Source: a virus
DNA length: 53,478 bases
IMG/VR virus record: IMGVR_UViG_3300035698_027794
Coordinates: 1-53,478 of that record
Strand: one strand, 5' to 3'
Numbering within the stretch: position 1 is the first letter of the stretch; each line of letters opens with the position of its first letter. Under the pieces are notes generated by a model. That model saw only the letters and a list, made by a program, of their open reading frames with translations. It had not been told where the DNA came from and did no database searches. The position numbers and the translations under genes were made by a program. This document shows positions 1-53,478 of this stretch, piece after piece.

Positions 1-5
1 AGGGT

Positions 6-97
6 CAACCCCTCGACGAGCTCGGGGTTGTGTTGTGTTTGTGACACTTTACCCACGACTTTGTCGTGGGCTATTACTATCCGACCCCAGCGGGGTC
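6..97. repeat. Cluster of three short perfect hairpins
   Basis: Three inverted repeats follow one another with no gene: 6-12 with 24-30 (7 bp), 52-59 with 63-70 (8 bp, loop TTT), and 83-88 with 92-97 (6 bp, loop AGC). None is followed by a T-run on the plus strand. They lie just left of the two terminators that close the flanking transcription units. Their role is unknown; RNA 3'-end stabilisers or processing sites are possible. Confidence 0.6.
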
Positions 98-107
98 AAA
101 TATCATC

Positions 108-136
108 ACCCCGGGCATAGCCCGGGGTTTTGTTTT
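108..136 (+). terminator. Rho-independent terminator, plus strand
   Basis: A perfect 9-bp stem (ACCCCGGGC, loop ATA, GCCCGGGGT) is followed by TTTTGTTTT. It would end plus-strand transcription entering from the left edge. Confidence 0.8.
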
Positions 137-140
137 CCAT

Positions 141-165
141 AAAAAAAACAACCACAGAGTGGTTG
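141..165 (-). terminator. Terminator of the deformylase unit
   Basis: Read on the minus strand, a 7-bp stem (CAACCAC, triloop, GTGGTTG) runs straight into eight T residues. It lies downstream of the deformylase gene and is its natural terminator. Confidence 0.85.
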
Positions 166-210
166 AATAAATTATGATGCTTAATATTGCATCTCTATAT
201 CATTAAAGGA

Positions 211-750
211 TTATTTCTTGGTGTATTTCTCCGCCAACGCTCTGAGTTTTTTCTTATTTAGCGTGCGTTTAAGGGGAGAGATGCGTTCGACAAAGAAGAT
301 ACCGTTCAGGTGATCAATTTCATGTTGAAAAACGCGCGCGGGCAAATCGGTCAGAGTTTCTTCGCGCACTTCCCCACGATCGGTAAGATATTTTACTTTG
401 ATCGTCAGAGGTCGGGTAACATATTCCCGTATACCCGGGACAGAAAGGCAACCTTCCTCATAATCCCACAGTTCTTCGGAAAATTCAAGTATTTCAGGAT
501 TGATGAATACCGAATCACCGCGACCATCTTCAAAAGCATTCATCCCAATAGTGAAGAAACGCATTTTCAATCCAACTTGGTTAGCGGAAAGTCCGATACC
601 GTCATCATCGTACATGGTTTCTATCATATCAACCACATAAGGTAAAGCTTCTTCATATGAATTTAATTCAGGAACTTTTCCTCTTAAAATAGGATCACCG
701 TATATACGGATAGACAGGTCAGGCTTGTTAGCTCTTTTTTTTGTTAACAT
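211..750 (-). CDS. def: Peptide deformylase
   Basis: A metalloenzyme of 179 residues that removes the formyl group from the N-terminal methionine of nascent proteins. All three family motifs are present: GIGLSANQVG (51-60), EGCLSVPG (99-106, metal-ligand Cys101) and QHEIDH (142-147, the HExxH-type metal and catalytic site). Length matches the family. The start is preceded by AGAGGAAACAA. It is the last gene of a minus-strand unit whose other members are small unknown proteins. Phage deformylases are known from marine phages, where they are thought to keep translation of phage proteins efficient. Together with the bS21 gene at 32212 it suggests deliberate support of host translation. Confidence 0.96.
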   Translation of the reverse strand: MLTKKRANKPDLSIRIYGDPILRGKVPELNSYEEALPYVVDMIETMYDDDGIGLSANQVGLKMRFFTIGMNAFEDGRGDSVFINPEILEFSEELWDYEEGCLSVPGIREYVTRPLTIKVKYLTDRGEVREETLTDLPARVFQHEIDHLNGIFFVERISPLKRTLNKKKLRALAEKYTKK

Positions 751-785
751 TTGTTTCCTCTTTCCTGGTTTTATAATTTGGACCT

Positions 786-810
786 ATAAAAAGGGGGAAT
801 TTCTTCCCCC
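786..810 (-). terminator. Short intergenic terminator
   Basis: On the minus strand a 7-bp stem (GGGGGAA, loop GAAA, TTCCCCC) is followed by TTTTT. It lies between the 820-1287 gene and def, so it probably attenuates rather than isolates def. Similar G5/C5 hairpins occur at 2173-2198 and 5588-5611. Confidence 0.7.
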
Positions 811-819
811 CCAGTTATT

Positions 820-1287
820 CTAGTTTCTAGTTACATGCCTCTCTTTATTCTTAACTAAACTTTTTTCAACCTTAGGTCGTGAAGGTGCTTGTTCCGAGGC
901 TTTAGATGTATCCCAGTCAATCCTTACTATTTTTCCATTTGCCCTTGCATCTGAATAAAATATTCCAATGAATGCATTATGGTTAAATTTTTTAGCAATT
1001 AAGATACTTTTATTAAATCTGTCTATGTCTCTTTGTTTAAAGACATTATAGCCACGGGCAGCATTTTGTTGACAGGCTTCATATTTCAAAGCATATCGCT
1101 TCTCACTAAAGGTAGCATCGTCTATTCCACTATTGATAGCAAATCCAAGGGCTATTAGTAAAATTATGGCAAATACGATTCCAATTACACCTTGAGTTTC
1201 ATAATCGGGGTGCGGTCCCCTAACAAAAACCATATTCCAAAAAATAACACATAAGAGGCCTATTGTGAAGGTAATAATTATTAACAT
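820..1287 (-). CDS. Two-helix membrane protein, paralogue of the next gene
   Basis: A 155-residue protein of unknown function. Two hydrophobic helices (about residues 1-22 and 33-52) are followed by a soluble domain and a basic tail. The soluble part contains DRFNKSILIAKKF...FIGIFY, which matches DRFKIQEINKRIF...FFVGVY in the 1296-1739 product. The two genes are therefore tandem duplicates that have diverged strongly. A GGGAGTATT ribosome site precedes the start. No enzyme motif is visible. An inner-membrane role during infection is an inference from topology only. Confidence 0.75.
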   Translation of the reverse strand: MLIIITFTIGLLCVIFWNMVFVRGPHPDYETQGVIGIVFAIILLIALGFAINSGIDDATFSEKRYALKYEACQQNAARGYNVFKQRDIDRFNKSILIAKKFNHNAFIGIFYSDARANGKIVRIDWDTSKASEQAPSRPKVEKSLVKNKERHVTRN

Positions 1288-1295
1288 AATACTCC

Positions 1296-1739
1296 CTATT
1301 GTTCCATATCCGGAACATGTATTTCAAAGTTTCTACGTTGTTTAATCAAACCATAATCAATACACTCTAATTCAGCTAACCCGCGTTTCAAATACACTCC
1401 AACAAAAAAGTTATTTTTTTGTTGTTGTGCTCTAAAAATTCGCTTATTAATTTCCTGAATCTTGAACCGATCCATGTCGGCCTCATCTTCACCGACTGGA
1501 ATAACAGAGGCACTTTGAGCACGCTTCAACAGCTCATTGTATTCCCCCGTTACTTGAATTTGTTGATCAAAGGTGTTGTTTGCCAAAGCAACTGCACACA
1601 AGATCACCAATATGGCTAAGCAAATGCCTCCCCACGCAGAGCAAACCAAATCAACACCATTATACTTAACAAATTCTTTCCGTTTAATAGCAATTAACAT
1701 GAGCGAAACCAGTCCGAAAAACAATAAAATCCAAAACAT
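1296..1739 (-). CDS. Two-helix membrane protein, tandem paralogue
   Basis: 147 residues with the same plan as its neighbour: a hydrophobic helix at 1-17, a second at about 33-53, then a soluble domain. Only 8 bases separate it from the 820-1287 gene, so both are read from one mRNA. The shared segment after the second helix is the only clear homology. AAGGAGTTATT precedes the start. No known family is recognised. The pairing could mean a heteromeric membrane complex, but nothing in the sequence proves it. Confidence 0.75.
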   Translation of the reverse strand: MFWILLFFGLVSLMLIAIKRKEFVKYNGVDLVCSAWGGICLAILVILCAVALANNTFDQQIQVTGEYNELLKRAQSASVIPVGEDEADMDRFKIQEINKRIFRAQQQKNNFFVGVYLKRGLAELECIDYGLIKQRRNFEIHVPDMEQ

Positions 1740-1771
1740 AATAACTCCTTAACTTTTTTTAATTTTTTTAT

Positions 1772-2161
1772 TTAAATTTCAAGTCTTAGGGCAAAGTCTC
1801 CCCAGACTATGCACCTGAGTTGTTCAAGCGCATCATTTAATTTTTTATATTCTTCTGCACTATTCACTACAATAGTTTTTTTATTTCCCACGATTTTGCC
1901 TTTCTGTTTATAAGTTTGAGGTAATGAAGTCTCGGGTGCCAATATGTAAGGCACTGGGTGTTTTGTCACTAATTGATAATTATCAGAAACAGGTATATCC
2001 ATCCATAGTAATTTCCCGTCTTTATACTCTTTAGTTGCCTGGGTTATAAACCAAGGAATAACTTTAATACTTTCTTGGTCTTCCGGTGTTTCCGGAACCA
2101 GGTGGAGAATAATGTTTGTTATTTTACCCTCAGTATACACGCGATCATAGGTTACTTTCAT
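1772..2161 (-). CDS. Unknown small soluble protein
   Basis: 129 residues from the start preferred here, MKVTYDR, which has GGAGG seven bases upstream. A longer in-frame reading to 2200 would run through a terminator hairpin and is rejected. The protein looks like a mixed alpha/beta fold with several Trp and Pro residues and no transmembrane segment. The family is not recognised. Confidence 0.7.
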   Translation of the reverse strand: MKVTYDRVYTEGKITNIILHLVPETPEDQESIKVIPWFITQATKEYKDGKLLWMDIPVSDNYQLVTKHPVPYILAPETSLPQTYKQKGKIVGNKKTIVVNSAEEYKKLNDALEQLRCIVWGDFALRLEI

Positions 2162-2172
2162 AAAACCTCCAT

Positions 2173-2198
2173 AAAAAGGGGGGATTATAAAATCCCCC
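2173..2198 (-). terminator. Short intergenic terminator
   Basis: An 8-bp stem (2179-2186 with 2191-2198) is followed on the minus strand by TTTTT, directly before the ribosome site of the 1772-2161 gene. It follows the 58-residue membrane protein gene and probably gives that gene a larger share of the transcript. Confidence 0.75.
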
Positions 2199-2204
2199 AT
2201 ATAT

Positions 2205-2381
2205 TCAATTCACAACTCCCGGATGTTCCTTAGCATAATCCAAGATCATCTGATCCATCTGCGCGGAAGCTTCTTTCACCGCAGTATCTTTCTTTTCCAA
2301 CCCGGCAAGGGCCTTCTCTCCCAAAACCCAAATAGCCACTCCGGCGGCAGCATAGAGTATAACTTTTATAATTACATTCAT
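2205..2381 (-). CDS. Small single-helix membrane protein
   Basis: A 58-residue protein. It starts MNVIIKVILYAAAGVAIW, a clear transmembrane helix, followed by a charged amphipathic tail ending KEHPGVVN. AAGGAAAC lies upstream. It is the first gene after the minus-strand promoter motif at 2423-2445. Size and topology would fit a small regulator of a membrane complex or a holin-like protein, but there is no recognisable family. Confidence 0.72.
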   Translation of the reverse strand: MNVIIKVILYAAAGVAIWVLGEKALAGLEKKDTAVKEASAQMDQMILDYAKEHPGVVN

Positions 2382-2422
2382 GATGTTTCCTTTCTTTATT
2401 TCTTTGGTTTAAAGTATCTATG

Positions 2423-2445
2423 TCTATTATTCTTATTCCACAAAA
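2423..2445 (-). promoter_or_regulatory. Minus-strand promoter-like motif, copy 1
   Basis: The minus strand reads TTTTGTGGAATAAGAATA and then ATAGA. The same block recurs at 3888, 6054, 13447 (diverged) and 30999, each time just upstream of a leftward unit. This copy would drive 2381 down to def. Confidence 0.65.
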
Positions 2446-2463
2446 CAACACATAAAACAGGGT

Positions 2464-2494
2464 AAAAAAAATAGCCCAGGGGTTACCCGGGCTA
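2464..2494 (-). terminator. Terminator of the 3806-2586 unit
   Basis: The stem TAGCCC/GGGCTA with an inner GGG/CCC helix is followed on the minus strand by a run of T residues (2464-2471). It ends the transcript that begins at the 3888 promoter motif. Confidence 0.8.
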
Positions 2495-2500
2495 ATCTCA

Positions 2501-2555
2501 TTATCTGTGTACTTACGGACCGGCGTTTCACGTCCGGTGTAGCATACACAGATAA
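2501..2555 (-). ncRNA. Structured 3'-UTR element of 55 nt
   Basis: A perfect 11-bp outer stem (2501-2511 with 2545-2555) encloses an inner hairpin that reads ACCGG-A-CGT, loop GAA, ACG-CCGGT on the minus strand. It lies between the last gene of the unit and its terminator, so it would remain on the 3' end of the mRNA or be released as a small RNA. It has no coding potential. I do not recognise the family. Confidence 0.55.
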
Positions 2556-2585
2556 CTCTTTTTTTGGCTTTACCTAAGCAAATCT

Positions 2586-2939
2586 TTATTCTGTATCCGA
2601 ATTAAAAGTTATATATCGCAGTGTATCTTGGTGTATGACCTCATTCCGGACAAAATGTAGTTTAAGTTTTTCAGCACGCTTAGGCACCTTCTGCTCAAAC
2701 GTCCAGTTTTTGTCACCGTATTCACGATATTCACGAAGCAGCTGATCATCTGCATCATAAACCGCATAGTCTAATGTCACATAATCACAAGGAGGCTCTA
2801 TATTCACACTTCCGGTAACTTTGCCGTTGTTCAGATCTATCCATGCAAGAACACCATTTCCGCGGGCAGCATACTGCTCTCCACCAAAACAAGCCCTAGC
2901 TAGTAAGATCAGCAGTATTATTGCTAATAGTTTTTTCAT
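2586..2939 (-). CDS. Secreted or periplasmic protein of unknown function
   Basis: 117 residues from the start MKKLLAIILLILLARACFGG, a typical signal peptide: two lysines, then a hydrophobic core, with cleavage likely near residues 17-21. A Cys lies at the end of the core, but the lipobox is not canonical. AAGGATTAATT precedes this start. A longer in-frame reading to 3101 would overlap the gene at 2971 and has no ribosome site. The mature part looks beta-rich, with YVTLDYAVYDADDQLL. It could act on the host envelope, but no family is evident. Confidence 0.7.
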   Translation of the reverse strand: MKKLLAIILLILLARACFGGEQYAARGNGVLAWIDLNNGKVTGSVNIEPPCDYVTLDYAVYDADDQLLREYREYGDKNWTFEQKVPKRAEKLKLHFVRNEVIHQDTLRYITFNSDTE

Positions 2940-2970
2940 AATTAATCCTTTCTTATTTCCTATCTTATGC

Positions 2971-3156
2971 TTATTGCATGTCTTCTGGAATGCAGTGCAC
3001 AAACTGGAACTTTGGTGGTCTAACCTTGTTTCTCTTGCACCACTTGTAGTAAATCTTGTCGGAATAAATTCCCAGTTTAGCCATGTGTCTTTTTTTAGCA
3101 TCCTTCTTGTTTAGCCAACGTCCAGGACTTTCGTATTCTTTTTTCCATTTAAGCAT
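2971..3156 (-). CDS. Small basic protein
   Basis: 61 residues, rich in Lys, Arg and Trp, with two Cys (YKWCKRNKVRPP and FVHCIPEDM). It lies between two genes read in the same direction with short gaps, and AAAGGG precedes the start. The composition suggests nucleic-acid binding, but there is no recognisable motif. Confidence 0.6.
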   Translation of the reverse strand: MLKWKKEYESPGRWLNKKDAKKRHMAKLGIYSDKIYYKWCKRNKVRPPKFQFVHCIPEDMQ

Positions 3157-3166
3157 AATAAGCCCT

Positions 3167-3382
3167 TTAATAATTGTTTTTTATGTATTCCACACACCGG
3201 TCCACCTGGTCTTTATTATTCACATAAAACGGATCTTCTCTCCCACCACGCATACTATCTGCTATATCTGGATATACCTCATACAGTGCATTGAACAAAC
3301 ATTGTCCCGTTCTCCAATGTGGATACTCAGAACACATCTCACCGTACCGCTTAAGGACCGGAGCTAAATCATCCTGCTTCAT
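3167..3382 (-). CDS. Unknown small protein
   Basis: 71 residues starting MKQDDLAPVLKRYGEMC. GGAGG lies ten bases upstream, inside the end of the preceding gene, so an upstream in-frame ATG at 3421 is not used. It has a helical, acidic and aromatic composition (YPHWRTGQCLFNALYEVYPD). Function unknown. It is translationally close to the 3387-3806 gene. Confidence 0.65.
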   Translation of the reverse strand: MKQDDLAPVLKRYGEMCSEYPHWRTGQCLFNALYEVYPDIADSMRGGREDPFYVNNKDQVDRCVEYIKNNY

Positions 3383-3386
3383 ATTA

Positions 3387-3806
3387 TCAAACCTCCAATT
3401 CAACGTTGAGATACAGCACATCAGTTAGAAGTTCTATGTCCGGCTCACTCTTAGTCAACCCCGCATACCTGCTGATATATTCATTTAATTTCTTAAGTTT
3501 GGGAACATAGAATACTTCTGGGGGTATAATGGTCAAGAGTGCCCCATATAGGAATATCCATCCAAGCAACAGTTCATTTGCTAACACATATTGTTTTTTA
3601 TAATCTGTGCTCAAATCACCGTTTTGCAAAGCCACTATACCAATCTTTATTTTCTTATTCAGGTCAACGCAGTCGCTGTGTATTTCTGCCAAGTCATCCC
3701 CAGCGATCATTCGTTTCTTTACATCTATACATCCCCGGAGACCTATGGTCAACGTTCCTGCAGTGTAGTCTGTATCTTTGTTTGTTTTCTTTTTGTCTTT
3801 TTTCAT
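3387..3806 (-). CDS. Unknown protein with one possible membrane helix
   Basis: 139 residues. The N-terminus is very lysine-rich (KKDKKKTNKD), and a hydrophobic stretch lies near residues 80-97 (ELLLGWIFLYGALLTII). AGAGGTACAA precedes the start. It is the first gene of the unit driven by the motif at 3888. No family recognised. Confidence 0.65.
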   Translation of the reverse strand: MKKDKKKTNKDTDYTAGTLTIGLRGCIDVKKRMIAGDDLAEIHSDCVDLNKKIKIGIVALQNGDLSTDYKKQYVLANELLLGWIFLYGALLTIIPPEVFYVPKLKKLNEYISRYAGLTKSEPDIELLTDVLYLNVELEV

Positions 3807-3834
3807 TTGTACCTCTAAGTTTAATTAATTGAAA

Positions 3835-3854
3835 GGGGCTGCGTGAGCAACCCC
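3835..3854 (-). promoter_or_regulatory. 5'-UTR hairpin
   Basis: GGGG/CCCC plus TGC/GCA pair around a GTGA loop. It lies between the 3888 promoter motif and the first start codon at 3806, so it forms in the leader of that mRNA. It has too few trailing T residues to be a strong terminator. Confidence 0.45.
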
Positions 3855-3887
3855 GTTCAACTTTAAGAAAGGAAAGTAGTTGTCACT

Positions 3888-3910
3888 TCTATTATTCTTA
3901 TTCCATAAAA
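3888..3910 (-). promoter_or_regulatory. Minus-strand promoter-like motif, copy 2
   Basis: The minus strand reads TTTTATGGAATAAGAATA and then ATAGA, nearly identical to the copy at 2423. It precedes the unit 3806 to 2586. Confidence 0.65.
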
Positions 3911-3930
3911 CACACAAAAAGATAGGTAAA

Positions 3931-3955
3931 AAAATCCGACGTGATATCGGATTTT
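3931..3955. terminator. Bidirectional terminator
   Basis: A 9-bp perfect stem AAAATCCGA/TCGGATTTT with a 7-base loop has T-runs on both strands. It ends the unit 6019 to 3962 immediately after its last stop codon. Confidence 0.85.
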
Positions 3956-3961
3956 CTTAAT

Positions 3962-4702
3962 TTACTTATAGATCAAAATAGCTTGTCTAAGCATTTCTAA
4001 TTGCTGACCCGGCTCTACCTCACCGTGTACTCGGAATGTCACGCCGTATTCACTCTCCAGCCATTCAACCAAAACATTCAACCCTTCCAATCCAATTTTG
4101 AAACCATCGTTCCAATCTTCAGTAGCAAAGGATAGAAATTCCAGGAATTTTTCCCGGTCCTTAATAAAACCTCTTTTCAAGCCGTCTTGTACTTTCTCCA
4201 GCTTCTCAGTGTGGTACTTATGGTTGTACATGGCCAACTCATCGTGTGCAGTATCATAAAACAAACACGGGCTTGCAAGTGGGGCTATTTTATTTGAGTA
4301 ATCTTTTTCTTTGCCCTTTACCTCATTTACTGCCCCCCTACTTACCCACCATAATCTCAGCTTATCCAAGATGGTTATGTTTTCCGGAACTAAGGTAAAC
4401 AGGTCGGGATCCATAGATAACCAAGAATCTGCAAAACTAACAAAACTTCCCGTAACGTCAATGGCAACAACATATTTTAATGTATCAGAACCTTTACTTC
4501 CATTTGTTGCATCTTTTGCAAAAAAGATATGACTATTTCCATCATTGTCCAAGAAGTGTTTTGCACGATCCCCGGTACACAGCTGCATCAGCGGATATTC
4601 GGGAACTAACCCAAACCCAGTTACTTTTAACGGTGAAGTGTTGTGCCCATGTTGGATATAATCTCCAAGATCTATATCGTCCATACTAAATATTCTATTC
4701 AT
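3962..4702 (-). CDS. Unknown 246-residue protein
   Basis: The largest unknown of the leftward region. The N-terminal half looks beta-rich, with TGFGLVPEYPLMQL and YVVAIDVTGSFVSF. The C-terminal half is helical (DREKFLEFLSFATEDWNDGF). There is no signal peptide, membrane helix or catalytic motif that I recognise. GGGGAGAACT precedes the start. It is the last gene of the unit led by the 6054 promoter motif. Confidence 0.72.
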   Translation of the reverse strand: MNRIFSMDDIDLGDYIQHGHNTSPLKVTGFGLVPEYPLMQLCTGDRAKHFLDNDGNSHIFFAKDATNGSKGSDTLKYVVAIDVTGSFVSFADSWLSMDPDLFTLVPENITILDKLRLWWVSRGAVNEVKGKEKDYSNKIAPLASPCLFYDTAHDELAMYNHKYHTEKLEKVQDGLKRGFIKDREKFLEFLSFATEDWNDGFKIGLEGLNVLVEWLESEYGVTFRVHGEVEPGQQLEMLRQAILIYK

Positions 4703-4712
4703 AGTTCTCCCC

Positions 4713-4979
4713 TTATTTATTGTTCAACTCGTCCACATACCGTCTAGCAACTTCACCTGCATCCACTTTATAATGCCTGCTAACAAACAGCCTGTGGAAT
4801 TTCTCTGTAGTCGTTATGATGTGTGAAGATTCCATAGCAAGGTAAGCATCGGTTGCCCACTCCAACTTATTGTTTTCTTCTAAAAATCTTCGGGCAACTC
4901 CCTCATCCATTTCCGCATCAGAGGTCGTTTCAAAAACCCCCTCTTTGTTCTTTTCGATCAAAAAATAAAAATGATTCAT
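4713..4979 (-). CDS. Unknown small protein
   Basis: 88 residues, acidic and helical in the middle. Its ATG overlaps the stop of the 4976-5212 gene (ATGA), so translation is coupled. No family is recognised. Confidence 0.68.
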   Translation of the reverse strand: MNHFYFLIEKNKEGVFETTSDAEMDEGVARRFLEENNKLEWATDAYLAMESSHIITTTEKFHRLFVSRHYKVDAGEVARRYVDELNNK

Positions 4980-5212
4980 GTACTGATCTCCCTTCGTCTA
5001 AAATTAGACGAGCTGCTTGATACTACCATTATCATAATCCACTCTTTCTCGTAATAGGATTTGATTTCTGCTAGACCCTCTGAACTGCAACCGATGGACC
5101 ACCCATCATTGCGAATAAGAATAAAATCTATTTTTTGTATGTTGTTGCTATTAATAACAACACCCTCTTTCTTTTCGTGGTCAAAATATCTGGCCAGTTT
5201 AGCTTCTTTCAT
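4976..5212 (-). CDS. Unknown small protein
   Basis: 78 residues with a strong AGGAGGTAGTAGG ribosome site. The C-terminus carries an unusual serine run (VVSSSSSNFRRRE). It is coupled to the 4713-4979 gene by a four-base overlap. Function unknown. Confidence 0.68.
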   Translation of the reverse strand: MKEAKLARYFDHEKKEGVVINSNNIQKIDFILIRNDGWSIGCSSEGLAEIKSYYEKEWIMIMVVSSSSSNFRRREIST

Positions 5213-5235
5213 CCTACTACCTCCTGGTATTTTTC

Positions 5236-5571
5236 TTAAAAATCTTGTGCCTTGCTCAAGAACGTCTTAAGTTCTGGAGCCAGACCTGTGTCATCGTAAT
5301 CTGTATATAACAGCCTTACAGTAGACAGAATTCCCTCTTTAACATTTATGTCCGTAGCTTTCACGTACTCTGTTTTATACATAGTTAATTGTTGTGTCAT
5401 TTCTGGCACGGATAGTTGAGTATTTTCAAAAACCTGACATTCTACAGCAACGATATCTTGGTTGGATATTGTTCCCTGTGTTAGATTTAAGCCACTGAAT
5501 GCAAAGACAAATAAAAAACAAATTGCTATTGAAAGCATGATTTCCCAGAATAACCCTGTTTTCGTTTCCAT
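5236..5571 (-). CDS. Single-pass membrane protein
   Basis: 111 residues. A hydrophobic segment (about 9-29, FWEIMLSIAICFLFVFAFSG) is followed by an outside domain of mixed charge. AAGGAAT precedes the start. The plan (short cytoplasmic tail, one helix, extracytoplasmic domain) resembles many phage envelope-acting proteins, but no family is recognised. Confidence 0.68.
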   Translation of the reverse strand: METKTGLFWEIMLSIAICFLFVFAFSGLNLTQGTISNQDIVAVECQVFENTQLSVPEMTQQLTMYKTEYVKATDINVKEGILSTVRLLYTDYDDTGLAPELKTFLSKAQDF

Positions 5572-5587
5572 AAAAAAATTCCTTTTA

Positions 5588-5611
5588 ATAAAAGGGGGAA
5601 GTTAATCCCCC
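5588..5611 (-). terminator. Short intergenic terminator-like hairpin
   Basis: A GGGGGA/TCCCCC stem is followed on the minus strand by TTTTATT. It lies between the first and second genes of the unit, like those at 786 and 2173. Confidence 0.6.
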
Positions 5612-5617
5612 CATTAA

Positions 5618-6019
5618 TTATACTATTCTGATTTTGTTTGAAAGATGCAGATCTACATATTCACGGTCTGCATAATCAGCTGCCAATTGGAATGCTGAAT
5701 CTCTAGGACCAATAAATCTCAATGTTGAGAGTGGAATCCAAAACTTAATAAACCATATTTTGATTTGACCAAAAATGGTTAATTTTGCTTTGTGCTTCTC
5801 TGAACGTAACCGTAGTTGTTTTTTCATAACATACATCACTTTCGTAGCTTCTGCTCGAGCAGAAGTTATTGAAGCGCGAGCTTCAATGTTTGAATGTTTC
5901 GGCGCATTACAAATGCAACCACTATAACTCACGAAAAATTCACCGGTGTGTTTAACTTCCGGTTCAAACATACCACCCCGATTCATGTCGAGGGTGCTTA
6001 CCATGGGTCGATTCTTCAT
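5618..6019 (-). CDS. Unknown basic protein, first gene of unit
   Basis: 133 residues with three closely placed features: a Cys pair (GCICNAP), an Ala/Arg-rich helix (ARASITSARAEATKVM) and a very basic stretch (KKQLRLRSEKHKAK) followed by a hydrophobic segment (FGQIKIWFIKFWIPL). AGAAAGGAAAGAA precedes the start, and the 6054 promoter motif lies just upstream. A peripheral membrane or nucleic-acid-binding role is possible. No family recognised. Confidence 0.68.
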   Translation of the reverse strand: MKNRPMVSTLDMNRGGMFEPEVKHTGEFFVSYSGCICNAPKHSNIEARASITSARAEATKVMYVMKKQLRLRSEKHKAKLTIFGQIKIWFIKFWIPLSTLRFIGPRDSAFQLAADYADREYVDLHLSNKIRIV

Positions 6020-6053
6020 TTTCTTTCCTTTCTAAAATGGTTATATATTATCA

Positions 6054-6076
6054 TCTAGTATTCTTATTCCACAAAA
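6054..6076 (-). promoter_or_regulatory. Minus-strand promoter-like motif, copy 3
   Basis: The minus strand reads TTTTGTGGAATAAGAATA and then CTAGA. It stands back to back with the plus-strand promoter at 6080. The TTGACA of that promoter supplies a TTGTCA 17 bases upstream of GAATAC on this strand. Confidence 0.68.
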
Positions 6077-6079
6077 ACC

Positions 6080-6108
6080 TTGACAAAATTCAAAAATTAT
6101 AGTATATT
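6080..6108 (+). promoter_or_regulatory. Sigma70-like promoter P1
   Basis: TTGACA (6080-6085), 17 bases, TATATT (6103-6108). It drives the first tagged-gene array, 6136 to 12535. Seven further promoters share this spacing and -10 box. Confidence 0.88.
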
Positions 6109-6135
6109 ATGTTATCATATTGGGGAACAAAAAAA

Positions 6136-6471
6136 ATGAAGTATTTTGAAAAAGTATCTAGTTTTATAGATGCCGGCAGGTACAAAAAAATAATCACCGG
6201 GATAGCTTCATCAACTAAAGCAGTATCTGGACTTTCTGACGATCTGGCACGAGTAACTAAAAACTTCTCAACTACAACCGGAAAAACCAGACAACAGTTT
6301 CTAAAGAATCGTATTTTAGCTAAACAAGCATTGAAGGTAGAAAAAAGTAAATTATCTACTCTTCATAATGATTTCAAACACTTATCCAGAAAATACAACA
6401 TCTTAGAGGCTACTCCCGGCGATCAGGTATATCAACAAGATTTAAAATATATAAGAAGGACAATAAAATAA
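6136..6471 (+). CDS. Tagged protein MKYFEKVS, unknown
   Basis: 111 residues, basic and helical. The start is set at ATG 6136, with GGGGAA upstream, because it restores the shared N-terminus; an ATG at 6109 overlaps the promoter. The rest is rich in Ser, Thr and Lys with a coiled-coil-like centre (KQALKVEKSKLSTLHNDFKHL). First gene of the array. Its stop overlaps the next start (TAATG). Confidence 0.78.
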   Translation: MKYFEKVSSFIDAGRYKKIITGIASSTKAVSGLSDDLARVTKNFSTTTGKTRQQFLKNRILAKQALKVEKSKLSTLHNDFKHLSRKYNILEATPGDQVYQQDLKYIRRTIK

Positions 6472-6740
6472 TGAAATATTTTACAAAACAAGCAAGCAAA
6501 ATAACATCCATCGCCAGAAAGGCTGGTAAGCTTGCACTTAAAGCTGACGTTAAAGCAACCAACGCGGCAGCCCGCGCAGACGATCTATTCTCCCTGATCG
6601 GCCAAGGAATATCAAAATCGCGTAAGGGTGTTAAATATAACACGACCACAGAATACCTGTTGGCTAAACGCAAAGCAGCGCGATTAAAATCTGTAGCTTC
6701 CAAACAGAAAGAACACGCACAAAACTTTTTCGGAGTATAA
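6471..6740 (+). CDS. Tagged protein MKYFTKQA, Ala/Lys-rich
   Basis: 89 residues, strongly basic, built of Ala/Lys/Arg helices (ARKAGKLALKADVKATNAAARAD) like a histone-like or DNA-condensing protein. No defined domain is recognised. It is coupled to its neighbour by overlap. Confidence 0.78.
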   Translation: MKYFTKQASKITSIARKAGKLALKADVKATNAAARADDLFSLIGQGISKSRKGVKYNTTTEYLLAKRKAARLKSVASKQKEHAQNFFGV

Positions 6741-6744
6741 AATA

Positions 6745-7104
6745 ATGAAATACTTCACAAAACTAGCCAAATCCAAAATTACCGCAACACCAACATTTGC
6801 ATCGGTAGTCCCAAACAAAACAACCAACAAGTTTGACGTCAGTGTTATGATGAGTGTGCCGGCACATCAAGTGGGTGGAACTGGCAGACCGAGGTATTAT
6901 GGTTACAAACAAGAAAACATAACTTTGGCACAGGGGGTAGCAAAGCTCCCGAGTTTCCAGAGAAAAGCGACTAACAAGGCCACAGAAGCACGCGGAGATT
7001 CAATACGTTATGATGTGGCACAGAGGATCCAAAATACTTCTTCGTTTAGAAACATACACACGTTCGGGTTACCAGCTCCGGCTAAACGTAATAAAGGGGG
7101 ATAG
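6745..7104 (+). CDS. Tagged protein MKYFTKLA, MSVPA family
   Basis: 119 residues. The middle segment MMSVPAHQVGGTGRPRYYGY matches LMSVPARQLKGGGKGTRYYEG in the product of 14956-15264, so the two are paralogues in separate halves of the array. Outside this block they differ. Basic, with no predicted membrane helix. Function unknown. Confidence 0.78.
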   Translation: MKYFTKLAKSKITATPTFASVVPNKTTNKFDVSVMMSVPAHQVGGTGRPRYYGYKQENITLAQGVAKLPSFQRKATNKATEARGDSIRYDVAQRIQNTSSFRNIHTFGLPAPAKRNKGG

Positions 7105-7105
7105 G

Positions 7106-7477
7106 ATAAAATATTTTACAAAACAAGCAGAACAATCTAAAAAAACCTATAAAGAAGAATTAAAGGAAAACAGTCCCATAGCTACCGGCGGATCAATAGG
7201 CATGGTAGCCGGGGGCCTTGCAGGTCTTACCCCACTCAGTGTAAAACGTGTTGCCAAGGCAACAGGCAAAGTAAGTAAAATGGACAGGTACTTGGGGAAT
7301 TTATCAATCGAAAAATCCATTACTGGGTTTAATCCCGCAGTGACAGATGCTATTCGGAAATCCAAAAACAAAAAATTTATAGCTCTTGCAGCAGCCGGGT
7401 CTGTCATAGGCTCAACTATCGGCGCCATAGCGGTTAATAAAAGAAAACAAGAAAAAATACGAGAGGAATTTAAATGA
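7106..7477 (+). CDS. Tagged protein with an apparent AUA start
   Basis: 123 residues. The reading frame contains KYFTKQAEQ directly after an ATA codon at 7106, two bases past the stop of the previous gene and six bases after a GGGGG ribosome site. No ATG, GTG or TTG lies at that position, so the start seems to be AUA, most simply an ATG-to-ATA change. An ATG at 7010 in frame would add 32 residues read inside the previous gene and is unlikely. The body has two glycine-zipper membrane-like helices (IGMVAGGLAGL and AAAGSVIGSTIGAIAV). It is a paralogue of the next gene; both end in REEFK. Confidence 0.68.
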   Translation: MKYFTKQAEQSKKTYKEELKENSPIATGGSIGMVAGGLAGLTPLSVKRVAKATGKVSKMDRYLGNLSIEKSITGFNPAVTDAIRKSKNKKFIALAAAGSVIGSTIGAIAVNKRKQEKIREEFK

Positions 7478-7803
7478 AATATTTTACAAAACTAGCAGAA
7501 AAACCAAAAGACAATGATTCAGCCGCAATCGGAGCTGTTGTTGGTGGGTCTGCGGGAATGATAGCAGCGGCTAAACCTATGGTGGATAAGACATACGCTA
7601 ACGTTATTGACAAAATTAAACCTGATCAAAAAATCTTGGGAAAACTGTTGGCCAAAACAAAAGGAACTAACCCAATAAAGGCAAAGGCTCTCAGAAGATA
7701 CAAAGGTAAAAAAGGAGCTGCGCTGATAGCAGGTGGTATCGCGATTGGGGCGGGTATTGGACTAGTTTCACAAAAAAAGAAAAAGAGAGAGGAGTTTAAA
7801 TGA
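7474..7803 (+). CDS. Tagged glycine-zipper protein MKYFTKLA
   Basis: 109 residues. Two Gly/Ala-rich hydrophobic segments (AIGAVVGGSAGMIAAA and ALIAGGIAIGAGIGLV) flank a basic loop. The layout and the KREEFK end match the preceding gene, so these are tandem duplicates. Glycine zippers are common in phage proteins that insert into membranes. Coupled to both neighbours by ATGA overlaps. Confidence 0.8.
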   Translation: MKYFTKLAEKPKDNDSAAIGAVVGGSAGMIAAAKPMVDKTYANVIDKIKPDQKILGKLLAKTKGTNPIKAKALRRYKGKKGAALIAGGIAIGAGIGLVSQKKKKREEFK

Positions 7804-8024
7804 AATATTTTACAAAAACAGCTATGGGAGATAATCCATACAACATGGGTGATGAAAAAATGAATGCTTTAATTTCAGGAGAAGCAAAAAAACTTAAAAA
7901 GCTTGATTTAAAAAATTCTAGAGAAGTACTTAAGCATTATTCTGAAAATGATTGGAGCGTTGTTCCAAAAATGACTTTAACAGATAGACAGTTTTTAGTG
8001 AGGGCAGTTGGAAAAAGACTATGA
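7800..8024 (+). CDS. Tagged protein MKYFTKTA, unknown
   Basis: 74 residues, charged and helical, without hydrophobic segments (SREVLKHYSENDWSVVPKM). Overlaps both neighbours by four bases. Family not recognised. Confidence 0.75.
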   Translation: MKYFTKTAMGDNPYNMGDEKMNALISGEAKKLKKLDLKNSREVLKHYSENDWSVVPKMTLTDRQFLVRAVGKRL

Positions 8025-8680
8025 AATATTTCACAAAACTATCCTTCAATTTAAAAGATGCTAAAAAAGTAACAAAGCTTTTTAAGTCTAAACAGATTTC
8101 AAAAAATATTTCCAGTAATAATCTTTATTTAATGGATAGGATAACAGGGGGTCGGCCACTAAAGACAAACAGGTACGCTGATTTTTTATCTATGTCTAAA
8201 CCCGATCTAGCTAAGAATTTTGACCGTGCTGGTTTAAAACCTGGTCAAACGTTTTTAAATCGCCCAACCAAAATACCAGAAGATCTGGCTGTTTCTTATG
8301 CTACAGCGAGTTCAACTAAACTACCAAAATTGACTAAAAGAAAAGATAGAAAAGTTTTAAATTCTATTATCCAGGGGCATGAAATGGACGAAATTACCGC
8401 TATTCCCAAAAAAGTATTTTGGGATAGACGTGGAATGAATCATTTATCTCCGGAAGTTGTTTTAAAAGAGCATAACAAAACTACAACACTTTCAAATAAA
8501 CATATAAAGGTTAAAGAGTATATGAACACTTTAAGAAAACCAACATACGTTATTGGGGAACAAGATCTTATCCGTGAGGTTTATCCGGGGTATGAACATG
8601 GCAAATCTCAACGTATTAGTAGGCACCTTAGAAAAAAAATAACTGCAAGGTTAGAAGCTAAACACTTAGCAAAAACATAA
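8021..8680 (+). CDS. Tagged protein MKYFTKLS, unknown
   Basis: 219 residues, very basic throughout, with no membrane helix. It has segments such as GHEMDEITAIPKKVFWDRRG and ends in a basic helix (RHLRKKITARLEAKHLAK). The composition suggests nucleic-acid contact. I looked for nuclease motifs and found none I could defend. Confidence 0.76.
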   Translation: MKYFTKLSFNLKDAKKVTKLFKSKQISKNISSNNLYLMDRITGGRPLKTNRYADFLSMSKPDLAKNFDRAGLKPGQTFLNRPTKIPEDLAVSYATASSTKLPKLTKRKDRKVLNSIIQGHEMDEITAIPKKVFWDRRGMNHLSPEVVLKEHNKTTTLSNKHIKVKEYMNTLRKPTYVIGEQDLIREVYPGYEHGKSQRISRHLRKKITARLEAKHLAKT

Positions 8681-8697
8681 CAAAAAAATAAATAAAA

Positions 8698-10050
8698 ATG
8701 AAATATTTTACAAAACTAGCTAAACGCAAAAAACCTATACAGGAAGCATATGCAGAATCCAAGAAAGGTCTCGTATATGTAGCTCCTACCGGATCCGGAA
8801 AGACCCGCGTGGCACTGCGTGCTACAAAAGGTACTCCTACCACGGTTATAGGTACCGCGTCTTTACAGCAAAATTTTGATAAGGAAGAATTAAAAGCATT
8901 TAAAACCACTTCCAAAAACCGTACAAACTTCACATATGCGAAAGTATCTCGCGGGGCCGATCTACCGGGGGGTAAACACCTTGTACTCGATGAATCACAG
9001 TACATCCGCAACCCATCTTCAAAAACTCTCACTACTCTAAAGAGAGAACGTCCGGAGTATGACAAAGCACTTCTTTTGAGTGCAACCCCGATGTACAACG
9101 AACCGGCTGATATTGCTTCACAGGTAAATCTAGTGGCCGGAGCAAAAAAAGTACCTACAGGACGAGACTTCTATAAAACGTTCTATAAAGAAAAGAAAGT
9201 ATCTCCAGGACTTATAGGATCCCTTATAGGGGTCAAACCCGGAGCAAGCAGAACTTTGAAAAGTAAGAAACTTCCCAAGAAGTACATGAAGGATTATGTG
9301 TATGTGGAAGACGCTGCCAAGTTTAAAGACTTGATGCCTAAGCGAGACCATGAACAAATAAAAATTCCCATGGCTAAAGAACAAGTCCATATCTACAAAT
9401 ACCTTAGTAGAAAAGCGCCTTTGAGCGTAAGGTACAAAGTTAAACGTGATCTTCCTCCGAGCAAAACTGAGGCAAGATCAATGAATGCATTCTTAAGTGG
9501 GATGCGTCAAGCAAGCAATACCACAGCTCCTTTTGTTAAAGACAAAACTACTGCGGTATCACCAAAGATGGATCGCATGGTTTCTGATCTACAAACAGAG
9601 TTGAAAGCAGGCGGTAAAGTCCTTACCTACAGCAACTTTATCGGATCCGGAGTAACCCCGTACACCAAACGCCTGGACAAGGCCAAGATCCCATACGCCA
9701 AACTTACCGGGGAAATGAGCAAAGCAGAACGAGAGTTACAAGTAAAGAAATACAACACGAAGAACAAAACTAATGTTTTTGTTTATAGTGGGGCAGGCGC
9801 GGAAGGCCTTAACCTCCCCAAGACTACCATGGTTCAATTAATGGAACCACATTGGAACAAGGCCAAGACGACTCAGGCGGAGTCCCGGGGAATACGTCGT
9901 GGAGACGACCCAAGCAGAACTGTGGATATCAAAGAGTACATCTCGGTATTTCCACACAATAAAAGAAAGAAAACTAGCGACCAGTACTTAGCCGGTATGA
10001 GCGACCGCAAGAGAACAGAAATCGCCCATATGCTGAAGGCACTTAAATAG
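8698..10050 (+). CDS. Tagged SF2 (Snf2/DEAD-like) helicase or translocase
   Basis: 450 residues. After the MKYFTKLA tag, the helicase core follows at once: motif I APTGSGKT (about 29-36), motif II LDESQ (about 96-100), motif III LLLSATP (about 126-132), then the second RecA domain with GAGAEGLNLP (motif V) and TQAESRGIRRGD (motif VI, arginine finger). It should be an ATP-driven DNA or RNA translocase. That an enzyme carries the same octapeptide as small structural-looking proteins argues that the tag is a sorting or processing signal. Phage P1 packages an anti-restriction protein with a helicase domain (DarB), which is a possible analogue. Confidence 0.9.
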   Translation: MKYFTKLAKRKKPIQEAYAESKKGLVYVAPTGSGKTRVALRATKGTPTTVIGTASLQQNFDKEELKAFKTTSKNRTNFTYAKVSRGADLPGGKHLVLDESQYIRNPSSKTLTTLKRERPEYDKALLLSATPMYNEPADIASQVNLVAGAKKVPTGRDFYKTFYKEKKVSPGLIGSLIGVKPGASRTLKSKKLPKKYMKDYVYVEDAAKFKDLMPKRDHEQIKIPMAKEQVHIYKYLSRKAPLSVRYKVKRDLPPSKTEARSMNAFLSGMRQASNTTAPFVKDKTTAVSPKMDRMVSDLQTELKAGGKVLTYSNFIGSGVTPYTKRLDKAKIPYAKLTGEMSKAERELQVKKYNTKNKTNVFVYSGAGAEGLNLPKTTMVQLMEPHWNKAKTTQAESRGIRRGDDPSRTVDIKEYISVFPHNKRKKTSDQYLAGMSDRKRTEIAHMLKALK

Positions 10051-10057
10051 GAGTAAT

Positions 10058-10651
10058 ATGAAATATTTTACAAAAACTGCAGATTTTTATGATACCTTTT
10101 ATTGGAACAAGCCACTAAAGTCTATGAGAAGTCAAGGTTTACAAGAGAAGGATAGGGATAAATATCGTAAGACCATGATATCTGAAATAGACGCAGCTAT
10201 ATTGGAAGAAAGTAACAATACGGCTCAAAAGTTAAAAATTTGGAAAGAAGATAGAGTTTTAGAAAATGCAGGTAAGTTGGAAACAAGTGATAGATTTAGG
10301 TCTAGATTAAAATCAGGATTAAGGGATGATATAGAACATGCTGGGGCTCTTAGCCTTGTTGCTGCACCAACAGCTGCAATTTTAGCACAAATACCAAAAA
10401 AGTTAAATAAGAGTTTAGCAAAAAAACCTATTGGGCGCTTAGCAGCCCTAGCTACTGCTGGAACAATCTTAGCTACTATACCAATTTCATCAACTGTCAG
10501 AGCACTTAGAGGTAAAAAGAAAGTAGTGGCTGGAACTAAACCAGACTTGCAAAATAATTACACATATCGGTCATTAGAGCACCTTAGCGGTCAATTAAAA
10601 AATAGAGACCCAGAAGCTTTAGAAGATTGGATAACTCCGGACATCGATTAG
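10058..10651 (+). CDS. Tagged protein MKYFTKTA with two hydrophobic helices
   Basis: 197 residues. An N-terminal charged helical domain is followed by two hydrophobic segments (LSLVAAPTAAILAQI and LAALATAGTILATIPI) and a hydrophilic tail. GGAG lies five bases before the ATG. It might insert in a membrane. Family unknown. Confidence 0.77.
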   Translation: MKYFTKTADFYDTFYWNKPLKSMRSQGLQEKDRDKYRKTMISEIDAAILEESNNTAQKLKIWKEDRVLENAGKLETSDRFRSRLKSGLRDDIEHAGALSLVAAPTAAILAQIPKKLNKSLAKKPIGRLAALATAGTILATIPISSTVRALRGKKKVVAGTKPDLQNNYTYRSLEHLSGQLKNRDPEALEDWITPDID

Positions 10652-10668
10652 GTAAAAATATGAGTAAT

Positions 10669-11049
10669 ATGAAATACTTTACAAAGATAGCAAAAAAATA
10701 TAGCCACAGACAAGTTAAAAAAGAAAAAGAAAAGGCGATAGGCGAGCTGACTAGTCGTACTTTGTCCCCCCAAGACCTATCTTATCGTTTAAATAGTAGT
10801 GATCGGGATATAAAAAAATTAGTGGACAGTCATCCAAATAATAAAGCGGCCAAAGATTATTATATTGGAATTAAAACTCCTAAGACAATGAATAGTTATA
10901 ATATAGCAGATGAGGGCGGTGATGGGCACACTTATATAATCAAAGATGATAAGAATCAACATTATTATACTGATAATGATACGGTGCAGACAATAAAAAA
11001 AACTAAACATAAAACATTTAAGAGCATGTTTCCAAAAGAGGATACTTAA
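10669..11049 (+). CDS. Tagged protein MKYFTKIA, unknown
   Basis: 126 residues from ATG 10669; in-frame ATGs at 10627 and 10660 would place residues before the tag. A Lys-rich N-terminal half is followed by a segment rich in Asp, Tyr and Asn (GGDGHTYIIKDDKNQHYYTDNDT). No known domain. Confidence 0.74.
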   Translation: MKYFTKIAKKYSHRQVKKEKEKAIGELTSRTLSPQDLSYRLNSSDRDIKKLVDSHPNNKAAKDYYIGIKTPKTMNSYNIADEGGDGHTYIIKDDKNQHYYTDNDTVQTIKKTKHKTFKSMFPKEDT

Positions 11050-11050
11050 T

Positions 11051-11566
11051 ATGAAATACTTTACAAAGATAGCAAAAATAATTACCGATACACAAATAAC
11101 TTCTAAGAGGCAGAAAGGTTTAGGGTTTGAAGCAGCCGTAGGTTCCCCCGATGCGGTTGTTATACATAAACGACCTGGGAGGTCATTGGACCCAAAGAAA
11201 TATGATACTCTCGTGGATGAGCATATTTTAAGAATTGACTCAAGCGAGGTGGATAGTTTCAAAAAATTAAGGGGCCAACCTAAAGTAGATTTTTTAGCAA
11301 ATAAGCTTAAAGAGCGCGGTGGCTATGATTCAAGAATTCAATACCGGGCAAGCAAACCATTATTGTTTGGTAGGAAAAAGTTTAAAAAAGCTGCAGATAA
11401 CCCTATCAAAAAATTGACAGTAATGGCAAAAGGCCCAGGGTATACAGATCTACAAGCAACTCAAACAGCTGTTGGTGGTTTTTCTAGAACAGGTAATAGA
11501 CCTTTAAAAACTTACAATAGGTACAGGGACAACAAACATTTTAATGTTGATGGTGTGGGTAAATAA
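11051..11566 (+). CDS. Tagged protein MKYFTKIA, unknown
   Basis: 171 residues, basic. The last third (TDLQATQTAVGGFSRTGNRP and the tail RDNKHFNVDGVGK) looks like a separate module. The final 38 bases recur, out of frame, after the next gene (see 12195-12245). No family recognised. Confidence 0.75.
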   Translation: MKYFTKIAKIITDTQITSKRQKGLGFEAAVGSPDAVVIHKRPGRSLDPKKYDTLVDEHILRIDSSEVDSFKKLRGQPKVDFLANKLKERGGYDSRIQYRASKPLLFGRKKFKKAADNPIKKLTVMAKGPGYTDLQATQTAVGGFSRTGNRPLKTYNRYRDNKHFNVDGVGK

Positions 11567-11569
11567 AAA

Positions 11570-12208
11570 ATGAAATATTTTACAAAGATAGCATCTGCAG
11601 AAAGCAGAAAAAGAAAAAAACTCAGCAAAGAATACGAAAAAGCCTTAGGCTCTGGGTACTCTGGTAGGAACATTAGACCTTACTTAAGGGATTCAGGTAT
11701 CAAAGCATATTCCGCGGATGCTGCAGCAGACGTCAAGAAAATGTATGATTCTACAGAACAGTACCAGGCACTCCAAAAACCACTTATGCAAACTGCACCT
11801 GGAAGCAAAGAGGAAAAAGCATATTTGGCAAAAAATCAAACTACCTTGGACAAAGTCAGGGATGATAATTTAAAATCGCGTATAAACGCATCTAAGAAAT
11901 ATGGTGGTCCAGAATCTTCGCGAAAGACCTTTGAATTTTCATTAAAAACTAAAATGCCCACTCAGATGGTACCATCTTATATGGCAGCTAACAAGTATGT
12001 GTATAGTCGTGCATCCTATAATGGGGTAAGCAATGGGTGGTCTCCTCGAAAAGAGGGATATGATCCTGAACACTATACAAAGGTTATATACGAAACAGAC
12101 GCCGCCAAAAAATACAAAATGATTGTAAATAAATACCCTGATAGTAAAGCGTGGCTAGATTCAGAAGGAGGGGTTAACTATATTAGACGGCATCGAGCGG
12201 GACAATAA
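11570..12208 (+). CDS. Tagged protein MKYFTKIA, unknown, possibly frameshifted end
   Basis: 212 residues, basic, helical, Ser/Tyr-rich. The stop codon at 12206 falls inside DNA that would, in another frame, encode RDNKHFNIDGGG, the tail of the preceding gene. The present C-terminus RRHRAGQ may therefore result from a small frameshift. No domain recognised. Confidence 0.75.
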   Translation: MKYFTKIASAESRKRKKLSKEYEKALGSGYSGRNIRPYLRDSGIKAYSADAAADVKKMYDSTEQYQALQKPLMQTAPGSKEEKAYLAKNQTTLDKVRDDNLKSRINASKKYGGPESSRKTFEFSLKTKMPTQMVPSYMAANKYVYSRASYNGVSNGWSPRKEGYDPEHYTKVIYETDAAKKYKMIVNKYPDSKAWLDSEGGVNYIRRHRAGQ

Positions 12209-12245
12209 ACATTTTAACATTGATGGCGGAGGGCCTAAGAGATGA
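12195..12245 (+). pseudogene. Out-of-frame copy of a C-terminal tail
   Basis: This frame encodes ERDNKHFNIDGGGPKR and then TGA. It matches the RDNKHFNVDGVGK end of the 11051 gene at both DNA and protein level. It overlaps the last codons of 11570-12208 and the start of the next gene. I read it as the lost tail of a tagged paralogue or the mark of recombination between neighbours. Confidence 0.55.
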
Positions 12246-12535
12246 AGTACTTTGAAAAGATAGCAAAATGGCGGGGAAGAAAAAAGTCACTTCCTGAAAG
12301 TAAACAAATCGAATTACCCCCATTACCTGAAGAGGCTAAACGCTTTATTCTAAAGCAAAATAAAGATGCAGAGGTTGTTCGCAATAGGCTTATTTCTGGC
12401 AAGATGTCTGAGTCTGAACTGGCTCTACTAAACAAGGGTATACACAAGGCTTGGAAACAGTATAAGGCAGCAGATGATTTGATATATAAATATAAAATAG
12501 ATGATAAGTTTTGGGCAGATTTACCTGTGGATTAA
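12242..12535 (+). CDS. Tagged protein MKYFEKIA, unknown
   Basis: 97 residues, basic N-terminus (KWRGRKKSLPESKQ), then charged helices. Glu replaces Thr at tag position 5, as in the first gene of the array. Last gene of the P1 unit. Function unknown. Confidence 0.77.
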   Translation: MKYFEKIAKWRGRKKSLPESKQIELPPLPEEAKRFILKQNKDAEVVRNRLISGKMSESELALLNKGIHKAWKQYKAADDLIYKYKIDDKFWADLPVD

Positions 12536-12570
12536 ACCAAAAAATAAGTTAAAAAATTAAAAGAAAAATA

Positions 12571-12604
12571 AGGAGCAACTACGAATAGTCGCTCCTATTT
12601 TTTT
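12571..12604. terminator. Bidirectional terminator between array and RNA region
   Basis: AGGAGC-ACTA, loop CGAA, TAGT-GCTCCT, with T8 on the plus side and TATTTTTC on the minus side. One position is an A/C mismatch as plus-strand RNA but a G/U pair as minus-strand RNA, so it may serve mainly the leftward transcript. Confidence 0.85.
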
Positions 12605-13446
12605 TGATCAGGGTGAGATTACCCCTTCACGGTAGTAGACTTCGGGAAGATTATAACATATTATTTTTCTTTCCACGACCCACCAACCTCTTTCGAGACC
12701 GGTACCTACTAGAACCAACTGCTTACGGCAGTCACTCTTATCGTCAGGTCTTCTCGCTCCTCAGAATACTGTATAACCTTACGGTCACTGAACGACTAGC
12801 TTAGCCGACCAACATTCTTCCGAAACAAACTGTCACAGTTTGCGCTGCTCCAGCTCCAGGTTCGTGCAAGCACGCCCGGAATTAGGTTCCTTTCTGACAC
12901 AGACGTCACAGGTCTGATTGCTTATGTATTGATAAGTTGCAGCTAGAATTGAACTAGCGACCAACGGTTTTGAGACCATCGCTCTACCAACTGAGCTATG
13001 CAAATAATATATATCTATATTATCCAAGTTTGCGATTTAGAGACGCGCCTGTGAATGCAGGTTGCTGACTTTTGATCAGTAAATGCTACTCGCCTCTGTA
13101 CCCTCTCCTTGCGGGAGTTTGGGCCATTTAGATCGATCCCAGCCAGGTTTCCCTAAGCTAAGTCCTCACTGAATTAGTGTTTAGCACTGGATTGCGAATC
13201 CTTGCACAGAACACTCTACACTTTTCCTTTTGCCGTATTAGGCGCTGCAATTACCACTGTGACATGATAATGCTCTTTCCCTCTCCACTACAGTTTGCCA
13301 TGGTGAGTAGGATCGAACGTACTTGTGTATTTTATGGATGCCCCTCTCGGGTGCGGCTACGCAAGCCGCGTTTACACTCCGTTACCGGAATGATATCTTA
13401 CCGAGCCCATACGCCCGTGGGCTAAAAAATACCCGAAGGCTTTTCT
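12605..13446 (-). ncRNA. Gene-free structured RNA region, GOLLD/ROOL-like candidate
   Basis: About 840 bases without a credible gene and visibly richer in G+C than the flanks. A promoter-like motif lies at its right end and a terminator at its left, giving a leftward transcript of about 870 nt. Hairpins are dense: 12826-12842 (7 bp), 12863-12874, 12900-12916, 13353-13369 (6 bp) and a three-way junction at 13039-13097. The closing stem of that junction has a G/U pair on the minus strand but an A/C mismatch on the plus. GAAA tetraloop hairpins occur near 12690 and 13150. Size, phage context and an internal tRNA resemble the giant ornate RNAs GOLLD and ROOL. This assignment is inference. Confidence 0.6.
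12934..13005 (-). tRNA. tRNA-like gene, anticodon uncertain (CAA, Leu?)
   Basis: On the minus strand a canonical D arm (AGCTCAGTTGGTAGAGC) and T arm (GCTAG, TTCAATT, CTAGC) frame a 5-bp anticodon stem ATGGT/ACCGT. The acceptor stem has 7 pairs with one T/C mismatch and no encoded CCA. The anticodon loop reads CTCAAA, one base shorter than normal; after U33 the triplet is CAA. Leu tRNAs normally have a long variable arm, but this one has five bases. It may be a degenerate tRNA or a tRNA mimic embedded in the larger RNA. Confidence 0.65.
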
Positions 13447-13470
13447 TAGTAATATTCTTATACCAGAAAA
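13447..13470 (-). promoter_or_regulatory. Minus-strand promoter-like motif, diverged copy
   Basis: The minus strand reads TTTTCTGGTATAAGAATATT, the same pattern as the 2423, 3888, 6054 and 30999 copies with two changes. It faces the structured RNA region. Confidence 0.5.
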
Positions 13471-13517
13471 AATCAAAAAGTGTCACGACCCACATCACAC
13501 CTTATATTAAAAAGTTC

Positions 13518-13546
13518 TTGACAAATTTGCAATCACCGTGTATATT
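13518..13546 (+). promoter_or_regulatory. Sigma70-like promoter P2
   Basis: TTGACA (13518-13523), 17 bases, TATATT (13541-13546). It drives 13573 to 16340, the second half of the tagged array. Confidence 0.88.
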
Positions 13547-13572
13547 ATGGTATTAAGGAAAAGGTGTAAATT

Positions 13573-13776
13573 ATGCATGTGAAAAAAGAAGGTGATGAGA
13601 TACAACTGGCGTTCGAAGCGGAACTGGTTGGTATCAAGAACATTAAAAGCACACATGTGTGGAGACTAGAACTGGATATCTATGAAATGGATTCTGGTGT
13701 TGTTAAAGAATTATTTGACCTAATAAACATGCCACTAACTATTGGGGCAGTCGGTCATAAAATACAGGAGATGTAA
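13573..13776 (+). CDS. Unknown small acidic protein
   Basis: 67 residues, beta-like (EIQLAFEAELVGI), acidic and without the tag, so it differs from its neighbours. AAGGAAAAGG precedes the start. First gene after P2. Function unknown. Confidence 0.65.
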   Translation: MHVKKEGDEIQLAFEAELVGIKNIKSTHVWRLELDIYEMDSGVVKELFDLINMPLTIGAVGHKIQEM

Positions 13777-13809
13777 AAATGAAATATTTTACCAAAGAAG
13801 CAAAAAGAA
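13766..13809 (+). repeat. 44-bp direct repeat, copy 1 (ribosome site plus tag)
   Basis: The block from AGGAGATGT through the codons for MKYFTKEAKR is identical to 14272-14315. Identity stops inside the coding region, so ribosome site and tag were copied as a unit. Confidence 0.85.
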
Positions 13810-14252
13810 AATTTGTAATGCCAACAAAGGAAGAGTATGTAGATACTATGATGAATTATGAATCTGCAAAAGCAAAAGATAAAGGACTTGTCGCAAGAAA
13901 TATAGCAGGCAGTATGGCGGGCGGTGGTCTTGTTGGAGCAACTTACCTTCCAAAAGCACTTATGGAAGGTGCAAACACGGTGAAGTCGATTGCTAAACCT
14001 GTAGCTATAGGAGCAGGCGTCGGAGCAGGTCTCGGGATATTGGCAGGTTTGGCAGAAAAAAGTACTGCAAATTATAGTGTAAAAAATCCAGAAGATTATG
14101 CAAAACAACTTGGGGAAGAATACGATTCAACAGAACCATATAGAAACGCCGGAAAAGGGTTTATGCGTCCAGATCGCTCATACGGCAACATGATTTTTAA
14201 TGAGTATCGTGAGGCAAAAAGAAAAAAAAATAGAGCAGATAGACGCGGATAA
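13779..14252 (+). CDS. Tagged glycine-zipper protein MKYFTKEA
   Basis: 157 residues. A charged N-terminus is followed by two Gly/Ala hydrophobic segments (IAGSMAGGGLVGATYL and AIGAGVGAGLGILAGLA) and a polar tail ending in a basic cluster (REAKRKKNRADRR). It has the same general plan as 7474-7803 and 15269-15916. A membrane-active role is an inference from the glycine zippers. Confidence 0.78.
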   Translation: MKYFTKEAKRKFVMPTKEEYVDTMMNYESAKAKDKGLVARNIAGSMAGGGLVGATYLPKALMEGANTVKSIAKPVAIGAGVGAGLGILAGLAEKSTANYSVKNPEDYAKQLGEEYDSTEPYRNAGKGFMRPDRSYGNMIFNEYREAKRKKNRADRRG

Positions 14253-14271
14253 AACACAGCTTATAAAATAA

Positions 14272-14315
14272 AGGAGATGTAAAAATGAAATATTTTACCA
14301 AAGAAGCAAAAAGAA
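14272..14315 (+). repeat. 44-bp direct repeat, copy 2
   Basis: Identical to 13766-13809. It supplies the ribosome site and first codons of the interrupted gene below. Confidence 0.85.
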
Positions 14316-14722
14316 GAAAAGATATAGAAACCCCAACAAGACAACAGTATGCTGATTTTGCAAGAAAGTAAGTTGGTATGGTTGCCGGCGGTAAGCTTAC
14401 AGCTCGCCCAACAATGGGTACCGGTGGACTTTTAGGACCTATTGAGGCTAAGAAGTTAGTAGCTGAAAAAGGAAATGTATTAGATGCTAGAATCAACACT
14501 GGATATAATGAAATGACTCGGGAATTAGATACCAAGGCGGGAAGACACGGCGTTAGTACAGCTCTCAGAACTAATACTATTAATGCTTTTCAAGGAATGG
14601 TTGATAATATGAATGAAAGGAAAGAAGGCATGATTTATAGACAAGGGCGATCAAATCAACGAACTGTGCGTAGACATTTAGGCGCAAAAAGATATAATGC
14701 TTACTTAGAAGAAAATTCTTAA
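14285..14722 (+). pseudogene. Tagged gene MKYFTKEA interrupted by an in-frame TAA
   Basis: The frame opens at ATG 14285 with a perfect ribosome site and tag, reaches TAA at 14369 after 28 residues (FARK-stop-VGMVAGGK), and then stays open in the same frame to 14722. A separate start at ATG 14378 would give 114 residues but has no ribosome site. The simplest reading is a nonsense mutation splitting one 145-codon gene. Programmed readthrough or a sequencing error are alternatives. The distal part is basic and ends in RRHLGAKRYNAYLEENS. Confidence 0.7.
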
Positions 14723-14725
14723 AAA

Positions 14726-14959
14726 ATGAAATACTTCACTAAACTTGCGGGCACAGAACAGATCTCCTTTGAGGAACGCGGAAAAGATATTTTCCGTATA
14801 AAGACATCTACTCAACCATTTGATGGGGCCAGTCAGCCAGATCCTGAAGCAAAGTTTTACACACAGAGAACGAAGATTAGGGATTTCACTACACAGCAAG
14901 AAATTCGCAAACAGTTGAATTATTTAGAAATGACTAAGAAAAAGAGGATTATTGAATGA
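14726..14959 (+). CDS. Tagged protein MKYFTKLA, unknown
   Basis: 77 residues, polar, with no hydrophobic helix (FEERGKDIFRIKTSTQPFDG). Overlaps the next gene by four bases. Family unknown. Confidence 0.74.
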   Translation: MKYFTKLAGTEQISFEERGKDIFRIKTSTQPFDGASQPDPEAKFYTQRTKIRDFTTQQEIRKQLNYLEMTKKKRIIE

Positions 14960-15264
14960 AATATTTTACAAAACTATCAAATGCCTACTCAAATACAATC
15001 AGCAATTCGCGACCCATAACAACCCAATTCAAAAACCAAGGCAATGGGAAAGTTCAAGCAACTTCTCTTATGAGTGTGCCTGCGAGGCAGCTCAAGGGTG
15101 GGGGCAAGGGTACCAGATATTACGAGGGTGTCTCTGACAAAACCAGTGATATAGGTTTTGCTAGAGTGGATAGCCAGTCAGCAGCTAGGTATAAAATGAC
15201 AAGCAATCCTGCAGATTCTATGACCACAGCAATGGCAACAAAGAAATACAAATTAAGGAAATAA
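14956..15264 (+). CDS. Tagged protein MKYFTKLS, MSVPA family
   Basis: 102 residues, paralogue of 6745-7104 through the segment LMSVPARQLKGGGKGTRYYE. The conserved Gly and Tyr pattern (GxG followed by RYY) suggests a small binding motif. Function unknown. Confidence 0.78.
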   Translation: MKYFTKLSNAYSNTISNSRPITTQFKNQGNGKVQATSLMSVPARQLKGGGKGTRYYEGVSDKTSDIGFARVDSQSAARYKMTSNPADSMTTAMATKKYKLRK

Positions 15265-15268
15265 TTAA

Positions 15269-15916
15269 ATGAAGTATTTTACAAAAACAGCTAGTAATGT
15301 TCGTGGCTATATAATCAAAAAGACTCTTACAGGAGCCGGCGTGGGTGCTGTCGTAGGGGGTACAACTTCTGCAATAAAGAGTCGGGGCGAAAAAGGTCAG
15401 GGTAAAAAAATTCTAAAAGGAGCGTTAGTTGGTGCAGGAGCTGGAGCAGGAGTAGGCGCAGCCTACGGAACTGGTCGGGCAGTACACTCTACTAAAATGA
15501 TAAAGAGTCATAACAAACTAATTAAAGATCAGGCTGCTTCTGTTAATGTTCGAATTAATGACGTGTTTAATCAGGCTATAGGTCGAGAAACCGGACTGGC
15601 TGAGGCCGCCATAAACAAATACTACCCAAATAGAAGATTTAAAGCTAATGAAATAAAAACTAAACTCCAAAATGGATTGCTTCCACAACAAGAAGCCAGA
15701 GCTGGAGTAACGAATAATATTGCAAGCCGCATAGATAGTTTAAAACTTCGTGAGGGTGTGCATGCTAGATCAGACTTAAAAAAATTAAAAAAAACAACGG
15801 CAGATGACCTAGACTTTGTTAGTCGTATGCTACCGGGTTATGAAGTTGCTGCTAGAAAAGACGCTAAAGATATTGTTAGCACTTCACTTAAAAATGCATA
15901 CAAAAAAAGTAAATAA
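15269..15916 (+). CDS. Tagged glycine-zipper protein MKYFTKTA
   Basis: 215 residues. Two glycine-zipper segments (LTGAGVGAVVGGTTSA and LVGAGAGAGVGAAYGTG) near the N-terminus are followed by about 130 residues of charged helical domain. The N-terminal part could span or disturb a membrane. No enzyme motif is seen. Its stop overlaps the next start (TAATG). Confidence 0.8.
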   Translation: MKYFTKTASNVRGYIIKKTLTGAGVGAVVGGTTSAIKSRGEKGQGKKILKGALVGAGAGAGVGAAYGTGRAVHSTKMIKSHNKLIKDQAASVNVRINDVFNQAIGRETGLAEAAINKYYPNRRFKANEIKTKLQNGLLPQQEARAGVTNNIASRIDSLKLREGVHARSDLKKLKKTTADDLDFVSRMLPGYEVAARKDAKDIVSTSLKNAYKKSK

Positions 15917-16137
15917 TGAAAACAAGTACATTAAAAAAAATAATAACCAGATCTATGGCATCGGAGCTAAAGCTCCTGACTAAAAACATAACTAACGGCC
16001 GTGAATTATTAAAACGCTTTAATATTCATAATCCGCGTATGTCTCCCTTAAGAAAAAAACAATACAACACCATCCAAACCCAAATCTCCGATTCCATAGG
16101 CAAGATCAGATCTATAGGAAATACCTTGAACAAATGA
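15916..16137 (+). CDS. Small basic protein without the tag
   Basis: 73 residues, Lys/Arg-rich and helical, starting MKTSTLKKI. It is the only gene between 13779 and 16340 without the octapeptide. Overlaps both neighbours. Function unknown. Confidence 0.68.
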   Translation: MKTSTLKKIITRSMASELKLLTKNITNGRELLKRFNIHNPRMSPLRKKQYNTIQTQISDSIGKIRSIGNTLNK

Positions 16138-16340
16138 AATATTTCAAAAAAATATCAAATTTCGTAACAACTCCAAATACACCGAACGTAGTTGCCCCCA
16201 CCTCGGGGGCAACACTACGACCTCGAACCACTCCTAGGCCCAAACCACCTGGGACAAAAACTCTGAATTTTCAGAATCCAAAAACAAACACAAAAAACAT
16301 ACCTAAGCAGACATCTGTTAAAACTCAAAATATTAGTTGA
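16134..16340 (+). CDS. Tagged Pro/Thr-rich protein MKYFKKIS
   Basis: 68 residues, probably disordered: TPNTPNVV and RPRTTPRPKPPGTK. Lys replaces Thr at tag position 5. Last gene of the P2 unit. No fold expected beyond the tag. Confidence 0.72.
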   Translation: MKYFKKISNFVTTPNTPNVVAPTSGATLRPRTTPRPKPPGTKTLNFQNPKTNTKNIPKQTSVKTQNIS

Positions 16341-16365
16341 TTATTTCCCCAAAATGTATTATATT
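16337..16365 (+). promoter_or_regulatory. Sigma70-like promoter P3, leaderless start
   Basis: TTGATT (16337-16342), 17 bases, TATATT (16360-16365). The next ATG lies five bases beyond the -10 box, where transcription should begin. It opens the sugar cassette. Confidence 0.78.
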
Positions 16366-16370
16366 AAGGC

Positions 16371-16970
16371 ATGGTAAAGCTTTTTGTATCAACATTCGAT
16401 CGTCTTGAGTATTTAAAGGAATCTCTGCATTCCCTATTGAACTCGTTCAGCGCCATTTATCCAGAGATAGTGATCACGGACGACGGCTCCATAAATGCAG
16501 AAACAAAGGAGTTCTTAGAAGAAACCAAATTAAGATATCCGGGCAAGATGCGAATAATCTGGAACGAAAGAAATAAAGGCATACCTTTCGGTAAGCTAGA
16601 CACAATCCAAACAGAAATATTAGAATGGCCGTACGACCACGAGTATTTTATCATCTCAGATTCAGATATGATATACAAGAAAGGTTGGTTGGAAAATCTT
16701 GTCTACTTGTACGAAAGTACTAAAGCACCGATCATTACCGGATTCAATACAAACACCACAAAGTATAAAACAACCACAACAACCTCCACCTACGAGGTTA
16801 AGCACTCCGTACCCGGGTGCAATCTTCTTATTAATACTGCCTTTTATAAAAAATACCCATTCAATGAAAAACAAGAATGGGATATTAAAATGTGCGAACA
16901 TGCACACAAAGAACATGAATTGGGGGTTATAGCTTCAAGGCCAAGTGTGGTTGAAAGCTCATCTAAATGA
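16371..16970 (+). CDS. Family 2-type glycosyltransferase
   Basis: 199 residues of a GT-A fold. The N-terminal strand (KLFVSTFDRLEYLKESL), VITDDGS and the metal-binding ISDSDM (DxD type) are in the expected order. It transfers a sugar from a nucleotide donor; the acceptor is unknown. It lacks a ribosome site and starts at the predicted transcription start. Overlaps the next gene by four bases. It may decorate the virion or alter the host surface. Confidence 0.85.
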   Translation: MVKLFVSTFDRLEYLKESLHSLLNSFSAIYPEIVITDDGSINAETKEFLEETKLRYPGKMRIIWNERNKGIPFGKLDTIQTEILEWPYDHEYFIISDSDMIYKKGWLENLVYLYESTKAPIITGFNTNTTKYKTTTTTSTYEVKHSVPGCNLLINTAFYKKYPFNEKQEWDIKMCEHAHKEHELGVIASRPSVVESSSK

Positions 16971-17689
16971 TTACAGCAATTATGACGGCCTATAAGCGGC
17001 CATATACGCTCGAAGAACAGTACACTGCTATAAAAAATCAAACAGTTCCACCCAAAGAGATTTTTCTTTGGAATAACTGTCCTGAAGAAGGAAGTCAAAT
17101 TTCTTTCAATAAGCCGGATGTAAAGGCTATTTCTTGTAATTTTAATGCAAAGTTTCATGGTAGATTTGCATTAGCAAATATTGCAAAAACAAAGTATGTT
17201 GCTATATTTGATGATGATACTATTCCTGGACCAAGGTGGTTTGAGAATTGTTTAAAGACTGATAAGGAGTCCCCAGGGATTTTTGGTACAATTGGGGTAA
17301 TTTGTTTAGAAGACAGTTATACCCCCTATCATAAAATTGGGTGGCACAACGGCAACGTACTAACTACAGAAGTAGATTTGGTGGGACATGCTTGGTTTTT
17401 TAAAAAAGAGTATTTAAAATATATGTGGATAGAAGAACCATATTCTTGGGAAAATGGAGAAGATATTCATTTTTCATATATGGCACTTAAACATGGCAAT
17501 GTAAAAACCTATGTACCACCACACCCACCAACAGACAAAACTCTTTGGGGAAGCATACCAAAAACAGGGCACGAGTACGGAAATGATGATAGTGCTAGTT
17601 GGAAGAAAAACGATCATACACCAATAAGAAATGAAATAGTGAGGGCCTATATAAAAGATGGGTGGAAAACAGTCAGAAAAAGAAGTTAA
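16967..17689 (+). CDS. Glycosyltransferase, GT-A fold
   Basis: 240 residues. It starts MITAIMTAYKRPYTLEEQ, typical of family 2-like enzymes, with the metal site AIFDDDTIPG at about residues 84-93. A later segment (WENGEDIHFSYMALKHG) matches the acceptor-side ED motif of such enzymes. Donor and acceptor cannot be told. Confidence 0.85.
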   Translation: MITAIMTAYKRPYTLEEQYTAIKNQTVPPKEIFLWNNCPEEGSQISFNKPDVKAISCNFNAKFHGRFALANIAKTKYVAIFDDDTIPGPRWFENCLKTDKESPGIFGTIGVICLEDSYTPYHKIGWHNGNVLTTEVDLVGHAWFFKKEYLKYMWIEEPYSWENGEDIHFSYMALKHGNVKTYVPPHPPTDKTLWGSIPKTGHEYGNDDSASWKKNDHTPIRNEIVRAYIKDGWKTVRKRS

Positions 17690-18476
17690 TAAAGATTTTA
17701 AAAAAGATTTTTATAAAATTTTAGCTAAAGTAAAAAAATCAGAAAATTTTGCGTTTACAAGATTCTCTGACGGAGAAATGGATGTTCTTTGGAATATCCC
17801 TTTGCAGTTACAACCAAATTTAGTTAGAGTCGGAAATAGCAGGGCAAGAAAAAACTATGACCCGGTTGATCACAAAGACTTCACTCCGGAGAATCCAAGA
17901 CATCAACAATTCAGAAAAGAATTATATGAAGCATTCAGGTTCAGAAAAAAGAATTATTTTAAAGGCATAAGTTGCCAATGTTGCGTTGGCAAGGACAACT
18001 TTGAACGAATGTTAAAAGAGCACGGTCCTGGGGACGATGAACACCTGACTTGGGCTAATTTGTTAGTTAACTCCAATTACCCACTTTTTATAGAAGAGAT
18101 GGTTCCACTATTCAAAGACAAGAAGTGTGTTATGGTTTGTCACAAACAGGCTAACCTGAACAAACTACCGTTTGACCTGATCAAGGATTTTAGAGTAGGG
18201 TACAATGCATTTATTAACGACATACCCGTTATAGATGAAATAGCTGAGTGGGTAAAAAAAGAGAATATAGAAAATCATGTTTTCTTGTTTTCCGCCAGCT
18301 CTTTCAGCGCCCTGGCCATACACAAGCTATATGATAAATATCCGAACAACACTTATATTAATATAGGAACTACACTTAATAAGTTTATGGATATGCCGGT
18401 AGATCGCGGCTATCTTAAATATTACTGGAGTAACACTGTTGGCGGTACATTAACCAAGACATGCATATGGAAATGA
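17658..18476 (+). CDS. Putative GT-D type glycosyltransferase
   Basis: 272 residues. TRFSDGE (34-40) matches the RFGDGE signature of GT-D (DUF1792-like) enzymes, in which the Asp-x-Glu binds the donor. A second conserved-looking part (FLFSASSFSALAIHKLYD) resembles the nucleotide-binding end of the fold. The start overlaps the previous gene by 32 bases, and a later start cannot be excluded. Confidence 0.75.
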   Translation: MGGKQSEKEVNKDFKKDFYKILAKVKKSENFAFTRFSDGEMDVLWNIPLQLQPNLVRVGNSRARKNYDPVDHKDFTPENPRHQQFRKELYEAFRFRKKNYFKGISCQCCVGKDNFERMLKEHGPGDDEHLTWANLLVNSNYPLFIEEMVPLFKDKKCVMVCHKQANLNKLPFDLIKDFRVGYNAFINDIPVIDEIAEWVKKENIENHVFLFSASSFSALAIHKLYDKYPNNTYINIGTTLNKFMDMPVDRGYLKYYWSNTVGGTLTKTCIWK

Positions 18477-18874
18477 CACTAGTAAAAAACGAACCCAAAT
18501 ATTGGGAATATATTAGATGGGTAAGAAATCACCCGTCAACCCAATCCGGGTGGGTAACCCAATCTCCAGATATTACTGGAGAACAGCAAAAGAAATACAT
18601 GGCAAAGCACAATGACGAGTATTACATTTGTTTAGCAGATAATCTGCACACGTGCGGGTACGTGGGAGCAGTAGACGGAGATATACGTGTTGCAACAGAT
18701 CCTACGTGCAGGGGCAAGGGAATAGGGAGTTTTATGTTAAATGAGCTCATGAAGCTGGAACCCACAGCTTTTGCCAAGATAAAGATAGATAACAAAGCAA
18801 GTATAAAGTTGTTTGAGAAGTGTGGTTTTAAAAGAAAATTTTATATTTATACCAAAGAAGAAAATGATACATAA
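18473..18874 (+). CDS. GNAT family N-acetyltransferase
   Basis: 133 residues. The acetyl-CoA loop RGKGIGSFML and the typical end NKASIKLFEKCGFKRK identify the family. The start ATG 18473 overlaps the upstream stop (ATGA); ATGs at 18461 and 18467 are alternatives. In this cassette it probably N-acetylates an amino sugar made with the aminotransferase that follows. Confidence 0.88.
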   Translation: MTLVKNEPKYWEYIRWVRNHPSTQSGWVTQSPDITGEQQKKYMAKHNDEYYICLADNLHTCGYVGAVDGDIRVATDPTCRGKGIGSFMLNELMKLEPTAFAKIKIDNKASIKLFEKCGFKRKFYIYTKEENDT

Positions 18875-19478
18875 TCCATTTAAAATAGTACAGATGTTTG
18901 AGGAAGAGATGGCAGCTTATACCGGTTCCAAGCATGCGGTGGCAGTCGATAGTTGTACAAGCGCCATATTCCTAATCTGTAAATACTTACAGGTAGATGA
19001 GGTAAGCATACCAAAAAAGACCTACCTATCCGTGCCACAGTCAATTATGCATGCTGGAGGAAAAGTAGTTTTCCGGGATGAAGAATGGGAAGGTATTTAT
19101 CAGCTAAAACCCTTTTCTGTGTATGATGCTGCCAAAAGACTCACATCTGGGATGTACATTCCCAACTCATATATGGCGTTGTCGTTCCACATAAAGAAGT
19201 TGCTTCCGATAGGGAAGGGCGGCATGATCCTTACCGATGATAAGGACGCATGTGAATGGTTTAAGCGCGCGCGTTACGAAGGACGTGGGGCAGTTAACTA
19301 TGAAGAAGATCAAATAGAATTTGCTGGGTGGAACATGTACATGACGCCGGAAGAGGCAGCACGTGGTTTAACTCTGATGTTGAATTACCCGGAGCATAAC
19401 AAGGACCTCGACGAGAATTTTGGTCGCGGGTACAAAGATTTAACAGAGTTTCCACTGTTCAAGGAGAAAAAATTATGA
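18864..19478 (+). CDS. Compact DegT/DnrJ-type sugar aminotransferase
   Basis: 204 residues from MIHNPFKIV, against about 370 in typical members. Recognisable parts are KHAVAVDSCTSAIFL (PLP phosphate side), VYDAAKR (Asp of the PLP site) and SFHIKKLLPIGKGG, which holds the internal-aldimine lysine region and matches the family SFHxxKxxxxGxGG motif. The C-terminal small domain is largely missing. It may be a reduced enzyme or inactive. A PLP-dependent transfer of an amino group to a keto sugar is the expected reaction. Confidence 0.8.
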   Translation: MIHNPFKIVQMFEEEMAAYTGSKHAVAVDSCTSAIFLICKYLQVDEVSIPKKTYLSVPQSIMHAGGKVVFRDEEWEGIYQLKPFSVYDAAKRLTSGMYIPNSYMALSFHIKKLLPIGKGGMILTDDKDACEWFKRARYEGRGAVNYEEDQIEFAGWNMYMTPEEAARGLTLMLNYPEHNKDLDENFGRGYKDLTEFPLFKEKKL

Positions 19479-20479
19479 ATAAAACAACACAAGACAATTC
19501 CTCGTATTATAGGCGCCAACATTCTAACAAAGCACAACAAGTTTATGATTTTGCAATACAATGGCCAAAGCTAAAAAAAGTTTACGATGTAGGATGTAAT
19601 AATGGAGATTTATCATATAGATTACAGAAAGAGTTAGGTAGAGATGTTTATGGTATAGATAGCTCAGTAAACCTTACACCACCAGCGGATTATAATTTCA
19701 AGGTTTTAGATATAGTGGAAGATAACGGCGTATATTATAATGACTTAACTTTATTTTTAAGTCTATATCATCACCTTTTAGGGGCGTATGGGTTGGAGGT
19801 AGCGGATGATGTATTTTTTAAACTTCTTCTTAGATCAAAAGTACTTACATTTGATACAGGAAATGTATCAGAGAGATCAAGAATAAACCATTCTTGGAAT
19901 GTAGAGCAAGCGAAACATTTTAAAACAGAGAAACAACTATTAGATCATTTTGGCATAAAATATGATATATTAGGAACTTGGAATGTTGCTGGTGGTTCTA
20001 GAAAATTAGTTGCTTTTTATAGTGATACATTTGATACTAATGTTAAAGTGATAGATCAATATAGGCGTTATGCTGGGAGAAGACATCAAAGTAAGGGATT
20101 GATTCCATTAAAAGATGTAAAATTCTCTGAGAAAATCGGACCTGGGTATGTCGACAGTAATCAGGTATACCACGGAGCTATCTTTAGTAAATTACAAATA
20201 GCAGGGAAAACCTTCTTTGCTAAGAAGCACTGTGGTATAAAAGAAGAGTATGAGACTATGGAAAAGGGAAACATCATAGAAGTCTATAATACTTTAGACT
20301 CTAACTTGTTAATAAAATTTTATGGGTTTTCTGAAAAGTATGGATTTATATATGAATGGCTTGATGATTTTGAATATATCGGAAAGGCTGACCTGGTCGT
20401 TAACGAAGAAAAAACACTTAAAGATGTTGACCTTGTAAAAGTAAACGAACTAACCAAGTACTTTGACTTTCTAGCATAA
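19475..20479 (+). CDS. SAM methyltransferase fused to a kinase-like N-lobe
   Basis: 334 residues. Residues about 36-48 (VYDVGCNNGDLSY) are motif I of a class I methyltransferase. From about residue 215 a separate module appears (GAIFSKLQIAGKTFFAKKH, then EYETMEKG and LIKFYGFSEKYGFIYEWL), which resembles the ATP-binding lobe of a lipopolysaccharide-kinase-like fold. The catalytic lobe (HxD and DFG) is absent, so it is probably not a working kinase. Confidence 0.7.
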   Translation: MNKTTQDNSSYYRRQHSNKAQQVYDFAIQWPKLKKVYDVGCNNGDLSYRLQKELGRDVYGIDSSVNLTPPADYNFKVLDIVEDNGVYYNDLTLFLSLYHHLLGAYGLEVADDVFFKLLLRSKVLTFDTGNVSERSRINHSWNVEQAKHFKTEKQLLDHFGIKYDILGTWNVAGGSRKLVAFYSDTFDTNVKVIDQYRRYAGRRHQSKGLIPLKDVKFSEKIGPGYVDSNQVYHGAIFSKLQIAGKTFFAKKHCGIKEEYETMEKGNIIEVYNTLDSNLLIKFYGFSEKYGFIYEWLDDFEYIGKADLVVNEEKTLKDVDLVKVNELTKYFDFLA

Positions 20480-20498
20480 ACAATAACCAAAAAAATCA

Positions 20499-21359
20499 AT
20501 GAATACTAAAATAAAAAAAGATGAATTATACTTAATAACGGGAGGCTCCGGATTTTTAGGAAAACCTCTAATTAAACATATTTTAGACAGTGGCGCAAAA
20601 GTAAGGATTTTTGCAAGAGACGAAGGCAAATTAATAGAGGCAAAAACTATGTTCCCCTCTATAGAGATACATCCCGGAGATCTATCCGATCATACAGCAG
20701 TTAAGCAAGCTATGGCCGGAGTAAGGGGAGTATTTCATTTGGCAGCAGCTAAACATATTGGTTTAGCGGAAATATTTGTTAGGGAAACTATTTATTCTAA
20801 CACTATAGAGTCAATGAATGTTTTTGAATGTTCCCTAGATACTGACCTTGATTTCGTAGTGTCTATTTCTACAGACAAGGCTGCGCAAGTTTCAGGAGTA
20901 TATGGTGCCACCAAAATGTTAATGGAACGGTTAGCTAAGCAATATGAGCAGTTAAACCCTAAGTGTGCATACAGAATAGTAAGATATGGTAATGTACTTT
21001 ATTCTACTGGTTCTGTTCTTTGCAAATGGAAAGACTTAATAAGTGCCGGCAAAGAAGTAATTGTTACAGATAAAACTGCAACCAGGTTCTTCTGGACTGT
21101 GGAAGAAGCAATTGATACTATAAAAGAGTGTATGGAGGTTTCTGTTGACGCTACTCCGTATTGTCCATCAATGAAGTCTATTAAAATAGAAGATTTGCTA
21201 AACGGCATGATTAAAAAATATTCTAATGGGCAGCACATATCTATAAAAGAAATTGGACTCCAACCTGGAGAGAATCTTCACGAAAAAATTATTGAAGATG
21301 GGCCATTTTCTAATGAAGTTGAAAATTATACAGAAGGAGAGATATTAAAAAGAATATGA
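20499..21359 (+). CDS. NAD-dependent sugar dehydratase/epimerase
   Basis: 286 residues of an extended short-chain dehydrogenase. TGGSGFLG (14-21) binds NAD; SISTDKAAQ and YGATK (about 135-139, catalytic Tyr and Lys) are typical of the FlaA1/CapD/PseB group that turns UDP-GlcNAc into a 4-keto-6-deoxy sugar. Such a keto product suits the nearby aminotransferase and acetyltransferase. Overlaps the next gene. Confidence 0.88.
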   Translation: MNTKIKKDELYLITGGSGFLGKPLIKHILDSGAKVRIFARDEGKLIEAKTMFPSIEIHPGDLSDHTAVKQAMAGVRGVFHLAAAKHIGLAEIFVRETIYSNTIESMNVFECSLDTDLDFVVSISTDKAAQVSGVYGATKMLMERLAKQYEQLNPKCAYRIVRYGNVLYSTGSVLCKWKDLISAGKEVIVTDKTATRFFWTVEEAIDTIKECMEVSVDATPYCPSMKSIKIEDLLNGMIKKYSNGQHISIKEIGLQPGENLHEKIIEDGPFSNEVENYTEGEILKRI

Positions 21360-21991
21360 ACTTCTCAATTTTAATAGGCACCTGCGATTCTTATTTAGAA
21401 TATATGCCAAACTCTATGACTTTGCTTGACAAATACTTACCAGCTGTTACAAAGGTAGTGGTTGGTGAAACTGAAAAGATCGATAGAGATGGGTACAGGT
21501 GGGTATTGCCTGGAAAAGCTGTTTGGGGCAAACGTATGATTGAAGCACTTAAAACCATAGATACAGAGTTTGTATTTTTTATGTTAGAGGATTATTATTT
21601 CTCTCAAAAGTTATCTAAACATTTCTTTCTATGGTTACTTAATTTTATGAAAGATCATAAAGCAAATAAGGTTTGTATAACGCCTGTACCAGATTGGGCC
21701 GGATATAAGTATGTGGAGACTGTAGACACAATAAAACGAGTTGCCAGTGACAGTAATTGGTTAACATCGGTACAACCCAGTATTTGGAGAACAAGTCATT
21801 TATTAAAATTAATGGAAGAGGGGTACAGTCCTTGGGATTTTGAAACAAAGGGGTCGGAAAAGGCCAGACATGTCGAACACGATCATTATGTATTAAAAGT
21901 AGACGCTCCTATATATTTTAATTATATCAGGAAAGGCAAGATAAAAACTGTTGGTTGGAAAAATTTTTTAAAGCAAGAGGGTTTAAAGTGA
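21356..21991 (+). CDS. Putative glycosyltransferase-like protein
   Basis: 211 residues. The opening FSILIGTCDSYLEYMPNSM and FVFFMLEDYYFSQ (a possible ED-type metal site) resemble a small GT-A enzyme. Similarity is weak. Its TGA overlaps the GTG of the next gene. Confidence 0.6.
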   Translation: MNFSILIGTCDSYLEYMPNSMTLLDKYLPAVTKVVVGETEKIDRDGYRWVLPGKAVWGKRMIEALKTIDTEFVFFMLEDYYFSQKLSKHFFLWLLNFMKDHKANKVCITPVPDWAGYKYVETVDTIKRVASDSNWLTSVQPSIWRTSHLLKLMEEGYSPWDFETKGSEKARHVEHDHYVLKVDAPIYFNYIRKGKIKTVGWKNFLKQEGLK

Positions 21992-22785
21992 AAATAGCGG
22001 TTTGTCTACATGGTTATTTTGGAACTGTTAGCACCGGCGATACTACGTCGGGGTTAAGGGCTGAGAAAAAAATAAAAACTTTTTTTAAAGAAAAAGACGT
22101 AGACTATTATATCCATTGTTGGGAACCCGGAGTCGAAAGTATCCTGAAGTCTTTATATGAGCCAAAAAAAATTGTTTGTGAGCCACAAAAAGATTTTTAT
22201 CCAGTAATGAAAAAAAACGAGTTATCTCAAGAATGGTTTGATATTGGGTTTGATAGACCCAAGACAATGTATAAAAATGCTCAAATTTTTAGAAGTCTTT
22301 CTTTCTTATATAGTAGAAAAAAATCTTTGGATTTAATAGAAGGTGACTATGACCTGGTAGTAACTATGAGACTGGATATAGGAAATGTTGGGCCGGAGAC
22401 TGTGAATTTCCCACATAGATATGGCTTTGATTCTGACAAAACCTACGTATACTCTGTTTTTTGGAATCAACTAAACGCCGGTTTTGGGGATATGTGGTTT
22501 ATATGTAATTTACAAAATGCAAAGATCCTCTCCACAGCCTATGATAAAGCTCTTATATATTATAAAAAGGATAGTGAGTACGTGAAGGCAATGACCACCG
22601 GTTGGCCAGATAGTGAAAAATTTAATTTCAATGTACGGGATTCAAAACAAAATACTAATATAGTAATTAGTAAAAAGAAAGTAACTCCGATGAGTTACCC
22701 AAGATGGTACTGTGTGAATAATCACAGTCTGTACAAATATTTTTTTATTGACACGGGTCTTTATAACATAACAAAATTCATATGA
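21988..22785 (+). CDS. Putative glycosyltransferase or sugar-modifying protein
   Basis: 265 residues if the GTG at 21988 (VKIAVCLHGYFGT) is the start; an ATG at 21955 would lie inside the previous gene. DLVVTMRLDIGN has an Arg-Leu-Asp metal-site look, and GFGDMWFI follows in a position common to GT-A enzymes of capsule clusters. Family not certain. Confidence 0.6.
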   Translation: MKIAVCLHGYFGTVSTGDTTSGLRAEKKIKTFFKEKDVDYYIHCWEPGVESILKSLYEPKKIVCEPQKDFYPVMKKNELSQEWFDIGFDRPKTMYKNAQIFRSLSFLYSRKKSLDLIEGDYDLVVTMRLDIGNVGPETVNFPHRYGFDSDKTYVYSVFWNQLNAGFGDMWFICNLQNAKILSTAYDKALIYYKKDSEYVKAMTTGWPDSEKFNFNVRDSKQNTNIVISKKKVTPMSYPRWYCVNNHSLYKYFFIDTGLYNITKFI

Positions 22786-24761
22786 TTAATATAGTAATAC
22801 CTTTAGCAGGATTTGGAGAAAGATTTAAAGCAGCCGGATATACTTATCCGAAGCCCCTTATTAAAATATTTGGAAAAACAATGATTGAGTGGGTCATAGG
22901 TTCCATATCCCCTGCGAAAGACGATGTTTTGTGGTTAGTTTATAGAAATGACCTGGAAGAGTTTAATTTTATAGAGTTTGTTAAACAAAAATTTCCTAAC
23001 ATTAATATTAAAACAATAGTGCTGTCTAACCCCACTTTGGGCGCAGCCGATACATTATCCAGGGTAACTAGTATGATAGACGATAATAGCCCGGTAATAT
23101 CCTTAGATTGTGATACCTTCTATGACGATGATGTTATTGAAATGTATAAAGCTGGTAAAAATAAAAATTGTATTTTTTATTTTAATGACGAAATGTCCAA
23201 ACCTATTTATTCTTATATAGCCTTAGACACAAATGGCAATGTTACCAATATCAAGGAGAAACAAAAGATCTCAAACAACGCTAACACCGGGATCTACTGC
23301 TTTGGGTCTGCCAAGATCTATAATGAATATTATGAGAAATTAAAAGAAAAAGAACAGGGAGAATTATATATATCAAAAGTATACTCAGAAATGATTGGGA
23401 AGGTAGAAATTGGTTCTATAAAGGTAAACAATTTTTATTGTGTAGGAACTCCCGCACAGTTACAGATGTTTTCCATCTTTAATACTTCTGTACTAAACCA
23501 AAACTCTTTAAGGATATGTTTTGATTTAGATAACACCTTGGTAACATATCCAAAAACACCGGGAGACTATACCACCGTTTTCCCAATTGAGAAGAATATT
23601 AGATTCTTAAAATTTCTAAAGTCTAGGGGATGCACAATTATTATATATACCGCCAGAAGAATGAAAACTTTTGGAGGTAACACCGGAAAAATAATATCAG
23701 ACGTTGCAAAAATTACTTTAGACACCCTATCAAAGTATGATATACCACACGATGAGCTTTATTTTGGAAAACCATATGCCAATTTTTATATAGATGACCT
23801 GGCCATAAATCCTTTTACACAGAGTATGGAGAAGGAATTGGGAGTTTATAGTTCTAATATAGAACCAAGACGTTTTAATAATATAGTGTATAAAGACAAC
23901 TATGTTATTAAAAATTCTACAAACGAACAAATGTTAAAAGGCGAGGTTTATTGGTATAAACATGTTCCTGCTAATATTAGACATTTTTTCCCAAAATATA
24001 TTCACTCTGACAAGACTAGTTTGATTATAGAGAAGCTAGATAATATCTCTTTCTCTTATTTATATGCGAATGGGTGCTTAACGTTAGACAACTTAAAGAC
24101 ATTGTTAGAGGGTATGTCGGTAATACATGTATCTGATAAAAATACCAATTTACAAGACAGCGAAAACTTATATTTTAATCATACTAAGAAACTAAGTGAA
24201 AAATATTCTGAGGAGGAATATAAAAGCTTTAATTTACGGGACCGTGAAAGTTTATACTCTAACTATACTAAGAAACTAAATAAAAGATATTCTGAAGAAG
24301 ACTACCAAAACTTTAATGGATCAAAGGAATTATTTTTAGAACTTCAAAAAGATTTATTAGCCTATGAAAAGAAAAATTTTGCCAAAATAGGGGTTGTACA
24401 CGGAGATCCCGTATTCAGTAACATACTATTAACTGTAGAAGGTAAATTAAAATTTATAGACATGCGTGGTTTATTAGGGGACACTCTGAGTATTTATGGT
24501 GATATATTTTATGATTATGCTAAAATATATCAATCAATTGTTGGTTACGATTTTATCTTAAATGATAAAAAAATAAACCAAACATATTTAGAGCCATTCA
24601 AAAAATATTTTGAAGAGTACATTATTAAGAGGTTTAATCAAGAAACTTTGAACAATATTAAACTTATAACAAAATCGTTATTATTTACTCTTTTACCACT
24701 ACACAGAGATACTCCGGAACGTTGTAGTATTTTTTATAACTTATTGGGAGATTTAAAATGA
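22782..24761 (+). CDS. Three-domain enzyme: nucleotidyltransferase, HAD phosphatase, small-molecule kinase
   Basis: 659 residues. Domain 1 (about 1-235) is a sugar/choline nucleotidyltransferase with PLAGFGERF and PKPL. Domain 2 (about 245-345) is a HAD hydrolase with FDLDNTLV (about 246-253) and YTARR. Domain 3 (about 355-659) is a choline-kinase/aminoglycoside-phosphotransferase fold with VHGDPVFSNILL (about 538) and KFIDMRG. One chain could therefore phosphorylate, activate and hydrolyse a small molecule such as a phospho-sugar or aminoalcohol for surface decoration. A tandem repeat of about 27 residues lies at 24161-24312. Confidence 0.85.
   Translation: MINIVIPLAGFGERFKAAGYTYPKPLIKIFGKTMIEWVIGSISPAKDDVLWLVYRNDLEEFNFIEFVKQKFPNINIKTIVLSNPTLGAADTLSRVTSMIDDNSPVISLDCDTFYDDDVIEMYKAGKNKNCIFYFNDEMSKPIYSYIALDTNGNVTNIKEKQKISNNANTGIYCFGSAKIYNEYYEKLKEKEQGELYISKVYSEMIGKVEIGSIKVNNFYCVGTPAQLQMFSIFNTSVLNQNSLRICFDLDNTLVTYPKTPGDYTTVFPIEKNIRFLKFLKSRGCTIIIYTARRMKTFGGNTGKIISDVAKITLDTLSKYDIPHDELYFGKPYANFYIDDLAINPFTQSMEKELGVYSSNIEPRRFNNIVYKDNYVIKNSTNEQMLKGEVYWYKHVPANIRHFFPKYIHSDKTSLIIEKLDNISFSYLYANGCLTLDNLKTLLEGMSVIHVSDKNTNLQDSENLYFNHTKKLSEKYSEEEYKSFNLRDRESLYSNYTKKLNKRYSEEDYQNFNGSKELFLELQKDLLAYEKKNFAKIGVVHGDPVFSNILLTVEGKLKFIDMRGLLGDTLSIYGDIFYDYAKIYQSIVGYDFILNDKKINQTYLEPFKKYFEEYIIKRFNQETLNNIKLITKSLLFTLLPLHRDTPERCSIFYNLLGDLK
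24161..24312 (+). repeat. Internal tandem duplication in the fusion enzyme
   Basis: ENLYFNHTKKLSEKYSEEEY is followed at once by a second copy, ESLYSNYTKKLNKRYSEEDY. It lies in the kinase-like domain before the catalytic loop and may be a linker or recent expansion. Confidence 0.75.
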
Positions 24762-25768
24762 AATTATTAATAGCATATGGTACTCGACCGGAGTACATTA
24801 AAATAAAACCGTTATTACCAGAGCTTGACAAGGCAAACATCAATTATACAGTTCTGTATACAGGTCAACATGCTGATATAGCTCCTACAGATATTGCAAA
24901 TACCAGATTTATTAAAATTATCGATGATCCTGAAAAATGTAGATTAGATTCTATAGTTACTAGTATATTAAGTTCTCCATTTATCTACAAAGGAATTACC
25001 CATGTCATGGTGCAAGGGGACACCACCTCCGCTTTTGCTGTAGCTTTGGGAGCTTTTCACAGAGGCATACCAGTTATACATCTGGAGGCTGGCCTACGTA
25101 CATATATGAAAACTCCATATCCAGAAGAATTTAATCGTACTGCCGTGTCTAAAATGGCGTCTATACATTTAGCGCCAACTAAACTTAATAAAAATAATTT
25201 ATTAAAAGAAGGCATACCAGAGGAAGAAATATTTATCACGGGGAACACGGTACTCGACAATTTAGTGGGCATAGCCACTGAGTACGGAAATACAATTATT
25301 GTTACAATGCACAGGAGAGAAAATTTTTCTGAGCTAAAAGAGTATTTTGAAACCATAAACAGTCTGGCTACTACCCACACTTCACTTGATTTCCTAATCC
25401 CAGTACATCCCAACCCAAGGGTACAAGAATTAAAATATATCTTCACCGCATCTAACATAAAAGTTGTGAAACCCATACCATACCACGAATTTGTGGTAGA
25501 TCTTGCTAGATGTAAGTTTATCATATCAGACAGTGGGGGTTTACAGGAAGAAGCATCGTTCCTCGGAAAGAGAATTATTGTTTGTAGGGAAAGTACGGAG
25601 AGGCCGGAGGCATTGGAGAAACACGGGTTTTTGTGTAAACGTCCGCAAGACCTCCCATTACATTTTACTGGTCTTATGAATAATTATAGAGTTGAAGCGG
25701 AATCTCCTTTCGGAGATGGACAATCCTCTAAAAGAATAGCAGAAATAATAAGGAAATTAGATGTATAA
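24758..25768 (+). CDS. wecB: UDP-N-acetylglucosamine 2-epimerase (non-hydrolysing)
   Basis: 336 residues. GTRPEYIKIKPL (8-19), QGDTTSAFA, HLEAGLRT, PEEFNR, MHRREN and SDSGGLQEEA appear in family order, covering the UDP site and catalytic acids. It converts UDP-GlcNAc to UDP-ManNAc for surface polysaccharides. It is somewhat shorter than the usual 370 or so residues. Starts by ATGA overlap with the fusion enzyme and overlaps the next gene. Confidence 0.92.
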   Translation: MKLLIAYGTRPEYIKIKPLLPELDKANINYTVLYTGQHADIAPTDIANTRFIKIIDDPEKCRLDSIVTSILSSPFIYKGITHVMVQGDTTSAFAVALGAFHRGIPVIHLEAGLRTYMKTPYPEEFNRTAVSKMASIHLAPTKLNKNNLLKEGIPEEEIFITGNTVLDNLVGIATEYGNTIIVTMHRRENFSELKEYFETINSLATTHTSLDFLIPVHPNPRVQELKYIFTASNIKVVKPIPYHEFVVDLARCKFIISDSGGLQEEASFLGKRIIVCRESTERPEALEKHGFLCKRPQDLPLHFTGLMNNYRVEAESPFGDGQSSKRIAEIIRKLDV

Positions 25769-27089
25769 ATATAACATAGCAATAGGGATCCCAACGTTGA
25801 ATAGGGCTGATCTTTTACAAGAGTCATTGTTGGACTTGTCCGCCAATTTGTCTGATATAGATAATATTTATATTGTAGATAATGGCAACCAGACTATAAC
25901 TGTTCCAGAAAACTTAAAAAGCAAGACAGAGATATATAATCCAGGAAAGAATATAGGAGTGGCAACTTCTTGGAATTGGATGGCCGATAAAGCTTTTAAA
26001 GGGGGAGCAGACTATATTTTACTTTTAAATGATGATGTAGTTTTTGGAAAAACTAAAAAAGATTTAGAGGCATCAATCATAAGGTCGAACCACGCGTACA
26101 CTATCACATCTGGATCATGGGCCTCAGTCTTATTATCTAAGGAGGCTCTACAGGTTTTTTCAAAGTTTGATGAAAACTTTTATCCAGCTTATTTTGAGGA
26201 CAATGATTTTATTAGAAGACTTACTAGATGTAATATTGGTAAAGAAAGCTTATTTAGGGGTGGAAAATTACACCCGAAGGTTTTTAGGGTGTCAATGACT
26301 ATTAAAAAAGACAAAAAAGTTAATAATAAGTTTAGTGATAACAAAGCTTATTATGTTAAGAAGTGGGGAGGTGTTCCTACAAAGGAAGAGTTTTTATTTC
26401 CGTTTAATGAGAGGCACGCACCAAGACTAACCATTGCTACCAGAACTTCCGGAAGGCCCAATTTTTTTAAACTAGCGTATGAGAGTATACATGCTCAAGG
26501 TATTCCTAGAACAGATCATTTAGTTATATGTGATGATGATGAGACTGAGAAGTATGTAGATACCTATAGTAGGATTATAAAACTCAGATTAAATAGGGAT
26601 ATGTATAAGAATATGGATCCACCGGGTGGGGCCTTTTATAACTTATATTTAAATCATTCCTTGAAGTTTTTGACCCCGGGCGACTACGTAGCATTTATGG
26701 ACGACGATGATTTTTATATCGATAACACCAGTTTAAAAGAAATATGGGACAATCGGGGAGACCATGATTTAATTATTTGGCGTACACGCGCGGCTGGGGG
26801 AACGGTTCCAAATGAAACTATTTTTAATAATAAACAAATAATAAGGGGGCAAATAGCAATGCCTGGCTTTATGATTAGGTATGATGCTATAAAAAAAATT
26901 AATTTTTCAAGTCTCGGGTGTGGAGATTTTCATTTCATGGAAAAAATAGCGAAACAATCAAAAAATCCTTTGTGGGTTAATAAAGTTATAGGATCAACGT
27001 CTCCGGTACGGAGACAAGGTAAGGGAGAAAGGAAAGATGCCGTTTCATATGAAGAAGCTCGGGAAGCCTCAGGAATTAAATATTTATGA
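25761..27089 (+). CDS. Double-domain glycosyltransferase
   Basis: 442 residues. Domain 1 starts NIAIGIPTLNRADLLQESL with the metal site LLLNDDVVFG (about 90-99). Domain 2 starts near residue 215 (RLTIATRTSGRPNFFKLAYE) with FMDDDDFYID. Two GT-A modules in one chain suggest two sugar transfers in sequence, as in polymer-building synthases. Acceptor unknown. Confidence 0.85.
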   Translation: MYKYNIAIGIPTLNRADLLQESLLDLSANLSDIDNIYIVDNGNQTITVPENLKSKTEIYNPGKNIGVATSWNWMADKAFKGGADYILLLNDDVVFGKTKKDLEASIIRSNHAYTITSGSWASVLLSKEALQVFSKFDENFYPAYFEDNDFIRRLTRCNIGKESLFRGGKLHPKVFRVSMTIKKDKKVNNKFSDNKAYYVKKWGGVPTKEEFLFPFNERHAPRLTIATRTSGRPNFFKLAYESIHAQGIPRTDHLVICDDDETEKYVDTYSRIIKLRLNRDMYKNMDPPGGAFYNLYLNHSLKFLTPGDYVAFMDDDDFYIDNTSLKEIWDNRGDHDLIIWRTRAAGGTVPNETIFNNKQIIRGQIAMPGFMIRYDAIKKINFSSLGCGDFHFMEKIAKQSKNPLWVNKVIGSTSPVRRQGKGERKDAVSYEEAREASGIKYL

Positions 27090-27214
27090 AAAAAATAAAA
27101 TTTTTTAATAAAAATAATATATATTCTATTGGCAGATACGGTGGTTGGAAATATTGTTCAATGGAAGATAACATACTGGAAGCATATAATTTGGTATTTG
27201 GAGGAATAATATGA
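27086..27214 (+). pseudogene. C-terminal remnant of a flavin oxidoreductase-like gene
   Basis: A 42-codon frame beginning by ATGA overlap. The segment IYSIGRYGGWKYCSMEDNI matches the C-terminal FAD-binding end (GRxGxWxYxSMxD) of amine-oxidase/mutase-like flavoproteins, with nothing of the catalytic body. Its TGA overlaps the rfbA start. It looks like the stump left by a deletion inside the cassette, still translated in phase. Confidence 0.6.
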
Positions 27215-28002
27215 AAGGAATAATTTTAGCAGGTGGTGCAGGAACAAGATTGCATCCAACAACAAAAGCAGTAAATAAACATCTATTGCCAATATATAAC
27301 AAACCAATGATCTATTACCCGCTTTGTACCTTGATGGAAGCAGGAATAAAAGATATCCTGATTATAACGGCAGAGGAGGATGTAGCATCATATATGAAAC
27401 TCTTGGGACATGGTTGGGATTTTGGAATAAATATTTCTTACCTGATACAGCCAAGACCAGAGGGCATAGCCCAAGCGCTCATAATAGCACATGAGTTTAT
27501 AGATGATGAATCCGTATGTCTTATCCTGGGTGACAACGTGTTTCATGGAGAGAGCCTGTCCGAGTTAACTAAGGTAGCCATAGAAGACGCTGACAAGGGT
27601 ATAGCTACAATATTTGGTTATGAGGTCAGTGATCCAGAGCGCTACGGAGTTGCGGAGCTCAATGAAAAAAATGAAGTTTTGTCCATTGAGGAAAAACCCA
27701 AGAAACCAAAATCTAACTATGCGGTAGTTGGTTTATATTTTTATCCCGGAGATGTCTATAGCATTGCAAGTGCAGTGAGCCCGTCTGCCAGAGGCGAACT
27801 AGAAATTACCGATGTTAATAATGTGTATATAGAGAAATCTAAACTTAAATTACAAAAACTGGGTCGCGGGTTTGCTTGGCTTGACACAGGCACGCACGAA
27901 GCACTTCTTGAAGCGGCAATGTATGTACAGACAATCGAGAAAAGACAAGGGCTGTCAATTGCAGATCCATATAAAATAGGAAAGGAGATGGGGTGGCTGT
28001 GA
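27211..28002 (+). CDS. rfbA: Glucose-1-phosphate thymidylyltransferase
   Basis: 263 residues. LAGGAGTRL (6-14), HLLPIYNKPMIYYPL, LGDNVFHG, RYGVAEL and the downstream EEKPKKPKSNYAVVGLYFY follow the RmlA/RfbA order. It makes dTDP-glucose from dTTP and glucose-1-phosphate. About 25 residues shorter than E. coli RfbA at the C-terminus. GGAGG precedes the start, inside the flavoprotein remnant. Confidence 0.96.
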   Translation: MKGIILAGGAGTRLHPTTKAVNKHLLPIYNKPMIYYPLCTLMEAGIKDILIITAEEDVASYMKLLGHGWDFGINISYLIQPRPEGIAQALIIAHEFIDDESVCLILGDNVFHGESLSELTKVAIEDADKGIATIFGYEVSDPERYGVAELNEKNEVLSIEEKPKKPKSNYAVVGLYFYPGDVYSIASAVSPSARGELEITDVNNVYIEKSKLKLQKLGRGFAWLDTGTHEALLEAAMYVQTIEKRQGLSIADPYKIGKEMGWL

Positions 28003-28550
28003 AGTTACATATAAACAAATTTATAGTTGAAGGTCCGTTATTAATTACTCCTAAAACTTTCAAGGATCATAGGGGTTACTTCACGGTAACTTATGAAAAG
28101 GACTTGTATAAACAACTAGGTGTGGAGTTTGTACAGGACAATGAATCGTTCTCATACACAAATACAATCCGTGGACTTCACTATCAAAAAGATCCACATG
28201 CTCAAGGCAAGCTGGTCCGGGTAGCCTATGGGAAGATAATGGACTATGCTGTAGATATACGAGAAGGTTCTCCTACATTTGGAACTTATGTTGCAGCCGA
28301 GCTTTCTTCCGAAAACCAAAAACAGTTGTGGATTCCCCCGGGGTTCGCTCACGGGTTCCTGGCTTTGGAAGATTCTGTTGTTAATTATAAGGCAACTGGG
28401 CCGTATGTTCCAGAGGCTGACGCAGGTATTAGATATGATGACCCTGACATAGGAATAGACTGGGGAATAGAATATCTCATACTGTCAGACAAAGACAGGG
28501 GATTGCCGGATTTAAAAGAAATAAACTTAACCAAAAAAGACGATGCTTAA
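27993..28550 (+). CDS. rfbC: dTDP-4-dehydrorhamnose 3,5-epimerase
   Basis: 185 residues from a GTG start with AAGGAG upstream, overlapping rfbA. The cupin motifs IRGLHYQ (catalytic His), DIREGSPTFG and WIPPGFAHGFL identify RmlC. RfbB and RfbD are not in the window, so the phage must rely on host enzymes or on copies elsewhere. Confidence 0.96.
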   Translation: MAVKLHINKFIVEGPLLITPKTFKDHRGYFTVTYEKDLYKQLGVEFVQDNESFSYTNTIRGLHYQKDPHAQGKLVRVAYGKIMDYAVDIREGSPTFGTYVAAELSSENQKQLWIPPGFAHGFLALEDSVVNYKATGPYVPEADAGIRYDDPDIGIDWGIEYLILSDKDRGLPDLKEINLTKKDDA

Positions 28551-28971
28551 ATTTACAAAACACGATCATAATAGAAGAATGACTTTGTCATTTACGAAGA
28601 CAACCAAAGAAGATGTTTGGCCAGCACAACTCAAATTTGAATTTACTGAATATTATTTAAATTGGGGCGGAACTTTCTTTTGGAAATCCGGATATGTTCC
28701 GGAAACTAATACAATAAAAGATGTTCAAGTACATAAGGTAGTCACCGGAGACCATATGACTGTACAGAAAGCCTTTGTTAAAAAGTTAACTGAGGTGTTA
28801 GAGCTTGTAGATACAGGTCAAGCACATATATTAGAAGACAATGTCCCGGAAACACACTATGTTATGATAAGCGGGTTGGAGAAAGGGGTAGATCCTAATT
28901 GGTCAGAATTTCCAGAAGAAGAACAACATACTAAAATAGCTTTCCCAGACTGGAATCACTCAGGGAAATAG
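28543..28971 (+). CDS. Unknown protein at end of sugar cassette
   Basis: 142 residues, acidic, Trp-rich, soluble. It overlaps rfbC by eight bases and is the last gene of the P3 unit. Segments such as FEFTEYYLNWGGTFFWKSGY do not match a family I know. Confidence 0.65.
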   Translation: MLKFTKHDHNRRMTLSFTKTTKEDVWPAQLKFEFTEYYLNWGGTFFWKSGYVPETNTIKDVQVHKVVTGDHMTVQKAFVKKLTEVLELVDTGQAHILEDNVPETHYVMISGLEKGVDPNWSEFPEEEQHTKIAFPDWNHSGK

Positions 28972-28988
28972 CCACCAGACGCCCACAC

Positions 28989-29005
28989 AGGCCCCTCACG
29001 GGCCT
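28989..29005 (+). promoter_or_regulatory. GC-rich hairpin in a structured intergenic gap
   Basis: A 6-bp stem AGGCCC/GGGCCT (loop CTCAC) sits in a GC-rich gap of about 120 bases after 28971. Wider pairings are possible (CAGAC at 28976 with GTCTG at 29017). There is no T-run, so it is not a standard terminator. Confidence 0.4.
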
Positions 29006-29091
29006 ATCTAGGCAGATGTCTGTGAGAGGACGCTGATATCAGTTAGGGGCTTATAACTTAAATTGTTACATTTTCTATCTAAAAATAATTC

Positions 29092-29120
29092 TTGCATTTC
29101 TATCCGAAATGGGCTATATT
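29092..29120 (+). promoter_or_regulatory. Sigma70-like promoter P4, leaderless start
   Basis: TTGCAT (29092-29097), 17 bases, TATATT (29115-29120). The ATG of the following gene begins five bases after the -10 box. Confidence 0.8.
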
Positions 29121-29125
29121 ATAGT

Positions 29126-30115
29126 ATGAAGCGAGATCATGACATACTGCACAGATTTGCAGAACATTTAAATGAAGCTAGCACTGGAAGTACCTTAGTT
29201 AGAAATGACATGTACGGTATTTCTCATGAGCTAGCTTATTCCCAAGATCTCTTAACGTTAACCCAAATAAAGGATATGCACGATCGTTGGTGCGAGCAGT
29301 ATGATCCAATAGGACATACTACCCCCATATATGGGCCATCATCAAAGGAATTAAAACATATAAATCGCTGGGATGAGGTTATTATAAAAACACCGAATAA
29401 TACAAATCTTACAAAACGAGATATTTATAGGTACTATTCTAACCCGGAAGTCAAAAAACAATTATTTGAGCAACTCAAAGACAAACCAATATTAGTTAGG
29501 CAAGCTATGGACACAACCGATAGCTGGTTAAAAAGGAATCAGATCATACGTAAAAATGTAAATAATGAAAACGACCCGGAAGATTTACAATATTATATTT
29601 CAAGACGTAACGTAGAATTTCATCCAACAACTCCAGATATTACAGATAAGATTGTAATTGATCTAGATCCCGGTAAAGGGTTGGAGTTAGACGATGTTAA
29701 AAAAGTAACGGCCTATCTGGTTAAATTTTTAGAAAACCAGCCGTTTATTAAAGATGTGGAAATTCAGTTTTCCGGAAACCGCGGATTTTATATTTGGGGT
29801 CATTTATCCGGAAGCTTAAAAGTTGACGATGCTAGAGACAAGTTAAAAAAACTCTTGTCCAATACCAAAGAAATGGGAGGAATTAAGGTTACCCTGCGTA
29901 ATAGCCCGGGGGCAAAAACAGTTAAACTCGATCTTAGTCCTATGAAAAGACTTGGGTCTGTAAAGGCGGAAGGAAGCCTAGATTACCGTACGGGGTATGT
30001 ATCTACCATGGTGTTACCTTCCAGACTAAAAGAATTCAATCCTGAGAAGGATGCTACAATAGATAAAGATAATCTAAAACCAGTTTACAGTTTAAGAGAC
30101 GGTATTTTGGTTTAA
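29126..30115 (+). CDS. AEP/LigD-polymerase-like primase-polymerase
   Basis: 329 residues from ATG 29126; an upstream ATG at 29063 lies before the promoter and is rejected. The N-terminal part (NLTKRDIYRYYSNPEV, then DKPILVRQAMD) resembles the LigD polymerase domain. VIDLDPG (about 177-181) is the catalytic DxD, SGNRGFYIWG the second motif, and KLDLSP with GSLDYRTGYVST the third. The motif-II His of most AEPs is Tyr here (GFY for GLH). It probably extends or fills DNA ends or primes synthesis. The matching LigD phosphoesterase is a separate gene at 46480. Confidence 0.82.
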   Translation: MKRDHDILHRFAEHLNEASTGSTLVRNDMYGISHELAYSQDLLTLTQIKDMHDRWCEQYDPIGHTTPIYGPSSKELKHINRWDEVIIKTPNNTNLTKRDIYRYYSNPEVKKQLFEQLKDKPILVRQAMDTTDSWLKRNQIIRKNVNNENDPEDLQYYISRRNVEFHPTTPDITDKIVIDLDPGKGLELDDVKKVTAYLVKFLENQPFIKDVEIQFSGNRGFYIWGHLSGSLKVDDARDKLKKLLSNTKEMGGIKVTLRNSPGAKTVKLDLSPMKRLGSVKAEGSLDYRTGYVSTMVLPSRLKEFNPEKDATIDKDNLKPVYSLRDGILV

Positions 30116-30128
30116 CGGAGGAGATAAC

Positions 30129-30461
30129 ATGAAAGTAGATATATATGGAATATCAAATAACCAAGACTGCCAAGACGCAGTTCGGTTCTTAAAAGCGGCA
30201 CAAGTCGAAGTAAATTTTTTAGATCTTACAGAAGAAAAAAATAAAGAGGAATTAATAAAGAGAACCAAAACAGCTAACTACACACTTTCCCAAGCTACTG
30301 CCGAAGGTGTAGCAACGCCAGTGGTAATCAGTGACAAAACCGAAGAGATCATAATAGGTTATACCCCGGACGAAAATACTTATGAAAACATTCTGAAACA
30401 GGCTAGTGAAGACAAGATTGAAAGATTCTTAAACACTCATTCGGAGTATTCAAGAAAATAA
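30129..30461 (+). CDS. Glutaredoxin/ArsC-like thioredoxin-fold protein
   Basis: 110 residues. MKVDIYGISNNQDCQDAVRF places one Cys where a CxxC would end (NNQDC), so the N-terminal Cys is lost. The cis-proline segment VATPVVI is present. A redox or glutathione-binding role is likely, but not a classical dithiol mechanism. CGGAGGAGATAAC precedes the start. Last gene before a strong terminator. Confidence 0.75.
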   Translation: MKVDIYGISNNQDCQDAVRFLKAAQVEVNFLDLTEEKNKEELIKRTKTANYTLSQATAEGVATPVVISDKTEEIIIGYTPDENTYENILKQASEDKIERFLNTHSEYSRK

Positions 30462-30480
30462 GATAAAAAAAATAAGATAA

Positions 30481-30506
30481 AAAAATCCCCTAGTTAGGGG
30501 ATTTTT
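30481..30506. terminator. Bidirectional terminator
   Basis: A 10-bp perfect stem AAAAATCCCC/GGGGATTTTT with a six-base loop lies between two convergent units. Confidence 0.92.
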
Positions 30507-30525
30507 GTATTATCTGTAAAACTTT

Positions 30526-30963
30526 TTAGTTTGAAACCACAATTGGTTCGTCGCTAAGGGCCCTTACGGATTCTTTTTCAGCTTTATTTGCCTTACGCTC
30601 TTCGGAGAACGTGGCAAAGTCCATAGCAATTTTCTTAAACCAGCTGAGATGCTCACCGGCCTTGGTTTCCTGGGCAGAAATAATAATGCCCATGTTAGTG
30701 GCACCAACAAGTTTTGCCAGAACGGTAAAATCTCCTTTAACAGAAATACACCGAGCTTCTTTTTCATCACCTTTAAGAGCCTGTTTCAGGATCTTTTCGT
30801 GCCAGTGCTCTGATTTCATCTTCGGGTGACGAAGTGCAATTTCTTTAAAATCATAAGTCACGGCGACTTTACGATTTTTCATAGCAAGTTTCTGAAGAAA
30901 GTTCTTTTCTGGAATCGCAGCTGTAAGCACGATCTTTGCCGAGTTTTCTTTGTTCTTAGACAT
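30526..30963 (-). CDS. Unknown protein on the opposite strand
   Basis: 145 residues, basic, soluble. Contains MGIIISAQETKAGEHLSWF and a charged C-terminal helix. It is a single-gene unit behind the motif at 30999 and resembles the leftward genes of 1-6060 in control. AAAGGACAAAAAA precedes the start. Family unknown. Confidence 0.7.
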   Translation of the reverse strand: MSKNKENSAKIVLTAAIPEKNFLQKLAMKNRKVAVTYDFKEIALRHPKMKSEHWHEKILKQALKGDEKEARCISVKGDFTVLAKLVGATNMGIIISAQETKAGEHLSWFKKIAMDFATFSEERKANKAEKESVRALSDEPIVVSN

Positions 30964-30998
30964 TTTTTTGTCCTTTCTAAGTTTAGTTAACGTTAACG

Positions 30999-31021
30999 TC
31001 TACTATTCTTATTCCATAAAA
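30999..31021 (-). promoter_or_regulatory. Minus-strand promoter-like motif, copy 5
   Basis: The minus strand reads TTTTATGGAATAAGAATA and then GTAGA, back to back with P5. As at 6054, TTGTCA lies 17 bases before GAATAG. Confidence 0.68.
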
Positions 31022-31024
31022 AGC

Positions 31025-31053
31025 TTGACAAAACTCACAAATATGGGTATATT
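31025..31053 (+). promoter_or_regulatory. Sigma70-like promoter P5
   Basis: TTGACA (31025-31030), 17 bases, TATATT (31048-31053). It drives 31086, the 31279 gene, bS21 and terminase. Confidence 0.88.
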
Positions 31054-31085
31054 ATAGTAAACAACCACGGAGGGTATGTGTACAT

Positions 31086-31301
31086 ATGGATTTAATTAAA
31101 TTAAACGCGTTTACCGAAGAGCTACAAAAATTGAATGGTTATAGGTCTAGAAGGGTTAGACATTTGAAGAGAAAAAAAGAAAGAATGTCTGAAAGGATTG
31201 AAAGAAAAGTTAAGAGAGAAACTAAACAATACATTAAGACAGTTGGTCCCACACATAAAGAAAAAAAACAGTTACGTAATGCTCAAAATACCACATCATA
31301 A
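31086..31301 (+). CDS. Small very basic protein with a second N-terminal motif
   Basis: 71 residues. The start KLNAFTEELQKLNG matches KMNAFYNELEKLGG in the 48074 product. The rest is almost all Lys, Arg and Glu (RRVRHLKRKKERMSERIERK), as in nucleic-acid-condensing proteins. CGGAGGGTATG precedes the start. I infer a DNA-associated virion protein. Confidence 0.75.
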   Translation: MDLIKLNAFTEELQKLNGYRSRRVRHLKRKKERMSERIERKVKRETKQYIKTVGPTHKEKKQLRNAQNTTS

Positions 31302-32196
31302 ATACCTACTAACTCTAATTATTGGTAAGATGACCAATCAACAAATCTTTATTGATCTAAAAGCCAATTCTTTGCCTGCACCCCCTATAGGTGACTTAGA
31401 GGAAATCCGTGAACAGATATTTTTAGGTCAAGATAATTACCTCTCCGGAGATACTCAACCCGAATTATCGTGGTTAAAGGAGCTTGGCATAGAAGCTATG
31501 TACGGGTATAAGTTTAAGAAAGAAGTGGTTGAAAGCCTTGTTGGTATTGCAGGTGCTTTGAAAGTGATAAATGATCCAAGCCTCTATTCAATTATTACTG
31601 CCCTTGGGATGTCCGGCGTGCCTCCAGAAGATATTGAACTAATTATAAACAGCAAGTACGATATCGAATATTCTAGCAGAGACCTTGATATTTTTTTACA
31701 TTACTTCTTTGATCTTAAGGGGTGGTCTCGTTTTGAAAAAGAGAGTTATACTGCCAATATAAAAGACCCAACACTTAAGTATTATTACAAGTTAGCCATA
31801 GACGGAGATCTTAACTTCTTACTATGGAAGCTTGGAATAGCACCAAACAAATCGTTCGAAGCTATGCTGAGGGATATGGTAGTCGATTCCTATTATCAGT
31901 TCAAGGAACAACAAAGCAGAGATCCCGATCTTTCCCAGAAATGGGGTAGTTTAGTTTTAAAAACACATGAACGCCTAGACAAAGTAGCAAAAGAATTAAA
32001 CAGTGAGGCTAGCGCGAAGGAAGATCTTCAAGATATATTTACCCAATTTATAACTAAAGGTCCCGGTGCTAAAAAATCCAAACCAAAGCCATCTGGCCCC
32101 TTCGTTGATATGGAGCAAGATTTGTCTTTAGAAAAACAAGTCAATGCAACTGGCAAAGAGATTCCACTTATCAAAAAATTACACGAACTCAATTAA
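31279..32196 (+). CDS. Unknown protein upstream of terminase
   Basis: 305 residues from ATG 31279 (MLKIPHHKY); ATG 31330 (MTNQQIF) is an alternative, and neither has a strong ribosome site. Largely helical, with a low-complexity linker near the end (GPGAKKSKPKPSGP). Position before terminase would suit a small terminase subunit or packaging factor, but no HTH or family motif is seen. Confidence 0.7.
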   Translation: MLKIPHHKYLLTLIIGKMTNQQIFIDLKANSLPAPPIGDLEEIREQIFLGQDNYLSGDTQPELSWLKELGIEAMYGYKFKKEVVESLVGIAGALKVINDPSLYSIITALGMSGVPPEDIELIINSKYDIEYSSRDLDIFLHYFFDLKGWSRFEKESYTANIKDPTLKYYYKLAIDGDLNFLLWKLGIAPNKSFEAMLRDMVVDSYYQFKEQQSRDPDLSQKWGSLVLKTHERLDKVAKELNSEASAKEDLQDIFTQFITKGPGAKKSKPKPSGPFVDMEQDLSLEKQVNATGKEIPLIKKLHELN

Positions 32197-32211
32197 AACC
32201 AAAAAAACATA

Positions 32212-32385
32212 ATGTCAATCGTAGTAACGCCAAAAGACCAATACGAGCCTATTGAAAGGCTGCTTAGACGGTTTAAAAACAAAATGAAGTCTGAGAATGT
32301 ACTCGAAGATATAAAGAAACATGAAAGGTTTGAAAAACCTTCAGCAGCCAAAAGACGGAAGTCAATCGAAGCAAAAAGAAAATGA
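32212..32385 (+). CDS. rpsU: Ribosomal protein bS21
   Basis: 57 residues, MSIVVTPKDQYEPIERLLRR then FKNKMKSENVLEDIKKHE, FEKPSAAKRRK and a basic tail. The EPIERxLRRFK and EKPSxxKRRK signatures and full length match bacterial bS21, which sits near the anti-Shine-Dalgarno end of 16S rRNA. Its TGA overlaps the terminase ATG, so it is made with the packaging genes. Environmental phages are known to carry bS21. It may compete into host ribosomes to favour phage mRNAs. Confidence 0.93.
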   Translation: MSIVVTPKDQYEPIERLLRRFKNKMKSENVLEDIKKHERFEKPSAAKRRKSIEAKRK

Positions 32386-35300
32386 AAATAACTAGATCCA
32401 TGTTAGTGGAAAGCATGTTTTATTTAAATAACAGGCCATTTTCATTAGATGACTACAAACACATGCGTCCTATATATGATAGTGAGCATACTAGTATAGT
32501 TCTACAAACGAGTAGACAAGTCTCGAAATGTGGTTTAAGTTCAAAAAAAATAACTACTTATGATGGTACAGTAAAAACACTCGGAACATTGGTCCCGGGA
32601 GACAAAATACTATCTTTTAATGAAGAAACTCAAAAAGTGGTATTAAATAAAGTAAAAGCAGTAGAAGACAACGGATTACAAACTGTATTTTTTATAAAAA
32701 CAAGAACTGGGAGAGAAGCCCCAGTTACAGGTGAACACCCTTTTTGGACGTTAGCCCCTTGTTGGACAATGGCCAAGAATCTAAAAATCGGAGATTTTGT
32801 AGGTTTATCAAAAGATAATAGTGTCCCGGAAAACAACAATAGACTAGTAGTTCCCAAGAAGGCCTTGCAACCCTATTTAAATAAATTAAAAAGTCATAAT
32901 GGTTGTGGAAGAAATTCTAACATTAATTTATTTAAAGAAGGTTTGGCTTGGTCCTTATCGTACAACATTACTTATACTAAATTAAGTAGATTAAATAAAT
33001 TAATAAAAGACGAATATTTACAAACAATTTTAGATGCAGATATTATTTATGATAGAATAGTCTCTATAGAAAAAAAAGAATCACAAGCAACAACTTCTGT
33101 TGAAATGGAATCTCCAAACAATACTTTTTTAATAGATGGTCTAGTAACACACAACAGTACAACACTTGCTAACATGATGTTAGCCAACGGGGTGCTACAT
33201 CCGGGGTTTAGAACGCTGTATGTATCACCAACTGTAGATCAGACCAAGATATTTTCAGCCGACAGGGTAGCCACAGTAATGGACCAGTCTCCATACATTA
33301 AACAACATTTGACGTCTAACGCAATGCCACAGAATGTATTTACTAAAAATCTCACTAACGGATCTAAGATGTATTTAAGGTATGCTTTACTCAGTGCTGA
33401 TAGGTTGAGGGGTATTTCTGCGGACGCCAATTATTTTGATGAGTGTTATACAGAAGGTACCGAAGTATTGACCGATCAGGGGTGGGAAGACTTTCGAGGT
33501 ATAACAGAGAACGATCTTAAGAAGTACCAATTTGCAACTATAGACAAAGAGGGTGCTTTAGTATATCAACACGCTTCCAGGTTAATAAATAAGAAGTATG
33601 TCGGAGATATAGTAAGGTTCACGCACAGAAGTTTCAAACTTGGGGTTACTCCTGGGCACAATATGCGCGTATCACAAGAACTTAAAACTGGTTATTACAA
33701 AAATCCTAAAGTAAAAGGTTGGAATCTTATTCCCGCAGAACAAGTCTTAAACAAGAATTTTAAGATGTATTCTGCAGGAACATACGCCGGTGTTGTGACC
33801 GACAAGTTCAAATTACCGGGTTATTTTGCAAATACCAATTGCCTTGGAAATACATACCAAAACGGGAAAGTGTATGTAGAGCCAGTTGAATTTGATATAG
33901 AACCCTTTATGAAATTTATGGGGTGGTATTTATCCGAAGGTTGGACATCTAACTCATCCAACGCCATTATAGTTGGTCAAAAACCAGGTTCAAATTTAGA
34001 CGAGATACAAGATTGTTATGACAAACTATTTCCGGGAAAATGTTCCAGAACTCTTAATAAACAAAGTGGTGTTATTAATGTCATTACCCATAATCGAAAT
34101 TTACATGATTATTTGAGAAACCTTGGTAAATCCCACGACAAATACATACCAAGGGAATTTTTAGAAAACATAGATTATTTACCCGATTTACTGGACTCTC
34201 TGTACAAGGGAGATGCTATGAGGCATACTGGGGAAATGTGGGGCGACTTAAACACTGCATCTAAAAAACTAGCGGATACCACACAAATAGCCTGGATGCA
34301 CTTAAATACAAAAGCCACGATCAGGCAAATCACTGAAAAAAACGGAACTGTAATGTATCGTATAAGGCCACAGGCCCTGAATTATCAAATTTTTTGGAAT
34401 GCCCAAAAAAGAATTAAAAAAGAAGCTTATAGCGGTAAGGTTTTTTGCGTAACTGTACCAAACTCTACATTAATAGTCCGAGACAGCGTAGAAAAAACTG
34501 CAGTCGTTTGTGGAAATTGTCAGGATTTACTACCGGACATCATCCCTGTTATCCAGGAAACCATGTCCAGATCCATGTTTAAGTTGAATATGTATTCAGG
34601 GACTCCAAAAACATCTACAACCACCTTAGCCAAATTATGGAGACGCTCTACTAAAAATGAATGGATGTCAAAGTGTACTCATTGCAATAGATGGAACTAC
34701 TTAGACGATAAAAATATTGGACCCGTGGGGGTCATTTGCCGTTTCTGCGGTAAACCTCTAGACACTTCTCAAGGCTGTTGGGTAACTACTGGTGATGGTG
34801 CAGCAATACATCAAGGATTTAGAATTAGTATTTTAATGTTTGCAAACGCACCTTGGGTAGATTGGAAACGTGATATTATTGATTATAGGGAATCACACTC
34901 TGAAGCAGTATTTTTTAATGAAAAACTTGGATTAGAATATGACTCCGGGGCAAAACCTATAACGATAGATGAAATTCGAGCATGTTGTACTGGTGGACCA
35001 ATGTTAAGTAATCCTACACCGGTAATAGCATCGAAGCCGACATATCTTGGTGTGGATTATGGGCCTACTAACTCTAAAAAGTCAAACACGATGGTGGTAG
35101 TTTTGCAGAATGAAGGTGCTAAAATAAAAGTTGTTTATGCTAAAAAATATATTGGCCCGGAAGCCGACTATTCTTTTATCCACGAAGATATTCCAAAGCA
35201 GTTTAAAAAATGGGGATCTGTATTAATAGGGGCTGATCACGGAATGGGCGAAGCACCTAATGCTGAGATACGTAAACGTTTGGGTTTTGCAAAGATTATA

Positions 35301-35609
35301 GCTTTTCAACATGTACCAAACCAAAAAGAAAGATGTAATTGGAATAATAAGATTCCAGCATTTACCTTAAATAGAACAGAAGTGATGGGAGAATACTTCC
35401 AAAGAATAAAACATAAACAAATTATTTTTCCTAGATGGGAAGACTTTGAGCCATTTGCGATGGAGATTATGAATACGAATACTGAATATGATGAGGAACG
35501 AGGAAAGGTCAGATATACTAACTTCGACCCAGATGACTTTTTGCAAGCTTTGATCTATGGATGCGAGGTTGCGGTGGGTCATAAAAACGTAGCTTCTAAT
35601 ATTTATTAA
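32382..35609 (+). CDS. terL: Terminase large subunit interrupted by two inteins
   Basis: 1075 residues, of which about 508 remain after splicing. Exteins: residues 1-49 end with SRQVSK, half of Walker A, completed by STTLA after intein 1. Then comes YFDE, Walker B, completed as FDECQD after intein 2. A zinc-ribbon-like CxxC pair follows (CTHCNRW, CRFCGK), then an RNase H-like nuclease with LGVDYGP, ADHGMG and DPDDFLQAL. It packages DNA by ATP-driven translocation and cuts at the end. Both inteins sit in ATPase motifs, so splicing must be complete for function. Confidence 0.94.
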   Translation: MKITRSMLVESMFYLNNRPFSLDDYKHMRPIYDSEHTSIVLQTSRQVSKCGLSSKKITTYDGTVKTLGTLVPGDKILSFNEETQKVVLNKVKAVEDNGLQTVFFIKTRTGREAPVTGEHPFWTLAPCWTMAKNLKIGDFVGLSKDNSVPENNNRLVVPKKALQPYLNKLKSHNGCGRNSNINLFKEGLAWSLSYNITYTKLSRLNKLIKDEYLQTILDADIIYDRIVSIEKKESQATTSVEMESPNNTFLIDGLVTHNSTTLANMMLANGVLHPGFRTLYVSPTVDQTKIFSADRVATVMDQSPYIKQHLTSNAMPQNVFTKNLTNGSKMYLRYALLSADRLRGISADANYFDECYTEGTEVLTDQGWEDFRGITENDLKKYQFATIDKEGALVYQHASRLINKKYVGDIVRFTHRSFKLGVTPGHNMRVSQELKTGYYKNPKVKGWNLIPAEQVLNKNFKMYSAGTYAGVVTDKFKLPGYFANTNCLGNTYQNGKVYVEPVEFDIEPFMKFMGWYLSEGWTSNSSNAIIVGQKPGSNLDEIQDCYDKLFPGKCSRTLNKQSGVINVITHNRNLHDYLRNLGKSHDKYIPREFLENIDYLPDLLDSLYKGDAMRHTGEMWGDLNTASKKLADTTQIAWMHLNTKATIRQITEKNGTVMYRIRPQALNYQIFWNAQKRIKKEAYSGKVFCVTVPNSTLIVRDSVEKTAVVCGNCQDLLPDIIPVIQETMSRSMFKLNMYSGTPKTSTTTLAKLWRRSTKNEWMSKCTHCNRWNYLDDKNIGPVGVICRFCGKPLDTSQGCWVTTGDGAAIHQGFRISILMFANAPWVDWKRDIIDYRESHSEAVFFNEKLGLEYDSGAKPITIDEIRACCTGGPMLSNPTPVIASKPTYLGVDYGPTNSKKSNTMVVVLQNEGAKIKVVYAKKYIGPEADYSFIHEDIPKQFKKWGSVLIGADHGMGEAPNAEIRKRLGFAKIIAFQHVPNQKERCNWNNKIPAFTLNRTEVMGEYFQRIKHKQIIFPRWEDFEPFAMEIMNTNTEYDEERGKVRYTNFDPDDFLQALIYGCEVAVGHKNVASNIY
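32529..33155 (+). other. Intein 1 in terminase (mini-intein)
   Basis: 209 residues from Cys (CGLSSKKITTYDG) to VTHN, followed by Ser. Block A, block B (TGEHPFW) and the C-terminal splice His-Asn are present. No LAGLIDADG endonuclease domain is seen, so it should splice but not home. Confidence 0.88.
33444..34517 (+). other. Intein 2 in terminase with endonuclease domain
   Basis: 358 residues from Cys (CYTEGTEVLTDQGW) to VVCGN, followed by Cys. LAGLIDADG-type motifs are FMGWYLSEGW and LLDSLYKGDA. The residue before the terminal Asn is Gly instead of the usual His, a known but uncommon variant that may slow Asn cyclisation. Confidence 0.88.
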
Positions 35610-35617
35610 AATAGTTC

Positions 35618-35646
35618 TTGACAAAATTCCAATTATGCACTATATT
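35618..35646 (+). promoter_or_regulatory. Sigma70-like promoter P6
   Basis: TTGACA (35618-35623), 17 bases, TATATT (35641-35646). It drives the head genes to the terminator at 44187. Confidence 0.88.
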
Positions 35647-35666
35647 ATGTTAAAGTTGGGGAAACT

Positions 35667-36461
35667 ATGCTTACAGTAAAAGATTTCGAAAATATGGGCA
35701 AACAGGCAACTGCCGATTATATCAGAGACAAGACTCCGTTAAACGACAGTATTGTTAAGATTGCGGAAGAGCGTGCACTCAATCCAGCACAAGTGGCGAG
35801 GGTAGTAGAGCAGGCCAATGTTGAAACTTATGTTACGTTAAATAAAATTGCTGAAGATAAGTATATTGAATTTAAACCAGCGGACACGATAGGTATTTCA
35901 TCTAAACTTAACTTTACTATTAAAAAGTCAGCGGCACTTATGAAAGATACCGCAGATTTAGTAGATAAGAGTTATAATATTCTTTCTAATGATTTACCGG
36001 AAGATGTTGAAAGACAAAAGACTGCTGAAGCTAAAGAATTAAAAACAATTACCAAAGAAGCAGAGTTTTTGTTAGATAATAAACTTGCAGAGATAGATGT
36101 AAGATTTACTGAATTATCAGATGACTTGTATAATAAAGTAAAACAAGCGTCCCTTGAAACTGGTAGTTTTGGTTTAGTCAAAAAAGCTATGATTGGTGCA
36201 TCCAGTGCCCCGATTACAGGTTTTATCGCCGATGCATACAAAGAAAGATTACAAAAAGAGGCTGGTGCTAGAATCGATTTTAATGAAGATGTGGAAGTCA
36301 AAGGTGTCTTAAATGAAGATCACCCAATTGTTCAGGATATCATAAAGATATCTGCCCTAAAAGAAGAATATGTTGAGTTAAAGGGAATTAAAAAATCCTT
36401 ATATACCGATGGAGATCCTAAAGAGATAAAAAGAAACCTATGTCAAACACACAAAAATTAA
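35667..36461 (+). CDS. Unknown virion-region protein
   Basis: 264 residues, helical, rich in Lys-x-Ala-Glu repeats (VKIAEERAL, NKIAEDKY, QKTAEAKEL, TKEAEFLL). It lies between terminase and the protease. It may be an internal or scaffold-associated protein. Not similar to a portal. GGGGAAACT precedes the start; overlaps the next gene by 22 bases. Confidence 0.68.
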   Translation: MLTVKDFENMGKQATADYIRDKTPLNDSIVKIAEERALNPAQVARVVEQANVETYVTLNKIAEDKYIEFKPADTIGISSKLNFTIKKSAALMKDTADLVDKSYNILSNDLPEDVERQKTAEAKELKTITKEAEFLLDNKLAEIDVRFTELSDDLYNKVKQASLETGSFGLVKKAMIGASSAPITGFIADAYKERLQKEAGARIDFNEDVEVKGVLNEDHPIVQDIIKISALKEEYVELKGIKKSLYTDGDPKEIKRNLCQTHKN

Positions 36462-37057
36462 TTATTCTATATAAAGATGGGAAAATATCAGACACCTCCA
36501 TGATCAAAGCGGCGGCATTCAAACAAGAAGTGCTTAGATTTTTTGAGAAAGCTGAAACTGATCCTGAATTTGTAAAAGAAGCTAGTGTAGGTGCAGCATT
36601 GAAAAAACAATTGCTTAACCTCAAAAATAACCCGGGATTTACCCCAGTTGTAGCCACATTGTTATCTATGGGTATCTTAGAACCACTTACTGCACCTCTT
36701 GCTACTGGAGTAGAATACTTAGTAGGCAGGGGAATAGAAAAATCTCAAAAAGTTACAGTAAACTTTCAAAGGGACGCTGCTCTACAAAGAGTATTAGACC
36801 AACAACCGGATCTTAAAAAAGAAGATCCTGCAGTCATAGAAAAATATTGGAAAACATTACTCAGATTTGCACCGGCATTGGCATATGACCCATTATCGGC
36901 AGGCGCGTTCTTAAGACAGGCAATTCAATATGAAGATGTGGGCGGACCCCCATATTCTATGATCGAGTCGTTAGTTAAGACTCAGAAAACTTTTAAGGAA
37001 GTAAACCCAAGCAAAACCGAATCTTTCTCTGACCTACTTTTGGCTAGAAAGAAATAA
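36440..37057 (+). CDS. Unknown virion-region protein
   Basis: 205 residues. A helical N-terminus (FFEKAETDPEFVKEASVGAA) is followed by a hydrophobic part (FTPVVATLLSMGILEPL) and a soluble C-terminus. Located among head genes. No family recognised. Confidence 0.68.
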   Translation: MSNTQKLIILYKDGKISDTSMIKAAAFKQEVLRFFEKAETDPEFVKEASVGAALKKQLLNLKNNPGFTPVVATLLSMGILEPLTAPLATGVEYLVGRGIEKSQKVTVNFQRDAALQRVLDQQPDLKKEDPAVIEKYWKTLLRFAPALAYDPLSAGAFLRQAIQYEDVGGPPYSMIESLVKTQKTFKEVNPSKTESFSDLLLARKK

Positions 37058-37067
37058 TTTGTAATAC

Positions 37068-40000
37068 ATGTATAAACGATTAGAATTTTACCCGCAAGAC
37101 AGAAATGGTGTTGACGTAGAGTTAATACATCCCGGTGTTTTGGAAAAAACTGCTGGAATGTCTGACGATTTGTCAAAATTTATTGGTGGATTAACTATTA
37201 AAGATTCGAAGATTTATATTCTTGTTAACGCTCTAGGAGCAGGTGAATACTACGGGTGTTTCTTTAAAGACCAAAAAGTTATAACAAAAGACGGCCCCAA
37301 AAATATTCAAGATATTAAAGTTAATGATTTAGTATTAACACATAAGAAACGATTCAGACCGGTTACTGAGACATTTGAAAAAGATTATGATGGAAACAAG
37401 GTAAGTTTAAATATACAAAATATGCCTGAACCTCAAGAATCCACAGAAAATCATCCGTTCTGGGTAGTATCCAAAGCACAAGTTGCAGAAGCAAAAAAAG
37501 ATAGTAAAGATCGAACAGAATTTATAGAGAACTTAAGTAAGATAGAACCTTCCTTTGTTAAGGCTGGTAAGATAATCCCAGGAGATTATGTTTTAAATCC
37601 CTATGTACAAAAGATTGAAGAAGCAGAACAGTTATCAGATGACATGGCATATTTATATGGCTATTATTTATCTGAGGGATGTTTGGCCAAAAGCTACAAT
37701 AAAGCAAGAAAAAGTCCTAGAGAATTTGTAAATATTATATTTGTTATGAATATCAATGGTGACATACCAATGATTGAGAAATTGGAAGAGGTCACAAAAA
37801 ATAATTCTCATATCCTGGGGATGTTTGAGTCCCCTTCTTCGGAACAGGCTTGTAGGTTAGAAGTGGGTTGGAAAGAAAAAGCTCAGGAGTTAAATAAACT
37901 TTTTGGGCATCATTCTAGAGATAAGTTTATCCATCCAGTTATCTTTAATCAAACTACTGAATGGAAACTTAAATTTTTAGCGGCTTATTTAGATGGGGAT
38001 GGGCATCTTACAACTAATGCTAACAATCCAAGATACGAAAATACTATTAAATTTAGTACAGTGTCCAGAACACTGGCACTTGATTTACAAAGACTTTTGG
38101 CAAGTGTTGGAGTTATTTCTGCAGTGTCTCTTGGTGCCAATAGACATAAAGATGGTTGTTTTGGAACAAAAGATCATAAAATTTATGAAGCCAGTATAGG
38201 ATCTTGTTACACAAGCGAACTTTTAAAACATACTTTGAGATTAAAACCAAAAAAAGAAATTGAACGTACTGCTAGAAATGGCGGCTTTTATATACTTAGT
38301 AATGGGTATATGCTTATGAAAGTAAAAAAGGTTTTACAAGAAGAAACTGAAGAGAAAATTCACAATTTAGAGGTAGCTGACGACAACACCTATGTAACTG
38401 ATTTTACTGGACATAACTCAAATTTGAATGGGGATTTCATAGCCGAACCAGTACTCCATAAATATCACAAAGATTTTGAAAGAAATGGTCGTGTATTCAA
38501 ACATCACAAAAACAAAGATCCATTGCAAGCTCTAGGTAAAATTTTATTTAGTAATTACAACGATGATATGCATAGAGTAGAATTAGTTTGTGAAATAAAT
38601 AAAAACAAAGATGAAGATTTTGTTCAAATGATAGAAAGTGGGGAACATCCAGCAGTTTCTATGGGGATGAGAACGCCATATGATGAATGCTTAGCCGCAG
38701 AAACTAGAATTATAACGTCTGACGGCTACAAACTTTTGAAAGATGTTGTGCCAGGTGATAAAGTTTTTACTCATACTGGAGAATCAAAACAGGTAGTTAA
38801 CACAAAAAATAGAAAAGTTTCTTCTCATGTTAGTATTAAAGTTTTAGGAGATATAGTACCCATTAGGGGCTCCGAAGACCACTTAATGCAAGTGGTAGAT
38901 AAATCTAATTTTCTTACAAAAACAGGAAGTGTTGTTAGAAAAAATAATTTAAAAAATGATGAACCTGTATTAGAGTGGAAATCTTTAAAAGATTGTAAAA
39001 AAGGGGATTATTTTGTTTTTAGGCAAACAAAAAAAGATTTAGATTTTCTATCTTTGCCAATGACAACTATTTTAGGCTATTTTATATCTGAAGGATCCTA
39101 TGTAAAACAAAAGAGAACTGATGGAACTTATTCTTATCAAGGTATTTCTTTTTGTTTTAATATTAATGAATTAGATACCCATGTTGAAGAACTAATTTTG
39201 GCTCTTAAAGCAGAATACCCAGAAAAAGATTCAAAAGTGTATTTAAATGAAAACAGACATTCTGCATCTTTGGTGTTTAGGGACAAAGGGTTAGTAGCTA
39301 AGCTTCAAGAGTTTGCCGGGGAATACTCTAAAAATAAATTTATTAATACTAAAATATTTAGTCTAAGGGAAGAACTTTTGTTAAATCTTTTAGGAAAATT
39401 AATTAATGGTGATGGATCACAGGACCATAATTTGAAAAAAGGGGATATTAGATATAGTACTGTTTCACAAGATTTGGCTTATGGTGTACGTAGACTTGCG
39501 TTAGAACTTGGTATTCCTGCTTCTGTTAATAAACAAAAAGTCTTGTCTGGGTATTCACCGGGTACTTATTGTTATACCACGTATATACCCGCCAGCGCTT
39601 CAAAACAAATAGCTCCATTTTCTTCGAAAGTAATCGGGTATGATAAAGGGACTAGTTCACAAATATTTAATTTCAAAGGATATTCCCTTATCCCAATAAA
39701 ATTTGTAGAAAAAATACAAGAATCTCTAACTGTTTATAATTTGCAAGTAGATACAGATGAGTCTTATCAAGCTAATGATTATGTTTCGCACAATTGTTCT
39801 ATTTGTGGTCATAAATCAAAAAACCTTTCTCAATACTGCGATCACCTGAGATATAGCATGAACAGTGTAATGCCGGACGGTAGAAAAGTATACGCAATTA
39901 ATCCAGAAGCTAAATTTTTTGATATTAGTTTTGTACGTATACCCGCGGACAGAACCGCAGGGGTAATGAAAAAAGTTGCTTCTGAAACAAGTAAGCCGGA

Positions 40001-41183
40001 ACTAAGCGCTAAGCTTGGGGAAGATTTTTTACGACAAGCTTCATTAAAAGAAGCAGATTTATATAAAACAGTGGTAACACCTACGCAAGTATCTGAGATA
40101 CAGAAGGATCCGTATGGAAGAATTTATTATTCTCAACCACTTATACCAAAAGAAGATTTAAAAGAACTGGCTAAAGAGGCCTCTCTAGGCGAAGTATGCT
40201 CAACCCTGATGGGAATGCGTATAATGCCAAGAGCTTTAGATTTCCAAAGACTTGCCCTATATTCTGCAGGACAAGAAAAATTAGCAGAGTTGCTAGACGA
40301 AACAAAGACATTGATTATCGATATCAAGGAAGATACTAAACCAATTATTCCAGACGATGTTACATTGGTTAACTTTAATTCCCGTTTAGCAGAAAAGTAC
40401 GCGTATTTAATTGAAAAACGTGCTTTAACTAAACCAATAGTAACTGCTCGGATACTTGAAAAATATGCGTTTATGTCTGAAACACCTATGGAACGCTTGG
40501 GGCTTATACCTCCAGTACTACAACGAGTAGAGAGAGACGAAGAACTAAATTATATTAAAAGGGAACCATCTAAACTAAGACAACTGTTGATGGGGCATTC
40601 GGAAGAACCCAACAAACTACCATATAAAAATCCTATTGCGGCTATGTCAGTACTCAGTGGCTTGTATTTAGGACTGCAGAAATTGATTGGTGGTGCAGGT
40701 GTTGGTAATATCGATGAATTTTTATCAAGAAAAAGTAATAAATACCTAATTCCTCTATTAATAGGTGCAGGTACTGTCGCATCTCTTGCTAAACAAAAAG
40801 AAATATATAAACAAGGATCTGCAGTGAGTAAAGCCGCTAAAAGTCCCAAATTTAAAAATCTCCTAGCCAGTACACTGGTTTCGATCCCGATTACATATAC
40901 GTATGCCGGGGCACAAGAATCCAAAGTACAAAAAGGTGAACCAATAGGGGAGATTCAAGATTTAATTAGAAAACACCCATTCCTGACCAGTATAGCTGCA
41001 GGATTGGGACTATCAAGATTGCAAGGACAGTTCTTAAAGGGAACACCGAAAGTAAAACTACCAAAAGGTACAAACATACCCGGTGTGAAACTTGGAGAAT
41101 ACAGAAGTTCCTTGGATAAAGTAATCTTTGAAATGCCCGCACACAAATTAGACGAGCTTTTCGAGGATGCAGTGAATTTATAA
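37068..41183 (+). CDS. Candidate prohead maturation protease interrupted by two inteins
   Basis: 1371 residues, about 615 after splicing. The joined extein runs ALGAGEYYG-SNLNGDFIAE, then VFKHHKNKDPLQALGKILFS and HPAVSMGMR. The His-rich NKDP block and later Ser in SMGM have the spacing of the His and Ser of HK97-type prohead proteases, which I infer as catalytic. A Cys-rich knuckle follows (CSICGH, YCDHLRY), then FFDISFVRIPAD. The C-terminal 400 residues form an extra domain with Lys-x-Ala repeats and hydrophobic segments (LIPLLIGAGTVASLA). The protease role is unproven. Confidence 0.72.
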   Translation: MYKRLEFYPQDRNGVDVELIHPGVLEKTAGMSDDLSKFIGGLTIKDSKIYILVNALGAGEYYGCFFKDQKVITKDGPKNIQDIKVNDLVLTHKKRFRPVTETFEKDYDGNKVSLNIQNMPEPQESTENHPFWVVSKAQVAEAKKDSKDRTEFIENLSKIEPSFVKAGKIIPGDYVLNPYVQKIEEAEQLSDDMAYLYGYYLSEGCLAKSYNKARKSPREFVNIIFVMNINGDIPMIEKLEEVTKNNSHILGMFESPSSEQACRLEVGWKEKAQELNKLFGHHSRDKFIHPVIFNQTTEWKLKFLAAYLDGDGHLTTNANNPRYENTIKFSTVSRTLALDLQRLLASVGVISAVSLGANRHKDGCFGTKDHKIYEASIGSCYTSELLKHTLRLKPKKEIERTARNGGFYILSNGYMLMKVKKVLQEETEEKIHNLEVADDNTYVTDFTGHNSNLNGDFIAEPVLHKYHKDFERNGRVFKHHKNKDPLQALGKILFSNYNDDMHRVELVCEINKNKDEDFVQMIESGEHPAVSMGMRTPYDECLAAETRIITSDGYKLLKDVVPGDKVFTHTGESKQVVNTKNRKVSSHVSIKVLGDIVPIRGSEDHLMQVVDKSNFLTKTGSVVRKNNLKNDEPVLEWKSLKDCKKGDYFVFRQTKKDLDFLSLPMTTILGYFISEGSYVKQKRTDGTYSYQGISFCFNINELDTHVEELILALKAEYPEKDSKVYLNENRHSASLVFRDKGLVAKLQEFAGEYSKNKFINTKIFSLREELLLNLLGKLINGDGSQDHNLKKGDIRYSTVSQDLAYGVRRLALELGIPASVNKQKVLSGYSPGTYCYTTYIPASASKQIAPFSSKVIGYDKGTSSQIFNFKGYSLIPIKFVEKIQESLTVYNLQVDTDESYQANDYVSHNCSICGHKSKNLSQYCDHLRYSMNSVMPDGRKVYAINPEAKFFDISFVRIPADRTAGVMKKVASETSKPELSAKLGEDFLRQASLKEADLYKTVVTPTQVSEIQKDPYGRIYYSQPLIPKEDLKELAKEASLGEVCSTLMGMRIMPRALDFQRLALYSAGQEKLAELLDETKTLIIDIKEDTKPIIPDDVTLVNFNSRLAEKYAYLIEKRALTKPIVTARILEKYAFMSETPMERLGLIPPVLQRVERDEELNYIKREPSKLRQLLMGHSEEPNKLPYKNPIAAMSVLSGLYLGLQKLIGGAGVGNIDEFLSRKSNKYLIPLLIGAGTVASLAKQKEIYKQGSAVSKAAKSPKFKNLLASTLVSIPITYTYAGAQESKVQKGEPIGEIQDLIRKHPFLTSIAAGLGLSRLQGQFLKGTPKVKLPKGTNIPGVKLGEYRSSLDKVIFEMPAHKLDELFEDAVNL
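37257..38417 (+). other. Intein A in the protease gene
   Basis: 387 residues from Cys (CFFKDQKVITKDG) to TGHN, followed by Ser. LAGLIDADG motifs are LYGYYLSEGC and FLAAYLDGDGH; block B is TENHPFW. A complete splicing and homing intein. Confidence 0.9.
38688..39794 (+). other. Intein B in the protease gene
   Basis: 369 residues from Cys (CLAAETRIITSDG) to VSHN, followed by Cys of the CSICGH knuckle. Endonuclease motifs are ILGYFISEGS and LLGKLINGDGS. It interrupts the extein 18 nt after the ACGCCATATGATGAA coding for TPYDE. Confidence 0.88.
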
Positions 41184-41196
41184 CAGGAGGAATAAA

Positions 41197-41802
41197 ATGA
41201 ACAATGATTTTAGCATGGATTTCATACTAGAGGCTATAGCTGAAGGCGAAAATCCTGAGGAATCTTTTAACACTGCCATTGCAGGTACGGAAAAGGTAGC
41301 TGAAGCAGCTACTCCAGCCGCTGCACCGGCAAAAGAGACAGAGACTCCAGAAACTCTAGAAGATACCGCAGAACGGGAAAAAATAGCTGAAGCAGAAGCC
41401 GAAGGTATAATCATAGCTCGTTCGTTTCACAGAGAACTACAGAAACTGAGTGTAGCCCCAGTAGCACCAACACCGCCAGATACGGGAGCAATTCCGCTTA
41501 ATCCGGCTGTAGAGATGGCACGTGGAGCGCCTGCACAAAGAAATGTTGAAGCACAGTCAGCAGGTTTAGCAATTATTGATCAACTCACAGCAGCCAACAA
41601 TGTTGGGGCTGGAGAGATTCATACCCCCGGACAAACACAACCGCTTGCAAAGATTGACCCTATGGAAGGGAATCCGCCCTTAGCGGCTGATATCGCCAAG
41701 GCTCAAGAAGTAGCAATGGTACCGGGACAGGAAGCTGTCAAGACAGGTGCTTACAATATTGTAGCATCCCTTTACAACAAATATTTTGGGGAGGGTGTGT
41801 AA
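41197..41802 (+). CDS. Acidic scaffold-like protein
   Basis: 201 residues, acidic and rich in Ala, Glu and Pro, with low-complexity parts (AATPAAAPAKETETPETLED). EKVAEA and EKIAEAEAEG motifs and FHRELQKLS recall sequences in neighbouring virion proteins. Position before the capsid gene fits scaffold or core protein. AGGAGGAATAAA precedes the start. Confidence 0.68.
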   Translation: MNNDFSMDFILEAIAEGENPEESFNTAIAGTEKVAEAATPAAAPAKETETPETLEDTAEREKIAEAEAEGIIIARSFHRELQKLSVAPVAPTPPDTGAIPLNPAVEMARGAPAQRNVEAQSAGLAIIDQLTAANNVGAGEIHTPGQTQPLAKIDPMEGNPPLAADIAKAQEVAMVPGQEAVKTGAYNIVASLYNKYFGEGV

Positions 41803-41803
41803 C

Positions 41804-42097
41804 ATGAGTAAACTTTTAGAAACATATGAAAATATGGAAAAAGAAGCTGCAGAAAAGGTCATTAAAACTGAACGAGCTGAAGTTTTGGCCAAGTACGCAT
41901 CTATTGCCGAAGAACTTATTTCTGAACAATACGAAGACGACCAATACAACGAACACGATGTTATCAAAGTTGCTGAATTCTTAATTGAAAGCGACCTTGA
42001 TACTGAAGACGAAGTTGAGAAAGTTGCCGAATTGGAAGAAATGGGAAAACATATGGCAAATGGTTTTGTAAGACAACTTCAAGAACTTGAAGCATAA
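41804..42097 (+). CDS. Small acidic helical protein
   Basis: 97 residues from ATG 41804 (GGGGAGGG upstream); an in-frame start at 41786 is not favoured. Glu/Lys-rich helices with EKVAELEEM and GFVRQLQELEA. Likely a head-assembly or scaffold component by position and composition only. Confidence 0.68.
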   Translation: MSKLLETYENMEKEAAEKVIKTERAEVLAKYASIAEELISEQYEDDQYNEHDVIKVAEFLIESDLDTEDEVEKVAELEEMGKHMANGFVRQLQELEA

Positions 42098-42123
42098 AAC
42101 AAAGCTATAGAGAATAATGGTAA

Positions 42124-42141
42124 CACCGGGGTAACCCGGTG
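42124..42141 (+). promoter_or_regulatory. Hairpin before a head gene
   Basis: A 7-bp perfect stem CACCGGG/CCCGGTG, loop GTAA, ends ten bases before the ribosome site AGGAGAA. It lacks a T-run, so it is more likely an mRNA-stability or processing element. Confidence 0.5.
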
Positions 42142-42159
42142 ATACCCCAGGAGAATTTT

Positions 42160-42369
42160 ATGAAACTTACAGATTTTTTAGAAGATTCTGGTCTTCCAGA
42201 AGACAAAGAGACGGAACAACTAAGTTTAGTTGAAATGGAAAAAACAGCTGAACTGTTGGAAAGTATGTCCAAAGAAGATACCGTTATGGACGGTATAGCC
42301 AAGTTGGCAGTGTTGCTCGAAGTAACTGCTAAGCAAGAGGCTAAAAACAAAAATCTTGCTGATAAATAA
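42160..42369 (+). CDS. Small acidic helical protein
   Basis: 69 residues from ATG 42160, chosen for its AGGAGAA site. Contains MEKTAELLESM and AKLAVLLEVTAKQEAK. Similar in style to the 41804 product. Probably a head-assembly factor; function unproven. Confidence 0.68.
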   Translation: MKLTDFLEDSGLPEDKETEQLSLVEMEKTAELLESMSKEDTVMDGIAKLAVLLEVTAKQEAKNKNLADK

Positions 42370-42423
42370 ATAAGATCAGATTCCCTATTAAGGGACAAGA
42401 ATTAACTTCGACAGGAGGAGGCA

Positions 42424-42762
42424 ATGGACAAGATAGATATCACTACACAAGGTGTTATGAAGACAGCTGCCTCTCATTTGCGAAAGTCTGGTGCTGAATT
42501 AAAACAACATAGAGAATTTATGGATAAGTATGCATTTGTAACTGAGATGATTGAAAGTCTTCCTAATGGGGAGATGTCTGGACCTGAGTTCATTAAGAAA
42601 TTTTCTGAGTATATGAATACAGATATAGAGGAACTAAAAGTTTTAAGTAAAGCAATAGAAATAACAAAAACAGGTGAGTTCAAATTTGGTACTTTAAGCG
42701 ACAAATTTGAAGACGATGGATCAACAAATCCATTGATTAGGTACTTGTTGGGCGAAGAATGA
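42424..42762 (+). CDS. Small helical head-region protein
   Basis: 112 residues. Contains GVMKTAASHLRKSG and DKYAFVTEMIE, again Lys-x-Ala motifs. CAGGAGGAGGCA precedes the start. Located two genes before the capsid gene. Family unknown. Confidence 0.68.
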   Translation: MDKIDITTQGVMKTAASHLRKSGAELKQHREFMDKYAFVTEMIESLPNGEMSGPEFIKKFSEYMNTDIEELKVLSKAIEITKTGEFKFGTLSDKFEDDGSTNPLIRYLLGEE

Positions 42763-42793
42763 TCTGCAATAACCAAAGAGGAGGAATTCCTAT

Positions 42794-43237
42794 ATGTTAG
42801 AAATACTAAGTGACCTAAACAGATCGAATCGTATGGTTAAGGTGGCCACTGATGGTGTTATCGCTAGCGGAGTTAACGGAACATGGGTAACCTTGAATGC
42901 TAGCGACGAAGCTGCATTTCCGACAGGTGCGACTAGACTTGCTTTCCCTATCTGGACAGAATCCAGGAGAGATGGTACAGTTGGTTGGACTCCGGATGTT
43001 GCTGCGTCAGGCAACAAAGTTACAATCATGGACAGTTATCTTAGAGCGCTTACTGACCAAGTCACTAGCTATGCTACGTTAGCTCTGGGAGACATGTTAA
43101 CTGTCGGTACAGACGGTAAACTTGTGGTAACGACAGATGCAGCTGAAAAAGTTGCTATTGTAATGAAAAAACACGATTCTTTTGTGGGAGTAAGTACTAC
43201 ATTTACAAACTGCATAGAATTCACAACTGGAAGATAA
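42794..43237 (+). CDS. Probable head decoration or stabilisation protein
   Basis: 147 residues, beta-rich, with a strong AGAGGAGGAATT site. It lies directly before the capsid gene, as decoration proteins often do, and has repeated beta segments (DMLTVGTDGKLVVTTDA). No helix bundle or membrane segment. Role inferred from position and composition. Confidence 0.7.
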   Translation: MLEILSDLNRSNRMVKVATDGVIASGVNGTWVTLNASDEAAFPTGATRLAFPIWTESRRDGTVGWTPDVAASGNKVTIMDSYLRALTDQVTSYATLALGDMLTVGTDGKLVVTTDAAEKVAIVMKKHDSFVGVSTTFTNCIEFTTGR

Positions 43238-43250
43238 AGGAGGCAAAACA

Positions 43251-44156
43251 ATGGATTTAAATATTACAGGACAAGCCGTTAATGAACTTTTTCTACAGAA
43301 ACTGAATTCGAAGGATGGACTTGAAAAAGTCGCAGAAGCTGGAGCAGCTTTCATCCGTCAAAAGATTCGCGAAGTTTCGTTCGCAAGAAAAATCATTAAC
43401 CCGGAATATGTAACAAAATCAGATTGCCAACGTTCAATTAATTATGAAGGTTTGGTAAAAATAGTTGACATTGAACCAGATTCAAGTGCAACTATAATTA
43501 ACTTCCGTGGCGCGCCCGATACAAAATATGTACAAGGCGATCGTTTCGAAATTCCGTTTTTCACTATCTCAACTAGTGATTTTCAGAAAACTGAAGAAGA
43601 ACTATTATCTTACGAAATGCCACTGACGGAAATAATCGAAAAGAACTCTATCAAAGATATACAAGAACAAGAAGATACTGCATGGATGACAAAATTCGAC
43701 GCAGCTATCGCTTTAGATACCGCTAACCAATCAATCGCAGAATCATTCGATACTGACGGTTCGATTTTAAGGCTATCTTTTGTTAAATTGTTTAATATGC
43801 TTGATGGAAATTCACTAAAAGCTGATACAGTGCTGATGAACAGTGAAATGTTTAACAGATTAATGCTTTATCCTGCTACAAATGTGGGTAGTTCAATCGG
43901 TGCCGAAACTGCAATCAACGGATATACTTACTCTAAGATTTTTGGTCGTAAATTGATCGTAACTAACAAGACAGGACTTGTTGGAGACGTTGTTTATGGC
44001 TTTGCATCTCAAGAGTACTTAGGTAAATATTATATTCTAAACGATCTTAAATTTCATGTTAAGAAAGAAAAGAATATCATTACCTGGGGCGCGTATGAGT
44101 CTATTGGTGGTGGAATCGGAAATACTAAAAGTGTTGTCAAAATGACATTAAGCTAA
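43251..44156 (+). CDS. Major capsid protein, HK97 type
   Basis: 301 residues. Very strong ribosome site (AAAGGAGG), central in the head block, and closed by its own terminator. The sequence shows an N-terminal helical part, then the P-domain-like segment SADTVLMNSEMFNRL to YTYSKIFGRKLIVTNK, typical of HK97-fold capsids. The N-terminal LEKVAEAGAAF could be a maturation cleavage site. Forms the icosahedral shell. Confidence 0.85.
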   Translation: MDLNITGQAVNELFLQKLNSKDGLEKVAEAGAAFIRQKIREVSFARKIINPEYVTKSDCQRSINYEGLVKIVDIEPDSSATIINFRGAPDTKYVQGDRFEIPFFTISTSDFQKTEEELLSYEMPLTEIIEKNSIKDIQEQEDTAWMTKFDAAIALDTANQSIAESFDTDGSILRLSFVKLFNMLDGNSLKADTVLMNSEMFNRLMLYPATNVGSSIGAETAINGYTYSKIFGRKLIVTNKTGLVGDVVYGFASQEYLGKYYILNDLKFHVKKEKNIITWGAYESIGGGIGNTKSVVKMTLS

Positions 44157-44186
44157 TAGTAATTTAGGTTAAATCGAAATAAAGAA

Positions 44187-44208
44187 GGGGGCTTTTGCCC
44201 CCTTTTTT
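44187..44208 (+). terminator. Terminator after the capsid gene
   Basis: A 6-bp GC stem GGGGGC/GCCCCC with loop TTTT is followed by six T residues. Confidence 0.93.
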
Positions 44209-44225
44209 AGTTTATAAAAAACTAT

Positions 44226-44254
44226 TTGACAATTCGATAAAAATGTAGTATATT
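44226..44254 (+). promoter_or_regulatory. Sigma70-like promoter P7, leaderless start
   Basis: TTGACA (44226-44231), 17 bases, TATATT (44249-44254). The ATG at 44260 begins five bases beyond the -10 box. Confidence 0.88.
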
Positions 44255-44259
44255 ATGAC

Positions 44260-44601
44260 ATGACGAGTCTACCAAAGAAAACACAAAACAACAACTATGT
44301 AGGCATAATTTATATGGCTACTTGCAAACTTGATGATAGAAAGTATGTTGGATTGACTACAAGAACGTTGAAGAAAAGAAAAGCCGAGCACATTGAATCT
44401 GCGTTATACAAACACAGTCCTTGTTATTTTCATGGAGCCATACGAAAGTATGGTGTTAAGAGTTTTTCGTGGAAAGTTATAGCAAAAAGAAAAACTTTAG
44501 AAGGATTGGCCAATGCAGAAATTAAGTATATAGATAAATATGCCGCCTTCGACGCTGGATTTAACAGCACCCCGGGTGGGGAGCTTGGTGGAGAAAATTA
44601 A
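44260..44601 (+). CDS. GIY-YIG homing endonuclease
   Basis: 113 residues. GIIYMATC and KYVGLTTRTLKKRKAEH form the GIY and YIG motifs with the catalytic Arg region; Glu lies in ANAEIKYIDKY and the final Asn in FNSTPGG. It is a free-standing nuclease between capsid and connector genes with its own leaderless promoter. Such enzymes spread themselves by cutting tag-free relatives. No DNA-binding C-terminal domain is visible. Confidence 0.88.
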   Translation: MTSLPKKTQNNNYVGIIYMATCKLDDRKYVGLTTRTLKKRKAEHIESALYKHSPCYFHGAIRKYGVKSFSWKVIAKRKTLEGLANAEIKYIDKYAAFDAGFNSTPGGELGGEN

Positions 44602-44619
44602 ACAAAGGGTTATAATAAA

Positions 44620-44781
44620 ATGAAATATTTTACAAAAGAAGCAATTTTTGGAATTCCAAAAGATGATGTTCAAAGAGTGATGACTCATTATGGAGTATCA
44701 CAAGAAGAAGCCATAGCTAAAATTAAGAAAGAAGGGATTGAAAAGTTATTACCACAAAGAGGCAGTAACAGGAGATACTAA
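44620..44781 (+). CDS. Tagged protein MKYFTKEA in the head region
   Basis: 53 residues. The tag is followed by a short charged body (IPKDDVQRVMTHYGVSQEEA, then IAKIKKEGIEKLLPQRGS). It is 28 kb away from the array, next to head-completion genes, which links the tag to virion assembly. The stop overlaps the next start (TAATG). The body looks like a small UBA- or ribbon-like helical unit, but this is only an impression. Confidence 0.78.
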   Translation: MKYFTKEAIFGIPKDDVQRVMTHYGVSQEEAIAKIKKEGIEKLLPQRGSNRRY

Positions 44782-45251
44782 TGGCAGTACCAGCAGCTGA
44801 TCAACAATATGTAGATCGTTTAAGAAGATTTATAAAAGATGAAGAGGCCATAAATACTTTACTAGAAGCTGAAGAAAATACTGATGAGTTTTTATACGAG
44901 TGCTTAGAAGATGCTATCCAAGAGATTAATTGGAAATATATGCCAACAACTGAGTATGTATTTTCTGACATTTCCTTTACTGGGAATTCTGGATTACCTT
45001 GGATCATAGCAAAAAATGGTGCTGTTTTAAAATTCCTAACAGGCGCGGGAATTCATTCCGCACGTAATACTTTTAGTTATAGCGATGGCTCCGGAATACA
45101 GGTTACAGACACAGATACCTGGGGTCGTTACATCAATTTTTTCAATGTTTTGAAAAGTACTTATGAAACTATGGCCAAGAGTTTTAAACTAAAGAAGAAT
45201 ATTGAAGATTGTTATGGAGGAGTTGCGTCTCAATATGACACGCTATCATAA
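44781..45251 (+). CDS. Probable head-tail connector protein
   Basis: 156 residues. A helical N-terminus (VDRLRRFIKDEEAINTLLEA) and a mixed fold with Trp and Tyr resemble head-completion adaptors, which also lie just after the capsid gene. No decisive motif. Confidence 0.66.
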   Translation: MAVPAADQQYVDRLRRFIKDEEAINTLLEAEENTDEFLYECLEDAIQEINWKYMPTTEYVFSDISFTGNSGLPWIIAKNGAVLKFLTGAGIHSARNTFSYSDGSGIQVTDTDTWGRYINFFNVLKSTYETMAKSFKLKKNIEDCYGGVASQYDTLS

Positions 45252-46037
45252 ATGATTACTATAGAAAGCTTGACTGTTAGAAGTTATGATATAAAAACTG
45301 CTATATTAGAATGGGAATACGCGGAAGCTAGTCCCAGCTTTGCCGGAATAACCCTAGAAATATATAGATCAGAGACTCCGGAACCGTCCACCATGTTTAG
45401 TGGAATAGAAATCGCCCTGCCCCCAACTACTCAGATATATCAAGACACAAGCATTATCGGATTAAATTCTTACCAATTTCATGATTGGTACTACAAAATT
45501 AAAGTCATCGATGCCAACACCCCCGGCACTGTTTCTTGGAGTGACCCGGCCAGACTTGAATTACCGCAGGACGCAAGAACCAAGATAATGATTAAGCAGA
45601 AGAGTGTTGGTATTAAGAAGTTTGGTATTAAGGTTAAAATCCTTAAAAAACGTGTATCACAGGGAACGCAATGCTCTTGTTGGGATGAGACTTTACAACG
45701 ATCTATAACGGATGATTGTCCCTATTGCAACGGAACAGGCATAATGACCACCGGTGGGTACTATGATTCTATCGAAGTAAATGCGGCAATGAACACAAAC
45801 CCTGCCCAAAATCAAATAACTCCTTTCGGTGTTTGGCAACAACAAGACACCTTGATGGATATTCTGAATTACCCCACGGTACACCCAGATGACGTGGTTG
45901 TGGATCAACTGAATAAGCGGTACAAAATAAAACAAGTAGCTCCGTTTGAAAAAGGACAAACATTAATATCACAGAGATGTATATTATCTCTACAAGAAAG
46001 ATCAAGTCAAGTGTATGATATAGAGGTAGGTCCGTAG
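45252..46037 (+). CDS. Virion protein with an FN3-like domain and Cys cluster
   Basis: 261 residues. Residues 1-100 have a fibronectin-type beta pattern (AILEWEYAEASPSFAGI, YYKIKVIDANTPG). Around residues 140-165 CSCW and CPYCNGTG form a probable zinc site. Lies in the neck/head-tail gene block. Role in tail attachment is inferred. Confidence 0.68.
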   Translation: MITIESLTVRSYDIKTAILEWEYAEASPSFAGITLEIYRSETPEPSTMFSGIEIALPPTTQIYQDTSIIGLNSYQFHDWYYKIKVIDANTPGTVSWSDPARLELPQDARTKIMIKQKSVGIKKFGIKVKILKKRVSQGTQCSCWDETLQRSITDDCPYCNGTGIMTTGGYYDSIEVNAAMNTNPAQNQITPFGVWQQQDTLMDILNYPTVHPDDVVVDQLNKRYKIKQVAPFEKGQTLISQRCILSLQERSSQVYDIEVGP

Positions 46038-46047
46038 GCAAGAGATC

Positions 46048-46104
46048 ATGGGATATGGAACGCCTGACTGGGATGCAACAAATACGGCACTAGCGCTATT
46101 ATAA
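46048..46104 (+). CDS. Very short frame, MGYGTPDWDATNTALALL
   Basis: 18 residues with a weak ribosome site, in a gap of 99 bases. It could be the N-terminal stump of a lost gene. Low confidence. Confidence 0.3.
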   Translation: MGYGTPDWDATNTALALL

Positions 46105-46136
46105 AACACTCCCCAACATATAAAAGGAGAATTAAA

Positions 46137-46460
46137 ATGAATGATTTTTTTAACAATGACATGAACCGCTTAGCATGGGATAGACACAACAAGATGCATT
46201 ATTTCTTTGTCTTACTTATTACTGCAATTCCAGTTATCCCTTGGTGGATCGGAATAGCTATTATGGCACTATGGGAAATAGGTGATGGTTTTAAGCCGTG
46301 GTGGCAAACATATGAACCTACTGGGCATAAACTGTGGGATTGGTTTAGACGGGAGTGTTTATATTCAAATAAGTTTAGTTTACAAGACTTTTTTGTTTGG
46401 AACATAGCAGGATTTGGTTGGGGTATGTTAATTCGGACCATACTACTCTTAATATTATAA
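46137..46460 (+). CDS. Membrane protein resembling DUF2279/YfiM
   Basis: 107 residues. Hydrophobic helices at about 23-46 and 89-107; DRHNKMHYFF, WEIGDGF and FSLQDFFVWNIAGFGWG follow the order of the Asp/Glu-x-x-Asp and D-x-x-x-N-x-x-G features of the YfiM-like family. Aromatic-rich. An envelope protein; role in lysis or entry is unproven. AAGGAG precedes the start. Confidence 0.65.
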   Translation: MNDFFNNDMNRLAWDRHNKMHYFFVLLITAIPVIPWWIGIAIMALWEIGDGFKPWWQTYEPTGHKLWDWFRRECLYSNKFSLQDFFVWNIAGFGWGMLIRTILLLIL

Positions 46461-46479
46461 AATAATTTTTTTACCAATA

Positions 46480-46917
46480 ATGAAATTCTTTAAAAGAAAT
46501 AAAAGTTATGCTCCCGGTCTGCCGGACAGGCGAATAACTTCTCCAATCCCCACTGAAGAGGATGTACAGCGGGAGTTTTCGGTGCAAGAGCATAATGCTA
46601 ACCGGGCTGGAAAACACTATGATCTTAGACTTGGTGACCCCAAGTCTAAGATAGCTTATTCCTGGGCACTCAGATATTGGCCCGAACCGGGGGAAAAGAG
46701 ATTGGCTATTAGACAACCTGATCATACTGTCTCATATATGGACTGGGGTGGTACTATCAAAGCTGGGTATGGCGCTGGAAAAGTGCGAGTTATAAAACGT
46801 GGTATTACCAAGATTATCAATTCTTCGGAAAACAAGATTAACTTTGAAGCAGAAGGTTCGAGGTATACACTGATTAGAACTTCAGTTAACAAATGGATTT
46901 TGCTTAATAGAGCCTAA
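46480..46917 (+). CDS. LigD-type 3'-phosphoesterase
   Basis: 145 residues. FSVQEHNANRAGKHYDLRLG (33-52) holds the metal-binding His38, His46 and Asp48; PDH (80-82) and GTIKAGYGAG (91-100) complete the LigD phosphoesterase pattern. It trims 3'-phosphate or ribonucleotide ends. In bacteria this domain is usually fused to polymerase and ligase in LigD for non-homologous end joining; here it stands alone, with the polymerase-like partner at 29126. The start MKFFKR also resembles the tag, weakly. Confidence 0.88.
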   Translation: MKFFKRNKSYAPGLPDRRITSPIPTEEDVQREFSVQEHNANRAGKHYDLRLGDPKSKIAYSWALRYWPEPGEKRLAIRQPDHTVSYMDWGGTIKAGYGAGKVRVIKRGITKIINSSENKINFEAEGSRYTLIRTSVNKWILLNRA

Positions 46918-46942
46918 TCTTATAATATAAATGCAATACTTC

Positions 46943-46971
46943 TTGACAAAATCGAAAAAATGCCTTATATT
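46943..46971 (+). promoter_or_regulatory. Sigma70-like promoter P8
   Basis: TTGACA (46943-46948), 17 bases, TATATT (46966-46971). It drives the tail genes 46980 to 51244. Confidence 0.88.
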
Positions 46972-46979
46972 ATATTAAA

Positions 46980-47276
46980 ATGCTGAATCTTAAATTTAAA
47001 ATTAAGGAAAAGATGGATTCACAAATTGACAATGAGCAGGTGATAGAAAAAATTCACGCTGAAGTCGAGGGGATCTCAGAAGAGCGTGAAACGATCTTTG
47101 AAATGGGGGGTAAACGTTTTGCAGCTGATACAAGCTCCTCGAAGACGCTAAAGGGATATCTGTTCCCGACATTGGTTGAACAGGTAAATGCACCCAACGT
47201 AAGTAATGAAAAAACGGTAAAAGATTTGTTAGTAAAGGAAAGTACGACTGAGAATATAATTAATGAACAACTTTAA
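46980..47276 (+). CDS. Unknown small protein, first tail gene
   Basis: 98 residues. ATG 46980 lies eight bases after the -10 box and would be nearly leaderless; ATG 47013, with AAGGAAAAG before it, is an alternative that would give 87 residues. Charged, soluble. Unknown function. Confidence 0.62.
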   Translation: MLNLKFKIKEKMDSQIDNEQVIEKIHAEVEGISEERETIFEMGGKRFAADTSSSKTLKGYLFPTLVEQVNAPNVSNEKTVKDLLVKESTTENIINEQL

Positions 47277-48072
47277 TCTTGATATAAAAAAGGTCTTTCT
47301 TACTTTTGCCCAGGCACTGTTTGCTGAACACAGCGAATATACTTGGAATAAAGATATAGTTGAAACGAAAGTTTTGATTGTAGATTCTCATGTATTACAT
47401 CTAAAAGCCATTGAAAAAAAGAAATCGATAGTCTTATCTCGAGGTTCTTATGGTTGGCAACACACAACTCTTGGTCAAGTAGGTGAGATATCAGATCAAA
47501 CTATGGCACAACGAATGGTTGGTATAACTCCTTACACGGATTTGTTGTCCGGGTCAGTAGTATTTAATTGCCTATGTCAAAATGGGCTAGTCGCCGAAGA
47601 TATGGCTCATACACTTTTTACGTCGCTGTCGGGATTTAAAAAACAGCTTTTAAAGAATGGGGTACACAAGATAACAGACATTGCTATGGGTGAAGAAACA
47701 CTTTTAAAGACAGACAGCTCTATTGAGCTATACGCTGTTCCAATATCTATAAGATTTTTGATGCAGAAGTCTATTACAAATGCCCCAACAAACTTTGATC
47801 CTTTTGTAGTTACGGATCAAAACGCCGTTATATATATTGAAGGCAGTGACTTCACGGTAACTACGGATGGGATAGTGTTTAATACGGCCCCAATAACAGG
47901 AACAACATTATCGATAACTTACAAAAACGCACTAACTTTGGAAGAAGTTACTGAGGACTTGACTGGGACAGTAGATGGTGAAAATACTACCTTCACTTAT
48001 AGTGAACCGGCTTATTACTACTACCCATTGTTGAGTGGAATAGAAACAACCTTTTCGGGAATTGCTTGGTAA
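47263..48072 (+). CDS. Probable neck or tail-completion protein
   Basis: 269 residues, soluble, beta-rich at the C-terminus (TFTYSEPAYYYYPLLSG). It sits before the sheath gene, as tail terminators often do. No specific motif confirms this. Confidence 0.6.
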   Translation: MNNFNLDIKKVFLTFAQALFAEHSEYTWNKDIVETKVLIVDSHVLHLKAIEKKKSIVLSRGSYGWQHTTLGQVGEISDQTMAQRMVGITPYTDLLSGSVVFNCLCQNGLVAEDMAHTLFTSLSGFKKQLLKNGVHKITDIAMGEETLLKTDSSIELYAVPISIRFLMQKSITNAPTNFDPFVVTDQNAVIYIEGSDFTVTTDGIVFNTAPITGTTLSITYKNALTLEEVTEDLTGTVDGENTTFTYSEPAYYYYPLLSGIETTFSGIAW

Positions 48073-48073
48073 A

Positions 48074-48976
48074 ATGGAAAAATACGCAGAAATTAAAATG
48101 AATGCTTTTTATAATGAGCTTGAAAAGCTCGGCGGTCTTTGGACGGCCTTAGGAAAAGGTGCTTTCAAACTTACTACAAAGTATATACCCAAACTCTTAA
48201 AAGCAACCGGAAAAGCAGTAACAGGTAAGGCTGCAAAAGGAGTAGGTGCTTTAGAACAAGCTGGTAATTTTTTAGGAAGAACAGCTAAAGGCGGGCAGTC
48301 TGTACATGCTGGTAAAACAGTTGGTAAGATTATGGGAGAAGGTATTGAACGGGCAGCAAAAACACATGGACCACATGCAACCGGTATCATGCCAAAGGTT
48401 GATTTAAAGAATATGGTAACTGAAAGAGCTTTTGGAAAGAAAAAGTTTTTAAAAAACGATATGTGGAAGACTCTACAACGTCCAAGTACCGCAAGCATGG
48501 GTACCCCTAAGTACACAACACGTCTTACAAAACACCCGATAACGTGGACTAAGGAACATGGTAAGAAAATGATGGGAGAGGTGGCAACTGGAATGAATAC
48601 CATAAACCAAAAAAAGCTACCATACTATTTCAAAAATCAAGCAAGACGTGCACAAATAAGGCCAGGAAAGGCGGATCCAACCAGGATGTACAAGAGATCA
48701 CCATTAGGGAGAGCATCTGGACTAGCTAGTGACACCGCCTTAGGCATGGGAGCTTCATTCTTTGCCCTAGATACTGCTCTTGGTGGAGCTAAAGATGAGA
48801 ATGGAAATAAAAAAAGTTTAATTGGTAGGGTGGGGGGATCACTCGCATCTGGAGCCGCTTGGGCCTTTGCCCCAGTAACAATGGGAACAGGTTTAATGGC
48901 TGGAATGGCGGGAAATGCCGCGGTCGGAGCAACCAAAAAACTAAAGAAAAAAAAGAAACAAGAAGAAATTACATAA
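48074..48976 (+). CDS. Basic virion protein with the second N-terminal motif
   Basis: 300 residues from ATG 48074 (a TTG at 48062 is possible). The start KMNAFYNELEKLGG matches the 31086 product. The body is highly basic and Ala/Gly-rich (KATGKAVTGKAAKGVGALEQ), with a hydrophobic C-terminus (LASGAAWAFAPVTMGTG). A DNA-associated or ejected virion protein is a reasonable inference. Confidence 0.7.
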   Translation: MEKYAEIKMNAFYNELEKLGGLWTALGKGAFKLTTKYIPKLLKATGKAVTGKAAKGVGALEQAGNFLGRTAKGGQSVHAGKTVGKIMGEGIERAAKTHGPHATGIMPKVDLKNMVTERAFGKKKFLKNDMWKTLQRPSTASMGTPKYTTRLTKHPITWTKEHGKKMMGEVATGMNTINQKKLPYYFKNQARRAQIRPGKADPTRMYKRSPLGRASGLASDTALGMGASFFALDTALGGAKDENGNKKSLIGRVGGSLASGAAWAFAPVTMGTGLMAGMAGNAAVGATKKLKKKKKQEEIT

Positions 48977-49023
48977 ATTTATGGTAACAAAATGAAAATA
49001 AAAAATTATAAGGAGGGAAGCAA

Positions 49024-50640
49024 ATGGCATATTCAAAACCTGGAGTAACGGCAGAACAGGTACAAACTACTGTTTCACCAAATTTGGAGCCTCCAAGCCT
49101 AAGCGCATGTACAATAGGAGTAGGCTACTCAGTTGTAGATACTCTTGATAATGTAGATGTTTATACAGATGATACTTTTGCGACGGTTCAAACGTACAGT
49201 GGAATTGGAGTAACTGCTTATCTAAATCTAGCAGACGATGCTACTTTAGAGGCAGATTCTGTCTATGTAGATATTTTAACAAACGAAGGTGTGTGGAAAC
49301 ACATAAGCTCAGACGAATATACAGCTAATGGTGCTGCGGCAACTGTAGCAATAGTAAGTGGTTTGGCCAGCGCATATGAGTCTGGTAAAATCAGAATAGG
49401 TTACAGAGCTTCATTATCAGGCCTGGACAATTTTTTAACATTCAGCTCAGTGCAGGATGTTGAGGATAGAATAGGAAAAGCTGTATCATACAATCCACTA
49501 GCTTATGGGCTAAAACAGGCACTGGCCAATGCGGGAACTACCGTTAATGCCTATGGCTTACCTTTAGCCGAAGTAGATGATCATACGAAGGCCTTAGCCG
49601 AACTTCAGTTACACGAAGTATATGCACTAGCGCCGTTAACAAGCTTGATGACGCAAGTTACTACGTATGCTACACACGTAGATGCTATGAGTGCTGCTGC
49701 TGGTAAAAAAGAACGTATTGTATTTGCAAGTCCTAAATGGACATGGAGAGACGATGATAATGCGGAAACATCAATACCAGCAAACTTCAACAAAGCCAAT
49801 ACTGTCGCCAGTTTAGCTACTGTAGCTCTTGGAGTCGGGAAACGAAGAGTTTTCTTAGTTAACCCTGACGTAGTGTATGTTACTGAAAAAAGACCTATAG
49901 CTACTGTTAAACAATCATATATCGATAAGGTATATACAGAAGCTGATGGCTTAGGACTTTACGCAAGATTTACAGAAACTTGGGCGTACAAAGTTGGAAC
50001 AACGGACGAAAAAACTTATTACTCAGGAGACAACATTACAGATGCTATCTGGACAAAATTGATGGATAATACCTATGGGTATTCAAGTCAGTCTATGACA
50101 GTTAAAGTACCAGTCCCCGGGTATTATATGGCATCAGGATTAGCTGGTATGGTTTCTGGTCAAAGACCTGAACAAGGCTTTACCAATTTAGCAATAGCCG
50201 GTGATTTTAGCGAACTTAAATGGTCCGGAGACTATTTCACAGAAAGTCAGCTTAATACGCTTGCTGGTGGTGGAAACTGGGTAATGTGGCAGGCTAATAC
50301 ATCGTCTGGTATTGTGAGTAGACATCAGCTCTCAACAAACAGAACTAATGTTGAAACACAAGAACTTAATATTACAAAATCAGTAGATTTTGTAGCTAAG
50401 ACGATTCGGGCCGCGGTCCTGCCTTACATAGGAAAATTTAATATTACTCCAGCCTTCCTAAAAATGATCAAAACGGTTGTTGTTGGGAACGGAACTTTTC
50501 TGAAAAGAGAGAAGTATATTAATGACCTAGTTGTAAACAAAGTGGAACAGGATACGGTGAGTTTAGATACGGTGTTGATTACTCTCAGTGTATCTGTACA
50601 ATATCCTGTTAATTATATTAAAATAACATTGCAATTCTAA
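49024..50640 (+). CDS. Tail sheath protein
   Basis: 538 residues, directly before the tube gene and with a strong AAGGAGGG ribosome site. The N-terminus YSKPGVTAEQV and the C-terminal end (YIGKFNITPAFLKM, then VSVQYPVNYIKITLQF) follow the contractile-sheath plan. It contracts to drive the tube through the host envelope, which makes this phage a myovirus. Confidence 0.9.
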   Translation: MAYSKPGVTAEQVQTTVSPNLEPPSLSACTIGVGYSVVDTLDNVDVYTDDTFATVQTYSGIGVTAYLNLADDATLEADSVYVDILTNEGVWKHISSDEYTANGAAATVAIVSGLASAYESGKIRIGYRASLSGLDNFLTFSSVQDVEDRIGKAVSYNPLAYGLKQALANAGTTVNAYGLPLAEVDDHTKALAELQLHEVYALAPLTSLMTQVTTYATHVDAMSAAAGKKERIVFASPKWTWRDDDNAETSIPANFNKANTVASLATVALGVGKRRVFLVNPDVVYVTEKRPIATVKQSYIDKVYTEADGLGLYARFTETWAYKVGTTDEKTYYSGDNITDAIWTKLMDNTYGYSSQSMTVKVPVPGYYMASGLAGMVSGQRPEQGFTNLAIAGDFSELKWSGDYFTESQLNTLAGGGNWVMWQANTSSGIVSRHQLSTNRTNVETQELNITKSVDFVAKTIRAAVLPYIGKFNITPAFLKMIKTVVVGNGTFLKREKYINDLVVNKVEQDTVSLDTVLITLSVSVQYPVNYIKITLQF

Positions 50641-50656
50641 CGGGAGGTAAATAGAT

Positions 50657-51244
50657 ATGGCAAAAACGATAGGTAGTTGGGATTTTAAAGAAAAGCATGT
50701 CGACCCAACCGTTGTAGATAATAGCTTTGTTTCTAGTGAGTCCGCAGTAATTTGCGTGGTTCCTAAGACAAAAAGTGGTAGTGTAACTGATTGGATTCCT
50801 GTTGGACTGGTAGAGAATTTTACTTTACAGCAAAGAAAACAATTAATGGAATTATACGAAATTGGTTCTAAAGAACAATTTCAAGTTCCAGGTAAAACTA
50901 CTAAACGTCTTAGTTTTACTAGGGTATTATTTAACGGTAGTTCCTTAATGAAGGCTATTTCCGGACAAAATGGAGTAACACCTACTTTTGGCGGAGTGGA
51001 CGATCCGGGTGGAAAAGAAACAAGTTCTTTTTACATCAACTTAGCATCAAGCTACTTTGATAATCCTATAGACATTGGTTTGGTTTTTCATGATCAATCC
51101 GATAATGAGTATGGAGCTATGGCCATGGTGGGCTGTTATATAGAATCCCACACTATGACACTGGCTGCGCAACAGACAGTTGTTATGGAAAGTGTTTCTA
51201 TGACCTGTAACAAGGTCGTACCTGCTGTGTATGGGGCTGATTAA
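50657..51244 (+). CDS. Tail tube protein
   Basis: 195 residues, right after the sheath gene, as in many contractile tails. Beta-rich, soluble; forms the inner tube. CGGGAGG precedes the start. Assignment rests mainly on position and size. Confidence 0.82.
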   Translation: MAKTIGSWDFKEKHVDPTVVDNSFVSSESAVICVVPKTKSGSVTDWIPVGLVENFTLQQRKQLMELYEIGSKEQFQVPGKTTKRLSFTRVLFNGSSLMKAISGQNGVTPTFGGVDDPGGKETSSFYINLASSYFDNPIDIGLVFHDQSDNEYGAMAMVGCYIESHTMTLAAQQTVVMESVSMTCNKVVPAVYGAD

Positions 51245-51284
51245 GCAATACCTAAATAAATAGGTAAAAAGAGATAAGTAGAAA

Positions 51285-51312
51285 AAAGGGAGCCTATGTT
51301 AGGGCTCCCTTT
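51285..51312. terminator. Bidirectional terminator between tail and HslUV units
   Basis: A 10-bp stem AAAGGGAGCC/GGCTCCCTTT has T-runs on both sides. The kinase gene ends inside it (stop at 51294). Confidence 0.88.
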
Positions 51313-51929
51313 ACTATTTTATCTAATTCTTTTCTAGTTTCTTCTAAAGATTGGCCCGTGTCTATATACACATCCCCAGGCAAGGCTTCGATATCAACTT
51401 CACTTCTGTGGGCCATGGCTTTTTTATCAACCTTACCATACAGCTCAATCAGCCTTTGTTCTCTAACACTGGTAGCTATATCCAACTTAATTGAATAAAA
51501 ATCAGCGTCAGATAAAGCTTCGAGTTCATTTTTAAATCTCAGGTCGTCTACCACGTAGTGTAGGTCTGGATTTTCTGCCACCCTTGCTAATAAGATTTTG
51601 ATCCATATTTCATCATCTACCTGTCTACCGCCCTCAGTTCCCAAGTATTGTAATCTTAGTCTGGGTTTTGGTAACTCGTTCGGAATGCATTTTTTGGTAT
51701 GTTTTATATAACCAATGAGATCTTGTATCTGGTCTTCTTTTAGAAACTTTTTTGTGTATTGGTGTAAATGCTTATAATAGAGATCCCGAGGATCCCCAGT
51801 TTCCATTTCATTTACTATCCAATAAATGGGCCCCGCTAAACTAATTCTAGTAAAACCGTAGTTTTCAACCAGGTATTTACTACAAGTAGTTTTGCCAGAA
51901 CCCATTGTACCTATTATGGCAATGTTCAT
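51294..51929 (-). CDS. P-loop nucleotide kinase-like protein
   Basis: 211 residues. GTMGSGKTT (7-15) is the Walker A loop. The family resembles phage deoxynucleoside monophosphate kinases (T4 gp1-like): FTRISLAGPIY, then RLQYLGTEGGRQ and VVDDLRFKNELEAL, a typical LID/acceptor arrangement. Probably raises dNTP pools. Last gene of the HslVU unit. Confidence 0.82.
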   Translation of the reverse strand: MNIAIIGTMGSGKTTCSKYLVENYGFTRISLAGPIYWIVNEMETGDPRDLYYKHLHQYTKKFLKEDQIQDLIGYIKHTKKCIPNELPKPRLRLQYLGTEGGRQVDDEIWIKILLARVAENPDLHYVVDDLRFKNELEALSDADFYSIKLDIATSVREQRLIELYGKVDKKAMAHRSEVDIEALPGDVYIDTGQSLEETRKELDKIVKGALT

Positions 51930-51941
51930 TTTAGTTACTGA

Positions 51942-53279
51942 TTACAGGATGTATCTAGATAGATCCTCATTTTTGATCAAGCCCTTTAGAGCTTTATCTA
52001 CATGAGCCGAATCAATTTTTATGACTTGTTCACCGCTAGGTGCGTTGAACATAATATCATCCAGGATCTGGGTCATGATGGTATGTAAGCGTCTTGCCCC
52101 GATGTTGTTTGTTTTGTCGTTGGCAGAGGTTGCATATTCAGCCATTTTTTGTATAGCTCCATCAGTAAACTTAAGGTCTACATCTTCTGTTGCTAACAAG
52201 GCTTTATATTGTTTTAACAGTGCGTTTTCTGGAGTAGTTAAGATCTTAACAAAATCTTCGGTTGTTAAATTTTTCAATTCAACACGGATCGGGAATCGTC
52301 CTTGCAATTCAGGGATCATGTCCGAAGGTTTACTAACATGGAAGGCGCCAGAAGCTATAAATAGGATATGATCAGTTTTAATGAATCCATATTTAGTTTT
52401 CACAGTGGAACCTTCTACAATAGGAAGCAGATCTCGTTGGACACCTTCCCTGCTTACATCAATTCCTGAATGATTGTGATTTCCAACAATTTTATCAATT
52501 TCATCAATGAATACTATTCCTTCTGTTTGTACGCGACTAACAGCTTCTTCAACTATCTTATCTTCGTCTAGCATTGCACCAACTTCTTCTTTGACAATGA
52601 TTTCTTTCATGTCGCCGATTTTCATGGTTTTATGTTTAGATTCTCTCTTACCGGCTTTCTTGAGCATGTTCATTAAAGCATCCATAGGGTCGGTACCACT
52701 GAGCATTTGTACACCATCTGTGGGTGGTTTAGCTGTACTTTCTACCAATATTCCAATATTAACATCATCAAACTCATGATTCTTTACACGATCAAGTAAT
52801 TTTTTTCTATTTGCATTAAAAATTATTTTTTCAACACAAGTCATGCCTATTGACCCTTCTTCTGGCATTAACAGATCCATGTATCGTTCTTCAACTATTT
52901 CTGGTGCACCATTTTCTAGCAGCTGCTCATGTTCTTTTGTTACCAATTCTATGCTCATTAGCATCAGGTCACGAATGATGGATTCTACATCGCGTCCGAC
53001 ATAACCGACCTCGGTAAATTTACTTGCTTCAACCTTAATGAAAGGTGATTGTGCCAAAGTAGCCAAGCGGCGGGCGATCTCTGTTTTACCTACGCCGGTC
53101 GGACCTATCATAATTATGTTGTTTGGCATGATCTCATCACGCATAGGTTTCTTAGCTTTTAGTCTTCTCCAGCGATTGCGCAATGCAATGGCTACAGAAC
53201 GTTTAGCGTCATCCTGCCCGATCACATAATTGTCTAATTCTTTAACAATTTCAACAGGTGTTAATTGATTCTTGTTCAT
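51942..53279 (-). CDS. hslU: HslU, ATPase subunit of the HslVU protease
   Basis: 445 residues, full length. Walker [10 protein letters not shown] (59-67), pore motif GYVGRDVES (92-100), Walker [10 protein letters not shown], sensor arginine region and the C-terminal tail EDLSRYIL that docks into HslV. It unfolds proteins and feeds them to HslV. Overlaps hslV by ATGA. Phage HslUV is unusual; possible roles are degrading host regulators or processing phage proteins. Confidence 0.97.
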
Positions 53280-53478
53280 CCTAACTCCAATACTGTAATG
53301 TTAGTGTTTGTATAAATACATATCGAACTGGCTATTTCCAAACTCTTTTGAGCTATCTCAGCAGCGCTCAGTTCGGTGTTTGCCACCAAACCCCGTGCCG
53401 CCGCCAGTGCATATGGACCACCCGATCCGATAGCATATAGGTCATCATCAGAATCGATGACATCACCACTACCGCTTA
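53276..53478 (-). CDS. hslV: HslV, proteolytic subunit, C-terminal part
   Basis: Only the last 67 codons are in the window. They read [34 protein letters not shown] and [18 protein letters not shown], matching the conserved C-terminal half of HslV. The catalytic N-terminal Thr lies outside. Confidence 0.95.

Follow-up and report, generated by a model that had tools for sequence, protein, structure and literature searches.

The window, that is, the whole stretch of DNA analysed (53,478 bases, the complete IMG/VR virus record IMGVR_UViG_3300035698_027794), encodes a major head protein, a terminase large subunit and a tail sheath (PHROGs matches), which places the RNA described here in a phage or prophage. 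Positions 12,571–13,470 had been put forward in a preliminary description as a gene-free interval of raised G+C content, and both properties hold: G+C is 45.7% at 12,597–13,470 vs 36.2% and 38.4% in the flanks, and the orfs within the interval are ≤82 aa and have no significant match in PHROGs or Pfam, so that a protein-coding interval was rejected. The adjoining genes are read rightward, and the RNA lies on the opposite strand. Searches of IMG/VR with the head protein and with a neighbouring orf gave no relatives of the window phage, and among the matches listed in a DNA similarity search against phage records the tRNA part of the interval was the only part covered.

The check that had been suggested, a scan with the Rfam covariance models for GOLLD and ROOL, was run using an E-value threshold (cmscan). 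On the minus strand, 12,610–13,098 matches the GOLLD model RF02032 from end to end (model positions 1–416 of 416; 149.5 bits, E 1.5e-41), in agreement with the leftward orientation proposed for a functional RNA, and a three-way junction described at 13,039–13,097 proves to be the first stem of the GOLLD model. The Rfam gathering cut-off for RF02032, a curation threshold rather than a biological feature, is 150 bits, and because the score falls 0.5 bit short of it, a default-mode Rfam scan misses this GOLLD and reports the tRNA alone; divergent GOLLDs can drop just beneath the default cut-off. Full-length RF02032 matches in five other records score 136–141 bits. Of 98 consensus pairs, 87 are standard in the window, eight are non-standard and three are gapped, and since 44 have changed on both sides yet remain paired, the RF02032 structure is real in this sequence. 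The last 300 bases share ~41–50% identity with each of the other GOLLDs compared, indicating a divergent branch. We regard membership of the GOLLD family as close to certain, and the window RNA adds a divergent member to this known family. From the label ‘GOLLD/ROOL-like’ only the first name survives, the model covering the 3′ half of the RNA: a ROOL, or an unrelated structured RNA, would share with GOLLD at most the general character of a large phage RNA often close to tRNAs and has a negligible chance of being correct given the strength and full length of the GOLLD match, and ROOL, with no model match at E values up to 10, was rejected.

GOLLD RNAs have a less conserved 5′ domain of ~400 nt upstream of the conserved region. 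In the window the 3′ domain, including a variable linker (12,610–13,098, minus strand; defined by the RF02032 match and pair count), is preceded by a putative 5′ domain (13,099–13,470, minus strand; 372 nt), corresponding to the cap half in the env-38 cryo-EM structure. Sequence comparison and alignment of this half with other GOLLD 5′ regions gave no convincing similarity, with the possible exception of a common CGCAAG hairpin adjoining the 3′ domain, and its putative assignment to GOLLD is by position, length, folding and the known architecture of the family, not by sequence. The interval is structured, as had been claimed, with minus-strand folding z-scores of −3.9 for the whole RNA and −3.4 for the 5′ part. 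As the plus strand reaches −3.6, folding energy barely separates the strands, and strand assignment rests on the covariance-model match.

The interval had also been described as bounded by a terminator and a promoter-like motif. The former is clear: an intrinsic terminator (12,596–12,571, minus strand; 11-bp stem, UUCG loop, U-rich tail) starts 13 bases past the end of the GOLLD match, and its hairpin contains a G-U pair on the minus strand that becomes an A/C mismatch on the plus, as noted previously for the helix at 12,577/12,590. The promoter is uncertain. An extended −10-like sequence, TGGTATAAG (13,457–13,465, minus strand), read by eye, is a possible weak GOLLD promoter; it lacks a good −35 and is absent from the output of a promoter scan. 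That scan gave a weak sigma-70-like alternative (9/12; 13,570–13,542, minus strand), which overlaps the best nearby promoter (11/12; 13,518–13,546), itself facing rightward to the gene at 13,573. The start of the RNA is accordingly uncertain, and the predicted transcript would be about 870–960 nt. Judged by its sequence and setting, the RNA is a GOLLD of a tailed phage, with predicted leftward transcription.

A tRNA-like element had been reported in the interval, and one is indeed present in the GOLLD linker at 12,934–13,005 (minus strand), identified with RF00005 (51.1 bits), ARAGORN and a further model (R1; 51.7 bits), but it lacks the appearance of a functional tRNA gene. Its D, anticodon and T arms (all three stems intact), TTC T-loop and cloverleaf score are those of an ordinary tRNA (RF00005), whereas the anticodon loop, CUCAAA, has six bases on its intact stem instead of seven with a readable anticodon (ARAGORN reports the two-base anticodon ‘(ca)’), the acceptor has a U2-C71 mismatch and hence fewer than seven pairs, no CCA is encoded (although CCA may be added post-transcription) and the element is embedded within a larger RNA. 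It is probably neither chargeable nor decoding. An A/U-rich 9-bp hairpin predicted by folding (13,003–13,024, minus strand) lies directly upstream and overlaps the first bases of the element, with no obvious counterpart among the other linkers listed. The element is the sole tRNA detected by ARAGORN in the 53 kb window, whereas most of the GOLLD relatives compared here are flanked by tRNA arrays. Taken as a whole, the window RNA resembles GOLLD RF02032 in its full 416-position 3′ domain, linker position, phage genome, linker tRNA and a terminator shortly past the 3′ motif, and differs in having a 5′ half without sequence relatives, no tRNA array, a six-base anticodon loop and the extra A/U hairpin.

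A pattern scan of IMG/VR for the GOLLD 3′ motif returned 69 stretches. Besides the window, 41/49 records searched gave a GOLLD match, compared with 0/14 control genomes, and a second set added six further virus records, Xanthomonas phages X1 (one copy) and XacN1 (two copies) and one Crocinitomicaceae genome, bringing the total to 50/70 other records with RF02032 matches. In the public genomes of X1 (L147) and XacN1 (L148) no GOLLD annotation is present in the stretches listed; public phage genomes contain unannotated GOLLD copies. The two XacN1 copies, at 38,570 and 357,365, have equal scores and perhaps belong to a terminal repeat. In the Crocinitomicaceae metagenome-assembled genome, a contig in a bacterial genome bin carries two GOLLDs ~1 kb apart (L158/L159), both with linker tRNA-like elements. 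Many relatives have a tRNA-like element at the equivalent linker site, with varying anticodons, while others (L072–L075, L009, L100 and XacN1) have no recognisable linker tRNA, so that the tRNA-like part is not needed for the basic function of GOLLD.

Alignment to a tRNA model derived from 37 array tRNAs allowed 27 linker elements (the permuted element described below and antisense chance hits being excluded) to be set against the 184 array tRNAs of 28 GOLLD loci. The three arms are as intact in the linkers as in the arrays: ≥4/5 anticodon stem pairs are formed in 27/27 linkers vs 173/184 array tRNAs, ≥4/5 T stem pairs in 27/27 vs 183/184 and ≥3/4 D stem pairs in 26/27 vs 176/184. The acceptor end is not. 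Pairs 1-72 to 7-66 are formed in fractions of 0.56, 0.33, 0.44, 0.89, 0.96, 0.78 and 1.0 of linkers (array tRNAs, 0.88–0.99), pairs 2-71 and 3-70 are both formed in only 5/27 linkers (array, 176/184), and CCA is encoded in 0/27 linkers vs 172/184 array tRNAs. Random bases pair standardly in ~6/16 cases, which puts the outer three linker pairs near chance. The nearest relative is another linker for 23/27 elements, the window element being among the four exceptions, which suggests that a linker element is in most cases passed on together with GOLLD and not captured anew.

In 26 linkers taken together, standard pairs fill 95.3% of pair cells and there are 150 double changes, and between neighbouring linkers changed pairs of the D, anticodon and T stems comprise 65 double-compensated, 14 kept by G-U and three broken, compared with four kept and 14 broken for changed acceptor pairs 1–3; as the linkers are related and the alignment was fitted to tRNA structure, these counts lean towards structure and p-values overstate independence. 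Fitting does not, however, cause the contrast between stems of one alignment. With the arms kept, changes compensated and the acceptor end and CCA lost, the linker elements have the look of a tRNA mimic that is under selection and cannot be charged, and the comparison suggests that retention of the tRNA fold with loss of the charging end is typical of the elements examined. The alternative that best survives, although we consider it unlikely, is that they are decaying, functionless tRNA pseudogenes captured from the arrays. This would fit with the linker being less conserved than the rest of the 3′ region, with the GOLLDs that have no tRNA and with the window element, which resembles ordinary tRNAs more closely than it does other linkers. 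Neutral decay should, however, erode the D, anticodon and T stems like the acceptor end, and instead these stems are as sound as in array tRNAs and their changes are overwhelmingly compensated.

For the window element itself, the six-base loop could reflect a mistake of assembly or sequencing at a stretch of four A, the true loop being normal. The sequence comes from a single metagenome contig with no near relative found, and the place of the missing base is a short homopolymer. We think this rather improbable, since six-base anticodon loops occur in three other GOLLD linkers (4/27 including the window, vs 1/184 array tRNAs), and the acceptor mismatch and absence of CCA are independent of that base.

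Still less probable is a working phage tRNA released from the linker by RNase P and RNase Z, which would split GOLLD into 5′ and 3′ parts. Good tRNA covariance scores and the presence of U33 in 23/23 seven-base linker loops are what such a tRNA would have, and the solved structure shows the 5′ and 3′ regions as distinct domains (PMC12286853), but the six-base loop in the window, the near-chance outer acceptor pairs and the uniform lack of CCA in the linkers all argue against it. In a mycobacterial GOLLD, moreover, an internal pseudo-tRNA was judged non-functional and no separate tRNA transcript was detected, according to the passages available from that report (PMC6582537), in which a family-wide comparison of pseudo-tRNAs was not found. 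On the same passages, that element and the one in the window are both tRNA-like, within GOLLD and non-functional in appearance, in different lineages.

A rise in expression with lytic growth counts among the characteristics of GOLLD, and its cage structure has been solved, but to our knowledge it has no known function. By cryo-EM, GOLLD env-38 self-assembles into a 14-mer cage in which the 5′ half forms the cap and the 3′ half the ring, as separate domains, with an unresolved linker of ~42 nt (497–538) inside; tRNAs are mentioned in some GOLLD linkers and a ribosome pull-down is cited (PMC12286853, 2025). In the window RNA, the arrangement of the 3′ domain and the place of the linker match those of env-38 (PMC12286853), while the linker contains a tRNA-like domain. 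By analogy, it would most likely self-assemble into a hollow multimer with its 5′ half as cap and its 3′ half as ring, and the tRNA-shaped domain, between the first stem and the remainder of the 3′ half, would sit inside the cage. Because the acceptor stem is incomplete and CCA is not encoded, this domain, in the window and in most relatives, is not expected to be excised by RNase P/Z, CCA-ended or charged. It may instead stay in the RNA as a dock for a partner, be it the ribosome, an elongation factor, a synthetase or a tRNA nuclease, within or at the cage in the course of infection. We consider it reasonably probable that both parts of this reading are correct, i.e. that the window RNA is a GOLLD and that its linker element is a tRNA mimic. 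Should the linker tRNAs prove to be a conserved mimic that cannot be charged, the next question would be which tRNA-binding molecule is held, and the family-wide linker pattern to which the window GOLLD led raises its interest.

In one lineage the GOLLD linker contains a circularly permuted tRNA-like element (L091/L092, at the same places as L066/L015; ~4,770–4,880 in L015). Its order is T arm, acceptor 3′ strand, ACCA, short spacer, acceptor 5′ strand, D arm and anticodon arm (loop AUCUUGA), so that the loop joining the two acceptor strands contains CCA. Folded alone, the element gives the expected T, acceptor and D stems together with a variant anticodon arm, with an energy not unusual compared with shuffled sequences (z = −0.7). 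The two contigs agree at every base for at least 3.6 kb and thus represent one phage in two assemblies rather than two cases, and a search for further permuted linkers with a pattern derived from this one returned only the same phage in the two assemblies. Among the few papers found on phage permuted tRNAs, titles and abstracts reported none. A broader proposal, which we advance tentatively and would not yet call probable, is that the linker element is a selected mimic across the family, with ~4 acceptor pairs and no CCA, caged to bind a partner, while the permuted tRNA of this lineage is tethered by its variable loop, with an acceptor that could mature without cutting GOLLD.

Several other features of the window were noted, all on the plus strand. 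Nineteen orfs (6,136–16,340 and 44,620–44,781) start with MKYF, nearly all with MKYFTK, and are otherwise unrelated in appearance, one being helicase-like; the shared N-terminal tag is reminiscent of the sequences that target internal head proteins of T4 to the capsid. One MKYFTK orf ends after 28 codons with a 114-aa orf directly behind it (14,285–14,722), probably a broken gene. In the stretches 32,382–35,609 and 37,068–41,183, intein-like insertions were noted in the large subunit of the terminase (Pfam intein splicing domain) and, through PHROGs matches, in another large orf. Promoter-like stretches at 13,505–13,552 and 35,604–35,652 (AGTTCTTGACAAA...TATATTATG) are 80% alike and each precedes a gene.
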